In this document: positions 1-61,543 of the stretch, piece by piece | Position numbering within the stretch: the first letter of the stretch is position 1 | Layout: each line of letters begins with the position of its first letter | Source of the DNA: Nitrospirota bacterium | GTDB taxonomy: Bacteria > Nitrospirota > UBA9217 | Direction: 5' to 3' | DNA length: 61,543 nucleotides | Assembly (NCBI GenBank): GCA_029858565.1 | Contig: JAOUEV010000013.1 | Span: forward strand, 1-61,543 | Notes under the pieces: generated by a model | What the model saw: only the letters and a program-made list of their open reading frames with translations | What the model was told of the DNA's origin: nothing | Databases searched by the model: none | Translations under genes and position numbers: made by a program

Positions 1-227
1 CTACGAGGCAGCGCCTTCTATCCGAATATTGTTCATCGGCTCGCAGCTTCGCTCCACGCTTCCTTCCCACACTTGGTCGCCCTCATGCAGTTGCGCTTCG
101 CTTCGTTCGCTGTGATCAGCTTACGGTGGGACTCACACCCACAAGAGTGCGCCCATGCTGGGCGCACAAAAGAAAAGGCCGTCCTCTTCAAGAACGGCCT
201 TCTGATTCCTATGATCGTCTTCATTCT
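1..227. other. Gene-free edge region with hairpin
   Basis: No convincing gene is seen here. The stretch has low-complexity GCTTCGCT-like runs and a perfect 9-bp inverted repeat with a 3-nt loop at 147-167 (GTGCGCCCA/TGGGCGCAC). The downstream part carries the terminator of the FecR-domain gene. It may be part of a dispersed repeat or a structured noncoding element cut by the window edge, but its family is not recognised. Confidence 0.4.
168..201 (-). terminator. Intrinsic terminator of the FecR-domain gene
   Basis: On the minus strand the stem AAGGCCGT/ACGGCCTT (175-182 with 194-201) is followed by a T-rich tract (168-174). It lies about 27 bases after the stop codon of the FecR-domain gene. 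Confidence 0.8.
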
Positions 228-989
228 TTATAAGGCAAGCTGTCGGTCCCGCTCCTGATTCCACTTCACCCAGTCATCCATATCCTGCTGGGCATTGAAT
301 TCCTCTGGTTTTGAGGCAAGCCCCTGCGGAGAGATCGTTATCTGCTGAAAGGACTTCACGATTACATGCCACTCCTCCATCGTTACTTCATGATAAGGAG
401 GCGGAACTTCATGGGGACCGGAAACCGGGACCGGAGGCCCTGACGCAGGCGTTTTCTGCGACGTACCCTGCTGTTTTCCATCGACATACACGGAACCGTC
501 ATACACTTTGATCATGGCGGAATTGTCATCCTCGACATTTACGCGATAGACCGTTCCGCGCACGCCGGCAACGGCATTCACCGTCTTGACTTCGACCTTC
601 GAATCGGAGGTTACCAACTTCTTCACATTCGCCCAAAGTTTGCCACCTCCCATATCTACCTTTACTTTCTTATTTTGTGTTTTCGCGTCAAAGGAAAGGT
701 CTTCCATCCTTACGACAGACTTTTCTGCAAAGCGCATGATCGTTCCATCAGGAAATCGCAATTCCACCCGGGACCGTTCCCCCACCCTGATTTCCTGGTT
801 CGATTGGACCCTATCATTCTTCCTGAGAACGGCACCTGCCTTCCCGGCACCTTTGGCATAAACATAAGCTTTACCATCCACCATTGTGGCTACAGCCTGA
901 CTATCGTCGGCATGCAGTGATATCGCTGCAAGAAAGAATGCGAACAGAACGATGCTTGACAAATAGAACAGTCTTTTTCTAATACTCAT
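228..989 (-). CDS. Secreted FecR-domain protein
   Basis: The 253-residue product starts with an N-terminal signal peptide (hydrophobic residues about 9-27, ending near LHA). A FecR-type beta-rich domain spans roughly residues 45-170, with the typical run of RVELRFPDGTIMRF followed by VNAVAGVRGTVYRV. The C-terminal 80 residues are Pro-rich, then polar. Stand-alone FecR-domain proteins of this type are exported and bind cell-wall or surface components; they are not the TonB-linked sigma regulator, because no cytoplasmic FecR N-terminus or sigma factor gene is present. It belongs to a cluster of exported proteins running to 5733. The exact role is unknown. Confidence 0.75.
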   Translation of the reverse strand: MSIRKRLFYLSSIVLFAFFLAAISLHADDSQAVATMVDGKAYVYAKGAGKAGAVLRKNDRVQSNQEIRVGERSRVELRFPDGTIMRFAEKSVVRMEDLSFDAKTQNKKVKVDMGGGKLWANVKKLVTSDSKVEVKTVNAVAGVRGTVYRVNVEDDNSAMIKVYDGSVYVDGKQQGTSQKTPASGPPVPVSGPHEVPPPYHEVTMEEWHVIVKSFQQITISPQGLASKPEEFNAQQDMDDWVKWNQERDRQLAL

Positions 990-1108
990 AATACAATCCT
1001 CCAGACTATGTATGCTTCCTGCTACACAGTGAACACAGTAGCATGGTGATCACCTGCAGTTTGTCCCCACATGACTTCCGCATGAGGACGATAACACCTC
1101 GTTCAGTA

Positions 1109-2170
1109 CTAATAAACTATAATGACCCTGCAATATTGAAGAAAATCACCTTTTTTGCTCAGCTCCCGAAGCATATTCGCATCTGACTGGCCAAGTACGA
1201 TATCGGTCCTCGCGGCACCTGCTGCCTTTACTCCTCTTATCACGGCCGGGTTATCAGTGACACGGAAATTATTAGCTGCAGCGTTCACATCCTTCGCGTA
1301 TCCAGCGACGCCCTGCTCCACCGCATTCGTTCTGGTAACAACTTGTCCGACATAAATCTCCTGGCCCTGGGCGTCTATGATCTTCGGCAACAGCGCAGGC
1401 TTCAGACCGAGCCCTCTGCCATCAATGACTATGCCTGTTGCTTTGCCGCCTTTAAACTGTGCAGAAGACTGATCAGCGCCCGACGATGGTGTCGCTGGCA
1501 GTGCCTGCACGGTCTTCGGCGGTTCCGGCTTTTTTTCCTGCGGTGCCGGTTGAGGGACCTGTGCCTTTGGCTCCTGCTTCTGAGGTTCAGGGCGTTTCTC
1601 AGGCTGTACCGAAGGTGGGACCGCCGGTGGCCGCTGCTGTGGCATCGATTGTTTTTGTTCTACAGTCGATGGTATTTTATAGGAAGGTGGAGGTAATGGC
1701 ATAGTCCCCTTGGCTCCAAAAGAATCCGGGACAACGGCATCCATGAGCGCACCCGCGAGCGGCATGGCAACCAGCACCTCCACTGCGCCGTCGGACATAT
1801 ACTGCGTTTTGACGATCCTTGCCCCTTTTACAATACCGTCGACGCGTGTTCTGATAATATCGCTTTTCGTCATGAAATTCTCGACGACCGTCTCAGAATC
1901 AACACGAACGCCTTTGACGATCTCCAGGAGATTGCGGTAGGCGACGACCTGTGCAGCGCGGGACGCCATGGCGCGGGATTGCGCTGGATTCACGGCTGTC
2001 GGTGGTGGAACGCCTATACCGGTTGCATAGACCTCTCCTGCTGTCCAGTTGATCGACCCCTGACCGACTGTTTCCACGGCATCAGAGGGACTAAACGACT
2101 GGGTCCACGCCGGTGCGGTCATCGAGAGTATCAGCACGAGAACCGTGAAAATCCCAATTACTTTTTTCAT
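1109..2170 (-). CDS. LPP20-like secreted protein with Pro-rich linker
   Basis: The start at 2170 is chosen because GGAG lies 6 bases upstream, which is better supported than the in-frame ATG at 2182. The product of about 353 residues begins with a signal peptide (MKKVIGIFTVLVL, cleavage near AWTQ). The N-terminal half has the LPP20-type core, with RAMASRAAQVVAYRNLLE, a VDSETVVENFM helix and a DGAVEVLVAMPL strand. A Pro/Gln/Lys-rich linker (about residues 160-235) follows, then a C-terminal domain containing VIDGRGLGLKPALLPKI. It is a close paralogue of the gene at 4885-5733, which lacks the long linker. Members of this group are envelope-associated; no catalytic function is known. It probably acts in the periplasm or at the outer membrane. 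Confidence 0.7.
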   Translation of the reverse strand: MKKVIGIFTVLVLILSMTAPAWTQSFSPSDAVETVGQGSINWTAGEVYATGIGVPPPTAVNPAQSRAMASRAAQVVAYRNLLEIVKGVRVDSETVVENFMTKSDIIRTRVDGIVKGARIVKTQYMSDGAVEVLVAMPLAGALMDAVVPDSFGAKGTMPLPPPSYKIPSTVEQKQSMPQQRPPAVPPSVQPEKRPEPQKQEPKAQVPQPAPQEKKPEPPKTVQALPATPSSGADQSSAQFKGGKATGIVIDGRGLGLKPALLPKIIDAQGQEIYVGQVVTRTNAVEQGVAGYAKDVNAAANNFRVTDNPAVIRGVKAAGAARTDIVLGQSDANMLRELSKKGDFLQYCRVIIVY

Positions 2171-2210
2171 GTGACGCTCCATTTCAGGTTACGCTGTAGA
2201 TATCCAACGA

Positions 2211-3602
2211 TCACGGGATAGTAAAATCCTGGACCGTTTCCTTGCCCGCGATCACTGAAACTTGTTGGTTCACGGTCCTGCCTCCTACGGTGACGGATAA
2301 TTTGTATTGTCCGGGAGAAAGCCCTTCTATCCGGTAGGTGCCATCCTGATCAATAGGTATGCCGAAGCTAGTGGTACCATCACGATAAAAGACATCTCCC
2401 TCGTCCAGAGGCTTTCCGTTAGAGCCGGTCACCTTTCCCCGGATAACGCCACCTGGAGCGAGGATAAAATCCTTTCGATATACCTTGCCTTGCTCGATAT
2501 CTACAGCATAGGACGATTTTGCGAATCCGGAACCCTTCAATTCTAAGCGATATTTTCCTGCGTTGGCTACCGCAACAACGTATCTTCCATCGCTGAAAGG
2601 ATGTTGAGTGCCCCTACCGTCTTTCCAAAGCACCGCTGTCCCTTTTGCGACCGTTCCCCCTGAAGACGCGTGCACCTGCCCTGAAATCAGAGCTGTATGT
2701 TGTCTGTCGTCCAGTCGTCGCCCAAGCCGTTTCTCTTTAGGAAACGGCAGTTCATCTACCATCACGGTACGGTCTTCCTCCTTAAAGATCGTAAAGAAGG
2801 TGGCTTTGTCCACATCGAGAAAACCGCCCTTGTAGACACCGGGCATTTCAATACCGTCAAGACGAAGAATGATATGGAAGGGATCAACAAAATGCTGGGA
2901 ATGCTCGGCATCACTGAAGACCCATCCCGTGTCAGGATAATATATTTCTAGATAAGCGTGAAAACCGCCGTCGTTTACCTTTACGCCCCAATATTCCTTG
3001 GAAAATCCCCATTCGTATCCCGGCGGCAGGTACCCGTGGGCGACCCGTGCAGGAATGCCCGCCGCACGGAGCATTGCGACAGCAAGATTCGAGTAGCCGA
3101 CGCAATAGGCCTTGCGAAATTTGAATGCTGAAACAGCATCAGCAGGAACAGTAATGGACGAATCAAAGGTCAGACTATCGGCAATCCATGAGAGAATGCT
3201 GTTCGCTGCTTCATGAGCATACCGGCTTCCCGCGGTTATTTCCTGTGCTTTACGCATGAGAGCGCCATCGTTCGACTGGCGGTCCTTTTCCGATGCGAGA
3301 TACTGTCGATAGTTCGCCGGGATCAGCCCTGAGGGGATGGGAAAAGGGACCCTTGTTTTCAAGGGGGTCATCCGGGACGTGACCTGAACACGCTTGCTGA
3401 ACTCATCCTGACTGATCACCTTCTGGCTGAAGGATTCGTTCGAATAATCGGGAATGAATGCGACACCGCGTGGATTTACGATGTCATAGATCACCGTATG
3501 CTCCCCTTCCAGGATCTTAAGATCCGCAGAAGCACTGATTGGAATAAGGATTGCCCCGGTGACAATGATGACCTGTAGGATATAGCGTATTATATTGTAC
3601 AT
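2211..3602 (-). CDS. Exported transglutaminase-like protein with carboxypeptidase-regulatory repeats
   Basis: The 463-residue protein has a signal peptide (residues 1-26, ending SASA). A transglutaminase-like papain-fold domain lies at about 110-260, with the expected triad: Cys167 in KAYCVGYS, His215 in GGFHAYLEIYY and Asp231 in FSDAEH. Two carboxypeptidase-regulatory-like beta-sandwich repeats follow (about 310-390 and 392-463; GVIRGKVTGSNGKPL is typical). Such proteins may cleave or crosslink peptide bonds of surface proteins or peptidoglycan; the substrate is unknown. The start codon lies only 3 bases after the T-tract of the preceding gene's terminator and has no clear ribosome binding site, so the start or its expression is unusual. 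Confidence 0.75.
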   Translation of the reverse strand: MYNIIRYILQVIIVTGAILIPISASADLKILEGEHTVIYDIVNPRGVAFIPDYSNESFSQKVISQDEFSKRVQVTSRMTPLKTRVPFPIPSGLIPANYRQYLASEKDRQSNDGALMRKAQEITAGSRYAHEAANSILSWIADSLTFDSSITVPADAVSAFKFRKAYCVGYSNLAVAMLRAAGIPARVAHGYLPPGYEWGFSKEYWGVKVNDGGFHAYLEIYYPDTGWVFSDAEHSQHFVDPFHIILRLDGIEMPGVYKGGFLDVDKATFFTIFKEEDRTVMVDELPFPKEKRLGRRLDDRQHTALISGQVHASSGGTVAKGTAVLWKDGRGTQHPFSDGRYVVAVANAGKYRLELKGSGFAKSSYAVDIEQGKVYRKDFILAPGGVIRGKVTGSNGKPLDEGDVFYRDGTTSFGIPIDQDGTYRIEGLSPGQYKLSVTVGGRTVNQQVSVIAGKETVQDFTIP

Positions 3603-3605
3603 AAT

Positions 3606-3642
3606 AAAAAGAGCCCGCTCCCCACCTGAAGGAGAGCGGGCC
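3606..3642 (-). terminator. Intrinsic terminator after the TPR/SLH lipoprotein gene
   Basis: The minus-strand stem GCCCGCTC/GAGCGGGC (arms 3634-3641 and 3613-3620) is followed by TCTTTTTATT. It separates the lipoprotein gene (stop at 3655) from the transglutaminase-like gene, whose ATG begins at 3602. Confidence 0.85.
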
Positions 3643-3654
3643 GTTTACCTACTT

Positions 3655-4830
3655 TCAGAATTTCAGCTGACTCTTGAATTCACGGATCGCAAGTAATGCG
3701 TCCGCTCCGGTCACTGCGTCTCCAGGACGGAACTCACCGGTCGCTTTGTCCGCTTCCAGGAAATTCCTGGATGTTACGGTCATAACGGCGCTGAATGCGT
3801 AGTGATCGTTCCGCACATCGGGGAAAGGCGATGTGGCGCCCAGGAACTTGGTGGCCAGTTTTTCATCACCTGTCACCTTGATCAGGATGTCCTCGAGCAT
3901 GAGGGCAAACTCTGCCTTGGTGATCAGTTTATCTGGTTCAAAGGTATGGTTCGGTCCAGCTTCTAGTCCACGGATCTGCAACTTAAGCACGGTCTCGATG
4001 CTCGGTTTGAGCCAGTGGTCCTGGATATCGGTCGCCGCAGCCATTTTCACCGTACTTTCCGGTGAGAACCGCGTGCTTGATTCGGTCGGGGCCTTGAACG
4101 AGGTATCATAGGTCTTGGTCCCCCGTTTGGTGAAAAGCTTTTCAATGTTCATCTCCTGGTCGAACAGCGCCGCAACATCCGCCCTGTCGATCTTGAGGAT
4201 CAATGCGATCTTCTTGCCTATTTCACTGCCCGGCGCCGCGCGCTGGATCTTCTGGATCACCGCCCACTCGGCATTGGCTTCGGCGACAAAATCTCGATTC
4301 ATATCAAGCACGGCACGGAACATGGCCGCTGCCTTGTCGAAATCGAGCGCCATCTTATAGCACATTCCGGTATAGTAATAGAGCCGTGGATTGTTCGGTT
4401 CTTTCTCGTTCGCGGCCTTGAACTCCCGCTCCGCGGACTTGACGAGCTCTCCGACCAGTTTCTGGTCCTTTTCCATCTGGAGCGCATAGAGCCGGATCAT
4501 ACCGACACGTGATTCGATGCCTTTTGTCTCGAGGCCTTTTGCTTTTTCCATGGCTTCATAAGCCTGCCTGAAGTCGCCTTTTTTTCCAAGGGCAAGCCCC
4601 CTGCCAATATAGCCGAGCGGGGACTTGGGATCGAGCGATACCGCGCGGTCAAATGAACGCATTGCATCATCGAGCTGGTCTTTTTCCAGATACCTCAATC
4701 CCTGATTATAGTGATACTCGGGCGTATCAAGCACTGATGTCGATGGTGCCGCCTTCGGGCCGCAACCGCCAACCACCAGGGCAACGAGAGCCGCCAGAAG
4801 AACGACTAAACGATAGAATCTGCTATGCAT
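3655..4830 (-). CDS. TPR lipoprotein with SLH domains
   Basis: The start at 4830 is set by a strong GGAGGT 7 bases upstream; the longer frame to 4863 lacks one. The product of about 391 residues has a lipoprotein signal peptide with lipobox VVGGC (Cys about 23). At least three tetratricopeptide repeats follow (YHYNQGLRYLEKDQLDDAMRSFDRAV, then YIGRGLALGKKGDFRQAYEAM, then LYYYTGMCYKMALDFDKAAAMF). The C-terminal half has two S-layer-homology-like segments (FPDVRNDHYAFSAV and the IQDHWLKPSIETVL region). It is likely anchored in the outer membrane as a scaffold that binds partner envelope proteins or cell-wall polymer. Neighbouring genes encode other exported proteins. Confidence 0.8.
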   Translation of the reverse strand: MHSRFYRLVVLLAALVALVVGGCGPKAAPSTSVLDTPEYHYNQGLRYLEKDQLDDAMRSFDRAVSLDPKSPLGYIGRGLALGKKGDFRQAYEAMEKAKGLETKGIESRVGMIRLYALQMEKDQKLVGELVKSAEREFKAANEKEPNNPRLYYYTGMCYKMALDFDKAAAMFRAVLDMNRDFVAEANAEWAVIQKIQRAAPGSEIGKKIALILKIDRADVAALFDQEMNIEKLFTKRGTKTYDTSFKAPTESSTRFSPESTVKMAAATDIQDHWLKPSIETVLKLQIRGLEAGPNHTFEPDKLITKAEFALMLEDILIKVTGDEKLATKFLGATSPFPDVRNDHYAFSAVMTVTSRNFLEADKATGEFRPGDAVTGADALLAIREFKSQLKF

Positions 4831-4884
4831 GGAAAGACCTCCATTGGATGAGTTGATCTGCAACCGGATTGGCCTGGTCGATCC

Positions 4885-5733
4885 TTAATCGACAAGAATG
4901 ATGACCCGGCATTTCTCCAAAAAGCTCAGGTTCTGTGCAGCACCCTGCAGCATCGCGGCATCTGCGTTGGATATGACGACATCTACCCTTGCATCACCGG
5001 TGGTCTTTATGGCTTTGACCATGAGCGGTTTGTCTGTCACTCGCGGGTTCTGCTGAGCCTGGCCCTGGTCCTTCAAATAACCAACCATTCCTTCGCGAAC
5101 AGCCCAATCACGATTTATCCATGCTGATCCGTATACTTCCTTCCCATCCTCGTTCAGCACCTTGGGGGCCATTGCCGGACGTACGCCAAGTCCACGCGCG
5201 TCAACAATAAGACCCGTGAAGGCCTGTCCTGATGCAGACGGTGCGACCGCCATGGGAGCGGCGGGAGGTGTCTTGGGAAGCAGTTGGTCAGCAAGCGCGC
5301 CGGTCAGTTTCATACCGACCGTGACCTCTACCGATCCGTCGGACATATACTTCTTGTCCATGATCATCGCCCCTTGGACAAAACCGCTCACCTGGGTGCG
5401 GATCACGTCGCTGGTAACCATGAAGTTCTCGACCGTGGTTTGAGAATCCACGCGCACCCCTTTTACGGACTCCAATAGATTCCGATAAGCGACGACCTGC
5501 GCTGCCCGCTCGGCCATGGCCCGGGCCTGGGCGGGATTCGCCGGATTCGCCGGTGGCGCACCGATGCCTACCGCAGTGATCACACTGGTGGTCCAGTCGA
5601 TCTTGCCCGAGGAACCGACCGAGGTCTCAACATCCTTGACTGTTCCGATCATCTGGGCATGCACCGGATTTGACAACACCCCGACCAGCAATACTGCTGC
5701 AAGAACAAACATTAACAATCCTTTCGCTGTCAT
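4885..5733 (-). CDS. LPP20-like secreted protein
   Basis: The start at 5733 is marked by AAGGAGGT 5 bases upstream; the longer in-frame extension to 5964 encodes no signal peptide and is rejected. The product of about 282 residues has a clear signal peptide (LLMFVLAAVLLVGVLSNPVHA). The core repeats that of the protein at 1109-2170: RAMAERAAQVVAYRNLLESVKG, VENFMVTSDVIRTQVSGFVQGA, a SDGSVEVTVGMKL strand, then a C-terminal domain with IVDARGLGVRPAMAPKV. The short interdomain linker suggests that it is the ancestral form of the pair. The role is unknown; an envelope location is inferred from the signal peptide. Confidence 0.75.
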   Translation of the reverse strand: MTAKGLLMFVLAAVLLVGVLSNPVHAQMIGTVKDVETSVGSSGKIDWTTSVITAVGIGAPPANPANPAQARAMAERAAQVVAYRNLLESVKGVRVDSQTTVENFMVTSDVIRTQVSGFVQGAMIMDKKYMSDGSVEVTVGMKLTGALADQLLPKTPPAAPMAVAPSASGQAFTGLIVDARGLGVRPAMAPKVLNEDGKEVYGSAWINRDWAVREGMVGYLKDQGQAQQNPRVTDKPLMVKAIKTTGDARVDVVISNADAAMLQGAAQNLSFLEKCRVIILVD

Positions 5734-5972
5734 GACCAACCTCCTTAGAAATATAATTGCCTTATTGATGGATAGCACGTTTTTGTGAAGCAAGAGCAGG
5801 CAAAATGAACGATGTGCCGAATGATTCGCAATTACGATGTCATATAGCACTGAATGAGTCAAGGTATTTTTCCCACAACGGAGATGATGTGAGGAACGTT
5901 TTGCAATGCTGAACGCCGCATTCGCTTTCCCCTGGTCGTCGCCGGTAAATACTATGATCAGCACTGTCCGAA

Positions 5973-6551
5973 TCAGGAAAGTCGTGACTCAACAACATTC
6001 CAATTGATATTCGAAAAGAATGCCTCAATGTAATCCGCTCGTTTCAGTTGATAATCAGTTAAATAGGCATGCTCGAAAACATCCATAATGAGCAGCGGAG
6101 AACATCCCGTCAGATGGGCGACGTCATGTTCGTTGATCCATGAATTGAACAGGCGATCGCCTGCATGATCGAAATACAGGACTACCCAGCCAATTCCCCT
6201 GATGGTACCGCAGGCCTTGAAATCCTTTTCCCAAGCTTCGAGGCTTCCAAATTCCTTTTCCAATTTCCCGGCAAGTTTACCTGATCGGCTTAGGGGACCC
6301 GCACCTTTCAGATTATCAAAATACAGCTCATGAAGACGCATGCCGTTGAATTCCCAACCAAAGCGTCTCTTCAGCTCTGCATATTCAGGCACGGCAGTTT
6401 TACCATCCTTTAGCATCTGAAGCAGTATATCGCCGACCTTGTTCGTATTAGCGACGTATCCCTGATAGAGCGTCACATGGTTCTTAAGAAGCGTTTCACT
6501 GAACCCTTTCATACCGACAAGTTGAGCATAATCTTTTGCAGCATAGGGCAT
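5973..6551 (-). CDS. Superoxide dismutase, Fe/Mn type
   Basis: It converts superoxide to hydrogen peroxide and oxygen in the cytoplasm. The product of about 192 residues has the four metal ligands of the family: His25 in KNHVTLYQGYV, His74 in MRLHELYF, and Asp and His in MDVFEHAYLTDYQ (near the C-terminus). The usual DxWEHAY motif has Phe for Trp here. There is no signal peptide. The start at 6551 has GGAGGT upstream; the ATG at 6566 does not. Metal preference cannot be decided by eye. It stands alone between the envelope cluster and a divergent nuclease gene. Confidence 0.9.
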   Translation of the reverse strand: MPYAAKDYAQLVGMKGFSETLLKNHVTLYQGYVANTNKVGDILLQMLKDGKTAVPEYAELKRRFGWEFNGMRLHELYFDNLKGAGPLSRSGKLAGKLEKEFGSLEAWEKDFKACGTIRGIGWVVLYFDHAGDRLFNSWINEHDVAHLTGCSPLLIMDVFEHAYLTDYQLKRADYIEAFFSNINWNVVESRLS

Positions 6552-6621
6552 GACGCACCTCCGCACGATAGAAACTTCTTTTGTGATTTTACAATGATAG
6601 CATCTTGTCTTCTAAAACTCA

Positions 6622-6655
6622 AGTACAGCAGCACCGACAGTACAGCAGCACCGAC
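6622..6655. repeat. 17-bp tandem duplication
   Basis: AGTACAGCAGCACCGAC occurs twice in direct tandem (6622-6638 and 6639-6655) in the space between the divergent superoxide dismutase and nuclease genes. It may be a recent slippage event or may affect a promoter. Confidence 0.9.
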
Positions 6656-6717
6656 GTTTACCACCACGAGGACGGTTTTGCTTGACATACATGTGATGAC
6701 CGGCGTATTACGGGAAC

Positions 6718-7308
6718 ATGAGCATCAGATCATCATCAACCTTCACGCACATCACCTGCTGCCCGGGAAGACGACCTTCCGGGACATTCCGCATTACCTC
6801 CACGCTTCTTTTCTCGATGCTGCTTCTGTTAGCTTCCTTCCCCACGCAGAGCACAGCCGAATCGCCTACTATGGCGAAAGTGACCAGAGTGCACGACGGC
6901 GATACGGTAACACTTAGCATTGATGGTAGATCTGTCCGAGCCAGACTCATCGGGATAGATGCGCCCGAAATGGGGCAGGAGCCGTGGGGAAAGATGAGCC
7001 GTACCTATCTGAAAGGCCTGATACGGGAGATCAAAGGCCGCGTATTTATCGAAACCGATATCGTGCCGTATGATAAGTATGATCGTCTTCTGGTGTATCT
7101 CTGGACACCTGACCGCCGAAACATGCTCAATGAACGCATGATTCGCGATGGCTATGCCGTACTGTTCACCCTGCAGCCGAACAGCAGATACGCTGGCAGG
7201 TTTGTGCAGGCACTGGAGTCAGCAAAAAAATCCGGCGCCGGCATTTGGGGGCCTGAGGGTCTCAAAGAACTACCCCGGGATTACAAGAAAGCCCATCCCC
7301 GAAAATAG
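6718..7308 (+). CDS. Secreted thermonuclease (SNase-like)
   Basis: It is a Ca2+-dependent phosphodiesterase-type nuclease of the staphylococcal nuclease family. The SNase fold occupies about residues 50-180, with VTRVHDGDTVTL (catalytic Asp), RARLIGIDAPE (Arg and Asp/Glu of the active site), YDKYDRLLVYLW and ERMIRDGYAVLF. A hydrophobic stretch (about residues 27-43) ending in STAES indicates export. The N-terminal 25 residues before it look unlike a signal peptide, so the true start may be a later non-ATG codon; the annotated ATG has only a weak Shine-Dalgarno sequence. It is the only plus-strand gene of this first region. Confidence 0.85.
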   Translation: MSIRSSSTFTHITCCPGRRPSGTFRITSTLLFSMLLLLASFPTQSTAESPTMAKVTRVHDGDTVTLSIDGRSVRARLIGIDAPEMGQEPWGKMSRTYLKGLIREIKGRVFIETDIVPYDKYDRLLVYLWTPDRRNMLNERMIRDGYAVLFTLQPNSRYAGRFVQALESAKKSGAGIWGPEGLKELPRDYKKAHPRK

Positions 7309-7325
7309 ATTGTCGGTCCGGCAGT

Positions 7326-8156
7326 CTACCCTTTGACGCATGCAAGAGGTCGCACCCGGACGACTTTACGGGCAAGTCCTGCCTGGTGAGAGGCTTCGAC
7401 CACCTCGGATACGTCCTTGTAGGAACCAGGCGCCTCTTCCGCAATCCCGGAATAGGAATGTCCGCGAACAATGATCCCCTGCGTTTCAAGAGAACGTACA
7501 ATATCGCGGCCGTGCCATTGTTTCTTCGCCTGGGTACGCGACATTGCCCGTCCCGCGCCATGGCATGCCGATCCAAATGCTACTCCCATTCCCTCCTCGG
7601 TGCCCGCAAGAATGTAGGAAAAGGTGCCCATGGTCCCGCCGATCAGTACCGGCTGCCCAACATGGCGGTATTCCAGAGGCAGATCTGGCCGCCCAGGGCC
7701 AAAGGCTCGGGTTGCCCCTTTCCGGTGAACATAAACCCTCTTTTTCTTCCCATTGATCACGTGTGTTTCCACTTTACAGGTGTTATGACTGACGTCATAG
7801 AGCATCTTGAGACGCCCCTCAGGATAGATCTCCTCGAATATCTCTCTGATCAGATGCGTGATGATCTGTCGATTTGCTAGCGCACAGTTGATCCCCGCGC
7901 TCATTGCGCCGAAATAATCCTTCCCTTCCGGCGAGGTTATCGGAGCCGACGACAGTTCGCGGTCCCGGATAGGCAGTTGGAAACGCCTGGCAGCGCCTGC
8001 AAGTTTCTTCAAAGCATCGGTGCCTATCTGGTGTCCCAGCCCCCGGGACCCGCAGTGCAACGAGACGACCACATCATTCCTGCGGAGCCCCATGGCAAGG
8101 GCGGTTTTGTCGTCATACACTTCATCGATAGCCTGCACTTCGAGATAGTGGTTACC
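7326..8156 (-). pseudogene. rtcB: rtcB 3' fragment, RNA ligase cut by island
   Basis: RtcB joins RNA 2',3'-cyclic phosphate and 5'-OH ends using GTP and Mn2+. This fragment encodes the last 276 residues, beginning at the second Gly of the GSGNH motif (GNHYLEV reads into 8156). It retains VSLHCGSRGLGHQ, the HNTCKVETH and HRKGATRA metal-site segments and the terminal SACHGAGRAMSR, whose His receives the GMP. The first half lies at 31270-31869, on the other side of the 23-kb island. Joining base 8156 to base 31270 gives an intact frame, so inactivation is by insertion alone. Neither half should ligate RNA alone: the metal-binding Cys of GVGFDISCG is in the other fragment. Confidence 0.93.
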
Positions 8157-8161
8157 GCCGC

Positions 8162-8205
8162 TTTTATTTAGTAATTATAATTCACGATATTGTTATTCAC
8201 GATAT
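8162..8205 (+). repeat. Left inverted terminal repeat of the island
   Basis: TTTTATTTAGT (8162-8172) is followed by ACGATAT at 8184-8190 and 8199-8205. The right end has the same order in reverse orientation. These are likely recombinase binding sites. Confidence 0.8.
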
Positions 8206-8294
8206 TTGTAATATTATATCGCGAATATTCATGATATTCATTCTAGCAGATAAAATTTAGTAACCGTTGATAATTCTGAAGGCACGTTCAAAAT

Positions 8295-8477
8295 CTAATT
8301 TGGAGTATTTAAAACAAAAGTAAAGAGTGTTCTGCTTTTATATATTTGCTTGAGCGATGAAGAGTCACATTGTAATGCGCATCCCTGCGGAACTATAACC
8401 AATTTGATGCCATGAGGTGATTTCCAGTGTTCAGGATGTTTTTCCAGTTCGTCAATTGTCGACAGTACCAGAGACAT
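8295..8477 (-). CDS. Possible 60-residue hypothetical protein
   Basis: This short open frame (begins MSLVLSTIDELEKHPEHW) lies downstream of the GIY-YIG gene on the same strand. No family is recognised and no transmembrane segment or zinc motif is seen. It could be a chance frame in the A+T-rich island end. Confidence 0.25.
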   Translation of the reverse strand: MSLVLSTIDELEKHPEHWKSPHGIKLVIVPQGCALQCDSSSLKQIYKSRTLFTFVLNTPN

Positions 8478-8586
8478 TTAGCCTCAATAGGGGGGTAATA
8501 GGGCATCGAAATGGTCTTCAGCGCGATTAATTCTCAGGTTGGGCTTGTAGACAGTTTGCGATATGCTATTTCTATGGGAGCATTCG

Positions 8587-9111
8587 TTATCTCTCGGAGT
8601 CGACATTGAACCAGGGCCGCCACTTGCCGATCAACAAGTCTTCCTTAAAAAATCTTTCCGCAATATCTTCCGGTTTATAGACTTCATAACTGAATCCGAC
8701 GCTCTTGGCAATGAGCTCCAAAGGTTTCTTTTCGTTTGGAAAGATATGTTCAATTCCGTATCGCAACTGGCAGCTGGTCGTGGCCGCCTTTTGTTTTCTG
8801 CCTGTCTTGGGAATCTTGTGAACGCGGCCCGCAGAACCTCGAAGCAAGTGTTGCGCAAAACGCTTTCTCAAATTTGTTGATTTTCCGACATAGAGGCATG
8901 GATAAGCCAGATCTTTGGGCCACCAGTTCTTAAAATGAACGTCAACCTCTTTGCCTCCGGGACCTGCCAGAACAATGTGTGTATTTGCTGTCAGAAGCCT
9001 TGAGCGCTTATCGATCCACCAGAATGCATACACGCCAGGTTCTTCAGGTATTGAAAGCCGAGATCCATTGGTCAAGGTCTCAATACTTTTAATATCACGT
9101 CTTAAATTCAT
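8587..9111 (-). CDS. GIY-YIG nuclease-family protein
   Basis: The 174-residue product has the GIY-YIG signature split as PGVYAFWW (about 26-33) and CLYVGKSTNLRKRFAQHL (about 72-89), supplying the two Tyr, the Arg and the His of the active site. A Glu follows in the IAERFFKEDLLI segment and Asn in PWFN at the end, as expected. Such nucleases cut one DNA strand with a metal ion and occur in homing enzymes, repair proteins and restriction enzymes. It is the last gene of the defence operon, 16 bases after the PD-(D/E)XK nuclease gene. A role in cutting invading DNA is inferred from position only. Confidence 0.75.
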   Translation of the reverse strand: MNLRRDIKSIETLTNGSRLSIPEEPGVYAFWWIDKRSRLLTANTHIVLAGPGGKEVDVHFKNWWPKDLAYPCLYVGKSTNLRKRFAQHLLRGSAGRVHKIPKTGRKQKAATTSCQLRYGIEHIFPNEKKPLELIAKSVGFSYEVYKPEDIAERFFKEDLLIGKWRPWFNVDSER

Positions 9112-9127
9112 AAATTAGCCGCACATT

Positions 9128-10057
9128 TTATTCAGCGCTAGAAACAGATTCCATTGCCCTTTCGAACAATTTGGAAAAAGCCTTCACTTTGGTTTTACCA
9201 GGGTCAATCTTATATTCAGCCTGCTTCCACTGCTCGCTATATTTATCCATCTTGATGCCCTTCGGCTGGTTCTTTTCGGCGACAGATTTCGGAAGTTTAA
9301 AAAAGAACGAGAAAGACTTTGACCCGATCCAGTGGATGCCAAACGCATTAAAGAAGCCGTGCTTAAAACCACAGTAGTTCTTGTTGTATTTCATCTCAAG
9401 AGGCCAGCCTTTCTTCTTGACTAGCTTTCCCGTTTCCTCGGCGTAAGCGAGAAAGGCCTTTACGCTATTCTTGTTTCGATATTTCTCGTAGAAAGCGCGA
9501 TCATAGGTTTCAAGTCCTTTAACGGCTGCGGTCTTTTTGCTCTGCTCGGGCTCAAGCTTGTTCACGAGCAAGAAATGATTTGATCCTTCAACCCACCGCT
9601 TTATTTCGATCAGATCGACCTTATAATTGATCGTATTAATGAGCTCCAGCGTCGAACGTTCAATTGATGGGGCAATAATTATGACCCGCACATCATAGTT
9701 GTCCCAATTGACCTCGACTTCATCTTCGCGGCGCGGGGCTTCAAGCCAGAGATTCTTGATGGAATCGGGATTTTTCTGAGCCCAAATACCATAAGCGAGC
9801 ACTTGCGGGATGATGGATGAATTGACGGACACATTCTTCATTTCGATGATACAAACATTGCCCTCGCTGTCTATTCCGATGATGTCGGGAATGCCGGCCT
9901 TTTTACCGCCACGTATTTGGCGCTTGATAAGGATAATATCTTCGAGAATTTCCTTTGATTCAAAGATTACTTTTTCGAAAGCCTCTTCTGTATCAAAAGG
10001 CGTCGAAAGCAAATTAAGCGTTTTGTTTCCCTTCCTCTTCCAGAATAGGTTTGCCAT
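9128..10057 (-). CDS. PD-(D/E)XK nuclease, DUF91/NucS-like
   Basis: The start at 10057 is preferred to the ATG at 10075 because GGAGG lies 4 bases upstream. The 309-residue product has a restriction-fold core with catalytic GIPDIIGIDSEGNVCIIEMKN (PD...ExK, about residues 75-95), followed by a QVLAYGIWAQ helix as in RecB/NucS-type nucleases. The C-terminal third, with YCGFKHGFFNAFGIHW and FFFKLPKS, resembles DUF5655-like modules. It follows the type III Res gene by 39 bases and probably belongs to the same transcript. It may be an accessory nuclease that cuts DNA handed over by the helicases; no specificity can be read from the sequence. Confidence 0.75.
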   Translation of the reverse strand: MANLFWKRKGNKTLNLLSTPFDTEEAFEKVIFESKEILEDIILIKRQIRGGKKAGIPDIIGIDSEGNVCIIEMKNVSVNSSIIPQVLAYGIWAQKNPDSIKNLWLEAPRREDEVEVNWDNYDVRVIIIAPSIERSTLELINTINYKVDLIEIKRWVEGSNHFLLVNKLEPEQSKKTAAVKGLETYDRAFYEKYRNKNSVKAFLAYAEETGKLVKKKGWPLEMKYNKNYCGFKHGFFNAFGIHWIGSKSFSFFFKLPKSVAEKNQPKGIKMDKYSEQWKQAEYKIDPGKTKVKAFSKLFERAMESVSSAE

Positions 10058-10096
10058 CTCGCCTCCATCGGCCATTGGACCACGGCCCGGGATCTC

Positions 10097-12763
10097 CTAT
10101 GATTTAAACTGACTCACCAAGCCGCTTATCGACATATTCTCCATGATCACGTCATGGGGGATGAGAACATACTCCCAGGGCTTGCTTCCATTTGATGCAG
10201 CATGATCAGAGGCATGACTACACCATTTTACAGCCGCCGCCTTCTTCGCCAGAACATCTGGGCTTTCCATGTCATTCCGTGCTTTAGGCTCGAGTATATA
10301 GATACATCGATCGGCTTCAGCTACAAAGTCAGGAACATATTCGAGATTCTCGACGCCAAACTTGTAGTAGATCTGAAACTGCCCCTTTGTCGGCCTGAAC
10401 CACTTGAGAACCTCACGGTCCAGGATGACAGCAAGCTTCCGTTCGGTATCAGAATGGAATTTCTGGTAAGGATAGAGGCAATGCTTGAATCCCCCGAATA
10501 CCATTTGTGCCATCCGGCTTTTATCATCGACCGTGTTGCGGAAATCGTAAACAGGACCGCCGTAGGAATACGCGGTGTCCCGGATTTCCTGAAATCCCTT
10601 GCTGACGACCACCTCGTAGTCTACTGCTTTTTCCCACTGATGTGCTTGCATCTGAACATGGATAAACGCGGCCAACTGCTTTTGGTGATAAACCAAGACG
10701 TTCTTGGCATCATCATCCGACAAGTACGAACGCAGATGTTTGACGACCTGGCCGGACAGATCATACAGCAGATCAGCATGCTCATCATAGGAGACGTCGT
10801 CAAAATCTATGAGATTGCGTACAAGATAGTCTTCCATTCGAAGTTCCTGCTGCCTGCTTCCTCCGAATGAAAGCGTCTCCTGCTCATTGGTCCGTAAGGC
10901 CTGTATCAGCAAGTCCCGCTCGACCGGCTGGTAATTGATCCCGGAACAATCGAGTATGAATTTATTGAATCCCGTAGTTGTCTGGCCCTTCGGCACAACA
11001 AGGATCCTAGGGATATCGATCGTCTGTTTGACGACAAGTTCGGCAGTTTTGGCAACGACAGCGGAGATATCAAGAGACTCCTTAACGCCTGGCAATGTTT
11101 GCTGCGCGGAGGCCACCGAGGCAGCAACCTCCTCAGCTATCCTCTTTTGGACCTCAGGTTTCAGAAGATGGCTGGCAGAAGGCAGGTTCTCGTATTTTTT
11201 CATAACACTCACAGCTGCCTGGGCTATCTTCTGCTCAGATTCATTTGCAAAAGCCGGAGCGGCAGGTGCTTCTGTTTGGCCGGCAATCGGCTTTTGCTGC
11301 GCAAGTCCTATTTGAGCTGCAAGATTCGATTGGACAACGAGAGTTTTCAATTTTTGATCCGCAGATGGCTCTAAAATGATCTGTTGCAATCTAATTGCTG
11401 AATCTGGTCTATTGGCCTCGTCGATAATCTCCTGGAAGCGGTCGTGAGCAACGATATTCAGGCGATCCACGCTGCTTACGCCGGTTCGTCGACCGTAAGG
11501 CAGTCGCAAACCGCGCCCGATAGACTGTTCGATAAGGACTCGTGCATTAGCGGCCCGAAGAGGGACGATGGTATAAAGGTTCGTTACGTCCCAGCCTTCC
11601 TTAAGCATGTTAACGTGAATAACGATCTCGGTTGGCTCGTCAGGACTCTCGACCTTCAGAAGGCGCTCGACCATCTCATCTTCCTCGGCCCCGGTCTTAC
11701 TTGAATCGACCTGGATCACCTTATCTTTGTATCGCCCCTCAAAGAACTTATCTGACTTGATGTGCTCGATCAACTTGCTCGCATGGGTTGTATCCCTGGC
11801 GATAATCAACATAAAAGGCTTCACGATCCGCTGGTCGGCCTGTCGGGCATAGGTTTCGAGCTCAACCTTGGTATTCTCATGGATCCGGATGCCATCTTCG
11901 AGCTTGATCTGCTCAATCTGCTCCGGAGAGAACTGCTTGGGATCAAAGTTCTTCTGCGTAACTACAGCCGGCTCTTTAACGAAGCCGTCTTCCATCGCTT
12001 TTGCCAGGGGATAATCATAGATCACGTTCTTGAATTTGAGGGGACCTTTCGGCGTTTCTACAAGGGGTGTAGCCGTCAGCTCAAGGCCGAGAATCGGCTT
12101 GAGTTCGTTGATCGCGCGCACGCCGGCCGATGCGCGATATCGGTGCGACTCGTCCATAATGAGAACAAGATCGTCTAGTCCGGCAAGATATTCGAAATAG
12201 CTTTCTCCAATGTACTCAGAGAGGCGCTTGATACGAGGCGATTTGCCGCCCCTGACCTCGGAATTGATCTTGGAAATATTGAATATATTTACATGGACCG
12301 ACAGATCGATACCGGGCAAGGTAGCGCGTATACCCCGGCCTGACGCATAGTTATCCCCGGTAATGATGCTGGGCGGTTCAACAGCGAACTCAGCGATCCC
12401 CTTGAACACATACTTCGAGGTATTTGGTGTGAAATCAGTAATAAGCTTATTGTAGATCGTAAGATTCGGTGCAAGGACGAAGAAATGGTTGATGTTGTGA
12501 GCAAGATGCAAATAACTGATAAATGCGCCCATGAGGCGTGTTTTGCCGACGCCTGTTGCCAGGGCAAAGCAGAGTGAGGGGAAATCTCGTTCAAAGTCTG
12601 TGACAGTCGGGAATTCGGATTTGATTGTTTCGAGCGCTGCTTGGATGTCGGCTCCCTTGCGAGGTGGTACGATCTCGGTAATACGGTCAAGAATTTCAAG
12701 TGAGCGTCTTTGTGGCTGCCGGAGGCTGAGCCGTCCTGAAATAGCATTCACATGACGGTTCAT
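10097..12763 (-). CDS. Type III restriction enzyme Res subunit
   Basis: Res translocates or slides on DNA with ATP and cuts unmodified DNA as a complex with Mod. The 888-residue protein has helicase motif I ATGVGKT (about 69-75), motif II as DESH (LVLIMDESHRYR), a VEQSIGRGLR-like motif VI (IEQSIGRGLRLPYGR), and a C-terminal PD-(D/E)XK endonuclease domain (VPDFVAEADRCIYILEPKAR, about 815-835). Its start overlaps the Mod stop by 4 bp (ATGA), the usual mod-res coupling. All key residues are present, so the enzyme looks active. It is shorter than EcoP1I-type Res (about 970 residues) but in the family range. Confidence 0.9.
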   Translation of the reverse strand: MNRHVNAISGRLSLRQPQRRSLEILDRITEIVPPRKGADIQAALETIKSEFPTVTDFERDFPSLCFALATGVGKTRLMGAFISYLHLAHNINHFFVLAPNLTIYNKLITDFTPNTSKYVFKGIAEFAVEPPSIITGDNYASGRGIRATLPGIDLSVHVNIFNISKINSEVRGGKSPRIKRLSEYIGESYFEYLAGLDDLVLIMDESHRYRASAGVRAINELKPILGLELTATPLVETPKGPLKFKNVIYDYPLAKAMEDGFVKEPAVVTQKNFDPKQFSPEQIEQIKLEDGIRIHENTKVELETYARQADQRIVKPFMLIIARDTTHASKLIEHIKSDKFFEGRYKDKVIQVDSSKTGAEEDEMVERLLKVESPDEPTEIVIHVNMLKEGWDVTNLYTIVPLRAANARVLIEQSIGRGLRLPYGRRTGVSSVDRLNIVAHDRFQEIIDEANRPDSAIRLQQIILEPSADQKLKTLVVQSNLAAQIGLAQQKPIAGQTEAPAAPAFANESEQKIAQAAVSVMKKYENLPSASHLLKPEVQKRIAEEVAASVASAQQTLPGVKESLDISAVVAKTAELVVKQTIDIPRILVVPKGQTTTGFNKFILDCSGINYQPVERDLLIQALRTNEQETLSFGGSRQQELRMEDYLVRNLIDFDDVSYDEHADLLYDLSGQVVKHLRSYLSDDDAKNVLVYHQKQLAAFIHVQMQAHQWEKAVDYEVVVSKGFQEIRDTAYSYGGPVYDFRNTVDDKSRMAQMVFGGFKHCLYPYQKFHSDTERKLAVILDREVLKWFRPTKGQFQIYYKFGVENLEYVPDFVAEADRCIYILEPKARNDMESPDVLAKKAAAVKWCSHASDHAASNGSKPWEYVLIPHDVIMENMSISGLVSQFKS

Positions 12764-14391
12764 GATTCATCCTCCTCGTCAAACAATCCCTGTTGCCCCT
12801 TCTTCGGAGGAGCTTTAGGCAGATTCTCAACCTGCAGGCTGTAATCGTCATGCCCCCATTCGCAGCGTTTCAGAACCGTATTCGGGATCTTCTTAATCGT
12901 CAAGTTTGAATACCGATCGGATTTCCCTCGGAATGCAGAGCATAGGACCAGAAGTGACCGCCCCACCCCGACTTCATCGGATAGAGCCTGGAGCTGGTCT
13001 TGGTTCAGGTTCTGGGTCGTGACATAAATGAAATCCTGCTCGTTCGAATGGCCATGCTGCCAGTAGATTGCATCGCTCGGAGCATAGGTGAATCCTTCAA
13101 GTTTGCAAAGAGCTTCTGCCAGCATCGCTGCATTGTACTCTTTATTGATGACCCAGTTACCCCATTTGTCCTTTTCTAGCAAAGATGGTGCAAGGCGGTA
13201 ATATCTGAATCCACCTCCACCCTTCCAGTCTACGGCTTCGGTAATGCCACCTGTGTCCTGACCGTCGATTACCTTTTTCATACGCGGAATGATATGCGTG
13301 TGGCAGTGCTCACCCAGCTCCACCATGATCCAGCGCCGTCCCATCTTATGAGCTACAGCGCCAGTTGTTCCGGAGCCGGCGAAAGAGTCGAGGACGAGAT
13401 CACCTTGTTTGGTAGAAATTTCAAGAACACGTTGAAGCAAACGCTCGGGCTTAGGGGTATCAAAGACATTGCGCGCTCCATACAAACCAATCATTTCTTT
13501 TTTCGCCTCATCTGTATGCCCGACTTCATCATGAGGCCACCAGTTATGTGGCGTCATGCCATCACGCACCTCAGATAAAAATAGTTTTAGTGCAGGAACA
13601 GTGTTACGCCCATCGCGTCCCCACCAAATACGGTTCTCTTCGACGTGACGTTTATGTGTATCAGGGTCATACTTCCAAGCTTTCTTAGTATTTTTAATAA
13701 TATCGCCCGTATTCGGATTGACGATGTCATAGCAAAGATTCCGCCGTTTTTCAGGAGTTGCCTGATTCAGATAATCAACCGCTTTCCACGGCCCACGAGG
13801 ATCATTGTCTGGATTGTTGTATCGCGCCGTAGACTCTTCACTTCTCGGAAGTAAGTTGTTTTGAAACTTATCGCTCTTGGCATAAACGAGTACAAAATCG
13901 CAAATTGTCGCGATTCCTTGATAATTATTGCTGACACTATATTTACGCTGCCATGTAACAGTAGTCTTGTAGTTAGTCCGTCCAAACACCTCATCGCACA
14001 ATACCTTAAGGTAATGGACTTCGTTGTCGTCAATTGTAATCCACAGCGAACCATCCTCCGAAAGCAACTGTCGAATAATCTCCAGGCGGTCCCGCATCAG
14101 CGACAACCAGATCGAGTGCTCAACACCATCATCATAATGCGTGAAGGCACTGCCTGTGTTGTAAGGCGGATCAATGAATATGCACTTCACCTTACCGGCA
14201 TACTCCTGCTCAAGCGCTTTCAATGCCAGCAAATTATCGCCGAAGATCAGTCGGTTATCGAAAATATCTTTCTTCGCCACCCGATGTGGAGCATGATAAG
14301 ACTTCTCTGGGCCTTCAAGCAAAATGCGCGGCTCCAGCTTCGGCCGGTTCTCTTTGCCGATCCATGTTAGTTCAAGTTTTTGTTTTTTCAT
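12760..14391 (-). CDS. Type III restriction Mod subunit, adenine N6-methyltransferase
   Basis: It transfers methyl from SAM to adenine in an asymmetric site on one strand, protecting self DNA and giving Res its specificity. The 543-residue protein has the beta-class order: catalytic DPPYNTG (motif IV, Asp74) before the SAM-binding DSFAGSGTTGAVA (motif I, about 340-355). Between them lies a variable target-recognition region of about 170 residues. The C-terminal third (about 400-543) lacks known motifs and may contact Res. It overlaps res by 4 bp, and the HerA gene ends 10 bases upstream. The recognition sequence cannot be predicted from this sequence alone. Confidence 0.9.
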   Translation of the reverse strand: MKKQKLELTWIGKENRPKLEPRILLEGPEKSYHAPHRVAKKDIFDNRLIFGDNLLALKALEQEYAGKVKCIFIDPPYNTGSAFTHYDDGVEHSIWLSLMRDRLEIIRQLLSEDGSLWITIDDNEVHYLKVLCDEVFGRTNYKTTVTWQRKYSVSNNYQGIATICDFVLVYAKSDKFQNNLLPRSEESTARYNNPDNDPRGPWKAVDYLNQATPEKRRNLCYDIVNPNTGDIIKNTKKAWKYDPDTHKRHVEENRIWWGRDGRNTVPALKLFLSEVRDGMTPHNWWPHDEVGHTDEAKKEMIGLYGARNVFDTPKPERLLQRVLEISTKQGDLVLDSFAGSGTTGAVAHKMGRRWIMVELGEHCHTHIIPRMKKVIDGQDTGGITEAVDWKGGGGFRYYRLAPSLLEKDKWGNWVINKEYNAAMLAEALCKLEGFTYAPSDAIYWQHGHSNEQDFIYVTTQNLNQDQLQALSDEVGVGRSLLVLCSAFRGKSDRYSNLTIKKIPNTVLKRCEWGHDDYSLQVENLPKAPPKKGQQGLFDEEDES

Positions 14392-14401
14392 TTCTTTCGT
14401 T

Positions 14402-16156
14402 TTACGCCTTTACTTGACGTCTAAGATTTTCTACAGCGGCGCGAATAGCGTCAGCATTGGAACATTTTTCAGACCATTCACGCCAGAAGTTCTTTGTCAA
14501 GCTAAGTGGTGTCGCAACTGGTTTATCTAGCTTAATTCTTGAGGGAAGCAATATGGAGTCGCCGAGTACTATCGCCTCACCAATATCGAGAAGTGGCAGG
14601 ACATCGGCTATTCCCGCCATGCTATCGGGCATAACTGATTTCACCGCGGACTGATCCTGCTCATTTGTCAGCCGTAATGCGATAAAATTGTTACACTGAC
14701 TTAAGATTGTTCTGCTCACATCAGATGGGCGCTGGCTAACTACGAGTAGCGCAAAACCATACTTTCTACCTTCTTTGGCGATACGCTCAAAAGTATCAAG
14801 AGCGCGTTTTGATGCAGCATCTGCATCAGCACGAACAGGCAGGTAAAGGTGGGCTTCATCACAGACAAGACAAACCGGTGTTCTCGAAGATGCTTGCATC
14901 CAAAATTGAACATCATACAAAACGCGGGCAAAAACACTTACTACAGTCGGCAGGACATCGGCAGGAACTTCTGAGAAATCGACTACCTTAATGCCTGATG
15001 CGGTCGTGCATGTAGTAGACAGAAAAGTAACTGCCTGACCTTGAAGCCATGTGTAAACATTTGACTCTTTCGGAGGCTGAAACAGAAATCCATAACGGCG
15101 ATCTTCAATTTTAGCTCGCAACCGGCTGATGAAGCGGGTAAGCTTGCCATTCCACTCGCCCTTTCTATCCGTTCCAGCGCGCGCTCCAGGCTCTCGCTCA
15201 TTGTCGAGCCGATCCAATTCTGTTACGACCGAAGCAAGATCGTATGGGATTGGCGAATCAACTGTGAAAGTAGCTTCCACTTCTTTCATTTTCTCTTCCT
15301 GCAATCTCTTTCGCTTACTTTCACCGACCAATCCAGTGAAGATCATCGCTTGATTTGGTGCGTTCTGGTCTGTTCGGTCTAATAACATGGTAAGCATTTC
15401 ATCACGATTAAGAAGCCAGTATGGCAAAAAGAGACTTTCTGGTTTCGGTTTAGCCAAGTCTCCTGGTCCAGCTACCTTAAAATACGCGGCATAGCCATTC
15501 TTTTGTCCTTTCGCGAGAGAAGCATACTCACCATGCATATCGAGCAATATAATATTCGAGTGGTTTAGCGTATTAGCTCTTTCGAGGAGTGCCGCAACTG
15601 TATAACTTTTGCCACTCCCGGTACTCCCTAATATCGCGGCATGTCGTTGAAAAAATCTGTCACCATCGGCGACAGCCTGAGCAGTCGGATCTATTGCGAA
15701 GTGACCCAATTTTAGCGCTTTATCCGTGGGTACATCCTGAGACAATACTCCCATGAACGCAGTTAGATTAGTACCTTGAATAAGGTGAGCAGGCTGATCA
15801 ATCTGTGGACAAGAATCGGCACCGCGTTTGAATGATGGGCCACCAGCACCATCTTTTGATCTATATGTCCCAACGAGGACCGCTCTAATTGTATCCTGAA
15901 TCTCTTCTGCCTGAGGACCAGCTTCCTCTTCGGCTCCTTCAGTCGCGGCAAGTGAATCCGATGGTAGTCGTGTCACGCGTTCTACAATTGAGATCAGAAA
16001 CTGATGACCAGTAGCGCCTTGTATGGCTATCAGGTTTCCTACCATCACTTGCTTGAGTAGTTCGTGGTCGTCAACGTGGATAAATACTCGCATTGTATCT
16101 ACAGACATTACTCTTCCAATTGGTTCCGACTCAAAAGACATTGCTGCATTTGGCAT
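14402..16156 (-). CDS. HerA-like ATPase of a SIR2-HerA system
   Basis: HerA is a hexameric FtsK/VirD4-type DNA translocase. The 584-residue product has an N-terminal HAS-barrel-like domain (about 1-100), Walker A GSTGSGKS (about 177-184), Walker B VCLVCDEAH (about 420-430) and the arginine and sensor region near SQRPSDVSRTILSQCNNFIALRL. The start overlaps the SIR2 stop by one base (TAATG), which implies translational coupling. SIR2-HerA pairs are a known antiphage system in which the two form a complex that cuts nucleic acid and/or depletes NAD+. Its place between SIR2 and type III Mod is noteworthy. Confidence 0.88.
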   Translation of the reverse strand: MPNAAMSFESEPIGRVMSVDTMRVFIHVDDHELLKQVMVGNLIAIQGATGHQFLISIVERVTRLPSDSLAATEGAEEEAGPQAEEIQDTIRAVLVGTYRSKDGAGGPSFKRGADSCPQIDQPAHLIQGTNLTAFMGVLSQDVPTDKALKLGHFAIDPTAQAVADGDRFFQRHAAILGSTGSGKSYTVAALLERANTLNHSNIILLDMHGEYASLAKGQKNGYAAYFKVAGPGDLAKPKPESLFLPYWLLNRDEMLTMLLDRTDQNAPNQAMIFTGLVGESKRKRLQEEKMKEVEATFTVDSPIPYDLASVVTELDRLDNEREPGARAGTDRKGEWNGKLTRFISRLRAKIEDRRYGFLFQPPKESNVYTWLQGQAVTFLSTTCTTASGIKVVDFSEVPADVLPTVVSVFARVLYDVQFWMQASSRTPVCLVCDEAHLYLPVRADADAASKRALDTFERIAKEGRKYGFALLVVSQRPSDVSRTILSQCNNFIALRLTNEQDQSAVKSVMPDSMAGIADVLPLLDIGEAIVLGDSILLPSRIKLDKPVATPLSLTKNFWREWSEKCSNADAIRAAVENLRRQVKA

Positions 16157-17196
16157 TAGAGTACTCCTTTATTGAACCCTTCGAGGTTCCAGAGTTGATC
16201 GTCCACAACAAGTTCCTCTCCGCTAGACGTAATAATACGAGTCCGATAATCCGTCGCCGAAACTGAGGTTAACACAATAACTTCTGAGTCTTTGCTATTT
16301 TCAACTATTTTCATAGCATTGGTTGTTAGCTCCTTTGCTATGATAAGAGTAGGTTTTGTAAGCTTCAATCCGGGACAAACATATTGCTCTAAGTGGTCGT
16401 CGTTAAAACCATAGCCGATAAACATTAAACGAGTTGCATTAGTGGCCGCTTTATTACCCGAAGTTCGTTGTTCATCAAAAGCCCACCGAAAGCTCTCTCG
16501 GTACTTACTCGCGCCGGGAGTAATGATAAGTGGTGCTTTCCCTATATTCACTGGGCACCGCACTAGTTTGCCATCTACTTCAAACCAATCTAAGCTACCA
16601 TGTGGTTTATGTACACAAAGACACCGCAGGGGTCTAAACGCAGCATTTTTCCCAGCATAGTATGCTTCTCTATGAGCATCTGCTGCTTTTCTCGGATCTG
16701 AATGACCATGTAGGTAACCGGTAAACCTAGAATTGACTCCGACTTCAGCTGCTTCTGTTGCAAATTCAATTAAGCGATCATAGTTGGGTGTGATGAGATG
16801 AAACTGCTTACCGGCTCTCATAAGGTGTTTAATAAACGTAGTAAATGGTAGCTGTCGCTCCCCGTTTAATACACGCTTAAATACACTCTGCTCTGCTTCA
16901 AGAATCAAGTCCGTAGTAATGGATACGATTGACTCAACGGTCGTTGATTTCAACGTAACTTTTTCCATTGCAGCTTCAAGATGATCCCCAGCATCTAGAG
17001 ATGCCACAATGGCATCCCAACCGGAGTCTGGCTCTGTCAAGAGTTTCTTGGGCATTTCTGCCTTTAGATATGCTGCAAGTGTTCCCATCCCCGGAACACC
17101 TTCTGCGATTGAAAGACCAGTACCAACAACCATGAGCAAACCCTCTTGAAGATGGTCCTGGAGACTTCTCACAATTGTCGTAATTTCAAGTGGCAT
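16156..17196 (-). CDS. SIR2-family NADase-like protein
   Basis: The 346-residue product has the SIR2 fold motifs: VVGTGLS (GAGxS-like, residues 23-29), TPNYD (residues 136-140, the conserved Asn-Asp), the catalytic-type His199 in KPHGSLDWF, and GYGFNDDHLEQ near 265. The zinc knuckle of deacetylases is not evident, as in defence SIR2 proteins that consume NAD+ rather than deacetylate. It ends on the HerA start codon. In SIR2-HerA systems it supplies the toxic or nuclease activity on sensing phage DNA; that role here is inferred from the pairing. Confidence 0.85.
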   Translation of the reverse strand: MPLEITTIVRSLQDHLQEGLLMVVGTGLSIAEGVPGMGTLAAYLKAEMPKKLLTEPDSGWDAIVASLDAGDHLEAAMEKVTLKSTTVESIVSITTDLILEAEQSVFKRVLNGERQLPFTTFIKHLMRAGKQFHLITPNYDRLIEFATEAAEVGVNSRFTGYLHGHSDPRKAADAHREAYYAGKNAAFRPLRCLCVHKPHGSLDWFEVDGKLVRCPVNIGKAPLIITPGASKYRESFRWAFDEQRTSGNKAATNATRLMFIGYGFNDDHLEQYVCPGLKLTKPTLIIAKELTTNAMKIVENSKDSEVIVLTSVSATDYRTRIITSSGEELVVDDQLWNLEGFNKGVL

Positions 17197-17201
17197 ATTG
17201 C

Positions 17202-18476
17202 TTACGTAAGCTCCTCAGGAGCCTCTAAAGCGTTCAAGCTAAGGCCCTCTATCTCCTGTAAGGTTTTCCCCGCAATGCCCTGCAAGTCGCCGTACATACC
17301 GACGGTTGACTGCATTACTCTACCAATTTGTTCTTCACGCTTTGCCCACTGTTTTGTGATCGCCTTCTTCTCTTTATCAAGATCTTCTTGCATGGATGAA
17401 AACGCTTCCACAATAGCCTGGACTCGCTGACGGAACCGCGGCCCGGTGAGGTATTGATAGACCATCTCAGTCTTTGTCTGCTGGCCTTCAGTAGCTTTTC
17501 TTGCCGCAGCTACTTCGATAAGAGTCTGACGCAAAGTTATCGCCACGGGTAGTGCGGTTTTCGGAGGAGTAACCCATACGCCGTCAACCAGATCAAAAGA
17601 GGCTACGTCCTTCGGCAGTACCTGGCTGACAATCACCGCCATTTCTGCCTTCGCTGTCCGTTGGTCCTCTCGGAGCTTCGGAAGCCAGGTATCGCTCCAA
17701 TTTTTGGTTCGCTTTGATTCCCACAGAATCGTTCCGCACACCTGTCCAAGCGGTCCTACAACACGCTGCAATATATCGCCACCATGCTCTCCCTTGGGTA
17801 CCGGCTCAATGACATCCCGGGGGAATTTAGCCCGAAGCAGTCCTTCAAGCTCCAATTCCTGGACTTCCCCCTGGAGCTGCTGAGACCCTTGCTCTGCTCG
17901 CCGCTTAAGGTCTTCGATCTGTTTTTGCATAGAAGTGATGGTTTGCTCTTTTTCCATCACTTTCAGCTTCATCTGTTCTTCCGTTTCCTTGCGTGCCTGA
18001 TCACGGGTAGCAGTTAATCCCTCCTGGACACGCTTCTCAACGGTCAGCTCCATTTCTCTCTTGGCATCATCAAGCTCGCGCTGTTTGCGGATAAGATCAG
18101 CCTGAGCCTTCTGAGCCTCTCCAAGCTTTTCATTCTGTTGTTTAAGGATATCTTGAAGGTCGCAAACTTCCTTGTTCTTCTGCTCAAGGTCATTGCCTAT
18201 CGCAAGTTTTGCTTTTTTCGCCTCCTCTGAGGCGATCTTTATGCGTTCTTGCTTCAGTCTTTCCGCGATTTGGTCGTCAATGCTTTCCCTTGCCTTAGAA
18301 AGGGCTTCTTCTTTTTCACGAAGAGAAGACTCTCGTTTTTCAATGTCCGCATCCTTTTTAGCCAAGCGCTGCTCAAAATCCCGTCGAGTTGACTCGATCA
18401 ACGGAGCCGCAAGCGATTCGGTCAGCTTAATCTCAGCATTACACTTCGGACATTTGATTGTAGGTTCGGTACTCAT
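17202..18476 (-). CDS. DUF2130 protein with zinc motif, coiled coil and nuclease-like core
   Basis: The start at 18476 is set by GGGAG upstream. The product of about 424 residues begins with a CPKC zinc-ribbon half (only one Cys pair is visible), followed by a long Glu/Lys/Gln-rich coiled coil (about 25-215). The DUF2130 core follows, with GDILQRVVGP and ILWESKRTKNWSDTWLPKLREDQR. The D...ExK spacing there resembles a PD-(D/E)XK nuclease; this is an inference. The tail is again helical. DUF2130 proteins have no established function. Its position between a GHKL ATPase and SIR2, all on one strand with short gaps, argues for a shared defence task. Confidence 0.75.
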   Translation of the reverse strand: MSTEPTIKCPKCNAEIKLTESLAAPLIESTRRDFEQRLAKKDADIEKRESSLREKEEALSKARESIDDQIAERLKQERIKIASEEAKKAKLAIGNDLEQKNKEVCDLQDILKQQNEKLGEAQKAQADLIRKQRELDDAKREMELTVEKRVQEGLTATRDQARKETEEQMKLKVMEKEQTITSMQKQIEDLKRRAEQGSQQLQGEVQELELEGLLRAKFPRDVIEPVPKGEHGGDILQRVVGPLGQVCGTILWESKRTKNWSDTWLPKLREDQRTAKAEMAVIVSQVLPKDVASFDLVDGVWVTPPKTALPVAITLRQTLIEVAAARKATEGQQTKTEMVYQYLTGPRFRQRVQAIVEAFSSMQEDLDKEKKAITKQWAKREEQIGRVMQSTVGMYGDLQGIAGKTLQEIEGLSLNALEAPEELT

Positions 18477-18506
18477 ATTCTGCTCCCTAAACACACGACA
18501 ACATGC

Positions 18507-20264
18507 TTAACTTCTTTTCAGTTCCTGAATGAGCCAATCAAGTTGTTTCCGAGCGCCGCTCAGAATATCGTTGTACGTCACAATTTCAACGCCGGGCTCT
18601 TTGTATTGAGCGGATACTGTTGCCCCCTTTGTCCCTCCAATGATAAGGACATCGATCTGAGAGCTTATATGCGCTGATATCTCATGACGATATTTTGTCG
18701 CTTGCTGGTAGTCATTCAGCCCGATTTCATGTGATGGGCGTTTGAATTCTATAAGAAGATGCCTACTCAGCACATTGTTGACGAGAAGGAGATCTGGACG
18801 GTCTGACGGATCGCTCCCTTTGTATTTCTGACCGAGATACTCATCAACAACACGTCTGAGTGTTTTATTCGACGACATGAGGCTATACTCCGTCCCTATC
18901 ATCCAGAGACTGTTCTCGACGGCTTTATGCACCTGGTTTTCAAGCGTTGCTGGATCAGCAATTAATGCATCGACATAGTCGAGAAAATTAAGGCGCTGCG
19001 AAAGCTGTCTACTCATGATTGCCGTTTCCAATAATCCAAACTCTTCTAGCGCCGCAGCAAGGTGGGCCACATCCGTGTGACTAGCCTCGTCGATGTTTTC
19101 CAAGACAGCTCGGTACTCATCTCGCTCCATTGCATCGAGAACAACCGACACTATGGGTTCAACCCGATCTTCGCTCTCATTGTAAAACTTCTGAAGGATC
19201 CTCTTTATTGCTCGATCTGCGAACTCGCGCTTGTATTCAGGCAGAGCTTCAAGTCTCTTTTGGATTTTCTGCTTTAACCTGGCTTGAGCCAGGTGTATTT
19301 CCTGTCCGTAAACTTTCTTAACTTCGGCTCGCAGATGAGGAACTACCCATTCCTTAACAACATCAAAACCCTTGCTATTGTCAACAATAGCTGCCCAATC
19401 AGCTGTTATGTCGTTGGCCAATCCGTCGACTTCAATTTCGCCGTAAATCTTCCCGAGCAGCTTAGCAGGGAAATCGTCGGATTTATCCAGCCCAAAAAAG
19501 CGAGGTTTGCCAATCGACTTACCAGCTACGCGTACCACAATACCGGATCTCTTAATTTGCTTCCTGCCATCTGACACTGTAAAGCGAAGCTTAACAGGGC
19601 CGATACCGGGCAGGGTCACTTCATGCGTTATGGTCGGCCCAGACAAGTCCTCGATGTCCAGGGGCTTTTTATTCACTCGAATTGCAAAATCCGTCTCTCT
19701 GCCATAGTCATGAATTAATAATTCCCTGAATTTTTCCGGCATAGGGAAATTTAGTGCCTGATTCAGGTGAGAAAGTGTAATCACAGTACCGCAAAGATCA
19801 GCATTGCAGGGCGTCGAGATAACATCAATAGGAACGCGTTCTATGTCTTTGCCTGCCTCGATTAGCTTCTTTTTGTCAATGGTAATTGTCGTTGTATTAC
19901 CTCGTGCATTTGTTTGAAGCGACATCAGTTCTGCGGCCATAAGACCTGCAAATTTACCAATACCCTTACGCCCTTTAACAAGACGGTTTTTCCCTGACGT
20001 TCGATCACCTTTGCGGCTCCGACGGTCATTCGCGACAAAAAGATACTCCGCCCGCACTTCGCGCTCCGTCATACCAGTCCCGTTGTCCATAATAACAATA
20101 GGATCAGATGTATTCGGCGCCGGTAATGTAATCGATACCTCCGTGGCATCTGCGTCCCAGGCATTGTCTACCAGCTCCTTCAAAGCATCTTCAGTGGAAG
20201 AGTATGTTTCTCCCAGCAAGGATGCTAATCGCGAGTCAACTTGGAAGTGAGCCGCTTTCGTCAT
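18507..20264 (-). CDS. MORC-like GHKL ATPase fused to a PD-(D/E)XK nuclease
   Basis: The 585-residue product has a Bergerat-fold ATPase: N-box ELVDNAWDADA (about 30-40, Asn34), DNGTGM (60-65) and the lid GRKGIGKFAGL (98-108). The middle region (200-450) carries a transducer-like domain and helices. The C-terminus has RPDLLLVNNVLSRHLLIEFKRP (about 507-528), a D...ExK nuclease core. GHKL proteins of this MORC/MutL-like type are known from bacterial restriction neighbourhoods, often with SNF2 helicases, as here (the SNF2 gene ends 11 bases upstream). ATP-driven dimerisation on DNA coupled to cutting is the likely mode. Confidence 0.82.
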   Translation of the reverse strand: MTKAAHFQVDSRLASLLGETYSSTEDALKELVDNAWDADATEVSITLPAPNTSDPIVIMDNGTGMTEREVRAEYLFVANDRRSRKGDRTSGKNRLVKGRKGIGKFAGLMAAELMSLQTNARGNTTTITIDKKKLIEAGKDIERVPIDVISTPCNADLCGTVITLSHLNQALNFPMPEKFRELLIHDYGRETDFAIRVNKKPLDIEDLSGPTITHEVTLPGIGPVKLRFTVSDGRKQIKRSGIVVRVAGKSIGKPRFFGLDKSDDFPAKLLGKIYGEIEVDGLANDITADWAAIVDNSKGFDVVKEWVVPHLRAEVKKVYGQEIHLAQARLKQKIQKRLEALPEYKREFADRAIKRILQKFYNESEDRVEPIVSVVLDAMERDEYRAVLENIDEASHTDVAHLAAALEEFGLLETAIMSRQLSQRLNFLDYVDALIADPATLENQVHKAVENSLWMIGTEYSLMSSNKTLRRVVDEYLGQKYKGSDPSDRPDLLLVNNVLSRHLLIEFKRPSHEIGLNDYQQATKYRHEISAHISSQIDVLIIGGTKGATVSAQYKEPGVEIVTYNDILSGARKQLDWLIQELKRS

Positions 20265-20275
20265 ACGTTTTTACC

Positions 20276-23122
20276 TCAATTGAGTGTCCAGCGAAGACTG
20301 AACAGGTTTGCAGCCGATATAGTCTGGTTCAACTTTCCCTCTATCTCACCGATAAGTTTTTCTCTCTGGCGGTCAATCTCGTCCTGAGCTTCGAACAGCG
20401 ATTTCCTCTTCTGACTGCGTTGATGTTCAAGCGCCTTGATCTGTTTTTGCCCAACAAGCTTGTCCTCTAAGGTAAGCGCCGCCGTCGTTGCACGTCTGGT
20501 TTCCTTGATCTGTCGATCAATATCCTTTATCTCCCGCTCCAGCCCCACTTTGAGATCGTCCGCCCACCCGTCAAGCTTATCTGCTTCAACTTCAAAGAAT
20601 CGGGCATTTCTTTCAGATATGGTTTTCTGGATGGAGTTTTGCCTCGAGGCGATAATCGCTTGTAGTTTGTCATTATCAGGCATATATGTCAACAGGGGAA
20701 TGGCCTTTGCCGGCAAGGATAGTAGCCTTTGCGCCAGGTCCTCCTCCATAGTCTGTCCGTCATCAGTAATCGCCGCGCAGAGGATATGATCTTCTGCCTG
20801 ATCGAGTGATTCCACGGTAAAGAGCCTAAGAAGTAGTTCACCGCTGCGCCCAATATAGGGTTCCAGCATGCTAACCTTGCCCTCATGGCCCTTATAGTCA
20901 AAGGTGATCTCTGCTGCCTGCAGAATCCGGCTCTTTGCGCGTTCGAGGACCCCCGATGCGAGCGGATGAGTCAGACGGTACAGATGTGCCTCACCAGAGC
21001 GACGCGGTAGTTCATAGAGACCAAGGGGAATATCGTCGCCAAAAGGACTGGCCTTCAGCTGAAATGTCGACTCATCCAGGAACTCTGCATGATCCCGCAA
21101 CTCATAACGCGTAATCTGCATCAGCAGCCGCTCATAGCGGTTTAGATATTGCCTTGAGTTTTCATCGCTTACCCTAAGCTTTTCCCGCACCTCATCGTCG
21201 AAGTTTTCAAGCAGCTGTCTCCGAGTACGCGTCATCGCATCGTCGATCTGGAGGTTGAGCTCAAGCTGTAACTGGTCAAACGATGCCTTGATTTCCTCAG
21301 GAGTGCGACAGCGTTGATAGATGTCGGCGATTCTCTTTTCAAAGTCCACGCCGGATTCGATAGCCCCCAGGACCTCATCGCTTGCGCCGAACACGCCCTC
21401 GAAAAGCATGAACTTCTCGGAAAGGAGCTGGAACACCCGAAGATCAGCCTCGTTGTTCCGATTCAGAAAATTTACGACAACAACGTCGTGTTTCTGACCG
21501 TACCGGTGGCAGCGTCCGATGCGCTGCTCAATGCGCTGAGGATTCCAAGGCAGGTCATAGTTCACCACAAGGGAGCAGAACTGAAGGTTGATGCCCTCGG
21601 CGCCGGCTTCCGTGGCGATCATGATCCGCCCCTTTTCCCTGAAGTAATCAACCAGCGCCGACCGCATGTCCGCTGTGCGGGAGCCTGTGATTCGATCCGT
21701 TCCTTCGTGCTCCTTGAACCAGTCCTTGTAGATCTGGCGTGAACTGTCGTCGGTATTCGTCCCATTGAATAGAACGATACCTTCGCTCCAGGGGCTTTCT
21801 GCAAGTACGCGCAATAGGTAGGACTGGGTACGGCGGGATTCAGTGAAGATGATCGCCTTTTCCTCGGCACCGATCTCACGCGCCTTGGCAAAAGCGATTT
21901 CTAAAGCCTTAAGAAGCGCTCTTCCCTTTGCATTGTACTGGATAGATATTGCGAGCTGCCTAAAGCTTTCGAGATCTTTGATCTCGCGATCGATCGCTGC
22001 CAGATTTTCGGCAGACAATGGCGCATCTTGCTCTCCATCAGTCCATTCATCCGCTGTCTCACCAAGGGCTTCATACTCCTTGTCGAGTTCATCCGCCAAT
22101 GGCTCTTCCGGTTCCTGTTTTTTGAGGCGAAGGTGGAGACGCTTGCTCAGGGTTTCGAGCGAGCCAGCTATTGCAAATGATGAAGACGCGAGTATTTTGC
22201 GGAGGACCAGGGTCATAAGTGACCGCTGGCTCGTAGGCAAAGCCTGCAGATTGTCGCGACGGAGATAATCGGATACCAGATTATACAACCGATCTTCGCT
22301 CTCCTCAGGCGTAAAGGGCTGAACGATTGAATACCGTTGTGTAAACCGCACGTAGGGTAAGACTTGCCGTCGAAGGGTTCTATGGCAAATCGGCTTAAGC
22401 CTGGCCTTAAGTGCTGTGAACGTATTTTTATCACTCAAGTCAGAATACTGCTCCTTGAAACTCTTCAAATCGCCAAAAGTATGCTCATCGATGAATCCAA
22501 CCAGGCCATAGAGCTCCAGAAGTGAATTCTGAAGCGGCGTGGCTGTCAGTAGAAGCTTGGGTGCCTGCTTCAGCGCCTGCTTTAACGTATTAGCGATTAC
22601 ATTAGATGGCTTATAGACATTCCGCAAGCGGTGGGCTTCATCGATCACCACAAGATCCCAGGGAATGGCGTTCACATCCGCAGCTTTGCTCCGCGCAAAT
22701 TGATAGGAACAGATGACAAGCTTGCCTGACTCGAAGGGTCGGAAGTTGCCGTTCTTTATCGATTCGTTGAAGGACTTGCTTTCAAGGATGACGGACGGGA
22801 GGAAAAACTTCTCTTGAAGTTCCTGGTGCCATTGTTTGCGGAGGTTGGCTGGAGTGATTATGAGGATGCGCCGATGTCGTTCCGCCCAATGTTGGGAGAT
22901 GACCAGGCCCGCTTCGATGGTCTTTCCCAGGCCCACCTCGTCTGCCAGTATGCCACCTCGGGAAAGAGGGGACCGGAAAGCAAAGAGCGCAGCATCTACC
23001 TGGTGGGGATTGAGGTCGACCTGAGCATCAACCAAGGCGCCTGCAAGCTTCTCGATATTGTCAGAAGCGCAGCGTTTCGTCAGCTCGTACGCATAGTATT
23101 TGGCATGATAATCTGTGAGCAT
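20276..23122 (-). CDS. SNF2-family DNA translocase, first gene of the defence operon
   Basis: The protein of about 948 residues is a SWI2/SNF2 ATPase related to RapA/DISARM-type helicases. Visible motifs are LADEVGLGKTIEAG (I), VVIDEAHRLRN (II), LLTATPLQNS (III), ATEAGAEGINLQFC and IEQRIGRCHRYGQ (VI). The last 250 residues are largely coiled coil. The ATG at 23122 fits the family start better than the TTG at 23149, but no good ribosome binding site precedes it. It is first in the nine-gene operon and is expected to translocate on double-stranded DNA, perhaps loading the downstream ATPases and nucleases. No methyltransferase is fused. Confidence 0.85.
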   Translation of the reverse strand: MLTDYHAKYYAYELTKRCASDNIEKLAGALVDAQVDLNPHQVDAALFAFRSPLSRGGILADEVGLGKTIEAGLVISQHWAERHRRILIITPANLRKQWHQELQEKFFLPSVILESKSFNESIKNGNFRPFESGKLVICSYQFARSKAADVNAIPWDLVVIDEAHRLRNVYKPSNVIANTLKQALKQAPKLLLTATPLQNSLLELYGLVGFIDEHTFGDLKSFKEQYSDLSDKNTFTALKARLKPICHRTLRRQVLPYVRFTQRYSIVQPFTPEESEDRLYNLVSDYLRRDNLQALPTSQRSLMTLVLRKILASSSFAIAGSLETLSKRLHLRLKKQEPEEPLADELDKEYEALGETADEWTDGEQDAPLSAENLAAIDREIKDLESFRQLAISIQYNAKGRALLKALEIAFAKAREIGAEEKAIIFTESRRTQSYLLRVLAESPWSEGIVLFNGTNTDDSSRQIYKDWFKEHEGTDRITGSRTADMRSALVDYFREKGRIMIATEAGAEGINLQFCSLVVNYDLPWNPQRIEQRIGRCHRYGQKHDVVVVNFLNRNNEADLRVFQLLSEKFMLFEGVFGASDEVLGAIESGVDFEKRIADIYQRCRTPEEIKASFDQLQLELNLQIDDAMTRTRRQLLENFDDEVREKLRVSDENSRQYLNRYERLLMQITRYELRDHAEFLDESTFQLKASPFGDDIPLGLYELPRRSGEAHLYRLTHPLASGVLERAKSRILQAAEITFDYKGHEGKVSMLEPYIGRSGELLLRLFTVESLDQAEDHILCAAITDDGQTMEEDLAQRLLSLPAKAIPLLTYMPDNDKLQAIIASRQNSIQKTISERNARFFEVEADKLDGWADDLKVGLEREIKDIDRQIKETRRATTAALTLEDKLVGQKQIKALEHQRSQKRKSLFEAQDEIDRQREKLIGEIEGKLNQTISAANLFSLRWTLN

Positions 23123-23149
23123 TCCTAATATATTGCAAAGAACGGTCAA

Positions 23150-23412
23150 TTTTGATTCGTACGTAAGCCATAGAATATATTAAATATTGTCTTTCTTCAA
23201 GCAATAAATTTGGCTCAACAAATAACGTCAATACTTTGCTGGCCGGAGCGTATTTTGTTAGGCAGGCTTCAATTGACTTGCAGATGAGCTAGAGCGAATG
23301 GCAGCACATGGTCCGGCTAGAGCAGGAAAACGGCTTCTGTGAACGCACAGGGGGTTTTTTTCAGGGATCAGGATACTTAGAAACGTCAGTGATTATCTCT
23401 GCCGTGCGGCCT
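23150..23412. other. Intergenic leader of the defence operon
   Basis: This stretch holds no credible gene. It must contain the promoter of the SNF2-led operon unless transcription comes from the two small genes upstream on the same strand. A short inverted repeat CTGTG/CACAG near 23335-23348 is followed by GGGG and seven T on the plus strand, but its stem is weak. No clear sigma-70 promoter was found. Confidence 0.35.
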
Positions 23413-23721
23413 TCACCATTCTTTAATCCTGATTAATGGCGCAAACCGATAGAATGGCGCGATAAAGCCGATTGTTAGTCCGAAAACAGCTCCGACCTTA
23501 TGAATGCCGATGATTGGTATTTGAAAACCGAAAAGCGCAAGCCCCACAGATATCGGCTTGCAGAACATCCAGCTTATCACCAGTCCCAGAATATAGCCAA
23601 GCATTGCATTCAGAAAAACACTAGCGCAAAAAAACAATATGTTCAATATCCAGGTCAGTGTTACACGAGATAAGCTGATGGGATTGAAGAGACGCTTCAA
23701 CCCTTCATGATAGACTGTCAT
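23413..23721 (-). CDS. Small membrane protein, unknown
   Basis: The 102-residue product is strongly hydrophobic, with probable membrane segments at about 20-40, 42-62 and 66-90 (ILNILFFCASVFLNAML, YILGLVISWMFC and a glycine-rich third segment). No known family is recognised. It lies 21 bases after the 87-residue gene and upstream of the defence operon on the same strand. It could be an effector or a membrane partner of the system, or simply island cargo. Its small size and membrane character resemble many defence or toxin subunits, but nothing more can be shown. Confidence 0.5.
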   Translation of the reverse strand: MTVYHEGLKRLFNPISLSRVTLTWILNILFFCASVFLNAMLGYILGLVISWMFCKPISVGLALFGFQIPIIGIHKVGAVFGLTIGFIAPFYRFAPLIRIKEW

Positions 23722-23742
23722 ATGTATTTGCCCGTTGTGCCC

Positions 23743-23982
23743 TTAAGCCCGATCATTAACTCCGCTAGCCGTTTCGATGCTTTTAATAAAACGAATCACG
23801 AACTGATGAAAAGGCAAGCCTTCAATCGCGCCGATCTTTCCTGTAATCTTAGCTACATATTTATCACGATCCGCCCTGACACTCGCGATCACATCGCCAT
23901 AGTTGATAGAAAGGCTCATATTTGCCGAGGGATCAATGGAAATGCCGGCCTTCCCGGTTTCAGTCTTTGCCTTGCGAGACAT
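23743..23982 (-). CDS. Small hypothetical protein beside the XRE regulator
   Basis: The start at 23982 has AAGGAG 7 bases upstream (better than 24006). The product of about 79 residues begins MSRKAKTETGKAG and has no recognised domain, membrane segment or Cys motif. It is transcribed divergently from the XRE-family regulator, with a palindrome in between, so it is a likely target of that regulator. It is followed by the small membrane-protein gene. Confidence 0.5.
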   Translation of the reverse strand: MSRKAKTETGKAGISIDPSANMSLSINYGDVIASVRADRDKYVAKITGKIGAIEGLPFHQFVIRFIKSIETASGVNDRA

Positions 23983-24065
23983 TGTAAATCTCCTTCCACA
24001 GGTCATTTATTTAGCGGATTCTAAAGCTTGGCGGTTCGAAGGTACGCGCCTAAGTCTACATTATA

Positions 24066-24079
24066 TGACGAATTTGTCA
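24066..24079. promoter_or_regulatory. Candidate operator between divergent genes
   Basis: TGACGAATTTGTCA is a near-perfect palindrome (one mismatched pair). It overlaps the TTGTCA hexamer of a possible plus-strand promoter (TTGTCA, 16-nt spacer, TATGTT at 24096-24101) for the XRE gene. Autoregulation is the simplest reading. Confidence 0.5.
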
Positions 24080-24149
24080 ATAATTATCTACTCCCTATGT
24101 TGTGTTAAAAATCTCCCTGAAAGTCGAAGATAACAACTAGGGAGGTTGC

Positions 24150-24473
24150 ATGAAGACAACGGCAAAAAGATTACTGGGAGCAAGAATCAAGGAAATACGG
24201 AAGCTGAAGGGTTTTTCTCAGGACAAACTTGCGGAGAAAATCGATATCGACACCAAGCATCTTAGCCGCATCGAGGTAGGCGGCAGCTATCCTTCCCTGG
24301 ATACTCTTGATCGGATTGCCAAAGCCTTGGGCGTCGATATGAAGGATTTCTTTGAGGTGGTCGAGGAATCGAAAAAAGCTGATCTCGTTCGATCAGCAGT
24401 AAACCTCATAAAAGAGGCAGACGAGGCTAAGTTGAAGCTCCTCATCAAGATCGCACGTGCGATAGTTCGCTAA
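24150..24473 (+). CDS. XRE-family transcriptional regulator
   Basis: The 107-residue product has an N-terminal Cro/C1-type helix-turn-helix (about residues 8-65; IKEIRKLKGFSQDKLAEKIDI then HLSRIEVGGSYPSLDTLDRIAKAL). The C-terminal 40 residues are a helix that probably dimerises. GGGAGG lies 4 bases before the ATG. It is the only plus-strand gene in the island and sits between the defence operon and the recombinase operon, so it could control either or both. A palindrome at 24066-24079 is the likely operator. Small XRE proteins of this kind commonly repress defence genes in new hosts. Confidence 0.8.
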   Translation: MKTTAKRLLGARIKEIRKLKGFSQDKLAEKIDIDTKHLSRIEVGGSYPSLDTLDRIAKALGVDMKDFFEVVEESKKADLVRSAVNLIKEADEAKLKLLIKIARAIVR

Positions 24474-24659
24474 TTGCAAGTTGCATTTATAATTCAATAA
24501 TCAGGTCAAATACAGATTACCCCTCGTTTATAAAGATCATCAAGGATTTCTCGATCAAGTTCGATTGTCCAACGGACATATTTACCAATGTGCAAATAAA
24601 CAGATCAAGATTATTGATATTACTATATTTATCAGAATGATTGAACCCTAACGCCTCGC

Positions 24660-25133
24660 TCATTTATCGAGTCCCTTTTTTCCATATATAATTCTTATTT
24701 TGCGTTTTGCAATATCCAGTTCTCCTCGGAGAACTTTGACTTCATGGTCGAGAGCATCACGGCAAGCGATGACTTCTTTTATTCTTTGACGCTCATTATC
24801 AAGCCGCTGCTCAGTTCTCAACAACCTTTTTGCAAGGTCATCGTTTTGACGCAGCAATTCATTAAATCTGTTTTCATCATAGACAATACTGCTTCGCAGA
24901 GACGATACCAGTATCTCCTTTGCACCAATACCAAACCGTTTAAGCAGAAATTCTTTTACATGCTGCTTACAAAACGTGGACGCAGCTAAACCAGATGTTT
25001 CTGCGATTCTCGACCGAGTGATAATACGACCTTCCGTCTTTAATAAAGAGACAGCAGCTTCTATTTTCTTATAAGTTTTCTCTCTATGGGCTTGCTGTAC
25101 CTCTTGGAGTTTCAGTGGTATTTTCCTAGGCAT
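24660..25133 (-). CDS. TnpC-like coiled-coil protein (DUF6262 type)
   Basis: The start at 25133 overlaps the stop of the preceding recombinase gene and has GGGAGG upstream. The product of about 157 residues has an N-terminal helical, HTH-like part (about 15-75; IEAAVSLLKTEGRIITRSRIAETSGLAASTFCK) and a long coiled coil (about 85-150). In Tn554, TnpC is a small third protein that affects transposition efficiency and orientation; this protein matches in size class, coiled coil and position after the recombinases. DNA binding is inferred. It is the last gene of the five-gene recombinase operon. Confidence 0.7.
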   Translation of the reverse strand: MPRKIPLKLQEVQQAHREKTYKKIEAAVSLLKTEGRIITRSRIAETSGLAASTFCKQHVKEFLLKRFGIGAKEILVSSLRSSIVYDENRFNELLRQNDDLAKRLLRTEQRLDNERQRIKEVIACRDALDHEVKVLRGELDIAKRKIRIIYGKKGLDK

Positions 25134-26730
25134 CGTCTCCTCCCTGTTCTTTAGACGCATTCATTACCATGCTGAGACTGATCTTATCAACTTGACTTTG
25201 AAAGAGGTTAGACATGCCTTGTGCATGCTCAGCCAAGCTCTTATTGCCCTTCTCGAGATGGAGGGAAGCACGTTCAAGCCATATGGCACACTGTTCCATG
25301 TAATAATCCTTGTTTTCAGCATCAGGAACAAGGAAGTCGCAATCAAGACACTCAAAAAGGTCACCTTTACATGAGGTGATGTCTGAGCAGATGCCTAATT
25401 TTCCAATGCGGTATGCTCTAGGGTTCCGAAGCAGTTTCATTTCTTTTTCGGGGGACAGATTCAGGATTCTTCCTCTAAACAGAATTGGCGTTCCTAGCTC
25501 ACCTCTTGCGCGTTTTTTTGCTGCAAGAGCTTTAACTTCCTTGCCCTTAACGTGCACGTAGGATGTATCAATAATCATCTCGTTGCCCTTATGCCCTGAC
25601 ATGTCACGTATTTCGACATAGCTAAATCCTTCATAGAGACGCTCCGTGATACCGTTGTGCCGAAAACAATGTGTAATGGCATCATAATATCCACCGTTTT
25701 CATCACATACGTTGAAATACTCTGAAACCTTCTTCATGCGCGTCCGCACGACAGGTCCCGTCAACACGAACGGACCAGTCAGGTTGTTATAAGAAGACCT
25801 ACAAGCCATCTTTCCATCCTTATACCGCGCTGACATCCTTTTATAAGGGGAAACCATTAAATATCCTTGAGACTCATCCGAAAGTTCGATTTGAAGATTA
25901 GTCGATACTCTTTGCTGTTCTTTTACCAGATCGAGTAAGAACTTTCCATGTCCCTTGTCGAGAATATGGATAAGCTTACTTTGCGGTTCGCGCAACTGGG
26001 CTGACGGTTTGTATTGAGGAATAGTTAAGACATAACCGTCTCTATATGGCCGAATACAACTAAGTTTGATAGATGTTATTTCCTGAACACGCGAGGGGAT
26101 ACTTCGAAGAATCCAATATATAAGTCGGTCCTCTAGAGGAAGATTGCTATTACGATAGATACGATCAAGTTGATCAAGGACGATGTCCGGAACAAGTCGT
26201 TCATTGTGCTGACGATCTAATTCGCTTCGGATAAACGGATTACCAGGTGCTACAGGATAATTAATGGGCATTTGCGGCCATGTTTGCATATCCTTGAAGA
26301 AGTTTGCCATTGCAGTCCAATAGATCTCTTTGGAAGCTTTCTTAATATCAGCACGTTCGTAGAGGCTTTCCTCATAAGCCTCAATAGTCATTCTGTTAAC
26401 ATCCGATAAATCTGGGGCACCGCATTCTTTTTCAAGAAAGATCAAAAAGTGGGCAATACCACTGACATTTAATGCCTGCGTATGTACAGCAATACCATTT
26501 CGGATCCTCAATATAACCCAGTAGCGAACTATTTCGCTGTATACCTCCGGGACACTCGCAAAGTAAATCTTGTAATCGTCGCTACTATGCCCCGCTGAGC
26601 GTTTGATAACATCAAAGAACCATATCCCATCATTAAAAGACGAGACAGTCGTTACTGAGGTCATAAAATTTCTTAGTTCTTCCTGGATATCAAAGGTAAA
26701 CTCGTCTGCAATTGCAATGTTTGGAAGCAT
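25126..26730 (-). CDS. Tyrosine recombinase, third of three
   Basis: The 534-residue protein has an N-terminal SAM-like core-binding part (about 60-150) and a C-terminal catalytic domain with Arg in SIPSRVQEI, HCFRHNG (His-x-x-Arg), His in SGHKG and the nucleophile Tyr in DTSYVHV. A C-terminal tail with several Cys (CSDITSCKGDLFECLDC and a later Cys) may form a zinc ribbon. It follows the cargo rtcB by 9 bases. With the other two recombinases it should carry out strand exchange at the island ends. Tn554 uses two recombinases plus TnpC; a third one recalls recombinase-in-trio elements. Confidence 0.85.
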   Translation of the reverse strand: MLPNIAIADEFTFDIQEELRNFMTSVTTVSSFNDGIWFFDVIKRSAGHSSDDYKIYFASVPEVYSEIVRYWVILRIRNGIAVHTQALNVSGIAHFLIFLEKECGAPDLSDVNRMTIEAYEESLYERADIKKASKEIYWTAMANFFKDMQTWPQMPINYPVAPGNPFIRSELDRQHNERLVPDIVLDQLDRIYRNSNLPLEDRLIYWILRSIPSRVQEITSIKLSCIRPYRDGYVLTIPQYKPSAQLREPQSKLIHILDKGHGKFLLDLVKEQQRVSTNLQIELSDESQGYLMVSPYKRMSARYKDGKMACRSSYNNLTGPFVLTGPVVRTRMKKVSEYFNVCDENGGYYDAITHCFRHNGITERLYEGFSYVEIRDMSGHKGNEMIIDTSYVHVKGKEVKALAAKKRARGELGTPILFRGRILNLSPEKEMKLLRNPRAYRIGKLGICSDITSCKGDLFECLDCDFLVPDAENKDYYMEQCAIWLERASLHLEKGNKSLAEHAQGMSNLFQSQVDKISLSMVMNASKEQGGDDA

Positions 26731-26739
26731 TCTGATATC

Positions 26740-27894
26740 CTAGCCCTTAATAACACCAAGAGGATCGAGTTTAACAATAATATCTACAAGGTCAGCCTGA
26801 GACGCTATCACAATATCAATATCCTTGTAAGCTCCATCCGCCTCATCTAAATCTCTAACTCCTCGAACAGCATGTATGATACCCTTATCGTCCAAACGCT
26901 TCTTTTCCTCTTCAAGATTCAATGTTCTCTCTGCTTGTTTGCGACCCATTTTTCGGCCTGCTCCATGAGAGCAGGATTGGAAACTTTCACTATTGCCTTT
27001 GCCGCGCACGATATAGCTAGCCGTCCCCTGCGATCCAGGTATAATACCAATTTCACCATCACGAGCAGATGTTGCACCCTTGCGGTGGACAATGACGTTC
27101 TTCCCAAAGTGGCTTTCCAACTTTGCGTAATTGTGCGCAATGTTTATCATTTCATCGAAAGTGCCACCCGTAGTATCGTAGACTATCTCAGCAATTCGGT
27201 TCATCATCAGCTTTCTATTAGCAAGAGCAAAATCAACCGAATATGTCATTCCGATTTGGTATGCCTGACCTATCGCACTATTTATCGGTAGTGATGCAAG
27301 ATCCCACGCCTTTGGTACAGATATGCGCATCCGATCATTAAGCTCAACAGCCTTCCTGTTGTAGAAATCAGCTACCTGTTTTCCGAGGTTTCGACTTCCG
27401 GAATGAACCATAACCCAGATATGCCCATCACTTCCCATAGAAAACTGAATGAAATGATTTCCGCTGCCCAATGTCCCAATCTGATGAAGAGCATGACCGT
27501 ATTCACGATCAACAATAATATCCGTATTGCCAGCAGGCATCAATACGGGATCCTGTCTATCTCGGTGCCTATTCATCCCAACAGGAATCCGCCTCCTGAT
27601 CTCACCAATTATCTTTTTTAATGCATCAACAGATATTTCATGCAGCGATGTCTTTGCTGCGCACATTCCACAACCGATGTCAACACCAACAGCATTCGGA
27701 ACGATCACGTCTTCAGTAGCCATAACTCCACCAATTGGCATCCCATAACCTTGGTGAGCATCAGCCATGAGAGAAATATGACGAAATGCAAACGGAAGAC
27801 GTGCAAGATTTCTAGCTTGTTCAAGTGCCCCAACTTCAAGCACATCACTCCAACTCTTGATCATCAAACCGCCTTCGACTTTGATTATCTTCAT
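26740..27894 (-). CDS. Complete second RtcB RNA ligase carried by the island
   Basis: The product of about 384 residues is the short E. coli-like type of RtcB, unlike the long host gene. All signature segments are present: DAHQGYGMPIGG, the metal-site Cys in GVDIGCGM, GTLGSGNHFIQ, VHSGSRNLG, the HNYAK and HRKGATSA His residues, and SHGAGRKMGR with the His that accepts GMP. The start at 27894 has GGAG 6 bases upstream. It lies between recombinase genes in the same operon, 30 bases after the second recombinase. It can be expected to seal 2',3'-cyclic phosphate/5'-OH RNA ends and could replace the host rtcB that the island breaks. Archease, the usual partner of many RtcBs, is intact next to the host fragment. 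Confidence 0.92.
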   Translation of the reverse strand: MKIIKVEGGLMIKSWSDVLEVGALEQARNLARLPFAFRHISLMADAHQGYGMPIGGVMATEDVIVPNAVGVDIGCGMCAAKTSLHEISVDALKKIIGEIRRRIPVGMNRHRDRQDPVLMPAGNTDIIVDREYGHALHQIGTLGSGNHFIQFSMGSDGHIWVMVHSGSRNLGKQVADFYNRKAVELNDRMRISVPKAWDLASLPINSAIGQAYQIGMTYSVDFALANRKLMMNRIAEIVYDTTGGTFDEMINIAHNYAKLESHFGKNVIVHRKGATSARDGEIGIIPGSQGTASYIVRGKGNSESFQSCSHGAGRKMGRKQAERTLNLEEEKKRLDDKGIIHAVRGVRDLDEADGAYKDIDIVIASQADLVDIIVKLDPLGVIKG

Positions 27895-27924
27895 GATCGA
27901 CTCCACGAATGACGACAACCCAAC

Positions 27925-29949
27925 TTAATTACTGCACTCATCTAATATCTTATTTAGGGCAGCACCATATTCGGCGAGCAACTTCTCCGCTTTTTGATAT
28001 TCGCGATAGAATCGGTATTCCTCTTCAGATATCCCAGACTTTTTATATACTGCTATAAACTCAGCAACTTCACGTTTTTGCGATTCGAAGAGAAGTCTCC
28101 ACTTCGCTTCATATTTCGGGCCTGTACAGAGGTAGGTACATATAGCACAATTAGTTCTTCCAACTCTTTTTCCACAGGGCCCTTCGCTTGCATGTTTTAT
28201 GCACTGTCCTAGTTCAACTTCTCGCTCTCCCAAGGCAAACTCGGCATACAGGACTTTACGTTCTTCTTCGCTAAATTGACTTAAGTGCTCTTCAGATATC
28301 TTTGTCATAAATTTCTTTTCAAAGAACTCATGGTTCATAGTAGCCAAATTCATTTTACGAACTTCAGCATACACACTATCTGTTGTCCTCTGACTAAGGT
28401 GGCCGAGAAACTGTCTTACTTCAATCGGAGATGCTTTATTTTCGACCATGTTCACCGCGACAGTTTTACGACATTGGTGCGAATTAAAATCCCAGATATT
28501 TCCATCATGATCCGTAATAGAATGTTTAGCAATAAGCATGCGAACTGGCAGTGTAAATCCTGTCGCACTAAGCACACTAATCTTACTCGTATAATCTGTT
28601 GTCTTTCTAAGAAAGATAAGTTTAGATTGTGCCAGTAACCGGAGATCAGCTGTCAGCCGTTCCTGTGCATGAATTGCATTGACCACGTCAAGATCTTTCA
28701 CTCCTATTTCATGATAGTCGGGAAGCCCTCTTTTGCGACGTTTCTTTAATATTTTAGGAGACACGAATCTAAGTATATGCATTCCAAGATCATCGTCATA
28801 CGTCAAACACCCTTCTTCAAGAAGAGATGCTTCCTGGTAGCGTAAACCTTGCCCCATCATGATTACTAAGCAGTTGCATACATCGTCGGGCAATTCCAGG
28901 CGATGTAGCAGTAGTTGTTCTACAACCTCCTCAGCAATGTATTGAGCTGAGTCATAATAGTCTTGCATGTTCTTAAAGCTAACACTTCTGAAAGGATTAG
29001 TTGAGATTGTCGGCTGTTCATTGAGCACTTTCTCTTCAAGTTGTATTAAGTAGTCCCACATTTGATTTAAAACCTTAAAATGGCCACGGATTGAAGCCAT
29101 CTTTAATTTTTTACCCTTGTACGATGTTGCCTCATAGGACAGATAGTTTAAGAGCTTTCTGACGTCAGTTATTGAGACAGCCGCAGGATAACTTACTCCG
29201 GCATTCTCCGACAAAAAATTGAGCGCTCTAGCTACCATACCGACAATATTATTGCTCCGGAAGCTATCAACTTTCTTAAACCACCTTTTTTTAGCAAGGT
29301 ACCGTTTGAATGCTATCTTGAAATGATGATTCCTTATTACCGAAAAATCAAAAGTTGCACTCTGCAGACTAGTTTCAGCATTAGTCCAGAAAACAGTCCA
29401 TAGATCTAGATCCAGTCGCATCGCATCGCTATTTGATAATGGCAACACCACGCGCTGCTTCCTTTCTTCATCGCCAATCACTTCATAAATGCACTTCATA
29501 TGCTTACGATAATCATCCCAGCTATCATCGTTAGCACCTGCCCGATAGGATTGAGCTGCCGCATTGAATACAGCATTGAAGAAAGAAGCTTCTCTGATGA
29601 TTATTCTTTTTTTCGTTAGTAGCGATGCTTGGCGCGACAAGTAATTGCGGAACGCAACTGGCCATAATGTAAAACCGACCCTGATAATTTTCGTTATACC
29701 GAAGCGCCGTCCTATTAAATCATGAATCGGCTCATCAGTTTCCAATCGGTCTTTCATAGCAAATAACAAATCTCTATAGATAGGCCCTATACTGCGTTCG
29801 TGACTTTTAATGAGCAGCAAAAATAAATCTTCCTCATTAAAATGATCCAGCGTTTCGAGACGTGAGAATGATTTGCACAGCTTATATATTGGCTGGCTCC
29901 TTCCTCCCCAATGTTTTGATTTATTTTTAACGATATCCAAATTGTTCAT
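27925..29949 (-). CDS. Tyrosine recombinase, second of three (TnpB-like)
   Basis: The 674-residue protein is close in size to TnpB of Tn554 (about 630). The catalytic set is visible: Arg in GQGLRYQEASLL, HQCRKTV (His-x-x-Arg), LGHLS and the Tyr in DSVYAEV. A Cys-rich tail (GPCGKRVGRTNCAICTYLC) and a final helical stretch follow. Its start overlaps the first recombinase stop by 4 bp (ATGA), so synthesis is coupled. It should act with the first and third recombinases to insert and excise the island at the 6-nt core. Confidence 0.88.
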   Translation of the reverse strand: MNNLDIVKNKSKHWGGRSQPIYKLCKSFSRLETLDHFNEEDLFLLLIKSHERSIGPIYRDLLFAMKDRLETDEPIHDLIGRRFGITKIIRVGFTLWPVAFRNYLSRQASLLTKKRIIIREASFFNAVFNAAAQSYRAGANDDSWDDYRKHMKCIYEVIGDEERKQRVVLPLSNSDAMRLDLDLWTVFWTNAETSLQSATFDFSVIRNHHFKIAFKRYLAKKRWFKKVDSFRSNNIVGMVARALNFLSENAGVSYPAAVSITDVRKLLNYLSYEATSYKGKKLKMASIRGHFKVLNQMWDYLIQLEEKVLNEQPTISTNPFRSVSFKNMQDYYDSAQYIAEEVVEQLLLHRLELPDDVCNCLVIMMGQGLRYQEASLLEEGCLTYDDDLGMHILRFVSPKILKKRRKRGLPDYHEIGVKDLDVVNAIHAQERLTADLRLLAQSKLIFLRKTTDYTSKISVLSATGFTLPVRMLIAKHSITDHDGNIWDFNSHQCRKTVAVNMVENKASPIEVRQFLGHLSQRTTDSVYAEVRKMNLATMNHEFFEKKFMTKISEEHLSQFSEEERKVLYAEFALGEREVELGQCIKHASEGPCGKRVGRTNCAICTYLCTGPKYEAKWRLLFESQKREVAEFIAVYKKSGISEEEYRFYREYQKAEKLLAEYGAALNKILDECSN

Positions 29950-31112
29950 TTACTTCTCGATTCCATATTGACGCGCCTACGAGCCTTTTCTGCAGCGTTT
30001 TTAATAATTACCTTACTTCGCAGATTTCTGTAATTCTCTAATGGCGCAAGTGATGCCCACCCAACCAGTTGGCGAATAGTTTCATGATTTTCGCCAGCTT
30101 CAAGCAAGCCCTGAACAAAAGTTCGCCTACCAACATGTGTTGCTACTTCAGAAGAATCAATCCCTGTTTTCTCTACGGCCGTCTTCAGAACACCCCACCA
30201 GTTCCGATATTTCACTGCCTTGCCGTAAGAGTTCTGACGTTTTTTAAGATTTAGAAACATCCACTCGAGATAATCACCAAGATCACTCTCGACATCAGCC
30301 CGTTCTGTTGTGATGTACTTATCAAGAAAGTGACCTGTTCGTATGTCGTGAAAGGCGACAGTACGTATTAAATCTTCTTCTGTACTGGGACGACCTTTTG
30401 AGCGTGAAGGTTTGAGTGTCAGCTCTCCTGCATTATACGATGAATACTTAACGCTAAGAACTTCGTCGATACGCATACCTTCACATAGCAGCATAAATAT
30501 TGATTTATCTCTTACTGTGTTAAATTGTTCAAGAATAGTCGTTATCTCTGAATTTGTAAGCCAATGTTTCTTATATCCAGATGGCTTGAGTCTCATGTGT
30601 TCAATATCGATAAACTCATCAGCTGACTTATCGTAAATCATGCCATATTTAAAACCTCGAGATGCTTTAAACCGTACTCTCGACTTCTTTTTTGCCGATG
30701 TCTGCGGTGAATAAATGCTAACGTATCCATCAAACCATCGATAGAATTCCTGAATCGCAGTGATTGTGCCAACGAGAGTCCGAAAGGTAATGTCGGAGTT
30801 GATTTTCAGCACCGTTTTATTACTGTGTAATCCGTATGCGATGTAATCTTTGAATGTTTCGAGATCAGCAACAGTCGCATCAAAATATTCTGTCTTGTGC
30901 ATATGAAGATAATTTAACCATGAGGCTAAACTGTAAGCATAAGTTCTCCCAGTTCCTGCAGAATTGGCGCTCTTCCTGTCTAAGAATTGATTTACAGAGT
31001 CAACTGGTAAAAAATCACGATATATATACCACCGCTGTAGATAACCATTTCTTTTTTTAGGGAGAAGGGCCTCCTTAACCAAATAGGTTGAAACTGTTAA
31101 CTGTCTACCCAA
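29946..31112 (-). CDS. Tyrosine recombinase, first of three (TnpA-like)
   Basis: The 388-residue protein is similar in size to TnpA of Tn554 (361). It has an N-terminal core-binding domain (about 30-130) and a catalytic domain with Arg in GMRIDEVLS, HVGRRTF (His-x-x-Arg), Trp in VGWAS and the nucleophile Tyr in LENYRNL. It is the first gene of the recombinase operon, 156 bases from the right island end. A terminator at 31187-31216 shields it from rtcB transcription, so its promoter must lie between about 31113 and 31190. Confidence 0.88.
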   Translation of the reverse strand: MGRQLTVSTYLVKEALLPKKRNGYLQRWYIYRDFLPVDSVNQFLDRKSANSAGTGRTYAYSLASWLNYLHMHKTEYFDATVADLETFKDYIAYGLHSNKTVLKINSDITFRTLVGTITAIQEFYRWFDGYVSIYSPQTSAKKKSRVRFKASRGFKYGMIYDKSADEFIDIEHMRLKPSGYKKHWLTNSEITTILEQFNTVRDKSIFMLLCEGMRIDEVLSVKYSSYNAGELTLKPSRSKGRPSTEEDLIRTVAFHDIRTGHFLDKYITTERADVESDLGDYLEWMFLNLKKRQNSYGKAVKYRNWWGVLKTAVEKTGIDSSEVATHVGRRTFVQGLLEAGENHETIRQLVGWASLAPLENYRNLRSKVIIKNAAEKARRRVNMESRSK

Positions 31113-31186
31113 AGTACCACCTCCATAACAAAGACTCAGAGAGACCGGTTTTTAGCTGAGCGGAGGTAATATATCACGATCACCAA

Positions 31187-31216
31187 CAAAAAAAAGACCA
31201 TTAAATTAATGGTCTT
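31187..31216 (-). terminator. Intrinsic terminator at the right end of the island
   Basis: The stem AAGACCATTAA/TTAATGGTCTT (31194-31204 with 31206-31216) is followed on the minus strand by a run of T (31187-31193). It would stop transcripts entering from the broken rtcB before the recombinase operon. Confidence 0.85.
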
Positions 31217-31226
31217 ATGATATTCT

Positions 31227-31268
31227 ATATCGTTAATTAAATATATCGTAATTAAAAACTAAAGAAAA
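31227..31268 (-). repeat. Right inverted terminal repeat of the island
   Basis: ACTAAAGAAAA (31258-31268) and ATATCGT at 31243-31249 and 31227-31233 mirror the left-end repeat: TTTT(A/C)TTTAGT, then two ACGATAT, spaced 8-9 bases apart at both ends. Confidence 0.8.
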
Positions 31269-31269
31269 C

Positions 31270-31869
31270 CGAGCCCAGTGTGCCCATTTCCCGATGCTGT
31301 CGCTTTTTGGCCGTGTCGGAAACCGCATCCGGATCAGCCCCTTCCACCCGGCCGTGGTTCTCTATATACTCCAGGTCCTCGGATACACCATATCCCCTCT
31401 TTACAGCCCACTCGGCCCCGCCCATCAGCATTTCGTCAATCTGAGCGCTGTTCAGCGCAATGAGACCTTCCGATCCGACCCCCGCAGGAATGCGGTTATA
31501 GAACTGGTCCACGAGCCGTTCCAGCTTTGGTGCGATCGCTTCCAGCGACATGCCTGTTTTCATGGTCCTGACCCCGCAGGAAATGTCGAAACCCACCCCT
31601 CCCATGGAAATGATACCCCCCTCTTCGGGATCGAATGCTGCGACCCCCCCGATGGGGAAACCATAGCCCCAGTGAGCGTCAGGCATTGCCATTGATGCAA
31701 GCTGTATTCCGGGAAGCATCGCAACGTTCGTGATCTGCTCCCGTACTTTTTCGTCCATTTCCAGGACAAGTTTTTCCGATGCAAAGATCCTCCCGGGCAC
31801 CCGCATATCGCCGGTCCTGGGAATCTCCCAGAGATGTTCGTTGATCTTGTCCAGTACTCGGATATCCAT
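31270..31869 (-). pseudogene. rtcB: rtcB 5' fragment, RNA ligase cut by island
   Basis: This is the first part of the host rtcB, ending after GTLGS. It contains MPDAHWGYGFPIGG, the metal-site Cys in GVGFDISCGVR, and KKRQHREMGTLGS. Beyond base 31270 the frame runs five codons into island DNA (VFFSF) and stops at 31252. The start at 31869 (ATG, MDIRVL) fits family starts; a TTG at 31887 is an alternative. A truncated product of about 205 residues could be made but lacks most metal ligands and the GMP-accepting His. The 3' part lies at 7326-8156. Archease lies immediately upstream in the same direction. Confidence 0.93.
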
Positions 31870-31953
31870 ATTTGAAAACTTACTCAAAGACCTGTGCGTT
31901 GATTAGAACGATCCAATCTCCCGATGTCTGCACAATACCCCGATGGCTTATGT

Positions 31954-32370
31954 TCAAACATCTACCACACATTCCGCAGAGTAGCCCCCGTTCCGTTCTA
32001 CCACCGATAGCATGTGATAGGTGGCCCCTTTTACTTCCACATGGGCATCATGCTTCTCGCGGTCCAGAGGCTCACCCCAGACAATGCCTCTCAATCTGCA
32101 TCCGTCGATAATGACTTGGAACCGGGAGAATACCAGACGCTCTATATCTGAGAGCGCGAGCAGGCCATTCAGCCACTCGACCAGCAGCAATTCCCTGTCC
32201 GGCGCCTCAACTTCCACTTCCCTGCAAACAATGGGAGTTACGCGGGAGAGATTTACCATAACTGAATAGAGTGCCATTGCTGCATGTGCGAATGCTTCCT
32301 CAACAGTCGCACCATTCCCCCGGATTCCAATATCGGCCTCATGTTCGAATGTCTCGTATGCTATCATCAT
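31954..32370 (-). CDS. Archease, RtcB activating protein
   Basis: Archease speeds RtcB guanylation and multiple turnover. The product of about 138 residues has the family pattern: YETFEHEADIGIRGNGATVEEAFAHAAMALYSVMV at the N-terminus, with Asp/His metal ligands, then LLVEWLNGLLAL, and a C-terminal KGATYHMLSV segment. It is the usual rtcB neighbour and is transcribed toward the broken gene, 84 bases before the ATG. Starts at 32370 and 32367 (two adjacent ATG) are both possible; AGGA is just upstream. With rtcB interrupted, it may serve the island RtcB. Confidence 0.88.
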   Translation of the reverse strand: MMIAYETFEHEADIGIRGNGATVEEAFAHAAMALYSVMVNLSRVTPIVCREVEVEAPDRELLLVEWLNGLLALSDIERLVFSRFQVIIDGCRLRGIVWGEPLDREKHDAHVEVKGATYHMLSVVERNGGYSAECVVDV

Positions 32371-32419
32371 GAATCCTGGCTGCAAACAGGAGCAACCTTT
32401 ACGTCATCGGCATCCTTTT

Positions 32420-33433
32420 TCATGACCATATACCTGCGAGCGGCTCATGACACACCCCGCAGGCGCCCCCCTTGATAGTATTTTCCAGGATAGTATATCC
32501 GAACCGCTTGATCACTGATGCTCCGCATTTGCCGCAAAATGTCACTTCACCCTCTCCCGGCACATTCCCTTCATACACATAGCGAAGGCCCTCGCGAAAA
32601 CCAATTTCCCTTGCCTGTTTTAAAGTTGCCATAGGAGTACTGTCTCTGTCGGTCATTTTATAGGTGGGATGGAACCTTGACACGTGCCAGGGAATATCCT
32701 TCGAAATCGACCGGATGAAGCGCGCGATTGCGGTCAATTCTTCCTCGCTGTCATTATGACCGGGTATCACAAGCGTTGTGATTTCGGTCCAGATTCCGAG
32801 TTCCGCATAAAGCCGTATAGACTCAAGGACCGGATCCAAACGCGCTCCGCACACGTTCCTGTAGAACTCGTCCGTAAATGCCTTCAGATCGACGTTGGCA
32901 GCATGGAGATAAGGGCGGATATCTTTGAGCGCTTCGGCAGAGATATAACCGTTGGTAACAAATACATTTCGCAACCCTCGTTCAGAAGCAAGCTTCGCCG
33001 TATCCAGGGCGAGTTCATAGAATATGGTCGGCTCCGTATAGGTATACGAGATGCTGGAGCATCCCGAGCGCTCAGCAGCATCAACGATCTGCCGCGGGGA
33101 AACGCTTGTACCTATCATCGCGGCCTTATGGTTGCGCGGCAACTGCGAAATGTCCGCATTCTGACAATGTTTGCAGCGAAAATTGCACCCCGGTGTGGCA
33201 ATTGAGTAAGAACTGCTGCCTGGCAAAAAATGAAAGAGCGGCTTCTTTTCAATGGGATCTATGTTCTGCGCGATTACGCGGTCGTATACAAGTGAGTACA
33301 GCACTCCGTCGCGGTTCTCCCGGACAGCACAGATTCCCCGCTTACCAGGCTCGACCAGGCAATGATGCCTGCAGAGTCCGCACCGGACCTTTCCGCCCTC
33401 AGTTCCATCCTGAAACAAAGCACGCATCGTCAT
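32420..33433 (-). CDS. amrS: AmmeMemoRadiSam-system radical SAM enzyme
   Basis: The start at 33433 has AAGGA upstream. The product of about 337 residues has an N-terminal Cys cluster (CGLCRHHC...GICAVRENRDG) and the radical SAM CxxxCxxC motif in PGCNFRCKHCQNADIS, which holds a 4Fe-4S cluster. A TYTEPTIFYE segment and LITTLVIPGHND-like core (EITTLVIPGHNDSEEE) follow, with a C-terminal CGKCGASV and CGVCHEP pair. This group resembles pyruvate-formate-lyase activating enzymes; the partners AmmeMemo and AMMECR1-like proteins are not in the window. The substrate is not firmly established. Confidence 0.85.
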   Translation of the reverse strand: MTMRALFQDGTEGGKVRCGLCRHHCLVEPGKRGICAVRENRDGVLYSLVYDRVIAQNIDPIEKKPLFHFLPGSSSYSIATPGCNFRCKHCQNADISQLPRNHKAAMIGTSVSPRQIVDAAERSGCSSISYTYTEPTIFYELALDTAKLASERGLRNVFVTNGYISAEALKDIRPYLHAANVDLKAFTDEFYRNVCGARLDPVLESIRLYAELGIWTEITTLVIPGHNDSEEELTAIARFIRSISKDIPWHVSRFHPTYKMTDRDSTPMATLKQAREIGFREGLRYVYEGNVPGEGEVTFCGKCGASVIKRFGYTILENTIKGGACGVCHEPLAGIWS

Positions 33434-33455
33434 ACTGTTCCTTGCTCCAGAGCGA

Positions 33456-34262
33456 TCAACGGCCATGCTGATGACTATCGATAGCCATCCCTTTTTCCTG
33501 CAGCCGCTCATCCTTGCGTTTGTGGTTCACTGCTTCCGCCTGGATTTTTGTCTTACAGCTGCCGCATATAATATCCGGCGACTGCGATCCGCATACCAAG
33601 CACAGACGGTCCAGTCCGCTCGCCTTTTGCCCTTCGGCCTGGAATATCTTCTCCAGAAATTCACTTTCAGGCACATGTCCTTCTAGATGGAGTGCCTCTC
33701 CAAAAAGCGTATAGGGGAGAATTCTGACCTTGTGCTTCGACAGCAGTTCAGGGTATTCATCTGCGACAATGATCTCAGTTGACACAAGACGGTTCGTCAA
33801 CGCTAACCCCACCGCGGTCTGCGCTACCGGCATGCAGAGAGAACACTCATTTTCAAGCAACACCTTGACGGACACTCCCTTTTCAAGAAACGCCAAGGTT
33901 CCCGAGATCTGCGACGGGAACCATTCCCGGTCCGTCGATCCGGCAGTGAGCGCTTCGAGCAGCAGCAACAGAGAAACACCTTCCATAGAACCGCTGAACG
34001 AAACTGTTCGGCCGCCAGCACACTGGACTACGAAAGATGGCGTGCGTTTGACACCATACTCAGTGGTCTTATCCCGGTCCATGACAATATCATAGACCTC
34101 CAACGCTATTTTGCCTGATGCCGCTTTGATCGCACTGGCCAGCTCGCGGGCAGAGTGACATTCATCGCAATTCGTTTCTCCCGTAAAAAGCACCAGCCGG
34201 ACGGGATTTTTCATTCCCACCAGCGCATCCCTGATGAGTTTTAGCGTATTGTCCCTCAGCAT
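33456..34262 (-). CDS. Thioredoxin-like protein with two redox domains and a zinc ribbon
   Basis: The 268-residue product shows two thioredoxin-like units. The first has CDEC at about 33-36 with the cis-Pro loop RTPSFVV; the second has CSLC at about 141-144 with cis-Pro near ILPYTLFG. This resembles protein disulfide oxidoreductases of the glutaredoxin-like pair type. A C-terminal zinc ribbon CLVCGS...CGSCK follows. No signal peptide is present, so it is probably cytoplasmic. Its 3' end overlaps the alternative start region of amrS, suggesting a joint transcript. A redox or metal-cluster supporting role for the radical SAM enzyme is an inference. Confidence 0.7.
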   Translation of the reverse strand: MLRDNTLKLIRDALVGMKNPVRLVLFTGETNCDECHSARELASAIKAASGKIALEVYDIVMDRDKTTEYGVKRTPSFVVQCAGGRTVSFSGSMEGVSLLLLLEALTAGSTDREWFPSQISGTLAFLEKGVSVKVLLENECSLCMPVAQTAVGLALTNRLVSTEIIVADEYPELLSKHKVRILPYTLFGEALHLEGHVPESEFLEKIFQAEGQKASGLDRLCLVCGSQSPDIICGSCKTKIQAEAVNHKRKDERLQEKGMAIDSHQHGR

Positions 34263-34346
34263 GATGTCACCTCTTTTTCAGGATTTGCCGTTCGAATTAA
34301 TTATACCAGAAGGAACGTCCCGAAACGTGCTGATGCCAAGAAATGC

Positions 34347-34374
34347 TTGTATTTCAGGATAGGTATGCTATAAT
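34347..34374 (+). promoter_or_regulatory. Sigma-70-like promoter of the cytochrome operon
   Basis: TTGTAT (34347-34352) and TATAAT (34369-34374) are separated by 16 bases and lie about 43 bases before the first cytochrome start. The consensus -10 makes this a good candidate. Confidence 0.65.
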
Positions 34375-34416
34375 CTCAGCCAAGATTACATTACGTGAAA
34401 GGGGGGTTGCACGGCC

Positions 34417-34737
34417 ATGGTGAAAAAGATTTTGACACTCGCGATAGTTTTAGGGTTCGTAATTCCCATAGCAGCAGCTGCGCAGAAGGTTGGTGGAGGT
34501 GACATCAAGTTCACCCCGAAGAACGCAAGTCCCGTCACGTTCAGCCATGAACTTCATGTTAAGGGAAAAGGGATCAAGTGCACCGGTTGTCATTACCAGA
34601 TTTTTCAAATGGCACAAGGGTCCTATAAGATGGACATGTCCAAGATCACCAAAGGAGACTTTTGCGGCAAATGCCACAACGGTCAAAAGTCGTTCGACGT
34701 GAAAGGCTCGGAGAATTGCGCCAAGTGTCATAAATAA
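34417..34737 (+). CDS. Triheme cytochrome c, c7/c3-like, first of three
   Basis: The 106-residue product has a signal peptide (about 1-22) and three haem-binding motifs, CTGCH, CGKCH and CAKCH, plus distal His residues (FSHELHVKG). The spacing matches small triheme proteins of the cytochrome c3/c7 class that carry electrons in the periplasm. The three neighbouring genes share the GGGDI/V-x-F/Y start after the signal peptide and arose by tandem duplication. AGGGGGG-type Shine-Dalgarno (GAAAGGGGGG) precedes the ATG. Its electron donor or acceptor cannot be told. Confidence 0.9.
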   Translation: MVKKILTLAIVLGFVIPIAAAAQKVGGGDIKFTPKNASPVTFSHELHVKGKGIKCTGCHYQIFQMAQGSYKMDMSKITKGDFCGKCHNGQKSFDVKGSENCAKCHK

Positions 34738-34748
34738 GAGGGGGTATC

Positions 34749-35069
34749 ATGCGGCGAGCCGAGCTTCTTATCACACTTATAACAACCTTGTTCATAGCAT
34801 CCTCCGTATGGGCTATCGGCGGAGGCGACATTACATTCAAACTTGCCAATGCCGATCCTGTTCAATTCAGTCATGACTACCACGCTAAATCACGAGGCCT
34901 AAAGTGTGCGGCATGCCATTTCAACAGGTTCGCGCGGGGCACGGGCTATGAAATGACGAAAGAGGCCATCACGAAACGGGGATTTTGCGAACATTGTCAC
35001 AATGGCATGAAGGGTTTTGATGCTGCGTCCGATCGCAACTGCGCTCGGTGCCACAAAAAGCAACCTTAA
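34749..35069 (+). CDS. Triheme cytochrome c, c7/c3-like, second of three
   Basis: The 106-residue product has a signal peptide (cleavage near VWA) and haem motifs CAACH, CEHCH and CARCH. It begins only 11 bases after the first cytochrome gene, preceded by AGAGGGGG. It has a shorter, Arg-rich loop (RFARGTGYEMTKEA) where the other two have an KMDM segment, so it has diverged most in the set. A periplasmic electron carrier is expected. Confidence 0.88.
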   Translation: MRRAELLITLITTLFIASSVWAIGGGDITFKLANADPVQFSHDYHAKSRGLKCAACHFNRFARGTGYEMTKEAITKRGFCEHCHNGMKGFDAASDRNCARCHKKQP

Positions 35070-35082
35070 GGAAAGGACCCTT

Positions 35083-35415
35083 ATGAAAATCGGATCAGGA
35101 ATAGTTCTGCTGCTGGCATTCCCTCTTCTATTTGTCCCGGTGACTGCAGTGGCGAAGATCGGCGGCGGTGATGTGACTTACGAGCCGAAAGGCGCTGGCA
35201 AGGTCGTGTTCCAGCACGAATATCATGTGAACTTGAAAGGGATGAAATGCAATAGCTGCCATTACAAGACGTTCCAGATGCGCGGCGGGGAATCACAGTA
35301 CAAGATGGATATGGCGACACTGACCAAAGGGATGTTCTGCGGCAGCTGCCATGACGGGAAAAAAGCCTTTGCTGTAAAGGACGCAGCCTCCTGCAAACAT
35401 TGCCATAAGGAATAA
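35083..35415 (+). CDS. Triheme cytochrome c, c7/c3-like, third of three
   Basis: The start at 35083 is set by AAGGAAAGGA upstream and by the signal peptide that follows (MKIGSGIVLLLAFPLLFVP); the longer frame from 35017 overlaps the second gene and is rejected. The product of about 110 residues has haem motifs CNSCH, CGSCH and CKHCH and the shared QYKMDMATLTKG segment. It closes the operon and faces the convergent hydrolase gene with only 12 bases between stops. Confidence 0.9.
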   Translation: MKIGSGIVLLLAFPLLFVPVTAVAKIGGGDVTYEPKGAGKVVFQHEYHVNLKGMKCNSCHYKTFQMRGGESQYKMDMATLTKGMFCGSCHDGKKAFAVKDAASCKHCHKE

Positions 35416-35427
35416 CGCTTCAACAGC

Positions 35428-36156
35428 TTATCGGTCCCCGTTCTGGGGATCAAGGACGCCCAACATAATTTCAGCCACTTCAGCGGGTCTCGACGTCATC
35501 ATGTCGTGACCCGCATCCACTTTGTGAGGTACAACGCCGAGCCGTTCTGCGAAAGGTGTGGTCATATCAGGCGGCAAGCTTTTATCTCTCAATCCCTGAA
35601 TATACGTTCGGGGTATCGTTACTTTCGGAAAGATCTTAAACCGTATCTTCTCAAAGAACACCTCAAGAGGCTCCGGCGTCAACTGCCTCAAATAGGATTC
35701 TTGTTCAGCACCCTCCAGATCGGTGAAATACATCGGCCTCAAGGCTTCAATAGTGCCAAATACCTCTTTAGTCTTTCCCCGCAGAAAGCGAAGAGCATCT
35801 TGCCGTTCCTTGGGAAGAAGATCTATTAGCGCCACAGAATCATAAGGCACTACCGCTGCGAGATAAACCAGATGTCTGATCCTTTCGGGAATATCCTCTG
35901 CAAGTTTGCTTATGACAAAACCCGACATGCTATGTCCCACCAGTACAAGATCATAAAGATTCTCACGCCTGATAAACTGCGCTACATCTTCAATGTAGCT
36001 TGTCATGGTGAGACCCTTCCGGTCGTCTGACCGGTCCCCATGCCCGGGAAGATCCACTGCAATCGGATTTGCTCCACCTCGGAGGAGCCGCGTCATCAAC
36101 CGGTCCCATAACCATGCACCGCGCATAGCTCCATGGATCAGCAAATAGTTTGCCAT
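35428..36156 (-). CDS. Alpha/beta hydrolase
   Basis: The product of about 242 residues begins with YLLIHGAMRGAW, the oxyanion-hole region. It has the nucleophile elbow GHSMSG (about residue 77) and a late His in DAGHDMM, so the Ser-His pair is present; the acid is probably the Asp of GLRDKSLP. It resembles the esterase/salicylate methylesterase (MES-like) group of small hydrolases. The substrate is unknown. The start may be the ATG at 36156, which lacks ideal spacing to GAGGAG, or a GTG at 36168. Confidence 0.8.
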   Translation of the reverse strand: MANYLLIHGAMRGAWLWDRLMTRLLRGGANPIAVDLPGHGDRSDDRKGLTMTSYIEDVAQFIRRENLYDLVLVGHSMSGFVISKLAEDIPERIRHLVYLAAVVPYDSVALIDLLPKERQDALRFLRGKTKEVFGTIEALRPMYFTDLEGAEQESYLRQLTPEPLEVFFEKIRFKIFPKVTIPRTYIQGLRDKSLPPDMTTPFAERLGVVPHKVDAGHDMMTSRPAEVAEIMLGVLDPQNGDR

Positions 36157-36370
36157 GGATTCAAACACTCCTCATCGCGTCTACCGGAAAACAAGTTGGC
36201 TTCTCCTCTAAACGGAACAATTGTCCATAATACCAGGCCATCGTTTAACCTGAGATTTAGATATTGTGATGATTGATCCTAACTTATGCGCGTGAAACAT
36301 CTGATGAAGCAATCGGTTATGTTGACTTTTCACATTCCCTGTTGACAAGTTGTGAGTAAACCTGTGGGAA

Positions 36371-36428
36371 ATAAAAAAGTTCAAGCCTATAATAAGCCAA
36401 TCGTGCAAAATGCTTAATAAATAGGCTT
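36371..36428 (-). terminator. Probable terminator of the mtaB transcript
   Basis: On the minus strand AAGCCTAT (36421-36428) pairs with ATAGGCTT (36383-36390), with an inner AAGC/GCTT pairing, and is followed by GAACTTTTTTAT. Confidence 0.55.
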
Positions 36429-36444
36429 TCAATAACCTTTATTA

Positions 36445-37719
36445 TCAGTGCGTTACAGAAGCCCCCATTGTATCGCTCTCAGATACAGCATTTATTGCAA
36501 CATCGATCTCTTTTCCAATATCTGCCTCTACAGCTCCTGAAACAGTAACTCTGATATAGTTATCAGTCATCCCTTTGAATATCGAACCATTTTGCTGATG
36601 CTCGCCAGACTCGATCGCTACCCTGAGTGTGGAGCCAACGAACTTTCTCCTGAATATAAGGTTTTTTTGCAGTGCAAGTTCACGAAGGATCCTGCTTCTT
36701 TCCCTTTTATCTTCCTCATTAACCTGGTTTGGCATGGCTGCTGCGGCAGTACCGGGTCGCCTGGAATAGGTAAACACATGCAAATGTGTGATAGGACAAT
36801 CCCTGATCAGGCTCAAAGTATTCTCAAACTCCCGATCGCCTTCGCCAGGGAATCCCACGATCACATCAGCGCCAAGTGCAATTCCGGGAACTGATGCCGC
36901 AATGGAATGCATCAACTCACGGTAAAATCCGGAATCATAGTCTCGATTCATTGCCTTCAATATGGTGTCGTCCCCGCTCTGGAGCGGAACATGCAAGTGC
37001 CTGCACAGACCTCTGCCTGCCATAGACACAATATCCACAGAGACTTCCCGGGGTTCGATCGAACTGAGACGGATTCTGGCTTCCTTCCTTCGCGCAAGCA
37101 GTTCAACAAGAAGCTCTGACAAGGTTCTCCCGGGCTGTAGATCGAGCCCGTATTTCCCGATATGGATGCCGCTCAGAACGACTTCGGGAGTTCCCGATGA
37201 AACGGCTGTATCGAACTGTTCTACGACCTGCTGAAAATCTACGCTCCGCGACCGTCCCCTGGCATATGGGATGAGACAATAAGAACAGTAATTATCACAG
37301 CCGTCCTGGACCTTCAAGAACGACCTGGTCCTTCCCCCCGGGACAGGAACATCGGCCTGCTCCACTTTAGATGCGGATTTCCGCAGGTCCGTCATAACCG
37401 CTGGGATGAGACTGTCTTTATCCCGGTTGCTAATGACCGCGCTCACACCAGGTATCTTTCGTATCTCCTCTGGCCGCATTTCTGCATAACAGCCGGTCAC
37501 AATGACCTGTGCTCCTTTGCCCCTCCTTACAGCAGCCCTGATGGCCTGGCGGCACTGGTAATCGCTCTTTCCGGTGACGGAGCAGGTATTTATGACATAA
37601 ACGTCTGCTCTGTCCTCAAAGGGGACGATGGAACTCCCTCCGTCGACGGCTGCACGCACCATCTCTTCCGTCTCAACCTGGTTTATCTTGCACCCGAAAG
37701 AGGAAAATGCTATTCGCAT
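36445..37719 (-). CDS. mtaB: tRNA t6A37 methylthiotransferase
   Basis: It converts t6A37 to ms2t6A37 in tRNA reading ANN codons. The 424-residue product has the N-terminal auxiliary cluster Cys residues (SFGCKINQVE, INTCSVTG, TGCYAE), the radical SAM motif CDNYCSYC, the PYARGRSRS core and a C-terminal TRAM-like region with NYIRVTVSG. FGCKINQ is typical of MtaB rather than MiaB or RimO. It overlaps the miaB stop by 10 bp, so the two methylthiotransferases are one transcription unit. A terminator-like hairpin follows. Confidence 0.9.
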   Translation of the reverse strand: MRIAFSSFGCKINQVETEEMVRAAVDGGSSIVPFEDRADVYVINTCSVTGKSDYQCRQAIRAAVRRGKGAQVIVTGCYAEMRPEEIRKIPGVSAVISNRDKDSLIPAVMTDLRKSASKVEQADVPVPGGRTRSFLKVQDGCDNYCSYCLIPYARGRSRSVDFQQVVEQFDTAVSSGTPEVVLSGIHIGKYGLDLQPGRTLSELLVELLARRKEARIRLSSIEPREVSVDIVSMAGRGLCRHLHVPLQSGDDTILKAMNRDYDSGFYRELMHSIAASVPGIALGADVIVGFPGEGDREFENTLSLIRDCPITHLHVFTYSRRPGTAAAAMPNQVNEEDKRERSRILRELALQKNLIFRRKFVGSTLRVAIESGEHQQNGSIFKGMTDNYIRVTVSGAVEADIGKEIDVAINAVSESDTMGASVTH

Positions 37720-39023
37720 AGCTCACCACCCAAAGAGTTTGGGCCTGCTGAAGTGATACGCACCTTCGCCAGACTACCAACGAGGGAATCCGGTCCGGCA
37801 ACGTTCACAATTTTGTTGCCCCTGGTCCTCCCGGTAAGTTTTCCACCCCGTTTGCTCTTCCCTTCCACCAGGATCTCCTGGACTGTTCCTTTGTGGCGGT
37901 TGTTCCTTTCCAGCGTGATCGGTTTCTGTACTTCAAAGACCTTGTCCAAACGATCTTCTTTTACCGCCTCAGGGATGTGCCCAGCGAGTTTGAGCGCTGC
38001 GGTACCCGGCCGCTGTGAATATTTGAACGCAAAGATATTATCGTACCGCATCTCGCCCAGCAAGTGCAGCGTTTGTTCAAAATCTTCTTCATGCTCACCA
38101 GGGAAACCAACGATAATGTCCGTTGTCAGGACCATGTCCGGAACTGCATCCCGGAGTTTCCTGACCTTGTCCCGATATTCGGCTATTGTATACTTCCTGT
38201 TCATGGTCATGAGCACCTTATCAGATCCATGCTGAACAGGCAAATGCATGGATTCGCATACTTTCGGCAAATCCCGGAAGGCCTGAATAAGATCGTCGGA
38301 CAGGTCCTTGGGATGCGAAGTGACAAACCTGATCCGCTCGATGCCGCTGACATCGTTCAGTTTTCGCAGCAGATCCGGGAAGCAGTCTCCGGCAGCCCCA
38401 CCCTTTCCGTAGGAGTTGACATTCTGCCCAAGCAGGGTAACCTCTCTATACCCCCGGCCCGCCAGTTCGCGGACCTCTTGAACGATATCCGCAGATGGGC
38501 GCGATCGTTCGCGGCCACGAAGATAGGGAACCACGCAGTAGGTGCAGAAGTTATCGCATCCATACATGATAGACACCCATGCCTTGATGCGATCGCTGCG
38601 CGCAGCCGGCAGGGAACTGACATGATAGTCAGAATCCCCTTCTGTCGCGATCTCGGGACCACCGGTGCTACTGCTGCGTTTGATCATACCAGGCAGCCGT
38701 GCAATATCCGACGGACCGAGGATCATATCAACTGAAGGTACACGAGCCAGGATTTTACGGCCTTCCTGCTGGGCGATGCACCCGGCCACGGCGATAGCAA
38801 CCTTCTTTCCGCTGAGGTCTCGCATTCGCGTTAATCGTCCTAGTTCGCTGTAGAATTTCTGTTCGGCCTTTTCCCGTATACTGCAGGTGTTCAAAATGAT
38901 CACCTCAGCCGCATCCGGAGTATCAACTGCACAGAGCCCTTCCTGCTCAAGCAGACCGGACATGCGCTCGGAATCGTGCTCATTCATCTGACAGCCGAAT
39001 GTTATGATGTGGAACGATTTCAT
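37710..39023 (-). CDS. miaB: tRNA i6A37 methylthiotransferase
   Basis: MiaB adds the methylthio group to i6A37 of tRNAs reading UNN codons. The 437-residue product has TFGCQMNEHDSE, LNTCSIREKAE and VAGCIAQQEG for the auxiliary 4Fe-4S cluster, CDNFCTYC for the radical SAM cluster, the VPYLRGRERSR signature, and a TRAM domain at the C-terminus (LVEGKSKRGGKLTGRTRGNKIV). The motif set and length are standard for MiaB. Confidence 0.95.
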   Translation of the reverse strand: MKSFHIITFGCQMNEHDSERMSGLLEQEGLCAVDTPDAAEVIILNTCSIREKAEQKFYSELGRLTRMRDLSGKKVAIAVAGCIAQQEGRKILARVPSVDMILGPSDIARLPGMIKRSSSTGGPEIATEGDSDYHVSSLPAARSDRIKAWVSIMYGCDNFCTYCVVPYLRGRERSRPSADIVQEVRELAGRGYREVTLLGQNVNSYGKGGAAGDCFPDLLRKLNDVSGIERIRFVTSHPKDLSDDLIQAFRDLPKVCESMHLPVQHGSDKVLMTMNRKYTIAEYRDKVRKLRDAVPDMVLTTDIIVGFPGEHEEDFEQTLHLLGEMRYDNIFAFKYSQRPGTAALKLAGHIPEAVKEDRLDKVFEVQKPITLERNNRHKGTVQEILVEGKSKRGGKLTGRTRGNKIVNVAGPDSLVGSLAKVRITSAGPNSLGGELCE

Positions 39024-39093
39024 TGTTAGGGTATTATAAAGCCGGAAGGGCAGCGTTACAAGGACTTAGACCGGGCCGGGATCGAACCTTAGT

Positions 39094-39897
39094 TTATGCG
39101 GATTTCGACAAAACCCTGATAACCTCACCGCGCTTGAGCGACAGGGCAGATCGCGCATTCTGACGGAACATGAAGATCTCCAGATGGCCGTTGCTGTTGA
39201 TAAGAGCACCCAGTTCCCCGGGCGCGGCTTCCGCATAGAACTTCTTCAGCCCACGGATCTCCTTACCACCGATCTGAATGATCACCGTTCCTTGCTGCCC
39301 TTCCGGAAGGAACGCCTGTAGATCCTTGGACATAACATTGGTGATCATGTTGCCGTAGCGGTCAATATGGACAACGTGACCATCCAAACCGGTATCGGTC
39401 CCCTTGACCGAGGGAACATTCAGTTTCACAAAATCAGTTATCTCGTCACCGAAATTCCCTGATGGGATACCTTTGGTCAACCACCCGGCGACCGGCGCGA
39501 AAATGTCACGGCCATGAAATGTGGGGCCCGGATTGGATATGAAATAATGCGCCGCAGTGATATGATGCACGCGAAGCCGCTCGGCATCCCTATAGACCAG
39601 GCTGAAGAGCCCGTTATCTGGGCCAACAAAATAATAGCTTTCAGTAACCACAATAATAGGACGTCGTCCGCTGCCGACACCTGGATCAACAACCGCGAGA
39701 TGGATGGTTCCCTTGGGGAAATGCGTGTAAGATTCGCGAAGGGTGAACGCCGCTTCCCATATGTCCTGGGGAGCGATCTCATGAGTGATATCCACGAACT
39801 GCGCCTGAGGACTGGTCTTAAGGATCGTCCCCTTAAGACTTGACACGAACGAGTCGCGGGTTCCATAATCGGTCAGCAAAGTAATCAAGTTCGCCAT
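39094..39897 (-). CDS. SAM hydrolase (DUF62 family)
   Basis: These enzymes, related to SAM fluorinase and chlorinase, use hydroxide to split S-adenosylmethionine into adenosine and methionine. The 267-residue product has LLTDYGTRDSFV at the N-terminus (catalytic Asp region), DITHEIAPQDI, HLAVVDPGVGSGRRPI, and VGPDNGLFSLV, and a late DRYGNMITNV segment. No halogenase insertion is visible, so the hydroxide-type activity is expected. It lies downstream of the lipid genes in the same direction, but 158 bases away. Confidence 0.85.
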   Translation of the reverse strand: MANLITLLTDYGTRDSFVSSLKGTILKTSPQAQFVDITHEIAPQDIWEAAFTLRESYTHFPKGTIHLAVVDPGVGSGRRPIIVVTESYYFVGPDNGLFSLVYRDAERLRVHHITAAHYFISNPGPTFHGRDIFAPVAGWLTKGIPSGNFGDEITDFVKLNVPSVKGTDTGLDGHVVHIDRYGNMITNVMSKDLQAFLPEGQQGTVIIQIGGKEIRGLKKFYAEAAPGELGALINSNGHLEIFMFRQNARSALSLKRGEVIRVLSKSA

Positions 39898-40055
39898 TCA
39901 TATCCCTCGCGTACAGCCATCAGCTTCATGAAGCTGCAAAAAATAATATCAGTACCTGAACGGGAAGTCAACTATGCTAAAAGGAACAATTTCCGCCAGC
40001 CGAGGAGTCATGGTCACCGGCTGCCGGGAGGCTCATTTCCATTCTGTGACGCGCT

Positions 40056-40679
40056 CTAAACCGTTGTACTACCGGTGACAGGCTTCTTTTGACCGATCTT
40101 CGGTTCCTCACCATTCACAAGGCGTTTTATGTTCTCCCGATGGCGATAGTAGATCATGGCGAACAGGAACAACGCAAGGAGCTGCTGTGCTCGGTCATCC
40201 GGCTTCAGAGAAAAAACCATGAGCGGATAGGCTGCAAAAGCTATAAGAGCCGCGAGCGACGAATATTTCCACAGGATTGCAGATCCCAACCATGTCAGAA
40301 GGCATATAAAGCCGAACCACGGCGCCATCCCCAGGGAAACGCCGAATCCAGTCGCAACCCCTTTGCCGCCCCGAAAACTGAGATACAAAGGATAGAGATG
40401 TCCGAGAAACGACGTAACGCCCGCAGCGACCTGCACGACAGGATCATCAAAAAACCGTCCGGCAATATAGACGGGAAGAAAGCCTTTCAGACCATCAGCA
40501 AGCAGTGTCAGTACCGCGGCCTTCTTGCCAGCTGCCCGGAGCACATTCGTGGCGCCGATGTTTCCGCTGCCTACGGTTCTGACATCGATACCGCCAAAGA
40601 GCTTCGTAAAGAACAGTCCGAACGGGATCGCTCCGATGAGGTAAGCGGCCACAATATAGATATACGCGGTGATATCCAT
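40056..40679 (-). CDS. plsY: Acyl phosphate:glycerol-3-phosphate acyltransferase
   Basis: PlsY transfers an acyl chain from acyl phosphate to glycerol 3-phosphate, the first step of phospholipid synthesis, in the inner membrane. The 207-residue product has five or more membrane segments and the motifs GSGNIGATNVLR (about 37-48), a KGG segment in SFRGGKGVATG, and a third C-terminal HRENIKRLVNGEEP. It starts 7 bases after pgsA stops. Placing plsY beside pgsA gives two consecutive phospholipid genes. Confidence 0.95.
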   Translation of the reverse strand: MDITAYIYIVAAYLIGAIPFGLFFTKLFGGIDVRTVGSGNIGATNVLRAAGKKAAVLTLLADGLKGFLPVYIAGRFFDDPVVQVAAGVTSFLGHLYPLYLSFRGGKGVATGFGVSLGMAPWFGFICLLTWLGSAILWKYSSLAALIAFAAYPLMVFSLKPDDRAQQLLALFLFAMIYYRHRENIKRLVNGEEPKIGQKKPVTGSTTV

Positions 40680-40686
40680 TACGACC

Positions 40687-41226
40687 TCAATCGAGGTTCC
40701 TCCAGTAGTTCACGAAATACTGCGCACCCGACACGATGGCGAGGACCAGCGCGGACCAGAGCGCAGCACTGCCGAGCAGTTCAATCCAGGGGGATTCAAA
40801 GTAGTGATTGGACACCAGTGACAGTATGGCCGTTATCTGAGCGCCAACCTTGTACTTTCCCATGTTCTCGGCCGGGATCACAATCCCGTCGCTCGCGGCC
40901 ATGGCCCGCAGGCCCGTCACCGCGAACTCCCTGCCGATAATGACTATGACAATCCACGCCGGTGCTCGGGTTGGGTCCACTTCCACCAGCATGATGAGCG
41001 CAGATGCAATGAGCAGTTTGTCCGCCACCGGATCGAGCAGTTTCCCGATCTTTGTGACCTGGCCCCACTTTCTGGCAAGATACCCGTCGAGCCAGTCTGT
41101 GATCGATGCCAGGGCAAAGATGATCCCGGCAGCCAATGCCCGAGTCGGTGATGGATGCAGCATGAGCACGACGAATATCGGTATCGAAAGAATCCTGCTT
41201 ATGGACAGCAAGTTCGGCACATTCAC
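40687..41226 (-). CDS. pgsA: CDP-diacylglycerol-glycerol-3-phosphate 3-phosphatidyltransferase
   Basis: PgsA makes phosphatidylglycerol phosphate in the inner membrane. A GTG start at 41226 is preferred: it overlaps the acyltransferase stop by 4 bp (GTGA), has GGAGG 8 bases upstream, and gives the usual N-terminus VNVPNLLSISRI. The product of about 179 residues has the complete CDP-alcohol phosphotransferase motif, with DWLDGYLARKWG then IGKLLDPVAD, so all catalytic Asp residues are present. Four or more membrane helices follow. Confidence 0.92.
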   Translation of the reverse strand: MNVPNLLSISRILSIPIFVVLMLHPSPTRALAAGIIFALASITDWLDGYLARKWGQVTKIGKLLDPVADKLLIASALIMLVEVDPTRAPAWIVIVIIGREFAVTGLRAMAASDGIVIPAENMGKYKVGAQITAILSLVSNHYFESPWIELLGSAALWSALVLAIVSGAQYFVNYWRNLD

Positions 41227-42122
41227 GGCTGTCGCCTCCACCTGCGGTGCATCCACACCCATTGTTCGGGATGACGGTAGATAGCTTTCTCAATTCTTTT
41301 TGTCAGAACGGCGGTATTCACCAACACATCCTTTTCCGCATTGCCGGTCTTTTCTATGTCCAACGGTCCTTCGATGGTAATTCTGTGACGATCATCAGGA
41401 AGCCGTTCTATATACCCAAAAACAACAGGAGCATCGAACTTGATCGCCATCGATGCCGCGGCTGAAGGTGTCCAGGCTGGCCTGCCCATGAAATCTACGA
41501 ACACCCCGTCCACATCCGTATCCTGGTCGATCAGCAGCCCCATAACGCGCTTTTCGCGGAATACCCTGATTAGCTCCTTTGTGGCGCCCGGCCTGCTCCT
41601 GACGATCGTGCGCACTCCCAGCTTTTCCCGCAGATCTATGATCGTGTCATTGACGGCATCAGGTTCGATAGGCGCAGCGATAACGCTCAGTGGGCATTCT
41701 GCTGCAACCGCTCCTGCCATGATCTCCCAATTTCCGATATGACCGGTCACGAAGACCAACCCTTTCCCCTGTAAGAGCGCTCCATGCAGATTCTCGAGGC
41801 CTCTCCATTCGATGAGTGCCTGGATCTTATCGCCGGTAAGAGCGACGGCCTCAAGAAGCGACTTCCCCAGATGGACAAACATCGCTTTCGCAGTTCTGCG
41901 TACCCAGACAGGTCCCTTTTCTGGAAACACCGCTGTCAAGTTGTCCATGGCGCGTTTACGATCGCGTGGAAGGAGATAGAACGCTATCGACCCGAGCCAT
42001 CCGCCGGACAGCACAGCCAGGCGAAAAGGGAGAAAACTTGCCACGGTACGGATGCAGCCAACAAGAACAACGAGCGACATCCTGCTAAGGCGCTTTCGCG
42101 CTATGGTGAACCAGCGTCTCAT
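41223..42122 (-). CDS. Lysophospholipid/lipid A acyltransferase, LpxL-like
   Basis: It belongs to the HtrB/LpxL family, which adds a secondary acyl chain to Kdo2-lipid A on the inner membrane. The 299-residue product has the catalytic His-x4-Glu in TGHIGNWEIM (about 124-129), plus a YIERLPDDRHRITIEGPLDI core and an N-terminal membrane helix. Its position among Kdo genes supports a lipid A role. LpxL and LpxM cannot be told apart here. It overlaps kdsC by 4 bp. Confidence 0.85.
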   Translation of the reverse strand: MRRWFTIARKRLSRMSLVVLVGCIRTVASFLPFRLAVLSGGWLGSIAFYLLPRDRKRAMDNLTAVFPEKGPVWVRRTAKAMFVHLGKSLLEAVALTGDKIQALIEWRGLENLHGALLQGKGLVFVTGHIGNWEIMAGAVAAECPLSVIAAPIEPDAVNDTIIDLREKLGVRTIVRSRPGATKELIRVFREKRVMGLLIDQDTDVDGVFVDFMGRPAWTPSAAASMAIKFDAPVVFGYIERLPDDRHRITIEGPLDIEKTGNAEKDVLVNTAVLTKRIEKAIYRHPEQWVWMHRRWRRQP

Positions 42123-42664
42123 GCCGCTGGAAGCGCATTCTTGCTTTTTAAAATGAAACTGACCACTTCGCGGACAGCACCCCGTCCGCCAGCGGCGAGC
42201 GTGACCAGATGCGCCGCTGGCAGCACTGAAGGATCAGCGTCAGCGACACAGGCAGCAAATCCCACCCGCTGCATAATATCGAGGTCGACTACATCATCCC
42301 CGATGTACGCAACCTGATCATCGGTCAATGCGTATTTTGCAAGAAGAGACTCGTAGACCGCGATCTTTTGCTTGGCTCCTTGGTGGACCTCGTCGATCGC
42401 AAGTTCCCTGGCCCGAACGTTCACCACTTCGGCTTTTCTGCCTGTTATGATCCCAATAATGATGCCTGCCCGCTGTGCCAGTTTAATTCCATGGCCATCG
42501 CGAACATGAAATGCCTTCAGTTCATTCCCCTGGTTGTCCAGGATTATCCGGCCATCGGTCAGGACACCATCAACATCAAGAAGCAACATCCGCACAGAGC
42601 GAGCTCTGGACCTGAGAGACGGCCGAGCCGGCCCCTTTTTGCTCTTTGATTTCATCGCCATCAC
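42119..42664 (-). CDS. kdsC: 3-deoxy-D-manno-octulosonate 8-phosphate phosphatase
   Basis: KdsC removes phosphate from Kdo 8-phosphate. The 181-residue HAD protein has the nucleophile motif LLLDVDGVLTDG (DxD), GIITGRKAEVV for motif II, and GDDVVDLDIM for motif IV. It has no large cap domain, as in the C0-type tetrameric KdsC enzymes. The start overlaps the kdsD stop by 4 bp. Step three of Kdo supply is thus encoded beside the other steps. Confidence 0.93.
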   Translation of the reverse strand: MMAMKSKSKKGPARPSLRSRARSVRMLLLDVDGVLTDGRIILDNQGNELKAFHVRDGHGIKLAQRAGIIIGIITGRKAEVVNVRARELAIDEVHQGAKQKIAVYESLLAKYALTDDQVAYIGDDVVDLDIMQRVGFAACVADADPSVLPAAHLVTLAAGGRGAVREVVSFILKSKNALPAA

Positions 42665-43632
42665 ACGACCCCCGCTTTCAGGAGATCATGCAGATGGATC
42701 ACCCCCTCAGGCCTGCCATCCCTGTCCAGGATGAGAAGACAGGTGATCGAGTTTGATTCCATGATGGAGACCGCTTCGGCGGCAAGGGCGTCCCGGAATA
42801 TGACCTTGGGATTTTTCGTCATGATCTCAAACGCCTTCTTTGCCAGAAGGTTCTCACCGTTCCTTTCCGTTCGTTCCATCCATCTCCGGAGATCGCCGTC
42901 TGAGATCAGCCCGACGAGCCTCCCCTGCCCATCCACCACCGCAGTGATACCCATCTTTTTGGATGAGATCTCATAGATTGCGTTCTTGATCAGAGTGTCT
43001 TCAATTACCATGGGAACGGCATCACCCGTATGCATCAGATCACGGACCCTGAGAAGCAGCCGTTTCCCGAGCGATCCGCCAGGATGATAACAGGCGAAGT
43101 CCTCCTCCCGGAACCCTCGTTTGTCAAGCAGCACAACGGCAATGGCGTCGCCCATTGCCAATGTAGCGGTAGTGCTTGCTGTCGGAGCAAGACCTAGCGG
43201 ACAGGCTTCCTCGGCGACACCCACATCGATGACCACATCGCTGTTCTTTGCAAGAGTAGAGTCCTTGTTTCCGGTCAATGCGATGATCTTGATGCCGATC
43301 CGCTTGAGCGACGGCAGCATGCGGCTCAATTCGTCGGTCTCGCCGCTGTTTGAAATAGCGATAACGACATCGCCCCGCGTTACCATGCCGAGGTCACCAT
43401 GGATACCTTCAGCAGGATGCAGAAACAGCGCCGGGGTGCCTGTCGATGCAAGGGTCGCGGCGATCTTGTTGCCGATATGTCCCGACTTCCCCATGCCCGT
43501 TACCACTACGCGGCCCTTGCAGTTCAGGATCATATCAACTGCCGTCTCAAAGCCCGCGTCGACCCGGTCTATCAACCGGGCGATCGCGTCGGCTTCGATC
43601 CGCAAGACTCGTTTTGCCTGTTCAATGCTCAT
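42661..43632 (-). CDS. kdsD: Arabinose 5-phosphate isomerase
   Basis: KdsD converts ribulose 5-phosphate to arabinose 5-phosphate, the first step toward Kdo. The 323-residue product has a SIS domain (about 35-170; VVTGMGKSGHIGNKIAATLASTG) and two CBS domains (about 205-320), as usual. It overlaps both neighbours by 4 bp (kdsA and kdsC). Confidence 0.94.
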   Translation of the reverse strand: MSIEQAKRVLRIEADAIARLIDRVDAGFETAVDMILNCKGRVVVTGMGKSGHIGNKIAATLASTGTPALFLHPAEGIHGDLGMVTRGDVVIAISNSGETDELSRMLPSLKRIGIKIIALTGNKDSTLAKNSDVVIDVGVAEEACPLGLAPTASTTATLAMGDAIAVVLLDKRGFREEDFACYHPGGSLGKRLLLRVRDLMHTGDAVPMVIEDTLIKNAIYEISSKKMGITAVVDGQGRLVGLISDGDLRRWMERTERNGENLLAKKAFEIMTKNPKVIFRDALAAEAVSIMESNSITCLLILDRDGRPEGVIHLHDLLKAGVV

Positions 43633-44450
43633 CCTTTCACCGCTTTCTCTATCTCCTGAACCTGCTTCAGCAAAGCGGGCAGGTCGTCCATGCTGAGCAT
43701 GTTCGGACCGTCGCAGAGCGCCTTTTCTGGACAGGAGTGGACCTCCATAAAAAGAGCATCGATCCCGACCGCTGCTGCGGCGCGGGTCAGATGCGGCACG
43801 AACCTGCGGTCCCCTGATGACGCCGTACCGGCGCCTCCGGGCATTTGCACGGCATGGGTCGCATCGAACACCACAGGATAGCCGAAATCACGCATGATGG
43901 GAAGTGAGCGCATATCTACCACCAGATTGTTGTATCCAAAAGACACCCCCCGTTCCGTGATCAGGATATTCGAATTGCCGGCGGACTCCACTTTCTCGAT
44001 TGCGTTCTTGATGTCCCAGGGGGCCAGGAACTGTCCTTTCTTGATGTTCACGACCCTGCCGGTGCGCGCGGTCTCCACGAGCAGATCGGTCTGGCGCGAC
44101 AGGAATGCAGGGATCTGGATCACATCAAGCACCTCGGCTGCGGGAGCGATCTCCTCGAAGCGGTGGATGTCCGAGAGGACCGGCACCTGCAGATCCTTCT
44201 TGATCACCGAAAGGATCCGCAATCCTTCCTTGATACCCGGTCCGCGATAGGAGCGCGCCGAGCTCCGGTTCGCTTTGTCGTAAGAGGATTTAAAGATAAG
44301 AGGGATCTTGAGTTCCGTAGTGATCTTAACAAGCCTCTCCGCCGCATCCCGCGTGGAGGACTCCGATTCTATAGCGCAGGGCCCTGCGATAAGGACAATG
44401 GGCCGGTTGCCTCCGATGGTACGACCTGCGAAGGATATTTCCCTGGTCAC
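43629..44450 (-). CDS. kdsA: Kdo 8-phosphate synthase
   Basis: KdsA condenses arabinose 5-phosphate with phosphoenolpyruvate. The 273-residue TIM-barrel protein has [21 protein letters not shown], the ILSDIHRF segment, the [15 protein letters not shown] loop and [10 protein letters not shown]. The residue set of metal-dependent enzymes (Cys in AGPCAI) is present. It overlaps pyrG by 4 bp. Confidence 0.96.
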
Positions 44451-46108
44451 GGTTTGTTCCTCTGCTCACGGTTCTTGAGCGAAGCATCGATGAACGCCGT
44501 AAAGAGCGGATGGGGATTCCGCGGAGTGGATTTGAATTCGGGATGGAACTGGCAGCCCAGGAACCAGGGGTGGTCCTTGATCTCAACGATCTCCACCAGG
44601 TTGCCGTCGGGAGATGTCCCGCTGATCACAAGCCCTGCTTTAACAAGCTGTTCGCGATATGCGTTATTGAACTCATAGCGGTGACGATGCCGCTCCATGA
44701 TGCTCTGAGCGCCGTAGGCATCCCCGGCGAATGTCCCTGCAGTCAGGTTACAGGGATAGGCGCCAAGCCTCATGCTCCCACCCTTGTTCGAGGAGCTGTC
44801 CCGTTTCTGGACCGTATCTGTCCGGTAGTCATACCATTTCTCGATAAGATAGATCACCGGGTGGCTGGTGTTCTGATCGAACTCGGTGCTGTTCGCGCCG
44901 GGAAGCTCCGCAAGGTTGCGGGCAGCTTCGATCACAGCGCATTGCATACCGAGACAGATGCCGAAATAGGGTATCTTGTTCTCCCGGGCATACCTGACCG
45001 TCGCGATCTTCCCTTCCACGCCTCGGATACCGAAGCCGCCCGGCACCAGGATGCCATCCATGCCCTGGAGCATGGCATCAGCTCCTTTTGCCTCGATCTC
45101 TTCAGAATCCACCCAACGGAGGGTAACTTTGGAATCATTGGCAATTCCGCCGTGGGTCAAGGCCTCACAGAGACTCTTGTAAGATTCTTTCAGGTCGACA
45201 TACTTGCCAACCAGGGCGATGGTCACCATTTTCAGGGGTTCCTTGACCCGTTTGACGATCGCTTTCCACTTGGCCAGATCCCCCTGAGGAGCCGCTTTTA
45301 GATTTAACATCTCCACAATGCGATCGTCGATGCCCTCTTCATGCAGGTGGAGTGGAACCTCGTAGATAGTCTCCACGTCCTGCGCAGTGATCACCGCGTT
45401 CTCGTCCACATTGCAAAAGAGCGCGATCTTCCGCTTCATTTCCCGGGGAATCGGCATTTCACTGCGGCAGAGCAGAATGTTCGGCTGAATACCGATGGAC
45501 TGGAGTTCCTTGACGCTGTGCTGCGTGGGTTTGGTCTTAAGCTCGCCGGCGGCCCTGATGTAAGGCACCAGTGTGAGATGGAGATAGAGATAATTCCCTT
45601 TTCCCAGGGTGTAGCGCATCTGGCGGATCGCTTCCAGAAAAGGAAGGCTCTCGATATCGCCGATCGTACCGCCGATCTCAACGATAACGATATCCTCGTC
45701 GTTCGCAAGGTCCGTGATGGCGCGCTTGATCTCGTCGGTGACATGCGGGACCACCTGTACGGTCCCGCCGAGGTAATCGCCCCGCCGCTCCTTGGCGATG
45801 ACGTTATAATAGATCCTGCCGGAGGTGTAGTTGTTCTTCTGGCTCGTGGTGACCGTGCAGTACCGTTCGTAATGCCCCAGGTCGAGGTCGGTCTCGGCAC
45901 CATCGTCGGTCACAAAGACCTCTCCGTGCTGAAAAGGACTCATCGTGCCGGGATCAACGTTTATGTAGGGATCGAGCTTCAGGAAGGTGACCTTGAGGCC
46001 GCGCGCTTCGAGCAGGGCGCCGATCGACGATGCCGCAAGCCCTTTTCCAAGAGAGGAGACCACGCCGCCGGTGACGAAAATATACTTGGTTGCTTTTTTA
46101 TCGGCCAT
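44447..46108 (-). CDS. pyrG: CTP synthase
   Basis: PyrG makes CTP from UTP, ATP and glutamine; CTP is also needed for CMP-Kdo. The protein of about 553 residues has the synthetase domain with [20 protein letters not shown] and the glutaminase domain with [11 protein letters not shown] (nucleophile Cys) and the catalytic FHPEFKS. The start at 46108 has GGGGA upstream and follows the kdsB stop by one base. Its place between kdsB and kdsA links nucleotide supply with Kdo activation. Confidence 0.96.
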
Positions 46109-46109
46109 G

Positions 46110-46880
46110 CTATCCCCTGCCTTCCTCAAGACATTTCAGTATTTTACTCAAATCATCCGGGATGTCAACTCCAAAGGACTGGTGCTTAGTTACGACCACC
46201 CGTATCCGATACCCCTGTTCCAGCGCGCGTAATTGTTCGAGCTTTTCGCTCTCTTCGAGCGGCGTCGAGGGCATCTTCGCGTAGGATAGCAGGAACTCAC
46301 GGCGGTAAACGTACAGGCCGATGTGCTTGTATCGTTCAACCGGCGAAGCGAGCTGCCCTGATATCCCTATTCCATCCCTGTCCCACGGGATCGGGGCTCG
46401 GGAAAAATAGAGCGCGAATCCCTTCTTGTCCATAACGACCTTTACTACGTTCGGGTCGGTTGTTTCCTTCTGGTCAGTGATCAAGGTAGCTATGGTTCCC
46501 ATGGGTATCAAGGGGTCATCAGCCAGCGGCCTGACGGCCTCGTCGATCATTTCGTGCCGGATCAGCGGCTCGTCTCCTTGCACATTTACCACGATATCGC
46601 AGTCAAGAATTCCGGCAACTTCAGCAATACGATCGGTTCCTGTCGCATGGTCTACCGAGGTCATCATCGCCTCTCCGCCGAACATCATTACTGCGTCCCT
46701 GATGCGAACGTCATCGGTCGCAACGATAACTCGATCAAGAAGTGCTGACCTTTTTGTCCGTTCATAGACCCATTGGATCATCGGCCGGCCCTGGATCGAG
46801 GCAAGTGATTTTCCGGGAAACCTCGTTGATCCAAATCGCGCGGGGATCACGGCAATGATAGAGGGTTTCTTATCTTTCAT
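46110..46880 (-). CDS. kdsB: CMP-Kdo synthetase
   Basis: KdsB activates Kdo with CTP before transfer to lipid A. The 256-residue nucleotidyltransferase has the [17 protein letters not shown] signature, RVIVATDD and [10 protein letters not shown]. The length matches the family. It lies one base upstream of pyrG and 28 bases downstream of the uxs stop. Confidence 0.95.
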
Positions 46881-46908
46881 AATATTCGGCCTCGAATGTT
46901 TCGACCCT

Positions 46909-47841
46909 TTACCCCGCCAACTCCGCCTTGAAGAACGCGATCGTACGCTTCAGTCCTTCATCGACGCTCACCTTCGGCTGCCATCCCAGTTTCTGTTTCG
47001 CCAGGGTGATATCCGGCTGACGCTGCGTCGGATCATCGGACGGAAGCGGTTTGTACACGATCTTTGACTTCGATCCGGTCATGGCAACGATCTTCTTCGC
47101 GAAATCGAGAATCGTGTACTCCTCGGGGTTACCCAGGTTGACCGGTCCGGTGAAGTCAGGCGTTTCCATCGTACGCACGATACCGTCGATCAGGTCATCG
47201 ACGTAGCAGAAGGATCGCGTTTGCTGGCCTTGCCCGTAGACGGTAATGTCATTACCGCGCAGCGCCTGAACAATGAAATTGCTAACCACCCTGCCGTCGT
47301 CGGGCAGCATGCGCGGCCCGTAGGTGTTGAAGATGCGTATGATCCTGACATCCACCCGGTTCTGGCGATGGTAGTCCATGGTGAAGGTCTCTGCAACACG
47401 CTTTCCTTCATCATAACAGCTCCGGATGCCGATCGTGTTCACGTTCCCCCAGTAGTCCTCTTTTTGGGGATGCACCTTGGGATCGCCGTAGACCTCGGAT
47501 GTCGAGGCGAGCAGGAACCTCGCCTTGACCCGCTTGGCAAGTCCGAGCATATTCAATGTTCCGATCACATTTGTCTTGGCCGTTTTGACGGGATTGTACT
47601 GGTAATGGATCGGCGATGCGGGGCAAGCCAAGTGATAGATGCGGTCAACTTCCAGCAGGATCGGCTCGACAATATCGTGGCGGACCAGTTCAAAAGCAGG
47701 ATTCACGAGGAACGGCAAGATGTTCTTCTTGCTGCCGGTGAAAAAATTGTCCAAACACAGCACTTCGTGACCTTCCCGAAGGAGCCGTTCGCTCAGATGG
47801 GACCCGAGGAATCCCGCGCCGCCTGTCACCAGTATTCTCAT
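46909..47841 (-). CDS. UDP-glucuronate decarboxylase (UDP-xylose synthase)
   Basis: It decarboxylates UDP-glucuronate to UDP-xylose. The 310-residue short-chain dehydrogenase has [10 protein letters not shown] for NAD binding, [23 protein letters not shown], which is typical of UXS proteins, and the catalytic Tyr-x3-Lys in CYDEGKRV. The start at 47841 has AGAGGA upstream. The gene before it is a UDP-glucose dehydrogenase, giving its substrate, so the two form a UDP-glucose to UDP-xylose pathway. Confidence 0.9.
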
Positions 47842-47915
47842 ATTGTCCTCTCGCACACGCCCCTGATCCGTAGTCTAGACTCCGGCAGATGAGCAGGATA
47901 GCATCGCCCTTCGTT

Positions 47916-49253
47916 CTAACGTTTTCGTCCCACGCCGTAATAAGTGAATCCGTTCTTTTTAAATTCTTCCTGATTCAGGATGTTCCTGCCGTCGAATACC
48001 ACCGGATGCTTCATCAACTTCTTCATCCTTATGATATCGGGCGTACGAAACTCGTTCCACTCCGTGACCAGCGCAAGGGCATCGGCATTCTTCAGCGCTT
48101 CATAAGCATCATCGGAAAGCACGATCCGGTTCTTGAAGATCTTGTATGCCTCCGGCATGGCAACAGGGTCATGTGCGCAAACCTTTGCGCCCGCCCGAAG
48201 CAGATGATTTATAATAACGACCGCCGGCGCCTCGCGCATGTCGTCGGTCTGCGGTTTGAACGATAAACCCCACACCGCAATCGTCCGGCCTGTCAGCGGT
48301 TTCGCTGTCTTGCCACGGCTCTTTGAGGACTTCGCGGAAAAATACCCCTTTATGAGATCAAAGAGCACCCTCTTCTGCCGGTCGTTCACTGACTCAACAG
48401 CCTTAAGCACCCAAGCCTCAACAGCACAATCCTTCGCGGTTTGCACCAGGGCCTTGACGTCCTTGGGAAAACAAGAGCCGCCATATCCCACGCCGGGAAA
48501 CAGGAACTCGAAACCGATACGCTTGTCGTACCCCATGCCTTTGCGCACACTATCGATGTCAGCGCCGAGACTGGCGCAGATATTCGCCATCTCGTTGATG
48601 AACGAGATCTTTGTCGCGAGCATGGCATTCGCCGCGTACTTGGTCATCTCGGAACTTCTGATGTCCATAATAAGGATCGGCCTTCCGGTCCGGACAAATG
48701 GCGCATAGAGCTCATTCATGATGGCGGCGGCCTTTGAACTTTCCGTCCCGATGACCACCCGGTCGGGCATCATGAAGTCATCGATGGCCGCTCCCTCTTT
48801 CAGGAACTCCGGGTTGGAGACCACGTCAAAGGCATGCTTGGTGCGAGATGCCACCGCGGACCTGACCTTATCTCCGGTGCCGACCGGCACGGTGCTCTTG
48901 TTCACGACTACTTTGTATCCGTTCATATGCCTGCCGATCTCACGGGCCGCGGCAAGGACGTATTTCAGGTCCGCGGAACCGTCCTCTCCCGGCGGAGTGC
49001 CCACGGCAATGAATATGACCTCGGCGTTGCGCACCGCCGTGGCTATATCAGTCGTAAAGGACAAGCGGCCGTGCGACACATTGCGTTTGATAAGTTCTTC
49101 AAGTCCCGGCTCATAGATCGGCACTGTCCCTGCGTTGAGCAGCCCGATCTTCCGGGCGTCAATGTCCATGCAGATGACGCGGTTTCCGCTTTCCGCAAGA
49201 CAGGTCCCGGTGACCAGTCCCACATATCCCGTGCCGATGACCGATATTTTCAT
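47916..49253 (-). CDS. UDP-glucose 6-dehydrogenase
   Basis: It oxidises UDP-glucose to UDP-glucuronate with NAD+. The 445-residue product has the NAD-binding [18 protein letters not shown], the catalytic Cys in [13 protein letters not shown], and the [15 protein letters not shown]-terminal segment. A Ser/Lys-rich loop (about 310-325) is an extra insertion. It feeds the decarboxylase encoded just downstream. The family names Ugd, TuaD or RkpK all fit. Confidence 0.94.
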
Positions 49254-49278
49254 AAGTCTCCTTCAGTTCCTTGATGCA

Positions 49279-50430
49279 TCACGAAGATCTTTTTGAATAG
49301 TTTTGATCCAGCCATTTCAGGTATTCGCCGCTCCGCACGGTGTCCACCCACGCACGGTTGTCAAGATACCATTGTACGGTCTCGCGAAGACCCGTTTCGA
49401 ACGTATGCCGCTGCTTCCATCCCAGTTCGGACTTGATCTTGTCACAGTTAATGGCATACCTCCGGTCATGTCCAGGCCGGTCTGCAACATAGGTTATGAG
49501 GTCGCGGTAGCTTCCCAGATCTTTTCGTCCTGCGAGGCGGGGATTGGCCGTTACCGGGCAGAGCCGGTCAAGGGTGTCGCAGAGAGACAACACTACCTCG
49601 ATGTTCTTTCGTTCGCATTCTCCGCCGACATTATAGGTCTCGCCTGCCCTGCCCTGTTCCACGATGCTCCAGACCGCCTCGCAATGGTCCACCACATAGA
49701 GCCAGTCGCGGACGTTCTGACCGTCACCGTAGACCGGCAATGGCTTTCCTTCAAGTGCATTCAGTATCATCAGCGGGATGAGCTTTTCGGGAAAATGGAA
49801 CGGTCCGTAGTTGTTCGAACAGTTCGACAGGGTGACCGGAAGACCATAAGTATGATAATATGCCCGGACAAGATGGTCCGACGCGGCTTTGGAGGCTGAA
49901 TAGGGGCTTCGGGGATCATAGGGTGTCGTTTCGAGAAATGAACCCGTTGGTCCCAGAGACCCGTACACTTCATCGGTGCTGACGTGATGAAAGCGCACAT
50001 CTTGCCGTTTGTTCCATACCTCCCGAGCGGTTTCCAGGAGTTGGAACGTCCCGTTGATATTCGTTTCGACAAATGCCGCTGGTCCGGTGATGGAACGGTC
50101 AACATGACTCTCAGCTGCAAAGTGCACGATCACCGTGATGTTGTGCCTGCCGATGACCTCCCGCAGCTTGTTCCCATCGCAAATGTCTCCGCGCTCGAAG
50201 AAGTACTTGCTACCTCCATGCTTCGCCTCGACATCAACGAGGCTTGAGAGGTTTCCCGCATAGGTAAGCTTGTCGTAATTCACTATCGTGCCGCGGAAAT
50301 CATCACGCGACAGTACCGTGCGGATGAAGTTCGATCCAATGAACCCTGCCCCGCCTGTCACGAGAATGGTCGAATTGCGGAACGGTCCCGCTCCTGCTCC
50401 CGGTGTTCCCTTGGCATTGTCCCTGCTCAC
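49279..50430 (-). CDS. rfbB: dTDP-glucose 4,6-dehydratase
   Basis: It is the second step of dTDP-L-rhamnose synthesis. A GTG start at 50430 is preferred: it overlaps the rfbD stop (GTGA) and has AAGAGGA upstream, while the ATG at 50469 lies within rfbD. The product of about 383 residues has [23 protein letters not shown], the [10 protein letters not shown] catalytic Tyr-Lys and [11 protein letters not shown]. An unusual N-terminal segment rich in Gly/Pro/Asn (about 20 residues) precedes the Rossmann fold. Confidence 0.94.
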
Positions 50431-51272
50431 GAATGTCCTCTTAAAAAAGACCGCACCGCATCTTCCCACGAGGGAATGCTGATACCGGTCAACGCTCCTA
50501 TCGCGCGATTGTCCATGGCTGAGAATGCCGGACGCTTCGCCGGAAGCGGAAATGACGCCATGGTGACCGGCCGGATGAACTTATCGATCCCCATTTCTTT
50601 GACAATGAGTTTCGCCCATTCATAGCGTGAACAGTATCCGCTGTTCGTCAAATGGAACATCCCTGTGGCGCCCCGCTGCACAGCACGCAGTGTCACATCC
50701 ACGACCGTTTCCGTGGAAGTGGGCACGGAGAACTCGTCGCAGGTCACCTTCAGGGGTCCGCTGCGCGCTGACCACTCAATCAGCTTGACAATGAAGTTCT
50801 GCTTGCCTTCCCCAAAGACCCAGCTGAGCCGAAGCACCAGGGACTTGTCATTGTTCCGAAGCGCGTTCTCTTCGCCCTGACGTTTGCTTGATCCGTAGAC
50901 ACTGAGCGGATTCGGGGTGTCATCCTCGCGGTACAGGCCCGTTTCCTTGCTGCCGTCGAAAACATAGTCTGATCCGAAATGCACGAAATACGCTCCGCAT
51001 GCTTGTGCTGCCTCGGCCAGGATGGCCGGCCCAACCGCGTTAACCTTGAAAGCGGTATCGCGGTCTTCCTCGGCGCGGTCCACCAGATTATAGGCCGCGC
51101 AGTTGATGACCACATCCGGTCGATAGCTTGTCATCAGCTCACGTATCTTGACCGGGTCCGTGATATCCGCAACGTTCTCGTCCGGCGCCGCATGATCCGT
51201 TCCCGAAGACTCGAACCGTCTAAGGAACGACCGCGCAAGCTGTCCGTTCTTTCCCGTAACCAGGTATCTCAT
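50427..51272 (-). CDS. rfbD: dTDP-4-dehydrorhamnose reductase
   Basis: It makes dTDP-L-rhamnose with NAD(P)H, the last step of the pathway. The start at 51272 overlaps the rfbC stop (ATGA) and gives the family N-terminus [13 protein letters not shown]; the upstream extension to 51428 is in rfbC and is rejected. The product of about 281 residues has the [12 protein letters not shown] and [11 protein letters not shown] segments. The long stretch after residue 150 matches the substrate domain. Confidence 0.94.
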
Positions 51273-51829
51273 TCCGCGTATTTGAAGTTGATGTCCGCGT
51301 CCCGAAGCCGGGGATGGACAATATCCTTTCCCGACAGGAGCGGCTCGCCGGTCTGCCAGGGAATGGCGATCTCGGGATCGTTCCAGATGATGCCCCGGTC
51401 GTTCTCCGGTGAGTACTCCTCGGTGCACTTATACAGGATGTCCGCGGTTTCGCTCAATGTCAGGAATCCGTGGGCAAAACCCGCAGGAACATAGAGCATC
51501 TTCCGGTTGTCCGCGGAAAGTTCCTGGCCGATCCATTTGCCGTAGAAAGGAGATCCTTTCCTGATGTCCACGGCAACATCGAAGATCTCTCCGGCTATGC
51601 AGCGGACCAGCTTGCCCTGCGCCTTCGGGTTTTTCTGGTAGTGCAGTCCCCGCAGCACCCCACGCGACGAGCGGGAATAATTATCCTGGACAAAATGCTC
51701 GGGGATCCCGGCACGGACAAAATCCGAATGTTTGTACAGCTCAAGAAAAAAACCGCGCCCGTCCCCGAAGACCGCTGGTTCCACCAGGACCGGGCCAGGG
51801 ATATCGAAACTATTGAACTTAAAGGGCAC
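51269..51829 (-). CDS. rfbC: dTDP-4-dehydrorhamnose 3,5-epimerase
   Basis: It epimerises the keto sugar at C3 and C5. A GTG start at 51829 fits the family ([12 protein letters not shown]) and has GGGGG upstream; the frame to 51961 overlaps rfbA. The product of about 186 residues has the cupin signature [22 protein letters not shown] and [14 protein letters not shown], with the catalytic His. It overlaps rfbA by 11 bp. Confidence 0.94.
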
Positions 51830-52712
51830 CGGGAACCCCCTGCTCTGCCACCATCCGCAGGTACTGACCATAGGCGTTCTTCTGATGATCATCGGCCGCT
51901 TTGAGCAGCTGCTGTTTGTCAATATATCCCAGCAGGAAGGAGATCTCTTCGATGCAGGCAAGCTTCAGCCCCTGCCGCCGCTCGATCGTGGCAATGAATT
52001 CTCCTGCCTCAAGCAGGCTTTCATGAGTTCCCGTGTCCAGCCAGGCATAACCCCGCCCCATCAGTTCGACGCGAAGTTTTTTATTGGCAAGATATTCACT
52101 GTTCACATCAGTGATCTCCAGTTCGCCCCGGAGCGACGGTTTGATCCCTTTGGCGATCTTGATTACTTCGTTATCATAGAAGTACAGCCCGGTCACCGCG
52201 TAGCGTGACCGCGGGTTCTTTGGTTTTTCCTCGACCGACAGCACCTTTCCCCTCTGGTCGAACTCCACGATACCGTAGCGCTCGGGATCCTTCACATAAT
52301 AGCCGAACACGGTAGCACCGCCAACGGTATTAACGTCGTTCACCGCGCGCTGAAGAAGTTCACGCAATCCCTGGCCGTAAAAGATGTTGTCCCCCAGGAC
52401 CAGGCAGACAGGATCAGAGCCGATGAACTCTTCACCGATCCGGAACGCCTCGGCAAGGCCATTCGGCTTCTGCTGCTCCGCGTAGGAAAACCTTAGTCCC
52501 AGGTCGCTTCCATCCCGGAACACGTCCCGGAAGCGCGGCAAGTCAAGCGGAGTGGAAATGATCAGGATGTCACGGATGCCGGCAAGCATTAAGACCGACA
52601 AGGGATAATAGATCATGGGCTTGTCGTAAACCGGGAGAAGCTGCTTGCAGACGCCTCGGGTGATAGGGTATAAGCGTGTGCCGCTCCCGCCTGCAAGGAT
52701 GATCCCTTTCAT
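51819..52712 (-). CDS. rfbA: Glucose-1-phosphate thymidylyltransferase
   Basis: It joins dTTP and glucose 1-phosphate, the first step of dTDP-rhamnose synthesis. The 297-residue product has [14 protein letters not shown], a [12 protein letters not shown] segment and LGDNIFYG. The ATG at 52712 overlaps the rfaE1 stop by one base (TGATG). The four rhamnose genes run A, C, D, B in order. Confidence 0.95.
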
Positions 52713-53722
52713 CAAGCCCTGCCCCCTTTGCGGTCATGGATCCGTTGTTTGAGCTCGGTAGGTGTGACGGTGGCCGTTCCCACTACTGCCACAACGATGC
52801 CGGCAGCGAAATTGGAAAGACGGGCCGCGTCTATCGTGGAAGCTCCCGCGGCCATGGCAAGGGTGAGCGTGCTGATGACCGTATCCCCTGCGCCGGTCAC
52901 GTCAAAAACGTCCCGCGCTTCGGTCGGGATATGGATGACCCGGCCGCTTCGTTCGAAAAGGCTCATGCCATGCTCTCCGCGAGTGATCAGAACCGCCTCA
53001 CAGGAAAGCTTCGCGAGAAGCCCCTTGCCTGCCCGCAGGAGACTCGCTTCGTCCTCGATATCGATGCGTGAACCGATGGACGCCTCCTTGGTGTTCGGCG
53101 TTAATATAGTCACGCCGCTGTAGATGCCGAAGTGGGACACCTTGGGGTCCACGGATACCACGATCTTCCTCCGCCGGGCCAGCTTGACGATGTCCCTGAC
53201 AAGGTCACGGGTGACAACGCCCTTGCAGTAGTCGGAGATGACTATGGCATCCAGCCCTTCCGCAGCCTTTTCGGTTATATGGCTGAGGATCTGCCGATGA
53301 GCATCCCTGCCGATGCCCTGTTTGGTCTCACGGTCGAATCTCACCACCTGTTGATGGTGGGCAATCACCCGTGTCTTGATGGTCGTCGGCCGCTGGGTGT
53401 CAACGATCAGACCATCCGTGGCGATCCCCTTCTCCTTCATCATATGCTGGAGGCGCTTGCCCGCATCATCGTGTCCGATGACACCGCAGACGCCGACAAT
53501 GCCTCCGAGAGACCAGATATTGTTCACCACATTGGCGGCAGCGCCCAAAAGCAGGGTCTCACGGGTTACATTGACCACCGGCACCGGCGCTTCAGGTGAT
53601 ATGCGGGACACATTGCCCCAGATATAATGATCAAGCATCACATCGCCGACGACCAATACCCGCGTTTTAGGAAACAGGTCAATGTACTTTGTCAAACGTT
53701 TTGCCTCTGCGAACATCGTCAT
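52712..53722 (-). CDS. rfaE1: Heptose 7-phosphate kinase
   Basis: It phosphorylates D-glycero-D-manno-heptose 7-phosphate for ADP-heptose and the inner LPS core. The 336-residue PfkB-family protein has [26 protein letters not shown], the ISDYCKG active-region segment and [11 protein letters not shown]. The adenylyltransferase half found in fused HldE is absent, so rfaE2/hldC should lie elsewhere. The start overlaps the DUF3108 stop (ATGA). Confidence 0.9.
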
Positions 53723-54540
53723 CGCGCTGATCCCCCGGGTATCATTTCGGTCAGGGTCGCCACGATCGAACCGATCGTGATGGTGCTTTTCATCAGCACC
53801 GGGACCCTGCGGCTGTCATCGGTCAACCACATGAAAATCTCTCCCTTGTGCATGAAGACCCCCTCATACTTCGGATAGGTCCTCACTTTGATCGTATCGA
53901 ACTCGCCCACAGGGGTCTTGATGCGCTCCCTCCCCAGGACCTGAATCTCCACTGCCCAGTTCTTACCGCTGTCATGAACGTCGAAGACAATGGTCTTGCC
54001 CGGCTCCAGGTCCTGACGGGACCGGAGATAGTAGAGCGATGAAAGCGCATCCTGAGTCTGTGCCGGGATATCAAGGACCTCCTGCACACCGTCAGCTCTA
54101 TACGTCACTTTGTTCCGCTCCCGGTCAAAGTGCAGCTCGCGCTTCTTCTTTCGTTTCCCGTGGCTCTGATCAAGGAAATAACTCAAGCTCTGGCGGGTCC
54201 GGGGATCGAAGAGGCTCTGGACCGTATCACGCACCGGATAGACCGAATCCACCATGCCGATGGACCGGGCCGTGGAAACGATCCGGAGCAATTCCCTGCC
54301 GTCCGCTTTTTCCCGCCGAACCTCCATTACCGCGGTCCCTGCGCTGAACACCTTGGACCAGCTGATGGTATAGGTCAATTTTTCACCCGCCAATACAGGT
54401 TCGGGAACGCTCTGCGGGGATATTTCGGGTACTTGCTTCGATGCTCCCGAGCCTCCTGATACAAATGTCAGAAGCAGTGAGCAAGAGACCACAAGCAAGC
54501 CCATCTGTCGGGAAAACAAGAACAATTTCCGTGAGTTCAT
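53719..54540 (-). CDS. Exported DUF3108 protein
   Basis: The 273-residue product begins with a signal-peptide-like hydrophobic stretch (residues 13-30), then a beta-rich DUF3108 region: GEKLTYTISWSKVFSAG, DTVQSLFDPRTRQSLSY and a C-terminal GEIFMWLTDDSRRVPV. This family is periplasmic and its function is not known. It is the first gene of the operon that makes heptose, rhamnose, UDP-xylose and Kdo, so an envelope role is likely. It is divergent from the glycosyltransferase gene. Confidence 0.8.
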   Translation of the reverse strand: MNSRKLFLFSRQMGLLVVSCSLLLTFVSGGSGASKQVPEISPQSVPEPVLAGEKLTYTISWSKVFSAGTAVMEVRREKADGRELLRIVSTARSIGMVDSVYPVRDTVQSLFDPRTRQSLSYFLDQSHGKRKKKRELHFDRERNKVTYRADGVQEVLDIPAQTQDALSSLYYLRSRQDLEPGKTIVFDVHDSGKNWAVEIQVLGRERIKTPVGEFDTIKVRTYPKYEGVFMHKGEIFMWLTDDSRRVPVLMKSTITIGSIVATLTEMIPGGSAR

Positions 54541-54686
54541 CGGGCTTCATAATAGGGGAAAGCTTGCTTTTTGTAAAGAACATTTTCTTTCCGCCGGAGG
54601 CGATATCGCCGAATTTGCCTTTCATGTTGCGCTTACCGGTGAATTGGAATATGATTCACCTTGGTGTGAAAATAACGACTTCTGAC

Positions 54687-55691
54687 ATGAAAATCATCCC
54701 CTACCGGAACATCCTGGTCATCAAACCCGGGGCGATCGGAGACCTGCTCCAGATGACTCCGGTTTTCCGCCTTCTGAAGCAGGCCTATCCAGACAGTCGC
54801 ATCACGCTCATGGTCGGCTCCGCCGGCTCAGCAGATATTTTTTTGAACAATCCCAACATCACAGAAGTGATCATCTACGATAGAAAAGGACTTCACCGAT
54901 CCCTCACGGGAATGCTCAGCCTCTGGAAAGACCTCCGATCGCGCAAGTTTGACCTCATACTGAACTTTCAGAGGAGCAATATCCGGACCTGGCTCCTTGC
55001 TGCGGCAGCATTGCCCTGCCGCATTCTTGTATACCACAAGGCTGAAAAGCGAACCATCCATGCTGTGGAAAACTATCTTGAGACCATTGCGCCGCTCGGT
55101 ATAACTACGGACGATATTCACCTGGACTTTATCGTCCGACCGGAAGCGCTCAAGATCGCCAAAAGTCTGCTACACGACACAACAGCTGGCACCGGACCGA
55201 TAGTCATTCTCAATCCCGGCGCATCCCATCCCGTCAACCGATGGCCCGCCCGCAAGTTCGCGGAACTGACCGATCTTGCAGTGTCGCGTCTGCAGGCCCG
55301 CATCGTTATCATTGGGGGACCTGGAGATGAGGAGCTTGCCGGGAAGATCGTAACCCTCTGCAAGTCTCATCCGCTCTCGCTCGCGGGGAAAACACCTCTT
55401 CCGGTGCTTGCCGCAGTACTCAAGCAGAGCGATATTCTGGTGAGTGGCGACACCGGCCCAATGCATCTCGCAACAGCCGTCGGCGCGCCGGTGATCGCGC
55501 TCTTTGGCGCCGCTGATCCCCTGCGCACCGGGCCTGTCGGTCTTCGTACGATGGTGCTGCAGGCCGGCACACCGTCCTGCATTCCCTGCCGCAGCCGGTC
55601 CTGCGGCAATTCTCGGCACCTTGCGTGCATGGAAAACATATCTGCTGAAGAGGTATGCGACAGTATCACGAGGATGCTCGGAAAGCCGTGA
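54687..55691 (+). CDS. Family 9 glycosyltransferase (heptosyltransferase-like)
   Basis: GT9 enzymes transfer heptose or related sugars to the LPS core. The start at 54687 gives a product of about 334 residues whose N-terminus NILVIKPGAIGDLLQMTP is typical; the longer frame to 54441 overlaps the divergent gene. No clear ribosome binding site precedes the ATG, and an in-frame GTG at 54666 is possible. The C-terminal half has ILNPGASHPVNRWP and VSGDTGPMHLATAVGAPVIALFG, the ADP-sugar binding signature. It has a late Cys-rich segment (CIPCRSRSC), possibly a metal site. WaaC, WaaF and WaaQ cannot be told apart. Confidence 0.88.
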   Translation: MKIIPYRNILVIKPGAIGDLLQMTPVFRLLKQAYPDSRITLMVGSAGSADIFLNNPNITEVIIYDRKGLHRSLTGMLSLWKDLRSRKFDLILNFQRSNIRTWLLAAAALPCRILVYHKAEKRTIHAVENYLETIAPLGITTDDIHLDFIVRPEALKIAKSLLHDTTAGTGPIVILNPGASHPVNRWPARKFAELTDLAVSRLQARIVIIGGPGDEELAGKIVTLCKSHPLSLAGKTPLPVLAAVLKQSDILVSGDTGPMHLATAVGAPVIALFGAADPLRTGPVGLRTMVLQAGTPSCIPCRSRSCGNSRHLACMENISAEEVCDSITRMLGKP

Positions 55692-55813
55692 TATACTCGG
55701 AATGGGGAATATGACGCACGTCATGGCCGGCCGTTGGGGACCGGGTTAGACTGGGCGTGTACTATAACTCCCTGTCGGAGAACATAAACATCCCCGAAGA
55801 AAGGCGGTTCACT

Positions 55814-55996
55814 ATGGCAGATCCAACGGTAAATATGGACCTTTGTATCGGTTGCGGGCTGTGTGTCGAACTTTGTCCCAAAGTGTTCGAACTGAAGGAT
55901 GACAAAGCCTGGGTCAAGGACCCGGCTGGCTGTGCATCATGCGATTGTCAGCAGGCCGTGGACAGCTGTCCGGTGCAAGCCATCACCCTGGAGTGA
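55814..55996 (+). CDS. Ferredoxin
   Basis: The start at 55814 gives a 60-residue cytoplasmic ferredoxin; the upstream ATG at 55757 adds an unlikely 19-residue extension. The motif CIGCGLCVELCPKVF supplies three Cys and the cluster-ending Cys-Pro, and a late CDC with DSCPVQAI supplies the rest. It resembles single-cluster ferredoxins of the Fer4 family, probably one 4Fe-4S cluster and perhaps a disulfide. A terminator follows 20 bases after the stop. The partner is not known. Confidence 0.9.
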   Translation: MADPTVNMDLCIGCGLCVELCPKVFELKDDKAWVKDPAGCASCDCQQAVDSCPVQAITLE

Positions 55997-56016
55997 TCTC
56001 GGTCCGCTTTCACCCT

Positions 56017-56059
56017 GCAGGGGAAGGACTTTCGCAGCCATGGTCCTTCCCTGCTTTTT
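56017..56059 (+). terminator. Intrinsic terminator after ferredoxin
   Basis: The stem GCAGGG(G)AAGGAC/GTCCTTCCCTGC (56017-56029 with 56043-56054, one bulged G) is followed by TTTTT. Confidence 0.88.
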
Positions 56060-56096
56060 CCTGATTCAGCAATCGATCAGATGCGAGGTGGATGAA

Positions 56097-56414
56097 ATGA
56101 AAGGACGCGTCCTACGGTTTTCATCATTTTCTGCCATCATACTTGCAGCCTCTGTTGCCGCCTGTGCTGACAACTCAGCAGGCGCGAAGATTTTCCAGCG
56201 GGAAAAATGCATGGACTGCCACACCATGAAAGGCAGGGGCGGCGCCGTAGGGCCAAATCTCACGACCGTGGGAGCGAGGCGTAACAGCGCCTATATCCGG
56301 GAACAGATCAGGAATCCCTCATCTCAGAATCCGAACACGGCCATGCCGTCGTTCAAGGACCTGTCCGAGCAGGATATGGACAAACTTGTCGAGTATCTCT
56401 CGAATCGCAAGTGA
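56097..56414 (+). CDS. Cytochrome c lipoprotein
   Basis: The start at 56097 has GAGGTGG upstream. The product of 105 residues has a signal peptide with lipobox-like VAAC (Cys about 23), one haem motif CMDCH (about 38-42) and a distal Met ligand in AMPSF, so it is a class I c-type cytochrome of about 9 kDa, probably anchored to a membrane. It has a typical NPNTAMPSFKDLSEQDMDKLVEYL end. Its 3' end overlaps the read-through frame of the integrase on the other strand. Confidence 0.9.
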   Translation: MKGRVLRFSSFSAIILAASVAACADNSAGAKIFQREKCMDCHTMKGRGGAVGPNLTTVGARRNSAYIREQIRNPSSQNPNTAMPSFKDLSEQDMDKLVEYLSNRK

Positions 56415-57790
56415 CCGCAAACAGCGGCAGTATGGCCATTTTCCGGCGATGATTTCCCTTGACAAGTTTGGATGTTTCGCCGATTATTCGTCCAGCCATC
56501 TGCACGCCGCTGTGGCGGAACTGGCAGACGCAAGGGACTTAAAATCCCTCGGGGGGCGACTCCCGTACCGGTTCGATCCCGGTCAGCGGCACCAATAATA
56601 TCAAGCGGTTGTGATAAATTCTCACCCGCGCCCGGTTCGCCCGAACCGTCCACTTTGCCAGCACTTTGCACATTGGCACGCACAATCGGGGTTTTGGCCG
56701 CGATCCGCGCCTGTTCCTGCCGGTGAAGTTCCATCACCTTTTCCGAAGCGCTCTTCAGGTCTGCTTCGTTCACGATGTTGTAACGGTCGAACACTGATCG
56801 CGTCTTGTGCCCCGAGATTTTCATAGCCACTCTCTCGGGCACCCCTGCGCGAATCATGTTCCTGACCGCCGTCCTTCTCAAATCGTGAAACAGCTTACCG
56901 GTTAATCCGGCCTTCTCGCACGCTGTATCCCAGGAATCGTAGAAATGCCCCATTCTGAGCCCGCGAAGCGTGAATACATGCGGATGCTTCGGGATTTCCT
57001 CTCCGGCCCTGTTTTCTGCCTTCTCCGCGCTCCCCCATAGCCTGTAAATGGCCTGATAGAGTTCGCTGGCAAGGTAAATCACCCGCGCTTCGTCGTTCTT
57101 CGTGGTTCCTGCATCGAGCGTGATCTTGCCTTCCTTGAGATTGACCTTTTCCCAAGTAAGGGAAAGTATCTCTTGCTTCCGCATCCCGGTGTAGTACCCC
57201 ATCATGAAAACCGGCTTCACGTAGTCCGGCAGTTCTTCCAGGAGCCGCCGGTATTCTTCATGCTCGAAATAGCCGGTCCTGACGTTGTTCTCTTTAAGGT
57301 GCGGTATGTATGGCCGGTTAATGACTTTCGGCGGGGTCTGTCGCGTTCCCAGGGAGTACATGCGTTTCAAGGCCGACAATTCCCGGTTGATCGTTGAATT
57401 TTCCGCTTTGGCTTCCTGCCGCTTTCGGATATAGACGTTGATCTTGTGCGTGGTGATCTCTGCTGCAGGTTGGCCCGCGAAGGACTTCTTGAGATGGTTT
57501 ATGCTGCGCTGCGCCCGTGCGATCGATTTTTTCCCGTTCATCCGGTAATCTTCGATAACATCGGTTGCCAGTTCGTCAAACGTAACCTTGCCGATCCTCA
57601 GGCCGGGAAAGCGATGATCCACAACAGCGCCTTCCCGCGATTTCAGCATCTTCTGAGCTTCGCGGTAATCCGTGGTTTTCGTTGTTTCGCGGATAAGCTG
57701 GTTGTTCCAGTAATACCGCAGCGACCAATAAGGCGACTCTTTAACCGATCCATCGGCGGCCCTGTACTTCGACTTGAATAGCGTCCCCAA
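56324..57790 (-). CDS. Tyrosine integrase of a tRNA-Leu-inserted prophage element
   Basis: The catalytic domain has Arg in YYTGMRKQEIL, HDLRRTAVR (His-x-x-Arg), GHKT and the nucleophile Tyr in FDRYNIV. An Arm-type N-terminus (FKSKYRAADGSV...YWSLRYYWNNQL) and a core-binding domain (about residues 60-150) come first. The start near 57790 (TTG, in the XRE overlap) is uncertain; the frame is open back to 57952. The C-terminal 100 residues read through the tRNA-Leu gene and end inside the convergent cytochrome gene. That tail is therefore host DNA joined at integration, not original protein. The integrase should act at the tRNA 3' end. Confidence 0.85.
   Translation of the reverse strand: MGTLFKSKYRAADGSVKESPYWSLRYYWNNQLIRETTKTTDYREAQKMLKSREGAVVDHRFPGLRIGKVTFDELATDVIEDYRMNGKKSIARAQRSINHLKKSFAGQPAAEITTHKINVYIRKRQEAKAENSTINRELSALKRMYSLGTRQTPPKVINRPYIPHLKENNVRTGYFEHEEYRRLLEELPDYVKPVFMMGYYTGMRKQEILSLTWEKVNLKEGKITLDAGTTKNDEARVIYLASELYQAIYRLWGSAEKAENRAGEEIPKHPHVFTLRGLRMGHFYDSWDTACEKAGLTGKLFHDLRRTAVRNMIRAGVPERVAMKISGHKTRSVFDRYNIVNEADLKSASEKVMELHRQEQARIAAKTPIVRANVQSAGKVDGSGEPGAGENLSQPLDIIGAADRDRTGTGVAPRGILSPLRLPVPPQRRADGWTNNRRNIQTCQGKSSPENGHTAAVCGHLRFERYSTSLSISCSDRSLNDGMAVFGF
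56506..56594 (+). tRNA. tRNA-Leu (UAA)
   Basis: The 89-nt class II tRNA has acceptor arms GCCGCTG/CAGCGGC, discriminator A and an encoded CCA (56592-56594). The anticodon loop CTTAAAA gives anticodon UAA. The T-arm GGTTCGATCC and a long variable arm are present. The 3' end is the likely attachment site of the adjacent integrase-bearing element. Confidence 0.96.
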
Positions 57791-57797
57791 TTCCGCC

Positions 57798-58010
57798 TCA
57801 CCCCCTTGCCCGTGACGGTCTGCCCGCGTGAGGTTTCTGACCAATCCGCTTTTTCGTACACTCAAGGGCCAGGTGCAGAAAAGGCGGAATAGCTCTATAA
57901 CCGCGCTCCCATCGGCTGATAGTAAGCGTGGTGACGCACAAGACTTTGGCAAGTTGACTTTGGCTATAGTTATTCTTCTTCCGCCATTTCTTGAGGTCCG
58001 CGGGCGTCAT
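57798..58010 (-). CDS. XRE-family HTH protein of the prophage
   Basis: The 70-residue product is almost only a helix-turn-helix: LKKWRKKNNYSQSQLAKVLCVTTLTISRWERGYRAIPPFLHLALEC. It overlaps the 5' part of the integrase frame. A repressor or antirepressor role is likely but not shown. Confidence 0.7.
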   Translation of the reverse strand: MTPADLKKWRKKNNYSQSQLAKVLCVTTLTISRWERGYRAIPPFLHLALECTKKRIGQKPHAGRPSRARG

Positions 58011-58054
58011 GGTTATATTATAGTCCGTTGGCTAGCAGGCCGTCAAGTTCAATT

Positions 58055-58270
58055 TCACGATGCTGCCCGCGTCTTGCTGTCGGCAATCCAGGTATTCAAA
58101 TCCAAAATATCGAAGAGTATCCTTTTCCCGTCCTTGATGAATGGCAGCTTCCCCCTGTATCGCATTTCCCGCACAGCCCACAGGGACCGCCCGAGATATT
58201 GCGCCGCTTCCTTTTCGGAAAAGAGGCGCTTTGAAAGCTGCAAAGGGTCTGTGCATCCAACGTGATTCAT
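58055..58270 (-). CDS. Small HTH protein, excisionase-like
   Basis: The 71-residue product has the MerR/excisionase-type HTH core FSEKEAAQYLGRSLWAVREMRYRGKLPFIKDGKRILFD, followed by a short helix. Proteins of this kind next to an integrase often act as recombination directionality factors. It lies 5 bases after the 147-residue gene. Confidence 0.7.
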   Translation of the reverse strand: MNHVGCTDPLQLSKRLFSEKEAAQYLGRSLWAVREMRYRGKLPFIKDGKRILFDILDLNTWIADSKTRAAS

Positions 58271-58275
58271 TATCT

Positions 58276-58719
58276 CTACTCCGCATCCATTGACAGCGGC
58301 ATGATTGCAGCTTCATCAAGTTCCGCGATTGACGGTGGCTGCCAGGGTGCCCGTCTGCCTGCCTTGCCTGTGTTCCCTTCTTTGTACTGCTCCCGGATAT
58401 AGGCAAGATATCCTTTGATCCCCGCTTCCAGGTCAAAGCGGCCATGAGCAATAACGGGAATCACGCCATGTTTCGCAAGATAGAATATCTGCCCTTTCGT
58501 AAGCCCGAGATATTGCCCCAGGTCATCGGCATTGCAGGGAATCTCCGCCGGTGCCCGCCATGCTTCCAGGTGCTTCACGTAGCACAACAGAGATTCGACA
58601 AGGTTATAATCGCCCCTGCCGTCTTTTTTCAGCACGCCCTCTTTTGCAAGCTGCTGAATCCGGCGCGGGGTAAGATCAAGCATCTGCGAAATGGTATCAA
58701 CGTTCACCGTGTCTTGCAT
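58276..58719 (-). CDS. Nu1-like protein, possible terminase small subunit
   Basis: The 147-residue product has two similar HTH-like parts: ISQMLDLTPRRIQQLAKEGVLKKDGRGDYNL (about 10-40) and LGQYLGLTKGQIFYLAKHGVIPVIAHGRFDL (about 68-98). The first resembles the Nu1/Gp1 small terminase HTH, which binds phage packaging sites. With no large terminase beside it, a plain DNA-binding role cannot be excluded. Confidence 0.55.
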   Translation of the reverse strand: MQDTVNVDTISQMLDLTPRRIQQLAKEGVLKKDGRGDYNLVESLLCYVKHLEAWRAPAEIPCNADDLGQYLGLTKGQIFYLAKHGVIPVIAHGRFDLEAGIKGYLAYIREQYKEGNTGKAGRRAPWQPPSIAELDEAAIMPLSMDAE

Positions 58720-58953
58720 TCTGAATATCCCTTTCTTTCGACGAAACGAATTGCCCGCTTTTCCCTGTTCAGCTATACAGATATCGCGGGTTTAATGATC
58801 CGCATGGGGTAGAGGTCTGGAAGGACCCATGAATTTTAAAGCGTGTCCATCGTGTAAGATTTTATTTTCCCCGCGCTTGATTCGTTCGTTGACATTGATT
58901 GAAGACCACACCCTTTAGGAAATCGGCACTTCCCTCATCACCTCACACAGCGA
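58720..58953. other. Intergenic space in the prophage remnant
   Basis: No gene is supported between the Nu1-like gene and the tail fragment. It probably carries the promoter for the small HTH genes and the integrase; no clear consensus was found. Confidence 0.35.
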
Positions 58954-60423
58954 TTAAACATATCCTTGCTGCCATCGCTTCACGACATTCACAATAGCCT
59001 TTGGATTGTCGTTCGCCAATTGCTCGAAGCTCCGTGCATCGACGGCGTTTATCGTGATATTGTTCACCGCTTGCCCCTCTCCCGGCCTCCAGCCCGTGCC
59101 GTACTTGGACTGCTCATAGTTGAAATAGCGATACTCGTTGTTGTCCCTTCCAACACCTGTGTAGTCCCGGACAGACCCGGACCCGCCGCTTGCATCTGCG
59201 CCGCCGCTCCCACCGCCGTTGAAGTTCTGTGCGCGGATCGCCGCAACCTTGGACATGCCGGCCGCCGTCGCAATTACAGACATAGTGGCACCCAGGGCCG
59301 GACCGCCAATCTTCGCGCCGAAAGCATAAGAGTCCTGAGCCGCCTTGAACGTGCTGATAAGCGTTTCGCTTATTGCCGCAGCTTTATAGAGCGTGAAATA
59401 CTTCCGCGCATGGCTGCCGCCGAGCTGATAGAGCGTCTGGAAGGTCTGGCCAAGGCCGGTAGCCATATCCTGCGCGGCCTGAACTCGCAGCTTGTTTGTC
59501 TCTTGATCGTGGTTCAAGACCATTGTCTGCCGCTCCATCTCCCGGACCGCCAGGGTATCATAATAGTCCTGTTCGCTCGTAGCATTTGCCAGCTTATGTG
59601 CTGTCGCCGCATCGAAGTATTCAAGCTCTCCCTGGAAGATTTCCTGCATCGAATCGGAGCGCGCCTTGGAAAGAGAAACCAGTGCGCCCGAATATTGCTC
59701 CTGAAACCGGATATCATCCGAAAGCCGGACCTCGACAGCGCTTCGCTCTCCCGCTTTCCCGTCGGAAGTAAATTCCGTAAAGGTTTTTTCCCGGACTGCT
59801 GTTCCAAGCTGCTCCTGCATCAACCGGAGCTTCTTTTCTTCATACTGCAACTGCAGCTGAAGATTCTTATTTCGGCTCTTCCCGACCTCGATTGCCGCGC
59901 CCTCGATCACAACGAAATCCATTGACTGCCGCTTGATATCAAGGATCTTCTGCTCCTGCGCCAGGATGCCCGAGCCGAGCTTTTCCCTGTTTCGCGCGTG
60001 CTCGACGAGGTACAAATCATACTCTGCGCGCATTACAGATTGCGTCTTCTTGATTGTTTCATCGGCCTTGGTCAACCATTCACCGGCCGCTGTTGCTCCC
60101 ATGATTGTTTCTTCCCGAAGTTTTTTCTTGGCTTCAATGGCCTTGCGCGTTTCTTCTTCAAGCCGCCTCTGCCGCTCCGTAATCATCCCGTAAACCCCAT
60201 AGAGCGCCATCCCCGCAATCGCTACCCCGCCAAACGCCGCAGCCCCCAGGCCAAGCCTTGCAACCATGACCTCTACAGAATCCCCGAGCTTCCGGCTCAT
60301 CTGAAACGGAACACCCCATGACTGCGCCATGTTTTCTGCGGCTTCACCCATACCCCAGAAGCCGATCTTTGTAGCCCGCGCGGTATTGTCAACGGACGCG
60401 CCTAGGTTCTCGATGTTTTTATA
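58954..60423 (-). pseudogene. Phage tail tape-measure protein, 5' end lost to an IS630 insertion
   Basis: The frame is open from the IS boundary at 60423 to 58954 (490 residues, with an internal ATG at 60351). It has a hydrophobic segment (LGAAAFGGVAIAGMALYGVYG), long amphipathic helices rich in Glu/Lys, and a C-terminal Gly/Asn-rich part (FNGGGSGGADASGGSG), then NNITINAVDARSFEQLA. This composition, with a membrane-like stretch and a long helix, is typical of the C-terminal half of tape-measure proteins. The N-terminal part lies beyond the IS, outside the window. Confidence 0.7.
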
Positions 60424-60432
60424 CTCAGCGTC

Positions 60433-61020
60433 CTAAATGATTGCGCATAGACGACGAAGCGTATTATTTGGCTTGCGCCATGTTTCAAATTGCTTCGACA
60501 CAGCTTGGATAAGTTCTTCTATCTCCGCAAAGTAGCGGTTATGCGTACAGAGAGTTCGAGTCAGTTTCCATACGCGCTCTGCGGTGTTCAGCTCAGGGCT
60601 GTACGGCGGCAGAAAAACGAGTTTCAGCATATGTCGGTGCTTTCGCAACCAGGGCTTTAAAAGTTTGGCATGATGCCAGCGAGCATTATCCAGCACGACG
60701 ACAACTTTCCGGCCTTGCCGACGATGACGTATCAACTTTTGCAAGAACGAGAGAAATGTCTTGGCGTCAAACTTCTTCTCATGGTTTGTGACCAGGTATC
60801 CATCACTGCTGCGGACAGCTCCGAAGACCCCAATGCTCTTTCGGGTAGGTGCGTGCAGGACAATGGGATCGGTCTCTTCAGGTGGTATCCACATAGTACA
60901 TCGTGACCCATGCTGTTGGAAGTGGCATTCATCTTCAAACCAGAGATCAACATCTTTTCTATGCGCCAGACGCCGCAGTTTTTTTAAACTTTTGCTGTGC
61001 CACAGGATCGGCTTGCGCAA
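60433..61020 (-). CDS. IS630 transposase, C-terminal DDE part
   Basis: This frame has the DDE residues: Asp in FEDECHF, Asp in VLDNARWHH, and Glu in ELNTAERVW, so the catalytic core is complete. The stretch before FEDE (LRRLAHRKDVDLW) continues the preceding frame. It begins in another frame than the N-terminal part, joined by a slip at seven A (60979-60985). Its stop codon lies inside the left repeat. Confidence 0.88.
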   Translation of the reverse strand: MRKPILWHSKSLKKLRRLAHRKDVDLWFEDECHFQQHGSRCTMWIPPEETDPIVLHAPTRKSIGVFGAVRSSDGYLVTNHEKKFDAKTFLSFLQKLIRHRRQGRKVVVVLDNARWHHAKLLKPWLRKHRHMLKLVFLPPYSPELNTAERVWKLTRTLCTHNRYFAEIEELIQAVSKQFETWRKPNNTLRRLCAII

Positions 61021-61471
61021 TAACGGGGCGAGGTTTTCTCCGGCGGAATCCCAATTGATGAAACAACCGCTGGCATTGTCGAACTCCGATGCTTACCCCG
61101 AACTGTTGGGATAAATGATGGCTCAGAAGCTTTCCATCCCACAGGTTCTGAGAGTAGCCTAAGTCTCGCGGAGAGCGACGCAGATCACGCCCGACACGCT
61201 TTTGAATGCCAGAATCCAAGGCCGTTGGTCGTCCTGGCCGTTGGACCTCTTGCAGACCGGCAAAACCGCTCTGCTCAAAACGATGGACCCAGTACTGTAC
61301 AGTTCGCGGACTGTGACCGAAAAGCTTTGCCACCTCCGTGCTGCTGTAGCCGGAGCTTACCAAAAGGATTCCGTGAAGCTTATGATCGTATCGAGACTCA
61401 TCGGATCGCAGAATTTCTTGTTGTACCGAAATCCGCATGATGTCCGCATCTTTAATTTCAAGTTTGCGCAT
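60959..61471 (-). CDS. IS630 transposase, N-terminal DNA-binding part
   Basis: This frame has the HTH domains GYSSTEVAKLFGHSPRTVQYWVHRFEQ and the GRPTALD linker, typical of IS630/Tc1 N-termini. AGGGAGG lies before the ATG. It ends 14 codons after the poly-A slip site (KFKKTAASGA). Removing one A of the seven would join it to the DDE frame in one protein of about 340 residues, so transcript slippage or a recent one-base gain explains the split. Confidence 0.85.
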   Translation of the reverse strand: MRKLEIKDADIMRISVQQEILRSDESRYDHKLHGILLVSSGYSSTEVAKLFGHSPRTVQYWVHRFEQSGFAGLQEVQRPGRPTALDSGIQKRVGRDLRRSPRDLGYSQNLWDGKLLSHHLSQQFGVSIGVRQCQRLFHQLGFRRRKPRPVIAQADPVAQQKFKKTAASGA

Positions 61472-61543
61472 AACACACCTCCCTCTCCAGGGATTATAAC
61501 AGGTTAGTATCTTATGCGCAATTATTTATGACGCTATGTATAG

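Follow-up and report, generated by a model that had tools for sequence, protein, structure and literature searches.

An island inserted in the catalytic codons of a Nitrospirota rtcB gene may bring its own replacement

The window described here is the whole 61,543-nucleotide stretch of contig JAOUEV010000013.1 from a Nitrospirota bacterium. Within it, the host gene encoding RtcB is interrupted by a mobile island, and a second, complete rtcB gene lies inside the island among recombinase genes. A search for PF01139 across all 144 contigs of the genome (completeness 100) found RtcB sequence in the window only, with matches spanning 7329-8159 (C-terminal piece of the host gene), 26743-27819 (within the complete short gene) and 31270-31737 (N-terminal piece). 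The features of the locus are listed below by position.

7326 to 8155, minus strand: C-terminal piece of the host long-type rtcB (PF01139 search and rejoined alignment)
8156 to 8161, minus strand: six non-host bases, GCGGCG, at the cargo end, a putative footprint (junction reading and rejoined host gene)
About 8162 to 31268, strand not given: mobile island of 23.1 kb, GInt/SE/Tn554-like (gapless host gene from the rejoined flanks, mirrored ends, lower GC)
8587 to 23149, minus strand: cargo with GIY-YIG, PDC-S18 candidate, type III REase and MTase, HerA, SIR2, DUF2130, HATPase and DrmD-like SNF2 helicase
24660 to 25160, minus strand: ginD/TnpC-like protein of up to 166 aa (below-cut-off DUF6262 hit, E 1.1e-4; local match to TnpC of Tn554)
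25126 to 26730, minus strand: ginC-like tyrosine recombinase of 534 aa that retains its catalytic residues (PF00589 weak, below cut-off; phrog_1 integrase, E 3.8e-11)
26740 to 27894, minus strand: complete short-type rtcB, 384 aa (PF01139, E 1.4e-107 over the full length; PHROG tRNA splicing ligase)
27925 to 29949, minus strand: ginB-like tyrosine recombinase, 674 aa, relative of Tn554 TnpB (PF00589, E 1.1e-8)
29946 to 31112, minus strand: ginA-like tyrosine recombinase of 388 aa with a complete catalytic set (PF00589, E 9.7e-15; motif alignment)
31194 to 31216, minus strand: terminator-like hairpin with T-run, after the host stump and before ginA (folding z -2.87)
31269 to 31887, minus strand: N-terminal piece of the host long-type rtcB, including the 6-bp host crossover GCTCGG at 31269-31274
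31954 to 32370, minus strand: archease gene of the host, partner of the interrupted rtcB and upstream of it (PF01951, E 8.5e-44)

When the two host pieces are rejoined in silico, they form an uninterrupted protein of 482 aa that aligns without gaps to intact rtcB of genomes of the same family (81% identity over 477 aa) and is 77% identical to that of a genome of the same genus. The cut falls within the codons of the catalytic motif GSGNH, which holds Asn202 and His203 in P. horikoshii RtcB numbering. The N-terminal piece is without Asn202, His203, His234, His329 and His404, and the C-terminal piece is without Asp95 and Cys98. Because the catalytic residues are divided between the two, either piece by itself should be inactive. 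The preliminary description, which had the long-type gene of the host cut, is therefore borne out. No further decay is present in the pieces; the insertion may thus be young, and long-term upkeep is unproven. In the host's family, genomes have an rtcB of the long type, nearly always as one match among the matches listed. Across the phylum, 59 of 396 genomes have no RtcB match, so the cost of losing RtcB may be mild in this host.

Many full-length long-type rtcB genes in the host's phylum contain exactly one in-frame TGA (examples are L202, L209, L217 and L224, as well as G177:C4:57272-58576, G106:C14 and G329:C4). In the four genes that were read, the TGA falls at the metal-binding Cys, Cys98 of P. 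horikoshii, in the context GYDIN-TGA-GVRL, and the TGA-bearing proteins are probably selenoproteins. Split rtcB genes elsewhere in the phylum were also considered as possible insertions; among the matches listed, the partial ones inspected proved to be contig ends, a frameshift or an archease-fused deletion. In the last of these (L231, G258:C24, 16945-18109), the gene right behind archease is an rtcB without its first half, which starts near the same GSGNH motif. It is a deletion or an assembly error, and an insert is absent.

The island has a lower GC content than its flanks. Its ends, read inward from the host, are TTTTCTTTAGTTTTTAATTACGATAT and TTTTATTTAGTAATTATAATTCACGATAT, and they share a mirrored TTTTxTTTAGT. 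The ungapped inverted match between them is weak (13/20, shuffle p 0.04), and it is made more convincing by paired subterminal ACGATAT sites, which occur twice per end, 15-16 bp apart and in mirrored orientation (8184, 8199, 31249 and 31233). If the element is taken to start at TTTT on both sides, six bases are left over at each junction. At the recombinase end these are GCTCGG, which is host sequence. At the cargo end they are the non-host GCGGCG, which read in frame would form part of a Gly-Gly-Gly-Asn-His motif and which, among the fetched rtcB loci, stands in this register in 26 of 161 short-type motifs versus 1 of 58 long-type ones. SE and Tn554-type elements carry along 6 bp of their previous site as a footprint (PMC10214605). 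GCGGCG is accordingly read only as a hint that the island may have stayed earlier in another rtcB, one of the GGGNH type. The junctions, inspected for direct imperfect repeats of 10-17 nt such as flank GInts, share few bases around the 6-bp crossover. Scans with Rfam and for tRNA genes gave no match within the island. At the edge of the window, positions 1-86 of the minus strand give a partial match to group II intron D1-D4-3 that is cut by the window start.

On the minus strand, the recombinase operon reads ginA (388 aa), ginB (674), rtcB (384), ginC (534) and ginD (up to 166, or about 157 aa if translation begins at an internal start, which has a good ribosome site). Genes ginA and ginB overlap by 4 nt, ginC and ginD also overlap, and rtcB is set between ginB and ginC with gaps of 30 and 9 nt, the former holding a GGAG ribosome site ahead of rtcB. 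An earlier claim that a complete RtcB sits inside the recombinase operon is in this way confirmed. The island rtcB has a GC3 of 0.38; the gin genes lie at 0.35-0.42 and the host rtcB at 0.61-0.64. By motif alignment, R, HxxR, H/W and Y are present in all three of GinA, GinB and GinC, with ginC reading SRVQE at the position of the first catalytic arginine. GinA, GinB and GinD match TnpA, TnpB and TnpC of Tn554 with E values of 1.6e-10, 1.5e-17 and 7e-6, respectively. Since the strong hairpin and T-run stand before ginA, they would block transcription from a host promoter, and the island rtcB presumably depends on a promoter of the element. In a promoter consensus scan of the element, none stood out.

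Two sets of comparable operons help to place the island rtcB. An element from the same phylum that likewise has three recombinases (L270, G385:C24:30000-42855) has genes that overlap throughout, with no rtcB and nothing between the recombinases, and the Tn554-family operons that were read (Escherichia, Exiguobacterium and Peribacillus plasmids) are also without an extra gene. On this basis, the island rtcB is an addition to the gin operon, and a tightly fitted one. The question raised earlier of whether other such elements carry rtcB is therefore answered in the negative for these operons. No close relative emerged when viral contigs were searched with GinA, GinB and GinC (also by alignment), when part of GinB was compared with 85k genomes, when GinC was compared with plasmids and phages, or when GinA and GinB were run against the 396 genomes of the phylum and GinC against the class. 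Among the closest ~160 rtcB loci, none lies beside such recombinases, the only matches there being weak and XerC/D-like; no recombinase operon beside rtcB was found in plasmid rtcB contexts, and the searches for relatives found no other related element that carries rtcB.

Two of the elements encountered in these searches have features of their own. The protein encoded by the second gene of L270 no longer has its catalytic residues, a trait of SE elements too (intA-tfp-intB-srap). SEs have been described from Gammaproteobacteria, and L270 falls outside that group. The recombinases closest to those of the window are GinA- and GinB-like proteins, 31-35% identical, encoded in MT839389.1 (1-4320; L249), a sequence from human faeces labelled 'Bacteriophage sp.' whose phage nature is not obvious. 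They adjoin a gene for a likely DNA cytosine methyltransferase, which is perhaps their target.

Turning to the island RtcB, its catalytic positions were checked by alignment to P. horikoshii RtcB and solved RtcB structures. Asp95, Cys98, Asn202, His203, His234 and His329 of the P. horikoshii enzyme correspond to D72, C75, N146, H147, H164 and H254, and the guanylated His404 corresponds to H310. The HRKGAT and C-terminal VxKG motifs are kept as well. The metal and guanylation residues reported from first inspection are thus conserved at every catalytic position checked, while the label 'E. coli-like' holds for the length of the protein but not for its sequence, which is about 36% identical to E. 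coli RtcB. Identity to the host RtcB is about 31%. The closest relatives, with identities of 60-67%, are found in phage contigs, Desulfobulbales, Bacteroidota, Acidobacteriota and Omnitrophota. In a tree, the protein falls near L073, a phage contig, and near L091, a gene from Bacteroidetes, where local support is only modest. Genes for RtcB are common among phages. The island protein belongs to the same family as the short-type RtcBs of phages, Desulfobulbales and Bacteroidota and has the same full catalytic set; unlike them, it is encoded within a recombinase operon and reads GSGNH where they read GGGNH (159 of 161 short-type relatives, with Ser in none of the 161). According to a review (PMC10630183), E. 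coli RtcB works without archease. If the island enzyme resembles it in this respect, an archease-free ligase would suit an element that hops between hosts.

The best reading of the locus, and a reasonably probable one, is that of an island that targets rtcB and supplies a substitute for it. A site-specific element of the GInt/SE/Tn554 kind, equipped with three recombinases, would recombine into rtcB at its conserved GSGNH codons, and the host would lose its archease-linked long-type RtcB. The foreign full-length short-type gene, carried in one operon with the recombinases, would supply an enzyme that takes over the joining of 3'-phosphate and 5'-hydroxyl RNA ends and so lowers the cost of insertion. 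This reading supposes that the island RtcB is made, is active and suffices in the host, that it has been kept for that reason, and that rtcB is a regular target. It is favored because the only host copy is lost and the island gene is the only intact one in a genome scored 100% complete, because family genomes have a long-type rtcB as a nearly always single match among the matches listed, and because the host gene splits cleanly and is gapless on rejoining. Further arguments come from the retention of all checked catalytic residues; from the wiring of rtcB into the recombinase operon, outside the cargo and with a GC3 like that of the gin genes; from the compared three-recombinase element and Tn554-family operons, which have no gene at that place; from the cargo-end footprint, which fits a previous GGGNH rtcB; and from a published precedent of the same principle in recA (PMC4405046). 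The main weakness is that this is a single case, with no second element showing recurrence. Compensation of the insertion cost, as the preliminary description proposed, accordingly draws strength from the only intact rtcB, its residues and its operon place, but as a single case it is unproven.

An element could also have acquired rtcB, perhaps from a phage, and have met rtcB as its target by chance, with no compensating role for the gene. Phage contigs among the nearest RtcB relatives, the frequency of rtcB in phages and the single known case all suit such a coincidence. It is nevertheless judged unlikely: by our estimate, the chance that one of the ~17 island genes is a homologue of the target is <1%, and rtcB lies within the recombinase operon rather than the cargo and has a composition common to the gin genes. 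The cargo at 8587-23149 is a dense defence block, all on one strand, and it had been suggested earlier that RNA repair helps the defence genes. In that case RtcB would heal RNA that is cleaved by ribotoxins or when phages attack. Short RtcBs that act in repair are known, and RtcB2-PrfH acts against colicin E3 damage (PMC9223846). The rtcB gene, however, is outside the defence block, neither prfH nor a recognised RNA-cutting enzyme is present in the island, and the choice of rtcB itself as the target is left unexplained; the suggestion finds no backing here and appears quite improbable.

The position of rtcB between recombinase genes could point instead to the recombination machinery, where RtcB would cap or rejoin 3'-phosphate/5'-OH DNA ends from failed tyrosine-recombinase reactions. 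This is chemically possible, as RtcB caps DNA 3'-phosphates (PMC4499129). In its fullest form, this idea makes RtcB a functional component of the recombination module and has the element target rtcB because it both needs and supplies the activity; if true, RtcB would for the first time have a role at DNA ends in transposition. A minimal GInt nevertheless needs no more than the four gin genes (PMC5385486), and comparable elements do without rtcB, which leaves such a role very improbable. Equally little credence is given to the view that the island motif has been altered against self-insertion. It carries Ser (AGC) at the position where 159 of 161 relatives have Gly, and 7 of 18 bases differ between the island motif TTGGGCAGCGGAAATCAT and the host target CTGGGCTCGGGTAACCAC, in line with the differences at several bases noted in the preliminary description. 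Protection does not follow: against the footprint GCGGCG, the island bases GCAGCG are identical at 5 of 6 positions and the host bases GCTCGG at 3 of 6 (for the presumed 6-bp crossover), so the island is nearer to the footprint than the host is. A single base change also accounts for the Ser, which occurs in long-type enzymes as well.

Conserved catalytic codons offer many hosts at the risk of weakening them, and a divergent substitute in the recombinase operon would make such targeting safe and tie the host to the element. Loss of the island by deletion, as opposed to precise excision, would leave a cell without RtcB. The arrangement would also provide a route by which a distant short-type RtcB replaces the native long, archease-linked one, and it suggests asking whether such elements encode the protein whose gene they interrupt.

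Among known systems, the island resembles the GInt/Tn6571-type elements (Bardaji 2017, PMC5385486) in its three recombinase genes and TnpC-like gene at one end, its large cargo, which includes genes for restriction and defence, and its AT-rich other end, a likeness of architecture. It differs from them in having rtcB between ginB and ginC, and thus an extra gene inside ginABCD; in cutting its target mid-gene, where described GInts lie at gene ends or between genes; and in a ginC that keeps the first catalytic arginine absent from GInt GinC. With the Tn554 family it shares homologues of TnpA, TnpB and TnpC in the order of GinA, GinB and GinD, insertion in a conserved gene and imperfect inverted ends. 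That family, however, has two recombinases and targets radC, whereas the window island, at 22-33% identity and about 23 kb, has three, targets rtcB and carries that gene in addition. SEs (PMC10214605) are similar in the mirrored ends and the pairing of one ordinary with one large recombinase, and the six non-host bases at the cargo end would resemble their footprint at one junction if the ends are taken at TTTT, but their order is intA-tfp-intB-srap with a non-catalytic Tfp, and all three recombinases of the window look catalytic. A literature search combining rtcB, tyrosine recombinase and genomic island found no publication among the papers available, and rtcB is unmentioned in the GInt paper (PMC5385486), the SE paper (PMC10214605) and the E. 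coli defence-island paper.

The closest parallel in principle is the RME of V. cholerae S24 (Rapa 2014, PMC4405046), likewise a one-site island that disrupts a conserved gene and carries a complete divergent copy of it. The same combination is found in the window, where the target is disrupted and the copy is 31% identical. The target of the RME is recA and that of the window island is rtcB; the RME has a phage-type integrase and a XerS-like gene in place of a gin operon, and its recA and integrase occupy opposite ends, whereas the rtcB of the window is inside the recombinase operon. Mobility and protection were demonstrated by experiment for the RME (PMC4405046), and the window island is known from its sequence. 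The principle of breaking and replacing a gene is therefore known from recA in V. cholerae, to which rtcB would add a further target; the target gene, the class of element and the position of the replacement in the recombinase operon are new.
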